DNA from: a virus
Length of the DNA stretch: 23,488 nt
IMG/VR virus record: IMGVR_UViG_3300010148_000124
Span: 1 to 23,488 of that record
Strand: one strand, 5' to 3'
Both the position numbers and the translations under genes were made by a program. This document shows, one piece after another, positions 1 through 23,488 of this stretch; the stretch's first letter is position 1, and each line of letters starts with the position of its first letter. The notes beneath the pieces are model-generated. The model searched no databases and was not told where the DNA came from. It saw only the letters and a list, made by a program, of their open reading frames with translations.

Positions 1-1
1 A

Positions 2-1306
2 CGACCAGACAATATATTAAACAACTGGAGAGTTACAAAAACTACATTAAGACTAGGCCGAAGAATAGTAGGCAAGTGTATGATGGGCTCAACTTCAAAC
101 GCATTAGATAAAGGTGGAGACAACTTTAAAAAATTATACCAAGCTTCAGACGTTACAAAAAGAAATAGAAACGGACAAACTTCTAGCGGACTCTATTCTC
201 TTTTCATCCCTATGGAATGGAACTACGAAGGATTCATGGATACTTTTGGATCACCTGTATTCCTTACGCCAGAAAATAAAACAATCGGAAGAGACGGTGT
301 TGAAATTACAATCGGAGTAATTGAGCATTGGGAAAATGAAGTAGAAGGATTAAAGAGTGATCAAGATAGTTTAAATGAATACTATAGACAGTTTCCACGA
401 ACAGAGCAACACGCTTTTAGAGATGAAACAAAAGATAGTTTATTTAATTTAACTAGGATATATGAGCAAATAGATTATAATGAAGAAATAAATAATATAT
501 CTTCTGTAACTAGAGGTAGCTTCATGTGGGAGAACGGTGTAAAAGATACTAAAGTAAAATTTATTCCAAATAAAGATGGTAGATTTTTAATATCATGGGT
601 TCCACCTAAAAACTTACAAAATAGAGTGATTATAAGAAATGGTATTAAATATCCTGGAAACGAACACGTTGGATCATTTGGTTGTGATTCTTATGATATA
701 TCTGGTACTGTTGATGGCAAAGGTTCTAATGGATCTCTTCATGGACTAACTAAATTTTCTATGGAAGATGCACCACCAAATCATTTTTTCTTAGAATATA
801 TATCAAGACCTCAAACAGCTGAAATATTCTTTGAAGATGTTTTAATGGCTTTGATTTTTTATGGTATGCCCATATTAGCTGAAAATAATAAACCTAGATT
901 ATTGTACCATTTAAAACGTAGAGGATATAGAGGTTTTTCGATGAATCGTCCAGATAAAGTTTGGAATAAATTATCAACAACAGAAAGAGAAATAGGTGGT
1001 ATACCTAACTCTAGTGAAGACATTAAACAAGCACATGCAGCTGCTATAGAATCTTACATAGCTAGTTATGTAGGTAAAGTTGAAGAAGGTTATGGAGATA
1101 TGTATTTCCAAAAAACATTAGAAGATTGGAGTAAGTTTAATATAAACAATAGAACAAAGTACGATGCTACTATAAGTTCTGGTTTAGCAATAATGGCTTG
1201 TAATAAAAATAGATATAGACCAAATCCAGAGAAAAAATATCAACCTATAAGTTTAGGTATAAAAAGATATGATAACGATGGAATAATTTCAAAAATAATA
1301 AAATAA
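2..1306 (+). CDS. terL: Terminase large subunit, C-terminal part (5' end outside window)
   Basis: This is the motor and nuclease that packages DNA into the prohead. The frame is open from base 2, so the first ATG at 80 is internal and the true start and Walker A ATPase motif lie upstream. Just after that ATG, GSTSNA followed by a GGDNF segment resembles the ATPase coupling region of phage terminases. The RNase H-like nuclease domain follows. Counting from the ATG at 80, candidate metal ligands are D203 and D206 in FGCDSYD, E268 in ILAENN, and D314 in SSEDIKQAHA; this order and spacing are typical of TerL nucleases. The portal gene starts 4 bases after the stop, the usual packaging-gene order. 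The first roughly 400 bases use a wider set of codons than the rest. The terminase call is secure by motif and neighbour; the catalytic residue assignments are inferred without an alignment. Confidence 0.93.
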   Translation, partial: RPDNILNNWRVTKTTLRLGRRIVGKCMMGSTSNALDKGGDNFKKLYQASDVTKRNRNGQTSSGLYSLFIPMEWNYEGFMDTFGSPVFLTPENKTIGRDGVEITIGVIEHWENEVEGLKSDQDSLNEYYRQFPRTEQHAFRDETKDSLFNLTRIYEQIDYNEEINNISSVTRGSFMWENGVKDTKVKFIPNKDGRFLISWVPPKNLQNRVIIRNGIKYPGNEHVGSFGCDSYDISGTVDGKGSNGSLHGLTKFSMEDAPPNHFFLEYISRPQTAEIFFEDVLMALIFYGMPILAENNKPRLLYHLKRRGYRGFSMNRPDKVWNKLSTTEREIGGIPNSSEDIKQAHAAAIESYIASYVGKVEEGYGDMYFQKTLEDWSKFNINNRTKYDATISSGLAIMACNKNRYRPNPEKKYQPISLGIKRYDNDGIISKIIK

Positions 1307-1310
1307 ATAG

Positions 1311-3707
1311 ATGCAAATTTCTTATAACAGTAATAGTTCTTTTCCAGATCAGGTAGTACCAGATGCAGAAAAAGCAACTCAAGAATATGGTCTTGCTGTA
1401 GGTAGAGCTATCGAAGGTGAATGGTTTAGAAATTATAGGTATGGAACTAACTCTCCTGGTTATGCTGTTAATTTTAATAACTATAATTTATTAAGGCTAT
1501 ATGCTAGAGGTGAACAACCAGTACAAAAATACAAAGATGAATTAGCTATTAATGGTGATTTATCTTATTTAAATTTAGACTGGAAACCTGTACCTGTTGT
1601 ATCTAAGTTTGTAGATATTGTAGTTAATGGTATATCACAAAGAAGTTACGATATAAATGCTTATGCTCAAGATCCTGTTTGTTCTAAAATAAGAACTGAC
1701 TATGCTAGAGATTTATTAGTTGATATAAATGCTAAAGAGTTTTTAGAAGATGCTAAAAAACTTCTTGGTGTTGATGCTTTTTCTATGGATCCAGATAGTG
1801 CTCCTAGAGATAAAGAAGAATTAGAAGTTCATTTACAAATGGATTTTAAACAGTCTGTTGAAGTAGCTGAAGAAGAAGTTATAAATCAAGTTTTAGATAA
1901 AAATAAATACGAATTAGTTAGACAAAGAATAAATCATGATTTAACTGTTTTAGGTATTGGCTGCGTTAAAACAATGTGGAATAAATCTGAAGGTGTAGTA
2001 GTTGATTATGTAGATCCAGCTAGCTTAGTTTATTCTTATACTGAAGATCCTAACTTTCAAGATTTATATTATGTAGGTGAAGTTAAGTCTGTATATTTAT
2101 CTGATATTAAAAAACAATATCCACATTTAACTAAAGAAGAGTTAGAGATTATACAAGAATATCCTGGTAACTCTGAATATTTAAGAAGTTATAGTGGTAG
2201 ACAAGACAACCAAACTGTACAAGTATTATATTTTGAATATAAAAGTTATTCTGATCAAGTATTTAAAATAAAAAATACAGATCAAGGTTTAGAAAAAGCT
2301 TTACAAAAGTCAGATACATTTAATCCACCTGAATCAGATTCATTTAAAAAAGTATCTAGAACAATAGAAACTCTTTATTCTGGAGCTAAAATACTAGGTC
2401 ATCCAATGATGTTAGACTGGAGGCTATGTGAAAATATGACTAGACCTGTTGCTGATACGTGTAAAGTTAATTTTAATTACGCTATATCTGCACCTAGAAT
2501 GTATAAAGGTCGTATTGAATCTCTTGTTAGTAGGATAACAGGTTTTGCAGATATGATACAGTTGACTCATTTAAAACTGCAACAAGTATTAGCTAGAATA
2601 GTACCTGACGGTGTTTACTTAGACATGGACGGTTTAGCAGAAGTTGATTTAGGTAATGGAACTAACTACAACCCAGCTGAAGCTTTAAACATGTATTTTC
2701 AAACTGGTAGTATTGTAGGTAGATCTTTAACTCAAGATGGTGAATTAAATAGAGGTAAAGTTCCAATACAGGAATTACAAACAGGTTCTGGTGGTTCTAA
2801 GATACAGTCTTTAATAACTACATATCAGTATTACTTACAAATGATACGTGATGTAACCGGTTTAAATGAAGCTAGAGATGGTAGTAATCCAGATAAAAAC
2901 TCATTAGTTGGTTTACAAAAGCTAGCTGCTGCTAATAGTAATACAGCTACAAGACATATACTACAGTCTAGTTTATACTTAACTTTAAGAGCTTGTGAAA
3001 ACATATCATTAAGAGTTGCAGACTCTTTACAGTTTCCTTTAACTAAACAAGCTTTAGAAAATAGTATATCTGCTTTTAATTCAGCTACGTTAGAGGAGTT
3101 AATGAAAATAAATATACATGACTTTGGTATATTTATAAGTTTAGAACCAGATGAAGAAGAAAAAGCACAGCTAGAACAAAATATACAAATAGCTTTAAAA
3201 TCTGGTCAAATATATTTAGAAGACGCTATTGATATTAGAGAAGTTAAAAACTTAAAGCTAGCTAATCAATTACTTAAGTTTAGAAGAAAGAAAAAGCAAG
3301 AGCAAGATGAAGAAACTAAACTTAAAAATATAGAAGCTCAAGCTAGTGCTAACGCACAATCAGCTGAAAAATCTGCTTTAGCTGAAATGCAAAAACAACA
3401 AGCATTAACTGAAAGCACTGTACAAGTTGAAAAAGCTAAATCTCAATTTGATATACAAAAAATGCAAATGGAAGCTCAGATTAAAAAGCAGATTATGGAG
3501 TTACAGCATGGATATGATATGCAGTTAGCTACGATCAAGGTTCAACAAGAGAAAGCTAGAGAAGAGTTTATAGAAGATAGAAAAGATAAAAGAACTAGAA
3601 TATCAGGTACGCAACAAAGCGAAATGATAAGCCAAAGAAAAAATGATTTACCTCCTAAAGATTTTGAACAAGGAGAGATAGGTATACAAGATTTTATGCC
3701 ACAATAA
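1311..3707 (+). CDS. Portal protein
   Basis: The protein has 798 residues and would form the dodecameric ring at the capsid vertex through which DNA enters and leaves, and on which terminase and tail dock. The call rests on position directly after terL, on length suited to podovirus-type portals, and on overall character: a mixed alpha/beta body (for example the KPVPVVSKFVDIVVNGI segment near residue 90) and a long helical C-terminal part. From about residue 614 to 770 the sequence is rich in Q, K, E and A, has few helix breakers and is probably coiled coil; it could be a barrel or helical crown, or an anchor for internal proteins. The last 40 residues are polar. ATG at 1311 is the first start after the terL stop, and there is no Shine-Dalgarno sequence. 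No single diagnostic motif is visible, so the call depends largely on synteny. Confidence 0.88.
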   Translation: MQISYNSNSSFPDQVVPDAEKATQEYGLAVGRAIEGEWFRNYRYGTNSPGYAVNFNNYNLLRLYARGEQPVQKYKDELAINGDLSYLNLDWKPVPVVSKFVDIVVNGISQRSYDINAYAQDPVCSKIRTDYARDLLVDINAKEFLEDAKKLLGVDAFSMDPDSAPRDKEELEVHLQMDFKQSVEVAEEEVINQVLDKNKYELVRQRINHDLTVLGIGCVKTMWNKSEGVVVDYVDPASLVYSYTEDPNFQDLYYVGEVKSVYLSDIKKQYPHLTKEELEIIQEYPGNSEYLRSYSGRQDNQTVQVLYFEYKSYSDQVFKIKNTDQGLEKALQKSDTFNPPESDSFKKVSRTIETLYSGAKILGHPMMLDWRLCENMTRPVADTCKVNFNYAISAPRMYKGRIESLVSRITGFADMIQLTHLKLQQVLARIVPDGVYLDMDGLAEVDLGNGTNYNPAEALNMYFQTGSIVGRSLTQDGELNRGKVPIQELQTGSGGSKIQSLITTYQYYLQMIRDVTGLNEARDGSNPDKNSLVGLQKLAAANSNTATRHILQSSLYLTLRACENISLRVADSLQFPLTKQALENSISAFNSATLEELMKINIHDFGIFISLEPDEEEKAQLEQNIQIALKSGQIYLEDAIDIREVKNLKLANQLLKFRRKKKQEQDEETKLKNIEAQASANAQSAEKSALAEMQKQQALTESTVQVEKAKSQFDIQKMQMEAQIKKQIMELQHGYDMQLATIKVQQEKAREEFIEDRKDKRTRISGTQQSEMISQRKNDLPPKDFEQGEIGIQDFMPQ

Positions 3708-3718
3708 ATAAAAACAAC

Positions 3719-3735
3719 TATTATATTATATTATG
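3719..3735 (+). repeat. A/T pentamer-repeat leader at the scaffold gene start
   Basis: Period-five copies of TTATA run directly into the ATG at 3733. The same arrangement, slightly longer, precedes the gene at 6842. The tract holds no purine-rich ribosome site. It may act as an unstructured leader or as part of a late promoter; the sequence alone does not decide this. Confidence 0.6.
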
Positions 3736-4938
3736 TCACAAAAAGAAAAAGAAAAACCTGTAGTAGATGATACTAAAGAAGGTTTAAAAATAAAAAAGAA
3801 ACCAAGTTTAAGAAATAAAACACCTGAAACTACTAAGTTAGATTTAAGTAAAAAAGAAAAAGATGCCGTTCAAGAGCCAGAAACAACGAAAGTTGTGTTA
3901 CAGTCTGATGAGAAAAAAGAAGAACAAGTCGTGGGATTGCAAGAAGTGGGATCAACACACGAAGAAGAAAAACCTACCGAAGAAACTAAAGTAGAAAATA
4001 AAACAGAAGAAAAACAAGAGGAAGTTAAATCTCCTATTAGCGAAGTAATTAAAGAAAAAGAAGTTAAAGAAACTACTAAAGAATTAAAAGAAGCTGTAAG
4101 AGATGAAAAAGTAACTGGAAAAAAGTTACCTGAAAATATTGAAAAGCTAGTTTCATTTATGGAAGAAACTGGTGGTACTGTAGAAGACTACGTTAATTTA
4201 AATAGAGATTATTCTAAATATGATTCTAAGTCTTTACTACAAGAGTACTATAACAAAACTAAACCACATTTAGATTCAGAAGAAATAAACTTTTTAATGG
4301 AAGATAATTTTTCGTATGATGAAGACGTGGATGAAGAGCGAGATATAAGAAAAAAGAAACTCGCTTATAAAGAAGAAATTGCAAAGGCCAAAAAATTTTT
4401 GGAAAGTTCAAAGAGTAAATATTACGATGAGATCAAGTTGAGACCAGGCGTTACTCAAGAACAGCAAAAAGCTTTGGACTTTTTCAATAGATACAACAAA
4501 GAACAACAAATAGCTGAGCAACGTAGAAAAACGTTTAGAGAAAATACAAGCAACACTTTAAATGAAGAGTTCGAAGGTTTCGAATTTGATTTAGGTGAAA
4601 AGAAATTTAAATATAGTATCTCTAATCCTTCTGCAGTTGCTGAAAAACAGTCAGACTTAAACACATTCGTTAAGAAGTTCTTAAACAAAGAAGGTGAAGT
4701 TGTTGATACTGTAGGTTATCACAAAGCTATTTACGCTGCTGATAATGCTGATACTATTGCTAATCATTTTTATGAGCAAGGCAAAGCTGATGCTATAAAA
4801 GATATGATGGCAAAATCAAAAAATATAACTAACGAACCTAGGCCACAGGCTACTGGTGATGTGTTTATAAATGGTTTAAGAGTTAAAGCAGTTAATGGCG
4901 TTGATACTTCTAAGTTGAAAATTAAAAGTAAAAAATAA
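3733..4938 (+). CDS. Probable capsid scaffolding protein
   Basis: The product has 401 residues and lies between portal and capsid genes, where tailed phages keep the scaffold. The first 130 or so residues are almost entirely K, E, T, V and Q, low in complexity and probably disordered. The middle (about residues 135-300) is acidic and predicted helical. The C-terminus ends in a lysine-rich tail, SKLKIKSKK, after NGLRVKAVNGVD; a basic C-terminal helix that touches the coat protein is typical of scaffolds. No protease motif is visible, and no separate prohead protease gene lies between portal and capsid. Codon use is patchy: about 3865-3965 and 4320-4460 use rarer codons such as GTG, GTC, TTG and GAG more than their surroundings. 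The function is inferred from place and composition; a capsid-internal structural protein is the main alternative. Confidence 0.72.
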   Translation: MSQKEKEKPVVDDTKEGLKIKKKPSLRNKTPETTKLDLSKKEKDAVQEPETTKVVLQSDEKKEEQVVGLQEVGSTHEEEKPTEETKVENKTEEKQEEVKSPISEVIKEKEVKETTKELKEAVRDEKVTGKKLPENIEKLVSFMEETGGTVEDYVNLNRDYSKYDSKSLLQEYYNKTKPHLDSEEINFLMEDNFSYDEDVDEERDIRKKKLAYKEEIAKAKKFLESSKSKYYDEIKLRPGVTQEQQKALDFFNRYNKEQQIAEQRRKTFRENTSNTLNEEFEGFEFDLGEKKFKYSISNPSAVAEKQSDLNTFVKKFLNKEGEVVDTVGYHKAIYAADNADTIANHFYEQGKADAIKDMMAKSKNITNEPRPQATGDVFINGLRVKAVNGVDTSKLKIKSKK

Positions 4939-4958
4939 CAACAACTAAAAATTAAAAA

Positions 4959-6446
4959 ATGGGATTATCGGGAGGAGCTTTTCCAGCTTCAATTACTCCT
5001 ATGCCGAATAAAATTACAGTTCAAGATAATTATATAGATTTTCATGATACTAATTTTTCGACATGGACACAACAATATCTACCTGAGCTTTACGAAGCGG
5101 AAGTAGAAAGATACGGAAACCGAACTATTGGAGGTTTCTTGAGAATGGTTGGCGCTGAAATGCCAATGACATCTGATCAAGTTATTTGGTCTGAACAAAA
5201 TAGATTACACATTGCTTATAACTCTGTTACTGTTGCTTTACCTAGTGGTGGTGCTGATCCAGTATACACGGTTACTATTGCTCTACCAACTGGTCAATCT
5301 ACTGGTGCTGTAAGAGTTGGTAACACTATATTGGTATCTGACAACGCTACTGGTTTAGTTACTGCTAAATTCTTAGTAACAGCTGTAGGTAATAGCTCAG
5401 GTAACAAACAAGATGTTTTAACTTGTACTAGTTACGAAGGAGCTACGTTAGTAGGTGGTAGTTTAATTAGTGCTAATAACAGTTTATTTGTATACGGTTC
5501 TGAATTTCCAAAAGGAAGTAACGGAATGGCAGGTGCAATTGAGCCTAAGTTAAGCACTTTTGAAAACTCACCAATTATCATTAAAGACAACTTTGAGATA
5601 AGTGGTTCTGATGCTGCTCAAATCGGCTGGATAGAAGTATCTACTGAAGAAGGTCAGTCGGGCTATATGTGGTATTTAAAATCTGAGTCTGAAACAAGAT
5701 TAAGATTTGAAGATTACTTAGAAATGGCAATGGTTGAAGGTAAAAAAATGGCTACTGCAAATCAAGACTTCGGAAATTCATTTGGACCAACTGGTGCTAG
5801 GGATGCACACATAAAAGGTACTGAAGGTTTATTTGATGCTATTGAAACAAGAGGTAATGTATATTCTGGTTTTGCTGGTGCTGCTGCTCCTGGTTCAGGT
5901 GCTTTAGGAGATTTTGATGAAATCCTTAAAAACTTAGATAAGCAAGGTGCTATTGAAGAAAACATGTTATTCTTATCCAGATCTACTGCTCTTGACTTTG
6001 ACGATATGATTGCTGCTATGGCAGGTGGAGGTTATTCTTCTACTGCTTCTGCTTCTTATGGTTTATTTGAAAACGATGGAGATATGGCACTTAGTTTTGG
6101 ATTTTCTGGTTTTAGAAGAGGTTCTTATGACTTCTACAAAACTGATTGGAAATATCTAAACGATGCTACAACTAGAGGATTAGATAAAGAAATTGATGGT
6201 GTACTTGTTCCAGCTGGAACTTCAACAGTATACGATCAAATGATGGGATCTAATATTAGAAGACCTTTCTTACACATAAGATATAGAGCTTCAGAAGCTG
6301 ATGATAGAAGAATGAAATCTTGGATCACTGGTTCTGTTGGAGGTGCTTATACTTCTGATCTTGATACTATGAGAGTTAATTTCTTATCTGAAAGATGTTT
6401 AGTAACTCAAGCTGCTAATAACTTCGTGTTATTTAAAGGAGCTTAA
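4959..6446 (+). CDS. Major capsid protein (probable HK97 fold)
   Basis: The 495-residue product would form the icosahedral shell. It follows the scaffold by 20 bases and precedes a small capsid-type protein. The N-terminal region (FSTWTQQYLPELYEAEVERY, GGFLRMVGAEMP) looks like the N-arm and start of the capsid core. Residues about 89-180 are a T/G/V-rich beta stretch that differs from the flanking mixed sequence and may be an insertion domain. Residues 190-495 contain charged helices with loops, ending near RRPFLHIRYRASEADDRRMKSW. The leader is AAAAATTAAAAA with no Shine-Dalgarno sequence; A-rich leaders favour high expression in Bacteroidota. No prohead protease site could be assigned. The capsid assignment rests on synteny, length and composition, not on a diagnostic motif. 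Confidence 0.83.
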   Translation: MGLSGGAFPASITPMPNKITVQDNYIDFHDTNFSTWTQQYLPELYEAEVERYGNRTIGGFLRMVGAEMPMTSDQVIWSEQNRLHIAYNSVTVALPSGGADPVYTVTIALPTGQSTGAVRVGNTILVSDNATGLVTAKFLVTAVGNSSGNKQDVLTCTSYEGATLVGGSLISANNSLFVYGSEFPKGSNGMAGAIEPKLSTFENSPIIIKDNFEISGSDAAQIGWIEVSTEEGQSGYMWYLKSESETRLRFEDYLEMAMVEGKKMATANQDFGNSFGPTGARDAHIKGTEGLFDAIETRGNVYSGFAGAAAPGSGALGDFDEILKNLDKQGAIEENMLFLSRSTALDFDDMIAAMAGGGYSSTASASYGLFENDGDMALSFGFSGFRRGSYDFYKTDWKYLNDATTRGLDKEIDGVLVPAGTSTVYDQMMGSNIRRPFLHIRYRASEADDRRMKSWITGSVGGAYTSDLDTMRVNFLSERCLVTQAANNFVLFKGA

Positions 6447-6477
6447 TTATTGTTTAACATTTAAAAGAATAGAAATT

Positions 6478-6777
6478 ATGGGATACGTAAAAGTAAAAAA
6501 AGCTGCAGGTGCATTTGATCTTGTGTGTGCAGAAAATGTAGGTACAGTTAAAGCTTCTGGAACAGGAACTTCATTAAAAATTGCAATAGCATATATTGGA
6601 GGCGCTTCTGACAGTGACATTCTTACACTAACTTCTACTAATGATGGTAGCGCTGGTGGAGGATTTGTTCAAGCAGATGTTCAAAATTTAGTTGAAGCTA
6701 TTGGAAAAATTGGTGGAGGATCGGGAACGATTGAAGTCAGTATGTCTAATACTTTAGCTAGTGCTGCGTTAGCTTAA
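6478..6777 (+). CDS. Small capsid-associated (decoration or head-fibre type) protein
   Basis: This 99-residue protein is rich in G, A, S, T and V and looks wholly beta (VGTVKASGTGTSLKIAIAY, DILTLTS), with a Gly-rich turn GGGSG and an Ala-rich C-terminus. It starts 31 bases after the capsid stop and is followed 15 bases later by a strong terminator, so capsid and this gene appear to end one highly expressed transcription unit. Small proteins directly downstream of capsid genes are often decoration or cement proteins. That role is inferred from context; no family motif is recognised with certainty. It has no signal peptide or membrane segment. Confidence 0.7.
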   Translation: MGYVKVKKAAGAFDLVCAENVGTVKASGTGTSLKIAIAYIGGASDSDILTLTSTNDGSAGGGFVQADVQNLVEAIGKIGGGSGTIEVSMSNTLASAALA

Positions 6778-6792
6778 TCAAAACAATAATAA

Positions 6793-6818
6793 GATCCCGC
6801 TTCGGCGGGGTCTTTTTT
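6793..6818 (+). terminator. Rho-independent terminator after the capsid unit
   Basis: An 8-bp stem (6793-6800 with 6805-6812) closed by a TTCG tetraloop is followed by six T residues. One pair is a T-G wobble. It is a strongly GC-rich island in very AT-rich DNA. It lies 15 bases after the stop of the 99-residue protein gene and 23 bases before the next ATG. Confidence 0.93.
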
Positions 6819-6820
6819 AA

Positions 6821-6844
6821 ATTATTATATTATATTATATTATG
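6821..6844 (+). repeat. A/T pentamer-repeat leader at the 260-residue protein gene
   Basis: The bases between the terminator and the ATG at 6842 are period-five TTATA repeats, matching the leader at 3719-3735. If the terminator is efficient, transcription of the next gene must come from readthrough, or from a promoter in or near this short tract. Confidence 0.6.
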
Positions 6845-7624
6845 GAAACAAAAGAAAAAAAAGCTCCAGCTAAAGCTGAAGTTAAAAAAGATACTTGGGA
6901 GTATAAAGATAGAAGTTATTATTTATTAAATGACAAAACTCCTTTAACATATACAATAATGTCAAAACACTCTAGAAGATATCCTTGTGTTTGGTTTGAT
7001 CCAGACAAAGGTTATGAAAGAGAGTTAAGATATGCGACTAATCAAAAATCTATATTTGTAGATGAACAAAATGGTCCTGCTACTTTAGCGCATATTGTTT
7101 TTGATGAAGGACATTTATATGTTAAAAAAGAAAAAAGAAACTTGCAAGAATTTTTAGCTAAACACCCACATAATGGTGTTTTATTTGCTGAGTTTGATCC
7201 AATAGTAGAAGCAGAAGATCAATACGACTTTTTAGAACTAGAGTTAGAAGCTATGAATATAGCTACTAATATGGATATAGATCAATTAGAAGCTATATTA
7301 AGAGTGGAAGTAGGTAGCAGTGTAAATAGTTTATCTAGTAAAGAACTTAAAAGAGATGGTTTGCTTTTCGCTAAGTCAAATCCAAAACTTTTTATAGATC
7401 TTTCTGAAGATGAAAACGTTGTTCTTAGAAACTTTGCTATAAGAGCTACTGAAGCTAGAATAATTATTTTAGCAGAAGACCAAAGAACTTTTAAATGGGG
7501 TAGTAATGGACGTAAATTAATGAGTGTACCATTTGATGAAAACCCTTACTCAGCTATGGCTGCTTGGTTTAAAACAGATGAAGGACTTGAAGTTTATAAA
7601 TCAATAGAGAAAAAACTTAAATAA
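6842..7624 (+). CDS. Conserved phage protein of unknown function, head-tail module
   Basis: The product has 260 residues. The first 20 are K/A/E-rich and probably disordered. The remainder looks globular: a beta-rich part with SKHSRRYPCVWFDP and ELRYATNQKSIFVDEQNGPA (about residues 40-85), then a helical part (120-200) and a conserved-looking C-terminus, FDENPYSAMAAWFKTDEG. From memory, similar proteins occur in uncultured marine phages beside capsid and connector genes, without a known function. It stands alone between two strong terminators, suggesting a separately tuned expression level. It could be a head-completion protein or a tail-assembly factor; nothing visible decides this. No catalytic motif was found. 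Confidence 0.85.
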   Translation: METKEKKAPAKAEVKKDTWEYKDRSYYLLNDKTPLTYTIMSKHSRRYPCVWFDPDKGYERELRYATNQKSIFVDEQNGPATLAHIVFDEGHLYVKKEKRNLQEFLAKHPHNGVLFAEFDPIVEAEDQYDFLELELEAMNIATNMDIDQLEAILRVEVGSSVNSLSSKELKRDGLLFAKSNPKLFIDLSEDENVVLRNFAIRATEARIIILAEDQRTFKWGSNGRKLMSVPFDENPYSAMAAWFKTDEGLEVYKSIEKKLK

Positions 7625-7640
7625 CAAGTGATAATAATTA

Positions 7641-7667
7641 AGGCGGCTATGCGGCCGCCTTTTTTTT
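7641..7667 (+). terminator. Rho-independent terminator before the connector genes
   Basis: Inverted arms AGGCGGC (7641-7647) and GCCGCCT (7654-7660) enclose a six-base loop and are followed by seven T residues. A7640 can add one more pair with T7661. The next ATG, at 7680, is only 12 bases after the T tract, so the downstream operon depends on readthrough or on a promoter lying further upstream. Confidence 0.92.
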
Positions 7668-7679
7668 AAAAAAATTAAA

Positions 7680-8426
7680 ATGGCAATAAACGTAAATACA
7701 GTATATACAACAGTATTGAGTATATTAAACAAAGAACAAAGAGGTTATTTAACACCTTTTGAGTTTAATAAATTAGCTACTCAAGTACAGTTAGAAACAT
7801 TTGAAAAGTTTTTTGACGACTATAATCAATATTTACGTATGCCAAAAACAGATGTAGATTTTGCATCTAGGATGGAGAATATTAGAAACCAATTTCAAAT
7901 ATTCAATAAAAATGCAAGTGCTTCCGCAGTATCAAACAATGTGTATACTCAGCCAACCGATCTATATAGATTTGGTTCTGCGTTTTATGAAACTGGTAAA
8001 AACTCTCCAGAAATACAAATAGTTAGTAGAAGAGAATTACATCAACAAAATCTTTCTCCATTAACTCAACCTACTACTAATTTCCCTATAGCTACATATC
8101 AAGATAATAAACTAACAGTTTCACCTGCAGTTACTTCGCCAGCAGTATCTGATGTAGGTTTTAATTACATTAGAAAACCAGCTGACGTAGTTTGGGCTTA
8201 TGGTGTAGATACTACAACTGGTGCTTTTATATGGGATGGAACTCCTGGTTTTGCAATAACACCTATTATAGGTGGCGCTTCTGTTAACTTTGAAATAAGT
8301 GATATTCAACAAACAGAAGTTATACTTAAAATATTACAATATTCTGGTGTAGTAATAAGAGATCCTAACATAGTACAGGCTGCTGCAAGAGAGTTACAAG
8401 AAGAAGAAGTAAATTCAAAAAGATAA
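7680..8426 (+). CDS. Head-tail connector/ring-type structural protein
   Basis: The 248-residue product opens with a helical segment (VNTVYTTVLSILNKEQRGYL, then TPFEFNKLATQVQLETFEKF) and continues as beta-rich sequence with many T, V and P residues. I recall similar N-termini in structural proteins of crAss-like and other Bacteroidota podoviruses, encoded just before the tail-tube gene, but cannot verify this here. It overlaps nothing and is followed after 3 bases by the next gene, so the two are probably translationally coupled. The position between head and tail genes supports a ring or adaptor role at the neck. No enzymatic motif is visible. Confidence 0.72.
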   Translation: MAINVNTVYTTVLSILNKEQRGYLTPFEFNKLATQVQLETFEKFFDDYNQYLRMPKTDVDFASRMENIRNQFQIFNKNASASAVSNNVYTQPTDLYRFGSAFYETGKNSPEIQIVSRRELHQQNLSPLTQPTTNFPIATYQDNKLTVSPAVTSPAVSDVGFNYIRKPADVVWAYGVDTTTGAFIWDGTPGFAITPIIGGASVNFEISDIQQTEVILKILQYSGVVIRDPNIVQAAARELQEEEVNSKR

Positions 8427-8429
8427 TAC

Positions 8430-9569
8430 ATGGGACTTATTAAAGAAACTAATGCTCAATACTATGCTGGTCAACAAGGTTTTAGTGGGCTGACAACTAA
8501 CACTATTACTTGGACAGGTAATGTAGATTTAGTAATAAATAGTTCTACTACTAACACTAATTTTAGTTTATTAAAAAATGGTGTTGTATTAAATTATGGT
8601 GCTGGAGCTACAGAATATCAAGCTTCTGGTAATGTTATAACACTTGGAACTACGCTAGTAGCTAGCGACATTGTGTTGATTAAGCTACAAACTCCTACAA
8701 TATGGGATAATTATGGTAGTTATGCTTATACAAGTTTAGTAGACATCGTTAATAATTTTATGGTAGCTTACGTAGGATTAGATAAGTTGTTACCTAGAGC
8801 AAATAGATCAGATGTTATATTCCACGCTAAAAGAGGTTTACAAGAGTTTTCTTACGATACATTAAAATCTGTTAACTCACAAGAAGTTGTAATACCGCCA
8901 AGCTTATCTATACCTTTACCACAAGATTATGTCAACTACGTACAATTATCTTGGGTTGATAAATCAGGTGTTAAGCATGTAATATATCCAACTAGGTTAA
9001 CAAGTAATCCAACAGAACCTATACTTCAAGATGATAATGGTGACTATGCTCAAGGTAGTTTAGGTCAAAATCTACAACCTGCGGAATCTGAAACTGACAA
9101 ACGTTGGAAAACAAACAACACTTTAGATATAACAGGACAGTTAACTGATGAAATATTTGACAATGCAAATGTTTATGATTGGCAATGGTGGAAAATGGCT
9201 TACGGCCAAAGATATGGCTTAGATCCTGAAACATCACAAAAAAATGGGTGGTTTACTATAAATGAAAGAGAAGGTAAGTTTAGTTTCTCAAGTGACTTAG
9301 CTAATCAGTTAATTATAATAGAATACATCTCTGACGGCTTACAAAGTGATTTAAATAGTAAAGTACCTAAAATGGCAGAAGATGCTTTATATGCTCATAT
9401 AATGCACTCTATGGTAGCTTCTAGAGCTAACTTTCCTGAATATATAGTTCAAAGATATAGAAGAGAGAGATCTGCTAAGTTAAGAAATGCTAAAATAAGA
9501 TTAAGTAATATTAAGTTAGAAGAATTTACTCAAGTTATGAGAGGTAAATCTAAATGGATTAAACATTAA
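8430..9569 (+). CDS. Tail tube/adaptor-like protein
   Basis: The protein has 379 residues. The first 90 or so are a beta module (NTITWTGNVDLVINSS, NVITLGTTLVASDIVLIKL). The core from about residue 95 includes ANRSDVIFHAKRGLQEFSYD and then a beta stretch (QEVVIPPSLSIPLPQDYVNY), an arrangement I associate with podoviral adaptor or tail-tube proteins of the P22 gp4/T7 gp11 type. The C-terminal 80 residues are helical and strongly basic (IVQRYRRERSAKLRNAKIRL), fitting a surface that packs against neighbouring subunits or DNA. It starts 3 bases after the previous stop, and the next gene starts 2 bases after its own. The assignment is by context and remembered similarity, not by a search. Confidence 0.7.
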   Translation: MGLIKETNAQYYAGQQGFSGLTTNTITWTGNVDLVINSSTTNTNFSLLKNGVVLNYGAGATEYQASGNVITLGTTLVASDIVLIKLQTPTIWDNYGSYAYTSLVDIVNNFMVAYVGLDKLLPRANRSDVIFHAKRGLQEFSYDTLKSVNSQEVVIPPSLSIPLPQDYVNYVQLSWVDKSGVKHVIYPTRLTSNPTEPILQDDNGDYAQGSLGQNLQPAESETDKRWKTNNTLDITGQLTDEIFDNANVYDWQWWKMAYGQRYGLDPETSQKNGWFTINEREGKFSFSSDLANQLIIIEYISDGLQSDLNSKVPKMAEDALYAHIMHSMVASRANFPEYIVQRYRRERSAKLRNAKIRLSNIKLEEFTQVMRGKSKWIKH

Positions 9570-9571
9570 TT

Positions 9572-12500
9572 ATGCCACAAACTATAAATACATTTGTAAA
9601 ATCTAAAATGAACAAAGACCTAGATGATAGGTTATTGTCTAATGGTGAATATAGAGATGCTCAAAATGTAAATGTAAGTAGATCAGAAGGCGAAGACGTA
9701 GGTGCTTTAGAAAATGTATTAGGTAATACTTTATTATCTGATTTTGGTTTAAGCGCTATACCTAATTTAGAAATAATTGGATTTTTATCAGAAGAAGTTA
9801 CTAATAGAAACTTTTTTATAGCAACTAACTATACAGATGTATCAAGCGATGAACTTAGCAATCCTGCACCTTACGGAGCTAGTTGCTACATACTAATGAG
9901 AGACAATAATTCTAATACAAGTAGTATTTTGGTTGAAGGTAGATTTTTAAATTTTTCCAAAACACACCCTGTTTATGGTATAGATTTAGTAGAAGATTTA
10001 TTATTTTGGACAGACAATAGGAATCAACCAAGAAAAATAAATATAGATAAAGCTATAGCTTCAAACACGTATTATACTACAGAAGATTCTATATCAGTTG
10101 CTAAGTATTTACCTTATAATGCACCATATTTACACAGCAGTGTTTCAGTCCAGCCTACCACAGTAACTCAAAACGTAGCTTATCCATCTCCTAGAACAGA
10201 TTTATATACAAAAGTAGTAGTTTCAGATACAGATATTTTAAAAGTATTGCCTGGAATGGTTTTAAATTGCAATGTAGACGATGTTTATGTAACAGAGGTT
10301 TATCCAAATTCTAATCCTGCTGTAGATTCTTATTTTATAATAAGCAATAATAGTTTAAGCGCTACAACACTTAGTAATTTTTTAAATACTACTAATCCAT
10401 GCACGCTTAGGTTTCCATCTTCACAAAATAAAACGTCTCCCTATCTTTCCCCTAGTTCTAGTGGTAAAGTATCTGCTGACGTTACAAGTACATCAGTGAC
10501 AATAAATGATATAGTTGGTGATTTTCCAAGAGTAGGTATGAAAATGACTTGTCCAGGTAAAGATAGTGCTTGGGATTCTACAGGTGGCATTTCAAATTAT
10601 CCTTTTGTAATAACAGCAGTTACTAGAGTTACTACAGTTGACTCGACTGGGGCTACTGTCGCGCCTAATGACGTTAATCCACCGTATCCTAACGTAGGAA
10701 CAGTAGATATAACATTAAATTATTATCCAGTTGTTAATGGTGATGCTAGCGCTAACAATCCTATAATACTAGAGGGAGATATAGTTCAATTTTCAGCTCA
10801 AAATCCTTATTATGTTTCTAATTGGCCAGGTGATGAAGAGTTTTTAACTGACAAGTTTGTAAGATTTGCATACAGGTTTAAATTTGATGATGGAGAATAT
10901 TCAGTAATATCTCCGTTTACTCAACCTACTTTTATACCTAAACAACATGGATGGGTTATAGATAGTCCAACAGCTGACGATACTAAAACTTATTCAAAAC
11001 AAGAAGATGAAATAGGAGCTAGTACTATTGTTTCTTTTATGGAAAACGATATAAATAACGTTTCTTTAAATATAGAAACTCCTCACATAGTTAATCAGCT
11101 GCAAGACAAGCTTAAAATTGAAGAAATAGATATTTTATATAAAGAGTCAGACGCATTAGCTATTCAACTTGTTGAAACTATATCTGTAACAGATGATTTA
11201 ATTGCTAATAATACCACTAATATTTTAACATATGAGTATCAATCTAAAAAACCTTTTAGAACTCTACCTGAAAAAGAAACTACTAGAGTATTTGATAAAG
11301 TACCAGTAAGAGCTCTCTCACAATCAGTTGTTGGTAATAGGGTTGTTTATGGTAATTTTTTAGATAAGCACACTCCACCTGAAAATTTACAATATAATGT
11401 AGGTGTCAGTGAAAAGTATGACATGTCGGAAATTAATACTACTAGTGCTGTCACAACTAAACCTATAGCGGATTTTTCAAGAATATCTTATCCGAACCAT
11501 TCGGTAAAACAAAATAGAACTTATCAAGTTGGCATAGTGCTAGCTGATAAATACGGCAGGCAATCAGATGTAATTTTATCTGATCCACAAACAACTCAAT
11601 CTACTTTTGGTGGCCAAGTTTTTTCAGGTTCTACATTTTACCATCCATATAAAACATTTCAGCTCGCTGCTAGTGGAGGTGCTGAAACTCAAATTAATGA
11701 TTGGAAATTAGACAGTATAAAAGTATTATTTAGAGATAATATTCCAGAAACACAAACAGGTGAACATGCAGAAGGCTATCCAGGTCTTTATAAATCTGGC
11801 GAGTACACTGCTTTAGTAACTCCAGCAATAACTAGCACAAATGAAATTGTTGTAAGTAGTTTAGATCCTAATATAGCTGTAGGTGATATTATTAATTTAA
11901 GTGGAACAGTTGTAAGTATAAAAGCTATAGATGCTTCTGCTAAAAAAATAACAGTTTCAAGACCGGTTACTATATCAAACAATACTACTATAACAATAAA
12001 CGGTCCTGCAAATAAACTAGGATGGTATAGTTATAAAATAGTTGTTAAGCAAACCGAACAAGATTATTACAATCTATACTTACCTAATATATGTTTAGCT
12101 AGTCAAGAGTCTGCTTTAATGAACTCTTATGGAAGTAATGCAGATAATTTTTTAACAACTCAAAGTTATTATACTTCTTTAATATCTGACAACATAAATA
12201 AAGTATCATTAGATTTACAAGAGGTACAACCTGAGCAAACTCAATTTAGAACAAGTGATGACATACTTTTCCCAAGAATAGGATTTAACCCTGAACTTCC
12301 TACTGCTTCAAGTGCTTATTATCCATTTAGCTCCAACTTTCACCATGGACAAAACTTTGTTACAGTAAATAACGTAGGTAAAGTAACGGATATGGGTCTA
12401 CAGCAAGTAAACTTAGATGGTGTTTCTTTAGGTAGAATAACTGGATTTACTGGTGGAACCGGCGCAACTGCTGGGACGGTAGTTTACAACGTACCTGTAG

Positions 12501-12988
12501 TTGGTGGATCTGGGACTGGAGCTAGAGCTAAAGTTGCTGTTACAACCGGCACTACTGTAGATTATGTAGTAATCACTAATACAGGGAGAGATTATAAAGC
12601 TTCTGATACTTTTACTATAGCAGCTTACTCTTCTGGTACTACTGGATATATAGATGGTCAATCACAGTGGACAGTAGCTATTTCTATTGCCGCTTCTAAT
12701 TGGACAATTACACCTGATAAAGGAACAGACACTTCTCCACTTACTGCAGCTGGTATATATAACGCTAGTTCTAATCCAAGTACGATGCAACTTAGTACTA
12801 GTGAAAGTTTTATAATAGGTAATGAGGCTAATGCTAGAAATAATGTTTTTAGCGCTTTAGAAATAAAACCGTTAGACTCTAGATTAGACATCTATTGGGA
12901 AAGTTCTACGTCTGGATTGATCTCAGAATTAAATTCTGAAATATCCTCGGGTGATAGTGCTACTCCAACTCCTATTAAACCTAGATAA
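9572..12988 (+). CDS. Large tail (stabilization/nozzle-like) protein
   Basis: The product has 1138 residues and is almost entirely beta. Its N-terminus (KSKMNKDLDDRLLSNGEYRD, then AQNVNVSRSEGEDVGALENV) is a pattern I recall from large tail proteins of marine and crAss-like podoviruses, often annotated as stabilization or tail tubular protein. Regions near residues 212-284, 296-388 and 745-812 look like small beta modules set into the main fold. Residues about 954-1040 are Gly/Thr-rich with the pattern VVITNTGRDYKASDTFTI, a module seen in many phage structural proteins. The C-terminus has LDIYWESSTSGLISELN and a proline-rich end. It would form the short tail nozzle below the adaptor. The next gene follows after 10 bases and may be a split-off partner. 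Role inferred. Confidence 0.75.
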   Translation: MPQTINTFVKSKMNKDLDDRLLSNGEYRDAQNVNVSRSEGEDVGALENVLGNTLLSDFGLSAIPNLEIIGFLSEEVTNRNFFIATNYTDVSSDELSNPAPYGASCYILMRDNNSNTSSILVEGRFLNFSKTHPVYGIDLVEDLLFWTDNRNQPRKINIDKAIASNTYYTTEDSISVAKYLPYNAPYLHSSVSVQPTTVTQNVAYPSPRTDLYTKVVVSDTDILKVLPGMVLNCNVDDVYVTEVYPNSNPAVDSYFIISNNSLSATTLSNFLNTTNPCTLRFPSSQNKTSPYLSPSSSGKVSADVTSTSVTINDIVGDFPRVGMKMTCPGKDSAWDSTGGISNYPFVITAVTRVTTVDSTGATVAPNDVNPPYPNVGTVDITLNYYPVVNGDASANNPIILEGDIVQFSAQNPYYVSNWPGDEEFLTDKFVRFAYRFKFDDGEYSVISPFTQPTFIPKQHGWVIDSPTADDTKTYSKQEDEIGASTIVSFMENDINNVSLNIETPHIVNQLQDKLKIEEIDILYKESDALAIQLVETISVTDDLIANNTTNILTYEYQSKKPFRTLPEKETTRVFDKVPVRALSQSVVGNRVVYGNFLDKHTPPENLQYNVGVSEKYDMSEINTTSAVTTKPIADFSRISYPNHSVKQNRTYQVGIVLADKYGRQSDVILSDPQTTQSTFGGQVFSGSTFYHPYKTFQLAASGGAETQINDWKLDSIKVLFRDNIPETQTGEHAEGYPGLYKSGEYTALVTPAITSTNEIVVSSLDPNIAVGDIINLSGTVVSIKAIDASAKKITVSRPVTISNNTTITINGPANKLGWYSYKIVVKQTEQDYYNLYLPNICLASQESALMNSYGSNADNFLTTQSYYTSLISDNINKVSLDLQEVQPEQTQFRTSDDILFPRIGFNPELPTASSAYYPFSSNFHHGQNFVTVNNVGKVTDMGLQQVNLDGVSLGRITGFTGGTGATAGTVVYNVPVVGGSGTGARAKVAVTTGTTVDYVVITNTGRDYKASDTFTIAAYSSGTTGYIDGQSQWTVAISIAASNWTITPDKGTDTSPLTAAGIYNASSNPSTMQLSTSESFIIGNEANARNNVFSALEIKPLDSRLDIYWESSTSGLISELNSEISSGDSATPTPIKPR

Positions 12989-12998
12989 ATAAAAAAAT

Positions 12999-14711
12999 AT
13001 GGCTCGTCAAGTTGAAGTAGATTTTTACAACACATATGTATTAAGGAAAGTTAATAGTGCTTACAGAGTTGTTAAGGTTGGTAGTGATTTCAATTATTCA
13101 CCAACTCAAGCAGTTACTTGGGGTATAGCTCCACTAGGCATAGGTTACGATACTAAACCTTTTCCTAATGTAGATGCTAGAAGGTGGTATATAGAGGAAT
13201 CTAGAATAAGAGGTGGCTTTAACAACACCTCAACTGGTCAGGGTGTAAGAGCATATCTTGACGAAGAAAACCCTCTTCAACAACGTAGAGTTAATACACT
13301 TATATATTCTGGCATATACAATTCTAGAACAGGAGTAAATCAAACAAACGTATTCAGCGTTGGAGATGATATAACTAAGTCAGTTGATATATCTTTTGGT
13401 AGTATTCAAAAAACATATTCAGAAGATACTAATTTAATTGTTTTTCAAGAAAATAGAATACAAAGAGCTTTAATAGATAAAGATACTATATATACAACTG
13501 AAAGTGGTACTCAAACTCAAGCTGGAGCAGCTGTTATAGGTCAATTTGTACCATACAAGGGAGAGTATGGAATAAGTAAAAACCCAGAATCTTTTGCAAT
13601 ATATAACTATAGGAAATATTTTTCAGATAAAAATCGTAACGCTGTAATGAGGTTATCTAACGATGGGTTAACTGAAATAAGTATGTACGGAATGCAAGAT
13701 TACTTTAGAGATAATTTAGCAGAAATAGATATTAGTAATACTCAACAAAGTTTTACAGCTACACAAACTGGAGGAGGTACAACTAGCGACACTCTTGTTT
13801 CAGTTACAACTTCTTCAATAACTACTGGGCAAAACATAACACCAGGTATGCAAATATCATTAGCTGGAGTTGTACAAACAGGATATATAACATATGTTGA
13901 AGTTAGTGGTGCTAATACTAATATATTTTACTCTCAACTCTTTACATCGACATTATCTGGATCTTTAACATTTTTATATAACACTAAAGGAAAAATAATT
14001 GGTGGTTGGGATATACATAATAAAAATTATGTTTTGTCTTTACAAAAAAATTCAAACCAAGTAAGCACTGATGAAGCAACTTACAAAACATTATCTTTTG
14101 ATGAGCGTATAAATGGTTGGGTTAGCTTTTTTACTTATAAACCCAATTTAATGTTTAGTACTTTAAATAAGTTTTATAGTATTCAAAACTACAAACTATA
14201 TAGTCATTATCACGTTAACTCTGACAATGATACAAGGGGTAGTTTTTATGGAGTAAGAAAACCTTCTAATGTTACTTTTGTATTTAATGCACAGCCTAAC
14301 ATAACTAAAAACTTTAACACCATATTTTACGAAGGTAGTAATGGTTGGGAAGTAGAGGTGTTTAAATCTGGGTTCACTGGTCAAGATCCAAACCCAAGTG
14401 GCGCTGCAGGATCTTACGTGCAAAGCAATGATTCTATTATATCTATAAAAAGTTATGACGAAGGATCTTATGTAGATGCTAATACTGGTTATACTTTAAG
14501 AGCTGGTTTTGATAGAAAAGAAAATAGGTATGTAGCTAATTTAAGAAATAATTCAGCTGCTGCCACTGGTGAAATACTATTTGGAGCTCAAATGAGTGGT
14601 ATTAAAGGTTATTTTGCTACAGTTAAAATTGAAACAGATGAGACGACTCAATTGGGTGGTCCTAAAGAGTTGTGGGCCGCTGGAACTAATTACGTAATGT
14701 CATCATATTAA
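12999..14711 (+). CDS. Beta-rich tail protein, probable nozzle/propeller partner
   Basis: This 570-residue protein opens with MARQVEVDFYNTYVLRKVNS and contains repeated segments of aromatic and glycine-rich strands (for example GGWDIHNKNYVLSLQ, SFDERINGWVSFFTYK, MFSTLNKFYSIQNYKLYS), which suggest a beta-propeller, as in podoviral tail nozzles. RRWYIEESRIRGGFNN near residue 62 looks like a conserved block. Residues about 251-327 form a T/S/G-rich insert resembling the beta modules of the upstream 1138-residue protein. The gene begins 10 bases after that gene and is translated without a Shine-Dalgarno sequence. It may act in complex with its neighbour, or the two may be one ancestral gene that split. 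A receptor-binding role is possible but nothing here shows it. Confidence 0.72.
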   Translation: MARQVEVDFYNTYVLRKVNSAYRVVKVGSDFNYSPTQAVTWGIAPLGIGYDTKPFPNVDARRWYIEESRIRGGFNNTSTGQGVRAYLDEENPLQQRRVNTLIYSGIYNSRTGVNQTNVFSVGDDITKSVDISFGSIQKTYSEDTNLIVFQENRIQRALIDKDTIYTTESGTQTQAGAAVIGQFVPYKGEYGISKNPESFAIYNYRKYFSDKNRNAVMRLSNDGLTEISMYGMQDYFRDNLAEIDISNTQQSFTATQTGGGTTSDTLVSVTTSSITTGQNITPGMQISLAGVVQTGYITYVEVSGANTNIFYSQLFTSTLSGSLTFLYNTKGKIIGGWDIHNKNYVLSLQKNSNQVSTDEATYKTLSFDERINGWVSFFTYKPNLMFSTLNKFYSIQNYKLYSHYHVNSDNDTRGSFYGVRKPSNVTFVFNAQPNITKNFNTIFYEGSNGWEVEVFKSGFTGQDPNPSGAAGSYVQSNDSIISIKSYDEGSYVDANTGYTLRAGFDRKENRYVANLRNNSAAATGEILFGAQMSGIKGYFATVKIETDETTQLGGPKELWAAGTNYVMSSY

Positions 14712-14724
14712 ATTAAATTAAATG
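14706..14724 (+). repeat. A/T pentamer-repeat leader of the GNAT-like gene
   Basis: Three period-five copies of ATTAA begin in the last codons of the preceding gene and lead into the ATG at 14722. The spacing resembles the TTATA leaders at 3719 and 6821, with a different pentamer. No ribosome-binding purine run is present. Confidence 0.5.
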
Positions 14725-15126
14725 GAATTAAACGTAAGAAATCTTACAGAAAAAGATTATAAACTTTTAACAAAGTGGTGGTTAGACTGGGGTTGGGATC
14801 CAGTTCCTCAAGACATGCTACCTGATAATGGTAAAAGCGGTGTTATGATACAAGACGGTAAAAAACCTATAATAGCAGGATTTTTATTTTGGAGTAACTC
14901 TAATGTTGTTTGGTTTGACTGGATAATATCAGATAGATATTGTAGTAAAATAACAAGAGCAAAAGCATTGATAACCTTACTAAGCATAGTTGAAGAAATG
15001 GTTGAAAATGCTGGTAAAAAATATATAATAACTATTAGCGATAATAAAAGTTTAATATCAACTTTTAAAAAAAATAATTGGTATGTGGATGAGGATCCTC
15101 TACATAAAATAATAAAAAAAATATAA
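14722..15126 (+). CDS. GNAT-like acetyltransferase domain protein
   Basis: The 134-residue protein has the outline of a small GNAT fold: an N-terminal strand and helix (LNVRNLTEKDYKLLTKWWLD), a central hairpin (SGVMIQDGKKPIIAGFLFW, NVVWFDWIISD), a helix after the expected acetyl-CoA loop, and a late strand and helix (KYIITISDNKSLISTFKKNN) with the common NKSL turn. I recall similar proteins in marine phages beside internal virion genes. The acetyl-CoA loop is unusual: where GNATs have R/Q-x-x-G-x-G/A, this protein has SKITRAKAL and no glycine, so binding or activity may be altered. The product could modify a host or virion protein, but no substrate is indicated. The gene sits between tail and internal-protein genes, with a 3-base gap to the next. 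Confidence 0.75.
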   Translation: MELNVRNLTEKDYKLLTKWWLDWGWDPVPQDMLPDNGKSGVMIQDGKKPIIAGFLFWSNSNVVWFDWIISDRYCSKITRAKALITLLSIVEEMVENAGKKYIITISDNKSLISTFKKNNWYVDEDPLHKIIKKI

Positions 15127-15129
15127 GAT

Positions 15130-15708
15130 ATGGGAGGTTGTAGAAGTAATGAATATAAAGAAGCTGCAGAGGAATTATCTCAAGAAGCAGCTGATGACTT
15201 GCTAAGATTAAGAAAAGAAGCTAAAGACGCTATAAATGATAGGTCTAAAGAATTAGATGCATTAGTTGCTAATAGACAAGATGTTATAAATCCATATGCT
15301 AATTTAACTAACGAGTACGCTAATCTAGGTGTAGCTACTCAAGCTGCAGAGTTTCAAGCTGAACAAACTGATATTGCTTTAGCAAATACATTAGATAACC
15401 TAGCTGCCAGTGGAGCTAGTGCTGGTGGAGCTACTGCTTTAGCTCAAGCAGCTTTACAAAGTAAAAAAGGTATATCAGCTAGCATTCAACAACAAGAAGC
15501 TGCTAATCAAAAACTAGCTGCTCAAGGTGCTGCGAATGTAGCTAGGATGAAAGCTGAAGGAGAGAAATTTGCTTTTAGTATCACTGAAAAGAGAGAACAA
15601 CAAGAAATTGATAGACAATCTAATTTATTAGATCAAGAAAAACAAGCGTTGAGCGATGCTTTAGATCAACAACAATTTGCTGAAGATAATACATTCGTAG
15701 AAAATTAA
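15130..15708 (+). CDS. Small internal virion protein (T7 gp14-like)
   Basis: The 192-residue product starts with MGGCRSNEY and is then almost entirely helical, rich in A, Q, E and K with no proline after residue 60. A central Gly/Ala-rich segment (residues about 93-113, ASGASAGGATALAQAAL) separates two long amphipathic helices and could be a membrane-interacting hinge. Position before two larger proteins in a row, together with this composition, matches the smallest of three podoviral ejection proteins, which in T7 (gp14) forms the outer-membrane part of the ejection conduit. Identity with that family is inferred from order and composition. The gene has a 3-base gap upstream and a 5-base gap downstream, so it is tightly coupled. 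Confidence 0.65.
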   Translation: MGGCRSNEYKEAAEELSQEAADDLLRLRKEAKDAINDRSKELDALVANRQDVINPYANLTNEYANLGVATQAAEFQAEQTDIALANTLDNLAASGASAGGATALAQAALQSKKGISASIQQQEAANQKLAAQGAANVARMKAEGEKFAFSITEKREQQEIDRQSNLLDQEKQALSDALDQQQFAEDNTFVEN

Positions 15709-15713
15709 AAAAA

Positions 15714-17117
15714 ATGAGTTATAGAAGTCCAAATAAAACAACTAATAATTCTTCTACTTCAAGTGGCTATTCTAATTCTATTGCCATGGCACTTAGAGAT
15801 GACGAGATACAAGAAGCTAGGATTAAAGCCAATATATCTTCTTTAATACAAGGAGGTTTAAATGCTGTTTTAGCTAAACAAGATGGTTTAAATAACTTAA
15901 ATAAAAGAGTTACTAAAGCCGATTTAGAAATGTATAATAGAGTTGAGTCAGATGGTTTTAAAACTGGGTATAGTGCTTTTGATAAAAAAGCTGAAAACCT
16001 TATGTTTGATACTATAACTAAATTTAATAAAATCAAAGGTAGTATAGAAAACGGTACTTCTGATGATTTAGAATTAAGCAAACAAGGTTTAGCTTCTATA
16101 AATAGCATGATTGATCAATATGGAGACGCGGTTCCTAATATATTAGCTGTTAGTGAGGCTATAAATAACCAAAGCGCCACCGCTGAACTAAGCGATCAGT
16201 TCAGTGTTACGGGAGCACCAGCACATCAACTAGCTATAATAAGTAAAATAAGTCAAGGTAGTAGTGATATAGATATAATAGAAGAAAATGACAACATAAT
16301 ACTAGTTGATAATAATCCTGGAAAGTGGTATAATGAAGATGAAAACGGTAATTTAACAGAAGGAAAAGGTCCTACAAGATTAAATATTTTTGAATTTAAT
16401 AGAAACTTGCTTAATAAAAATAATCCTTATTTAAAATATAAAGCAGATCCTACAAGAGTAGAATCAGCAGCTTGGAGTGAACTTGTTAAACAAGAGAGTG
16501 GTTACAATCCTAACTACGTAAAAGATGAAGATGGTAAGTACAGTATGACTGTTGAGCAACAAAAAGCTTTTAAAGATAAGGTAACTGGCTTAGCTAATTA
16601 CAAGAAAAATGATAAAGGTTTTTATACTTATTTACCAGGTGATAACAATAATGAATATAACGGGTTTTCTACATTATTAAGAAAAAGAGGAGAGAGTATA
16701 TGGGAAGATGAAGGCAACATGCAAACACTCGTTAAAGAGAAAGGTTTAAAATCTCAATGGCCTAAAGTAATTCCACAACCAGGTACTAAAGAGTTTAATG
16801 AGTTTGTAGAGGGTCAATATATACCTGCCTTGAAATGGTTAGCTGAGGAAACGTTAAGAAAAAATTCTCAAGATATTAAATTAGATCAACCAGGTGATAA
16901 TGTGTCAAGTAATGAAAATAAAACTACTGGTAGTAAGGAAAATAAAAATAAAAAATCTATATGGACTAAAGAAGATATAGATAAATGGAATAAACTTGCG
17001 CCTGGAGAAACACTAGTTGTTGGAGGTTCTACATTTAGAAAAGAAGGTAAAACCGAACAAAATAATGTTCAATCTAGATTAGGTAATATGATGGAAAGTG
17101 AAGCTTTAAATAAATAA
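15714..17117 (+). CDS. Middle internal virion/cargo protein
   Basis: This 467-residue protein is of unrecognised family. The first 20 residues are S/T/N-rich and disordered; residues 25-150 are helical (RIKANISSLIQGGLNAVLAK, QGLASINSMIDQYGDAV). Around residues 250-400 there is a mixed, aromatic-containing domain (AAWSELVKQESGYNPNYV, GFYTYLPGDNNNEYNGF). KQESGYNP recalls the E-S-G-x-x-P motif of lysozyme-like transglycosylases, but the surrounding sequence does not otherwise support that fold. The C-terminal 70 residues are polar and linker-like. It lies between a gp14-like protein and the giant protein, as gp15 lies between gp14 and gp16 in T7, so a packaged and ejected structural role is likely. 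The enzymatic role is unproven. Confidence 0.62.
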   Translation: MSYRSPNKTTNNSSTSSGYSNSIAMALRDDEIQEARIKANISSLIQGGLNAVLAKQDGLNNLNKRVTKADLEMYNRVESDGFKTGYSAFDKKAENLMFDTITKFNKIKGSIENGTSDDLELSKQGLASINSMIDQYGDAVPNILAVSEAINNQSATAELSDQFSVTGAPAHQLAIISKISQGSSDIDIIEENDNIILVDNNPGKWYNEDENGNLTEGKGPTRLNIFEFNRNLLNKNNPYLKYKADPTRVESAAWSELVKQESGYNPNYVKDEDGKYSMTVEQQKAFKDKVTGLANYKKNDKGFYTYLPGDNNNEYNGFSTLLRKRGESIWEDEGNMQTLVKEKGLKSQWPKVIPQPGTKEFNEFVEGQYIPALKWLAEETLRKNSQDIKLDQPGDNVSSNENKTTGSKENKNKKSIWTKEDIDKWNKLAPGETLVVGGSTFRKEGKTEQNNVQSRLGNMMESEALNK

Positions 17118-17123
17118 ATAATT

Positions 17124-20100
17124 ATGGAAGAATTTAGACCACCTGCAGATGCTATAGAAATAGTAATTAATAATTTTTCTCCACCATCAGACGCTATAGA
17201 GGTTTCTCAACAAGACGACGAAAAAAAGAAGAAAGCTGTTACAGAGAACACTGCGAATGTGGCAGCAGAAGATCAAAGCAGTACGGATTTAGTATTGGAA
17301 AATGGTTCATTGGACTCAAGAAAATCAACAAGTGAAAAGTCTTATAAACCTATAAATCTCTACGAACAAATAGATTTAGTTAATGAAGAGTTTGATGAGG
17401 AAACTAAAGATTTTAGGAAATATATTGCCAACGAATTAGTTAAAGATAGAGAAAAAAGAAATAATGAAATATTAAATTCTGGTTTTAAATTAAAAGAAGA
17501 TGGTAAATACACTAATGAAGACTTGATAAAACTTAGAGACCTAGGTGTTGAAGTACCAGAAGAATTAATAACTATACCACTAAAGGATCCTAAAACAATA
17601 GGAGGAAAAAAATTTGAAACAGCTTTAAGACCTGAAAATATAAGTATAATTGAAGATCTTTTTAAAAATGAAGATGGGAAAAGTCCTATTGCTCAAGAAG
17701 TTTTTGAGGTACTTCAAAAAAACAAAGCGCAAGAGTCAAACGATTTAAAAATACTAACAGCTCAAAAAAATGCTTACAAAGATTCTGATATAAATGAATA
17801 CACTACAAATAGACTTAGTAGTTTAGCTGATTTACAAGCTAAGTCTTTTGCTGGAGAAGAAAACTTTAATAAACTTAAAAGTTCATCTACGAAGGAAGAG
17901 AAACAAAAAGTACTGAATGACATATTTGATACTGATAGTGCTGTTGAATTAATAGATGATGATGGTAATTTTATAGAAGCGTCTAAATTAAATAGACAAG
18001 AATTACAGAGACAAAAAAACGAATTAAATGAAGCTATAGAGGAGTATTCTTACATGGCTCCAAATAAGCTTTATAAAGCTTATAATGATATAGAAAACGA
18101 ACTAGTTTCGTTAGGTGCTCAATTATACGATAAAGGAGAAGAAGGTATATTAGAAGAAACTAATTTAGCTCAAAGAGCTAATGAGTTTTTAATAAACCTA
18201 GGAATGGATCCAGCTGAGGGTGATAAAGGACTTCGCGAAGACATGAAGGATTTACAAAAGATGAAAAACACTGGTGAAGCTAGTTCTAACCTATCTTTTA
18301 TACCTAAAAGCGATAATATTTTAGTAAAAAAATATAATAAAAAACTAAAAGAGTTTCAAACAATTCAAACTGCAATTGGTTTAAATGTTGATTTAACTTC
18401 TATAGATAGAGCTAGTACTTTAGATATTTTAGGTATTGAAACAGAGAGAGCTTTAGGTTTTGATAATTCTAGTATAAACCAAATGCAAAATATTATGGTG
18501 AACAATATACTAGATGATAAGCTTAATTTAAAAGCAACTGAACAAGAATTAGAATTATTCGGAGAGCCTGGTGAAGAATATGTTAAACAACCAGATCAAT
18601 TATTAAATACTGAAAGATTAGTTAGTTCACTTCCCGGTCTTACTAAAATGGGTGTTGAAATGGCTGCAACATATTATCTACTAGGAGGATCTGCTAATGT
18701 AGGTAAGATTACTTCAGGTATTGGTGAGGCTGTAGCTGTAAATGTAGCTAAGAGAGGAATAAATATTAACACGGCTAATGTTATAGGTAGATATTCTTCA
18801 GGTGTTATTCAAGAGTCTATAGGGTTAACAGGTAGCAATGTTATAGGAAGTAATGTTTTTGGTTCTGAAAAAATGCCTGTTATACCTTTTGCTGCAGGTA
18901 GTCAGTTAGGTCATTTAGGTGGTAATTGGATTAGCAAAACAATGTTGCCTTCTATTAGGAATATGGCTGTTAAAAACAAGTATCTTGGTACTGTTGTTAA
19001 TTTTTTAGACACGAAAGGTTCTAGCACTATTAATGGTGCTTTAAAATTCGCTGCTAAACCAGCTATAGGTGCTACTTCAATTAAGCTTGGAGAAGGAGTG
19101 TCAGGCGTTGTAGATGTTGTTAAAGATGAAAAAGATTTCAGTGAACTGTGGCATGAGATAACAGATGTTGATAGCTTTTTTGAAACTTACGGTGCTTTAC
19201 TATTTATGGCTGGTGCTAGACCAGATACTTATACTAATAGAGTTGTAGAAAATTTCCATAGAGATATTGATAGATTTAGAGGTAACTCTCCTGAGTGGAA
19301 CTCTATGGCTAGACAATTAGGTTTAACTACTAAGAAAAATGCTAAATGGTCAGACTCTGAGATAAATGAAGCTTTAAATAAAAAGAAAATAGAAATAGTA
19401 GAGAATCAAGATATAACAGCTACTCAAGCCAACGAAATGATTAACAATGCTAAGTATTTAGCGAATAGATTAAAACTTAAAAAAGCTTTAGATCAAGTTA
19501 ATACAAATGTTAAAGCAGAAACTTGGAATACAAAATATAAGAATTTACAGTTAACTATTAAATCTTTAGAGGCTGGAAACGGTATAACCCCACAAGATAT
19601 TATAAATATGACAGAGGCTGGGCTCGCTAATCAAGGAGCTTCTGTTGTTTTAGAATTACAAAAGTTAGGTATTAACGAAGCTGACGCAGTACAGGTTTAT
19701 AAATCTTCAAACTCTTCATATAACCAAGCTAGTAAATATTTTAAAGATCCTAATAGTAAGAACTTTAAAAGCTATTTAGAGAGCACTTCTAAAGAACAGA
19801 CTAACGAAAACATAAAAGAAAACTTAAAAACACAGTTAAAGAATAAAGAAATAAATAAAGTTACTTATGATTTAGAGTTGGAAAGATTAGATGCTGATAT
19901 ATTATTAGAACAAGCAAAACAAAAAACTTTAATAGATATAGCTAGAGGTGATACTCAACAAAGAATAAAAGAAACTTTAGATTATACTGAAGAAGTTAAA
20001 GCAGAAGGTACTGAAGTTAGAGAATTGTCGTCAGAAGAGTTTAATAAGCTTAAATCAGAGTTAACTGGAAAGCAACCAGAAACAATAGGTTATGGATTTC

Positions 20101-23100
20101 AAACAACAATAGATGGTGAAACTGTATTTGTCATTAACAAAGATGCTATGGCACCTCAAGGCGGTAAATATAGATTTGAATCTGGAGGTAAAGAATATGT
20201 AGTAGAAGGTTTTAAAGGATCAACACAAAAGCATGAGCTGTTTCACCCAGTGTTTGAAAGACGTTTTGACCAATCAGCGGTAGATAGTAGAGTTAGACAA
20301 AAAGCAAGAACAAGTAGAGATCTTGAATCTGCTAGAAAAGAAGTTGAAAAAGAAGATTTAGATTATATAGACTCGTTTAAAAATAGATTAAAAGAACTAG
20401 GTGTGTTTAACAGAGTTGAACAAGAGATGATGGAGCGTCCTGGCTATAAGGATTTAATAGAAGGTAATAAAAGGGATGTTCAAATTGAAAAAGAGTTTAT
20501 AAATGAATTTTTAGAACTACAAGGCGAAGGTCAATTAAATAGTTTGTTAGAAGGGGCTAATGTTAAAAAAGTAGGAACAGAAGTTATTGAATTGAAAAAT
20601 GGAGCTGATGTTGCTGACTTCTTCATAACTGGAGTTGAAAAAACACCTGAAGGTAAAGCTGAAGTTAAAAAAGCTTTGGAAGAATATAAAGACATAACCG
20701 GAAAAACAGCATCGATTCAAACATCGGAAAAAATATCTGATATTAAAAGCGTAGGTAAAGACGCTGAAAACATACCCTCTGATCAAGTAGAAAAAATAGC
20801 TAGTAGAGTAGCTGGAGCTGCTTGGAATAAGTACGGTAGTCGTATACCAAAAAACATAGCAGAAGAAGCTGGTATTACTAGAAAGTCATATATTGACGCA
20901 GCTAAAAATGATATACTTACTTCTAAGTGGATTAAAAAATGGAACGGTGAAAGACAACCATTTAATCAGTATGTAGCTAATAAAGGTATGTTAGAATTAA
21001 AAACTTTAGCAACTGAATTAGGTGTAGAGAGTAAAGATGCTCCTGTTAAAAAACGTATTAGTGACAAAATCACAACTGAAGGTGATAGAGAATTTGATGT
21101 TAAGTCTGAAGATCTTACGCCTGAAGAAGCTATGGTGGCTAAGGAGTCTGGTAAAGCTGAAACTATCAAAGAGACTAAAACAATAAATCCATTAGAAGCT
21201 CCAAATGTAAAACCTAAAGCAAAAGAAATTGAAGATGCTATAGACTTCACAGAGGCAGATGCTGTAGGTATGCGTACAGGTGGTTTTAAAAGAGTAGGTG
21301 AAACTTACGGAGGTAAAGCTGCATCAATAGCTTTTGGAGTTCCTGAATCTAAAATAACAGATCCAAAGAAAAATCTTACTTATGCTAAGAAAATCAAAGA
21401 TGGTATTCCAGAGCCATCTGAAGCTGGTAATATTCAACAAGCTTTTACTAACAAAAGTAAAGTAGAAACATTTATAAAAAACTTACCTGAAACAAATGTT
21501 AGTGATATGCAAACTAATATTGGTTTAGAAAAACTAGACGTGTCAAGGGATGTATATGGTTATGGTACTGGAATAAGTAATAGAGTATTAAAAACTTTTT
21601 ATAATAAAACTGGTAAAAGATCTAAAGGTTTAACTAGTCAACCTGCTATATGGGAATTAAAACCAGAGTTTAAAGGTAAAATATCTAATGAGACTATAGC
21701 TAAAGTACAAAAAGAATTAGGTATTACAGAAGCGGGTCAGTTAAATAAGTATGATAGAAACATTGGTCAACTACTTAAAGGAGTTGCTAAGCTAGAGGGT
21801 TATCAAATAGCTAACACAGTTGTAAGAAAGAAGATAGAAGGCATAGATATTAAATCTGCTATACCTAAAAAACAATTATTAGCAGACTTAAAAGCTGGCG
21901 CGAATAAATTTCAAGCATCGGAAAAAATATTTAATGAAACACTAAATAAGAAAAAAATAAAATCTATACCACAATTATTAGGTTCAGAAGCGTTAGTGCC
22001 TAGAATAAAAAAAGTTATGTATGGCGACTTGCTTGATATTGGTGGTAACTTTTTCTATGATGGAAAAAGGTCTAAACTTATAGGATCAGGTGTATTTTCT
22101 TCTAGGGCTGATGTGTTAAAAGCTTTTAAAGATAAGTTTCCGTTAGTAGGAAAATATGAAGTTGGTGTTGACAATTTAACTAGAAGATATGAGAAAGAAA
22201 CAGATAGTAAAGGTGAGTTAATTTACACAAATAAACAGGCTAGAGACAAAGCTGTCAAAGAGATGCAGCCAACGCTTGAAGCTTTGGAAGCTGGATTAAC
22301 TATGGAGGTTGCGGATTTTCAAGCGGAGATAAAGCAGATAATAAAAAGTAACCCTGAGAAATATAAAAAGTTTACTCCTGAGCAAATAAAGCTAATGGAT
22401 AGAGTTGTAAACTCAGAAACTTTAGGTAAAAATCCTGACAATAAAATAAATAGTAATAAAGCTGATTGGAAGAATATTAAAGAAGGTAAAGATTTATTTT
22501 TAGATATTTTTAAAGACGCTTACGAAAAGAATAATAAAAACTTAGATGTTATTGCATACATGCTTTGGCACCCTAATTCTAATTCTCATCCTTTAAGAAA
22601 CTTAGCAACTATAGTAGGTAAGGAAATAGGTAAGGATATAAGATATGAAGAACACATGTTACCTTTTAGTGCTTATTCTAATTTATTATTACAAGGCATA
22701 ACTAAGAATAGAAAAACATGGGATGGTTTGAAAGATTGGTTACACAACAATTACACTCAAGAAGTCATAAGTAATTATACAGGACCCAGAAATGGAGTCT
22801 ATAGTTCTCGAAGTATTCTTGATCATCCAACTAGAGATTTTTCTAAAGATGGTTCTAAATTACCTAAGTGGAGTTCAAAAGACAAATTGCACCCTGAATT
22901 AGAAACACAACTGCAAGAAGCTTTAGAAGGTAAAAGAAAATGGGAAGATGTTATTAGTCCAGATATTAGAAAGTATAATGAATATGGTTCTAAAAGAGGA
23001 TATGTAAATCCCAATAAATTAACTAGATTTGGAGAAACTGATGCCAAAAGATACAATGTTGAAGTACCTAAAAAACTAGAAACCAATTCCAACATAGTAG

Positions 23101-23488
23101 AAATACAAAATCAATTAATACATCAGCAGCTTATAGGTAAGATGAGTGCTAAAGAAGCTAGAGAGATGATAGATATTGCTATTAAAGATGCACCTGCTAG
23201 ATTAGAAGCTACTAAAGCTGACTACAAAATGCTTAGTGAATCTCCAGTGCTTAATTTAAGTGAAAAAATGTCTACCAATGACTTAGTTAAAAAAGCTAAC
23301 ACTATAGACAAAGCTTTAGCTAATGCTAGAAAAATAAAAAAAGAACCTAAAAAAATAAGAGTGTTTGACTTTGACGACACTGTAGGTACTAGTAAAAATA
23401 AGGTGTTTGCTACAAAAGGCAGTGAAAGAAAAGTGCTTAATGCAGAACAGTTTGCTAAAGAAGGTTTAGATCTTATAGATAAAGGTTG
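17124..23488 (+). CDS. Giant multidomain internal virion (polyvalent) protein, 3' end outside window
   Basis: An uninterrupted frame from the ATG at 17124 runs past the window end, giving at least 2121 residues. In order: a duplicated FxPPxDAIE peptide (residues 4-12 and 18-26); charged helical sequence to about 500; a Gly/Ala/hydrophobic block (about 502-700) that could cross or line a membrane channel; helices; strands leading to HELFH (1037-1041), the zinc-binding core of zincin proteases, with E1124 or E1128 as a possible third ligand; a helical domain (about 1218-1300); a domain of unknown type (about 1375-1590); a conserved-looking region with HPNSNSHPLRNLAT and EEHMLPFSAYSN (about 1810-1860); and DFDDT (D2082, D2084), motif I of HAD phosphatases. 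[IF]Q[TA]SEKI occurs at 1198 and 1596. By position it corresponds to T7 gp16, the largest ejected protein; the domains suggest added enzymes. Whether it is packaged is inferred. Confidence 0.85.
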   Translation, partial: MEEFRPPADAIEIVINNFSPPSDAIEVSQQDDEKKKKAVTENTANVAAEDQSSTDLVLENGSLDSRKSTSEKSYKPINLYEQIDLVNEEFDEETKDFRKYIANELVKDREKRNNEILNSGFKLKEDGKYTNEDLIKLRDLGVEVPEELITIPLKDPKTIGGKKFETALRPENISIIEDLFKNEDGKSPIAQEVFEVLQKNKAQESNDLKILTAQKNAYKDSDINEYTTNRLSSLADLQAKSFAGEENFNKLKSSSTKEEKQKVLNDIFDTDSAVELIDDDGNFIEASKLNRQELQRQKNELNEAIEEYSYMAPNKLYKAYNDIENELVSLGAQLYDKGEEGILEETNLAQRANEFLINLGMDPAEGDKGLREDMKDLQKMKNTGEASSNLSFIPKSDNILVKKYNKKLKEFQTIQTAIGLNVDLTSIDRASTLDILGIETERALGFDNSSINQMQNIMVNNILDDKLNLKATEQELELFGEPGEEYVKQPDQLLNTERLVSSLPGLTKMGVEMAATYYLLGGSANVGKITSGIGEAVAVNVAKRGININTANVIGRYSSGVIQESIGLTGSNVIGSNVFGSEKMPVIPFAAGSQLGHLGGNWISKTMLPSIRNMAVKNKYLGTVVNFLDTKGSSTINGALKFAAKPAIGATSIKLGEGVSGVVDVVKDEKDFSELWHEITDVDSFFETYGALLFMAGARPDTYTNRVVENFHRDIDRFRGNSPEWNSMARQLGLTTKKNAKWSDSEINEALNKKKIEIVENQDITATQANEMINNAKYLANRLKLKKALDQVNTNVKAETWNTKYKNLQLTIKSLEAGNGITPQDIINMTEAGLANQGASVVLELQKLGINEADAVQVYKSSNSSYNQASKYFKDPNSKNFKSYLESTSKEQTNENIKENLKTQLKNKEINKVTYDLELERLDADILLEQAKQKTLIDIARGDTQQRIKETLDYTEEVKAEGTEVRELSSEEFNKLKSELTGKQPETIGYGFQTTIDGETVFVINKDAMAPQGGKYRFESGGKEYVVEGFKGSTQKHELFHPVFERRFDQSAVDSRVRQKARTSRDLESARKEVEKEDLDYIDSFKNRLKELGVFNRVEQEMMERPGYKDLIEGNKRDVQIEKEFINEFLELQGEGQLNSLLEGANVKKVGTEVIELKNGADVADFFITGVEKTPEGKAEVKKALEEYKDITGKTASIQTSEKISDIKSVGKDAENIPSDQVEKIASRVAGAAWNKYGSRIPKNIAEEAGITRKSYIDAAKNDILTSKWIKKWNGERQPFNQYVANKGMLELKTLATELGVESKDAPVKKRISDKITTEGDREFDVKSEDLTPEEAMVAKESGKAETIKETKTINPLEAPNVKPKAKEIEDAIDFTEADAVGMRTGGFKRVGETYGGKAASIAFGVPESKITDPKKNLTYAKKIKDGIPEPSEAGNIQQAFTNKSKVETFIKNLPETNVSDMQTNIGLEKLDVSRDVYGYGTGISNRVLKTFYNKTGKRSKGLTSQPAIWELKPEFKGKISNETIAKVQKELGITEAGQLNKYDRNIGQLLKGVAKLEGYQIANTVVRKKIEGIDIKSAIPKKQLLADLKAGANKFQASEKIFNETLNKKKIKSIPQLLGSEALVPRIKKVMYGDLLDIGGNFFYDGKRSKLIGSGVFSSRADVLKAFKDKFPLVGKYEVGVDNLTRRYEKETDSKGELIYTNKQARDKAVKEMQPTLEALEAGLTMEVADFQAEIKQIIKSNPEKYKKFTPEQIKLMDRVVNSETLGKNPDNKINSNKADWKNIKEGKDLFLDIFKDAYEKNNKNLDVIAYMLWHPNSNSHPLRNLATIVGKEIGKDIRYEEHMLPFSAYSNLLLQGITKNRKTWDGLKDWLHNNYTQEVISNYTGPRNGVYSSRSILDHPTRDFSKDGSKLPKWSSKDKLHPELETQLQEALEGKRKWEDVISPDIRKYNEYGSKRGYVNPNKLTRFGETDAKRYNVEVPKKLETNSNIVEIQNQLIHQQLIGKMSAKEAREMIDIAIKDAPARLEATKADYKMLSESPVLNLSEKMSTNDLVKKANTIDKALANARKIKKEPKKIRVFDFDDTVGTSKNKVFATKGSERKVLNAEQFAKEGLDLIDKG
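20717..20738 (+). repeat. In-frame 22-base near-repeat, copy 1
   Basis: It matches 21911-21932 with two mismatches, both in the giant protein gene. It encodes most of IQTSEKI (residues 1198-1204), just before a new helical domain, and includes the rare serine codon TCG. Confidence 0.7.
21911..21932 (+). repeat. In-frame 22-base near-repeat, copy 2
   Basis: It matches 20717-20738 at 20 of 22 bases. It encodes most of FQASEKI (residues 1596-1602), at what looks like a linker between two domains of the giant protein. The two copies lie 1194 bases (398 codons) apart. Confidence 0.7.

Follow-up and report, generated by a model that had tools for sequence, protein, structure and literature searches.

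A giant modular gene product, probably polyvalent cargo, encoded behind the muzzle genes of a crAss-related podovirus

Introduction

Polyvalent proteins are multi-domain proteins with a zincin as hub, encoded in a phage late-gene context (Iyer et al. 2017, PMC5512222). Zincin-mediated processing together with phage delivery is a published theme for these proteins, and strands ahead of the HExxH helix have been described for their zincins (PMC5512222). The N4-type virion RNA polymerase, a giant injected protein, is likewise fused to a zincin (PMC5512222). In crAss001, the genes behind the muzzle encode cargo proteins, for which an N-to-C ejection through the tail was modelled (PMC10172136). The virion RNA polymerase sets of crAss phages (g065 and g066 of phi14:2; gp47, gp49 and gp50 of crAss001) are giant cargo behind the muzzle, and g065 contains an HExxH motif. 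Two further giants are gp101 of the Cellulophaga phages phi40:1 and phi38:1 (Pervagoviridae; 1691 aa, 99.9% match between the two phages) and gp20 of Flavobacterium phage elemo, a structural protein of 3694 aa.

Here, a stretch of 23,488 nucleotides (the window) was analysed computationally; IMG/VR virus record IMGVR_UViG_3300010148_000124 has exactly this length, i.e. the window is the entire record. It ends inside a giant ORF located in the slot occupied by gp101 and by elemo gp20. With gp101 the window giant shares two tandem leader motifs, with gp20 a homologous zincin region (E 3e-12). In contrast to the window giant, no HExxH, HAD or C-terminal module was detected in gp101, while elemo gp20 contains a DUF3293 and lacks an HAD or C-terminal module by profile. 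The difference to the N4-type enzyme is that no polymerase domain was found in the window giant, and no polymerase motif or homologue corresponding to the crAss set was found in it or its relatives. Taken together, the phage is a crAss-related podovirus, and the 2,121 codons of the ORF probably encode the N-terminal part of a polyvalent cargo protein, which would be loaded into the virion, ejected, processed by its zincin and composed of effector modules on a constant C-terminus.

Gene neighbourhood and phage identity

The genes of the window are arranged as follows:

2..9569, plus strand: terminase, portal, capsid and tail genes, ordered as in phi38:1, elemo and Panino
9572..14711, plus strand: tail/muzzle genes (1138 aa and 570 aa), the second with the crAss muzzle C-terminal domain
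14722..15126, plus strand: 134-aa gene in the position of phi40:1 gp98 (virion protein)
15130..15708, plus strand: 192-aa gene in the position of phi40:1 gp99; a homologue lies upstream of the giant in 82 of 82 loci with matches
15714..17117, plus strand: 467-aa gene before the giant, in the position of phi40:1 gp100 (virion protein); 71% identical to L005
17124..23488, plus strand: giant ORF with an ATG start at 17124, 2121 codons, stop-free, 3' end missing

The upstream genes match crAss-related families (terminase phrog_6681, portal phrog_6547 and virion proteins); at an E-value of 4.5e-11, the matches also include the C-terminal domain of the crAss muzzle. Nearly all matches of the muzzle gene in cultured phages are to phages of Flavobacterium, Cellulophaga, Tenacibaculum and Maribacter. 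The order terminase, muzzle, genes behind the muzzle is common to the window, phi38:1, elemo and Panino. Gene order and families therefore identify a crAss-related podovirus, and the T7-like setting assumed for the giant in a preliminary description of this DNA had to be abandoned; a T7 gp16-type internal virion protein was rejected on the basis of the non-T7 gene neighbourhood. With a portal identity of 32–43%, the phage is a distant relative. The muzzle domain and gene order looked for in a comparison with Crassvirales are present; its nearest relatives with a name, phi38:1 included, have Pervagoviridae as their family on record, which lies outside Crassvirales. The phage probably infects Bacteroidota, and it and its uncultured relatives are probably marine. 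A scan of genome contigs for the host gave 11 contigs, most of them small, from mixed MAGs (Flavobacteriaceae/Bacteroidetes for some, Aliivibrio and an archaeon among the others); these are likely mis-binned and were discarded as host evidence. The tail/muzzle protein is encoded by two ORFs in the window and in L005 and is a single protein in phi38:1 and elemo. The 134-aa gene product has, by eye, the look of a GNAT acetyltransferase.

In phi40:1, the annotation 'experimental MS/MS proteomics' is attached to gp97 to gp101, which correspond by position to the muzzle gene, the three genes of 134, 192 and 467 aa and the giant. This includes the counterparts (gp99 and gp100) of the two smaller genes that had been noticed in front of the giant. 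By analogy, the giant of the window phage is probably located in the virion and may be ejected into the host. Zincin, HAD and C-terminal module are all undetectable in gp101 of phi40:1/phi38:1, so that the ties between the window giant and the MS-annotated counterparts are position and leader design only. The earlier view of a giant, ejected multi-domain protein of the polyvalent theme thus held for the multi-domain architecture with protease-like and phosphatase-like parts and for the slot of an MS/MS-annotated protein, whereas ejection is suggested by analogy only. A transmembrane channel within the giant was not supported, as TM-like segments are few. The confirmed relatives (at least 358 in one search and at least 578 in another) connect a large set of uncultured, probably marine phages through a shared position for cargo after the muzzle.

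Extent and coding status of the giant ORF

The frame starting at 17124 runs over 2121 codons to the window end without a stop, as stated in the preliminary description. At a G+C content of about 32%, stops make up 7–8% of random codons, which by composition arithmetic gives a chance below 1e-70 for such an open frame. Over 2,411 bases aligned to L002, 54, 21 and 181 differences fall on codon positions 1, 2 and 3, respectively, a pattern that indicates real coding under purifying selection. The stop codon is absent because the virus record ends there; intact giants are found as single open frames in the IMG/VR relatives L005 (3092 aa), L002 (3212 aa) and L004 (2411 aa). Giants are encoded at 80 loci, a set collected via a search with the C-terminal module, and mostly comprise 2,270–3,700 aa (exception: L064 with an open frame of 1,565 aa). 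Their order is nearly always a single HExxH, a single DFDDT and then about 820–1,170 aa. Judged from the size of the intact relatives, approximately 850–1,000 residues are therefore absent from the window giant, and the ORF most likely covers the N-terminal two thirds of a modular giant with a predicted full size of roughly 3,000 residues.

The protease-like and phosphatase-like motifs reported previously are present as HELFH (from residue 1037) and DFDDT (from residue 2082). The variable parts include large stretches without any family match. An AF2 model of the window giant was of low confidence (pTM 0.35) and gave no significant Foldseek match in the PDB; tblastn with the window and L004 giants against cultured phages gave no match. 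Weak matches to ThrRS (E 0.7–0.9; phmmer, giant vs PDB) were taken as chance.

Leader, zincin region and sigma-like domain

The following features were located within the giant:

17124..17204, plus strand: leader, residues 1-27, a short motif present twice in tandem (MEEFRPPADAIEI / INNFSPPSDAIEV), found by a tandem-copy test
20001..20663, plus strand: zincin-type metallopeptidase region, about residues 960-1180, from HExxH conservation and the distal Glu
20232-20246, plus strand: HELFH, residues 1037-1041, zincin HExxH
20493-20495, plus strand: Glu1124, distal zincin Glu, invariant in 76 of 76 HExxH giants
20850..21089, plus strand: sigma-70-region-2-like domain, residues 1243-1322, from profile matches and a leave-out model
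21078..23488, plus strand: block of exchanged module(s), 89.4% DNA identity to L002 (upstream protein identity about 30%)
23331..23486, plus strand: start of a putative HAD phosphatase, remainder past the window, from motif I and phrog_415 in complete relatives
23367-23381, plus strand: HAD motif I DFDDT, residues 2082-2086, sequence motif

Tandem leader copies were detected at p ≤ 0.02 in 20 of 78 giants compared to 4 of 156 control windows. The motif sequence varies among the giants and it is the two-copy design that recurs, e.g. by eye in phi38:1 gp101 (ELDEFGIPVKK / ELDEFGIPLKK). The N-termini of the giants often carry exactly two tandem copies of a 13–33 aa motif from different sequence families, cases being the window (17124-17204), L013, L026, L028, L053 and L086 (phi38:1 gp101). 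On other genes of the loci no leader motif was found, except in Maribacter phage Panino, where an 88-aa ORF (L087:17950-18216) just 5' of the annotated giant and in another frame is leader-like (E 3.8e-7) with two similar copies. This ORF is explained by a frameshift, by an error in the sequencing or by a wrongly annotated start.

A single HExxH occurs in 76 of 79 giants, compared to 0.44 expected by shuffling. The zincin arrangement of HExxH and a Glu in the next helix is predicted from the sequences of the giants, and the AF2 model of the window giant (overall pTM 0.35) places strands ahead of the HExxH helix. The region is thus a candidate protease that might cleave the giant itself.

The sigma-like domain of the window was recovered with an E-value of 3e-6 by a model built without the window copy and its closest relative. 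It was matched in 59 of 79 giants, a count that is not independent because many of the 59 fed the model; the stronger point is its fixed position, since 57 of 58 measured starts lie 168–302 aa past the HExxH. Pfam Sigma70_r2 matched 3 of 29 members (best E 5.8e-5), and the top two PDB matches of the profile are sigma factors with marginal E-values (0.056 and 0.3). Inside a giant, the domain could also be merely a structural helix bundle. A separate sigma-70-family protein of about 250 aa is encoded in 8 of 11 relatives, six of which are above the Pfam cut-off. The catalytic RNA polymerase g066 of phi14:2 has no counterpart in the 58–66 kb records of the 11 relatives or in four cultured relatives, whereas it matches itself as control; this search was sequence-based, so a very diverged polymerase could escape it, and the records may be incomplete. 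The lack of a polymerase counterpart together with the separate sigma-family protein makes use of the host polymerase plausible and adds weight to the sigma reading. A tentative and rather doubtful extension is that the giant delivers from the virion a sigma-region-2-like domain which, released by the neighbouring zincin, would take over or redirect the RNA polymerase of the host as infection begins and replace the injected polymerase of true crAss phages. If working, such a module would explain the start of transcription in those crAss-related phages in which no virion RNA polymerase has been detected. The gene of the separate sigma-70-family protein (L006:21190-21939, minus strand, and records of seven other relatives) is oriented opposite to the giant; in two records that were checked, it lies about 8–9 kb downstream.

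HAD domain and helical C-terminus

The HAD domain is cut by the window end, 40 residues past the start of DFDDT. The motifs I (DxDxT), II (T), III (K) and IV (DD) are invariant in the complete relatives, motif I alone lying inside the window, and the catalytic residues are invariant across 73 sequences. The domain is nearest to phage polynucleotide kinase families, with phrog_415 matched in complete relatives, and is predicted from sequence to be a phosphatase. Class C acid phosphatases, returned by Foldseek against the PDB, were not significant as structural match (E about 2).

The window's helical C-terminus and most of its HAD domain are deduced from L002, which is 90–98% identical in the overlap. 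In relatives, the helical C-terminus comprises about 650 aa (L002 model: pLDDT 74.6, pTM 0.65). Foldseek with the L002 C-terminal model gave 58 viral matches at E ≤ 1e-3, all of them parts of phage giants, some of which carry the name polyvalent; the structure of the C-terminal domain is thus similar in proteins of that name. By sequence, the check for LPD domains gave no Pfam match, while the C-terminal fold matches proteins named polyvalent/LPD. Against the PDB, nothing was found with the C-terminal profile and no significant match with the C-terminal model. The several distinct effector-type domains per polypeptide that mark polyvalent proteins are represented by the zincin, the sigma-like domain, the HAD and the helical C-terminus. 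Sigma, phosphatase and polynucleotide kinase domains are unmentioned in the main text of Iyer et al. (PMC5512222), and HAD and sigma-like domains recur in the giants analysed here. No description of the combination of zincin, sigma-region-2-like domain, HAD and polyvalent-type C-terminus was found in the open-licence literature, in line with the earlier suspicion that the domain combination may not be described.

Module exchange and alternative explanations

With L005, residues 1-90 share 71% identity and the DNA of 15211-17331 shares 76%. Upstream of 21078, protein identity to L002 is only about 17–37% per 100 residues. These jumps of identity within the gene, from an L005-like front to an L002-like block (21078-23488), show that modules have been exchanged inside the gene; one exchange boundary lies where the sigma-like domain ends. 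Starting from the 192-aa gene and blind to the domains of the giant, another search found the C-terminal module in 14 of 16 ORFs ending inside the locus and HExxH in 14 of 16, and thus the same architecture independently of the giant's domains. The sharp jump near 21078 is what a mis-join would also produce, but an assembly chimaera of two phages is highly improbable, as architecture and length recur in one frame in about 80 separately assembled contigs and the downstream block reaches 89% identity to L002 rather than 100%, its differences following a coding pattern.

That the giant is mainly a structural ejection or channel protein, similar to T7 gp16 or P22 ejection proteins, with decayed or incidental enzyme-like motifs, would fit the virion position, the long helical C-terminus and the large variable parts without family match. 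This is unlikely, since the HAD and HExxH...E catalytic residues are kept in nearly all members amid strongly varying surroundings and the differences on the HAD side are strongly synonymous. It is very unlikely that the giant is a virion RNA polymerase, or a giant associated with one, of the crAss type seen in phi14:2 and crAss001, even though the slot behind the muzzle is where crAss phages encode cargo and the polymerase-associated g065 has an HExxH as well. The DFDIDK of g066 has no equivalent in the window giant, in which the motif D.D.[DG] is absent, the zincin and C-terminal profiles of the giants match g065/g066 unconvincingly, and g066 is without counterpart in the relatives. A crAss virion RNA polymerase was rejected, as neither DxDxD nor homology to g066 was found by profile in the window part and the complete relatives.

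For a polyvalent cargo protein, we infer from the cargo position and the conserved catalytic residues a course in which the giant would be packaged alongside the proteins encoded next to it and would later pass through portal, tail and muzzle to reach the host cell, probably with its N-terminus in front. The zincin would then cleave it into pieces, of which the sigma-region-2-like one may act on host RNA polymerase and the one with the HAD phosphatase on nucleotides or the ends of nucleic acids, while the helical C-terminal domain would be the constant scaffold bearing exchangeable effector modules. Several parts of this course are testable in cultured flavobacterial phages.

Variable modules

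With a constant helical C-terminus, the exchangeable modules would amount to a catalogue of the effectors that may reach the host ahead of all protein synthesis by such phages. The variable modules of some relatives include AAA_33/zeta-toxin kinase domains. According to the search from the 192-aa gene, the giants L114, L148 and L185 and the open-ended L141 and L167 have the helical C-terminus and no HAD motif; a Pfam search for the replacement of the HAD domain in HAD-less giants gave no match. In one of these (L148:12252-18458, about residues 1170-1400), a stretch likewise without Pfam match, GVDVELEYKGVKFGIEVKM, resembles by eye the core of a PD-(D/E)xK nuclease.

Follow-up and report, generated by a model that had tools for sequence, protein, structure and literature searches.

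A conserved, probably functional zincin-like metallopeptidase site in a giant late phage protein and its distant relatives

Metallopeptidase (MPTase) domains have been described in giant multidomain polyvalent proteins (Iyer et al. 2017, PMC5512222), where they lie in mid-position and combine an HExxH helix with a Glu in a later helix, separated by a variable insert. That paper argues for self-processing, citing P1 DdrB, also raises host proteins as targets, and makes no mention of Cellulophaga, Flavobacterium or sigma. That zincin-like proteases are known in polyvalent phage proteins had been pointed out in a preliminary description of the present locus, and the zincin-like domain of the virion RNA polymerase (vRNAP, gp50) of coliphage N4 is a known peptidase type of such 'polyvalent proteins'. 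N4 vRNAP reportedly goes into the virion without being cut, so that finding a zincin within a giant virion protein does not necessarily imply self-cleavage. Its C-terminal region, which carries an HExxH motif, reportedly holds the polymerase in check; the authors of this latter report also mention radical-SAM-linked HExxH proteins. In N4, a short-tailed phage, the giant gp50 is the product of the last late gene, which follows one small and one medium-sized gene.

The window, meaning the whole stretch of 23,488 nucleotides analysed (IMG/VR record IMGVR_UViG_3300010148_000124), has the same gene order, small-medium-giant, as N4 gp52-gp51-gp50. All features given below lie on the + strand. The giant is the last late gene (17124..23486), which has 2121 codons and runs off the contig at its 3' end; those relatives of it that are complete measure 3024–3312 residues from stop to stop. 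Directly upstream are two genes of 192 and 467 codons (15130..17117), proposed from gene order as companion ejection proteins. Towards the contig end, FDFDDT (23364..23381) appears to open a HAD/polynucleotide-kinase-like domain that is truncated where the contig stops; polynucleotide-kinase PHROG 415 was found in all three close relatives scanned. The peptidase domain is thus embedded in a large protein alongside unlike domains. The giant is annotated as structural in phages elemoA and phi38:1, and by analogy with N4 gp50 we infer that the window giant is packaged and is probably ejected with the DNA into a bacterial host. Unlike in N4, profile searches picked up no RNA polymerase in these giants.

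The motif HELFH, with two candidate zinc-ligand His and a candidate general-base Glu, was confirmed at residues 1037–1041 (20232..20246), and is the sole HExxH in the giant ORF and among the 14 ORFs checked. Residue shuffles of the giant produced an HExxH in 29 of 5000 cases, so its presence alone is unusual but undecisive and conservation has to decide whether it arose by chance.

Direct searches reached few sequences. The giant gave nothing at E 0.01 in tblastn against 50,697 phage records, domain scans of viral_contigs returned the same four contigs each time, and a search of genome_contigs with the domain gave no match. Loci were therefore anchored on an upstream virion gene, relatives of which occur in at least 585 viral stretches, and 80 distant loci were gathered in this way. 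Giants were judged where the ORF had at least 1100 residues, which 49 of the 80 loci provided; most of the other 31 were cut by the contig or by the fetched end. Clustering the 49 judged giants gave 35 groups at 50% identity, and 9 groups when the threshold was 30%.

HExxH was retained in four of four close IMG/VR relatives and occurred exactly once in each of the 49 judged giants, against 0.11 expected from shuffles. It was found in none of 73 other ORFs, and none of three scrambled motifs occurred in any of the 49 giants. Conservation among homologues, which the preliminary description had set as a check, is therefore strong, and together with the invariant alignment columns given below it contradicts a chance origin, which is hardly credible despite the shuffle result. 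Two loci under the length rule (L051 and L089) also carry HExxH. The single long locus lacking it was L098, in about 6.4 kb of readable sequence of a frame-split giant region. Among five giants from annotated phage records, those of phi38:1, phi19:3 and Panino lack HExxH, so not every protein of this kind needs the motif.

These three phages also bear on whether the domain might be a maturation protease, cutting other virion proteins during assembly. It is encoded among late virion genes, and family scans recognised no separate maturation protease among the genes of the window; however, only part of the genome lies in the window, so that one may be encoded elsewhere, and the three annotated relatives have virion genes together with a giant that has no HExxH. 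We regard this role as unlikely. Our preferred reading, at a rough probability of 0.5, is that the HELFH region is an active zincin-like metallopeptidase delivered with the giant virion protein and most likely cutting the giant itself.

The domain was aligned and modelled over residues 968–1200 (20025..20723). For the broadest domain alignment (53 rows), 6 of 59 segments were left out, namely four cut short (L030, L031, L051 and L089), L096, which equals L094 in the compared stretch, and the first of two sites in MW202828. A 43-row alignment further omitted eight segments that were harder to align (L024, L055, L070, L073, L078, L087, L092 and L097) and the database records elemoA and MW202828. 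In the 43 rows the only invariant columns were H, E, H and E, and the same four were again the only ones in 37 rows without the clade of the window. When 22 whole giants were aligned without guidance, there were likewise four invariant columns only, the H, E and H of the motif and one downstream Glu, which is E1124 in the window. This Glu was present in 52 of the 53 rows, the exception being L097. The profile of the 37 other giants, with the window clade left out, matched window residues 991–1196 (E 1e-7), and comparison of the window clade with the other giants by profile gave P 8.6e-9, HExxH and E1124 being aligned with their counterparts. Motif, conservation, candidate third ligand and family link can thus be read from the sequences.

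Three downstream residues, E1124, E1128 and E1131, had been put forward as third zinc ligands. All are present and invariant in the five closest sequences, and E1124 (20493..20495, within EFINEF) alone remains invariant in the 43-row alignment, in which E1128 and E1131 vary. We infer that H1037, H1041 and E1124 would coordinate zinc, with E1038 serving as the general base in catalysis. Four catalytic-type residues are almost the sole constant across very different related phages, and for this reason the zincin-like site is probably a working one.

The invariance of E1038 also weighs on the idea that the zincin fold is a structural or regulatory module and not a protease, with a zinc site for stability or another HExxH chemistry. 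The N4 reports outlined above, of an uncut vRNAP and a restraining C-terminal region, would suit such a module, and the radical-SAM-linked proteins would suit another chemistry. The general-base Glu is nevertheless as invariant as the ligands, which argues against a purely structural zinc site, since that would not need it. Such a module seems distinctly improbable, and an active peptidase remains the preferred reading.

From the single sequence, AlphaFold gave a poor model (pLDDT 51.9); with the 43-row alignment a partial model of moderate quality was obtained (pLDDT 73.1). Its order of helix, beta sheet, HExxH helix and Glu helix fits a zincin. The strands that had been proposed before the motif appear in it, as ETVFVI (999–1004), which with GFQTTI (991–996; both strands within 20094..20135) lies ahead of the active-site helix, and as KEYVVE (1023–1028; 20190..20207), within an insert of the window's own clade. 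E1124 starts a predicted helix, in agreement with the helix expected after the motif. Further downstream, LKNGADVADFF (1157–1167; 20592..20624) corresponds to a G-x-D-V-x-x-F motif of the wider family. Foldseek searches with the model against PDB and BFVD returned no convincing match, with no zincin among the matches listed. VIA-align scored Z ≥ 2 for 11 of 504 chains, the best (Z 4.5) being a nuclear-pore chain, again with no zincin among the matches listed, which by itself rules nothing out.

Searching PDB sequences with the domain profile yielded no zincin at a meaningful score, the weak matches including a zinc endoprotease (1c7k, E 0.22) and IrrE (3dte, E 1.4). No Pfam or PHROG model matched the domain at a convincing score, in which it differs from the described polyvalent-protein MPTases. 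Peptidase_M78 (IrrE-like) was weakly similar to 5 of the 43 members (best E 0.013), whereas the window member itself had no match.

The domain profile did match the zincin of N4 vRNAP (P 2.9e-6 over 57 columns, only up to HExxH), compared with P 0.41–0.92 for six column-shuffled controls and 0.22 for the reversed one. The likeness to the gp50 C1 domain and to Schitoviridae comprises a matching helix and strands ahead of HExxH, and N4 also has a conserved Glu about 75 residues after it (NEFMAW), the downstream half of the giants' domain lying outside the alignment to N4. This independent similarity and the conservation together support the zincin-like reading first made from the motif. A second counterpart is gp90 of Flavobacterium phage elemoA ('structural protein', 3694 residues), which was matched over the whole domain (E 8e-11, HEIFH at 1543) and has the same placement after the late genes, although its remainder could not be aligned to the window giant by BLAST. 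ElemoA is a cultured phage, grown on Flavobacterium sp. BAL314.

According to the preferred reading, the peptidase domain would be packaged inside the giant internal virion protein, ejected with it and, as we suppose for self-cleavage, would cut the giant during or after delivery. The parts freed would be the N-terminal part, the post-peptidase segment and the C-terminal HAD/polynucleotide-kinase-like domain. An active metallopeptidase might instead be an early effector that, once ejected, targets a host protein. This option is among those of Iyer et al. (PMC5512222), and the very rapid divergence of the sequence about its four constant catalytic residues would suit it if targets vary with the host. 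Whole giants, however, diverge as fast as the peptidase region in the 22-giant alignment, so the divergence is not peptidase-specific, and no result here suggests a host target. We consider a host target possible but tentative.

The post-peptidase segment of the window giant lies at 20715..21164. Profile comparisons give weak to moderate indications that a segment resembling sigma-70 region 2 directly follows the peptidase in many relatives. The window's own clade had no sigma-70 region 2 profile match (P 0.33), single-clade searches in relatives were non-significant, and an unselected but badly aligned 50-row alignment found no sigma factor; the sigma-positive PDB profile was built from segments chosen by a sigma-like regular expression and is hence biased. 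It is doubtful, though conceivable, that the peptidase of the ejected giant releases or exposes a sigma-like domain carried in the virion, which would immediately direct host RNA polymerase to the early promoters of the phage. If so, it would be a counterpart of N4's ejected polymerase, borrowing the host enzyme and not bringing its own.

Given the number of viral stretches with a relative of the upstream gene, these giants probably form a large, unannotated group in marine phages. Four residues are under selection in a protein of about 2000 residues that is otherwise barely conserved, so one residue change should reveal the role of the peptidase, and the domain is available in a cultured phage, elemoA. 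For N4 and P1, in which the purpose of the zincin domains of giant ejected proteins is likewise at issue, this would be informative as well.

The linear virus record (23,488 bases) carries all of its major ORFs on the + strand, in the order terminase, portal, capsid-like virion protein, more structural genes, acetyltransferase-like gene, 192-codon gene, 467-codon gene and, as the last gene, a giant ORF (17124-23486, +) with no stop before the contig end. Relatives of the portal (87 records, every one below 60% identity) come from Flavobacterium, Cellulophaga, Tenacibaculum and Maribacter phages and one unclassified record, which points to a host that is probably a member of Flavobacteriia. Genes 9572-12988 and 12999-14711 match separate parts of a single PHROG (14478) and of one long gene in other phages, an apparent gene fission. 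The small late-block acetyltransferase-like gene (14722-15126, +), named from the annotation of a relative, has tblastn relatives in the MW202828, Panino, phi19:3 and elemoA loci and none in four close IMG/VR relatives (L001-L004).

The HELFH noted in the preliminary description as a zinc-protease motif is present at residues 1037-1041 of the giant (nt 20232-20246) and is the sole HExxH of that ORF; HExxH arises in 29 of 5000 residue shuffles of it. Pfam, PHROGs and PDB sequence searches gave no useful match to the window's own domain. Relatives of the domain were found in the four close IMG/VR contigs (best segment 57–60% identity), whose giant ORFs measure 3152, 2854 (open), 3024 and 3312 residues from stop to stop. 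In all four, HExxH occurs once, as HEVFH, at the position equivalent to that of HELFH, and the domain is better kept (56–62% identity) than the giant overall (40–46% in long BLAST matches).

More distant loci were collected from viral_contigs with a profile of the conserved stretch of the virion gene 12999-14711, which matched at least 585 stretches, and the best 80 were fetched. Only loci with a longest downstream ORF of at least 1100 residues were judged (49/80); most of the 31 outside this rule are truncated where the contig or the fetched stretch stops. Exactly one HExxH was found in 49/49 giants, where shuffles predict 0.11 of 49, the independence of these giants being limited (clustering of their segments leaves 35 groups at 50% identity, and 29 and 9 at the 40% and 30% levels). 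The motif lies between residues 597 and 1470. It occurred in 0/73 other downstream ORFs of at least 300 residues in these loci, and three scrambled versions each occurred in 0/49 giants. HExxH was absent from the phi38:1, phi19:3 and Panino giants, and none was seen in the giant region (14034-20463, ~6.4 kb) of the long locus L098, a region broken into several ORFs in different frames, for which sequencing error and a real split are both possible. The MW202828 giant has two HExxH sites (residues 1615 and 2500), with weaker similarity to the peptidase family (P 6.9e-5 and 2.3e-4).

E1124, E1128 and E1131 had been put forward as possible third ligands. When 53 segments, each with HExxH at its centre, were aligned with MAFFT, one downstream column, E1124 in the window, was Glu in 52/53 rows (L097 is the exception), 43 to 109 residues after the second His (82 in the window). 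Two peptidase-domain alignments, of 43 rows and of 37 rows lacking the window's clade, have exactly four invariant columns each, H, E, H and E. Their segments were picked around HExxH, and the clearest test is an unguided alignment of 22 whole giants (5166 columns; identity to the first sequence 13–17%). Here too, no column is invariant apart from H, E, H and E. Since HExxH had been seen in all 22 beforehand, this alignment adds that the motifs fall in the same columns and that, beyond them, the Glu alone is invariant. E1124, invariant in the 43-row alignment, is retained as the candidate ligand; for E1128 and E1131 invariance does not extend beyond the five closest sequences. The AlphaFold model built with the 43-row alignment (mean pLDDT 73.1, pTM 0.63) has its elements in the order of a helix, two hairpins, the HExxH helix (1034-1048), helices and then a helix beginning at E1124, with the strands as its less certain portion; structure searches of PDB and BFVD with it gave no convincing match.

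In hhalign the window clade matches the 37 other rows at P 8.6e-9, and both HExxH and E1124 line up between them. The 37-row profile matches window residues 991-1196 (E 1e-7) and, over most of the domain, gp90 of the cultured Flavobacterium phage elemoA (E 8e-11). The zincin region of the coliphage N4 virion RNA polymerase (vRNAP) was aligned with that of 11 other Schitoviridae; both His and the Glu of HExxH are among its invariant residues, as is NEFMA. Compared with the 37-row alignment by hhalign, it matched across 57 columns ending with HExxH (P 2.9e-6, probability 88%), the later Glu helix lying outside the alignment; six column shuffles gave P 0.41–0.92 and the reversed alignment 0.22. 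Iyer et al. 2017 (PMC5512222) name zincin-like domains as the most frequent ones of polyvalent proteins, their HExxH lying in one helix and the Glu in the helix after it. We put the probability that the HELFH domain is a zincin at about 0.9. The putative peptidase belongs to an already known kind of domain; a limited search of open papers found no report of one in flavobacterial phage giants.

Many relatives have, ~190–285 residues past HExxH, a segment with the pattern [FY]DP....Y. The counterpart of window 20715-21164, directly behind the peptidase, resembles sigma-70 region 2 in nine fetched loci (L036, L045, L055, L058, L080, L093, L095, L062 and L071). A 28-row profile of this segment, biased because its members were picked by a sigma-like regular expression, retrieved 21 PDB matches, of which the first 11 are sigma factors (best E 4e-5), and Pfam Sigma70_r2 matched 5/28 members weakly (best E 0.0027). 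As a less biased test, 59 giants were scanned with an HMM built on four sigma factors of E. coli; its ten best matches all lay 190–285 residues past HExxH, six of them from one clade, and its best E of 0.014 is hardly better than what five shuffled sets gave (best values 0.034 to 2.5). In a second such test, hhalign with these four sigma factors gave P 4.5e-5 for the 28-row alignment and 0.001, 0.0016 and 0.0027 for three further ones (A14, A11 and A12); two unrelated alignments scored 0.24 and 0.17, eight shuffles 0.55–0.98 and a reversed control 0.62. Speaking against the resemblance, an unselected 50-row alignment found no sigma factor, single-clade searches reached sigma factors only at E 0.12 and 0.52, and the window's clade showed no sigma similarity (P 0.33). 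On these comparisons the sigma-like segment is a lead for the relatives and not a feature of the window; no report of one in polyvalent proteins was found in a limited search of open papers, and 'sigma' occurs 0 times in PMC5512222.

The window's version of the segment, without a sigma score, is 78% identical to that of locus L039 over 105 residues. Window residues 1147-1303 (nt 20562-21032) have 60% identity to L039 over 159 residues, and the peptidase itself groups with L001-L004; this mosaic suggests recombination just after the peptidase.

The sequence comparisons show a strongly constrained HExxH...E site, kin to the N4 zincin, within a fast-changing late-block giant. As in N4 (gp52-gp51-gp50), the gene order is small-medium-giant, and because of this order, and because elemoA and phi38:1 records carry the label 'structural protein', the giant is probably an internal virion protein ejected into the host. 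In N4 vRNAP the HExxH lies in the C1 domain and the polymerase is restrained by the C-terminal region (2025 preprint, PMC12633501). For polyvalent zincin-like domains, self-processing before packaging (P1 DdrB), processing after injection and action on host proteins have been discussed (Iyer et al. 2017, PMC5512222). In the window (23364-23486) an apparent HAD/polynucleotide-kinase-like domain starts with FDFDDT and is cut off by the contig end; PHROG 415, of this kind, matched 3/3 close relatives scanned (L001, L003 and L004, E 9.3e-8 to 1.1e-5), and the domain was matched in 1/22 more distant giants, mostly truncated. The putative peptidase domain might cut its own giant, a self-cleavage for which we judge the chances about even, and the parts thereby set free would include this C-terminal domain.
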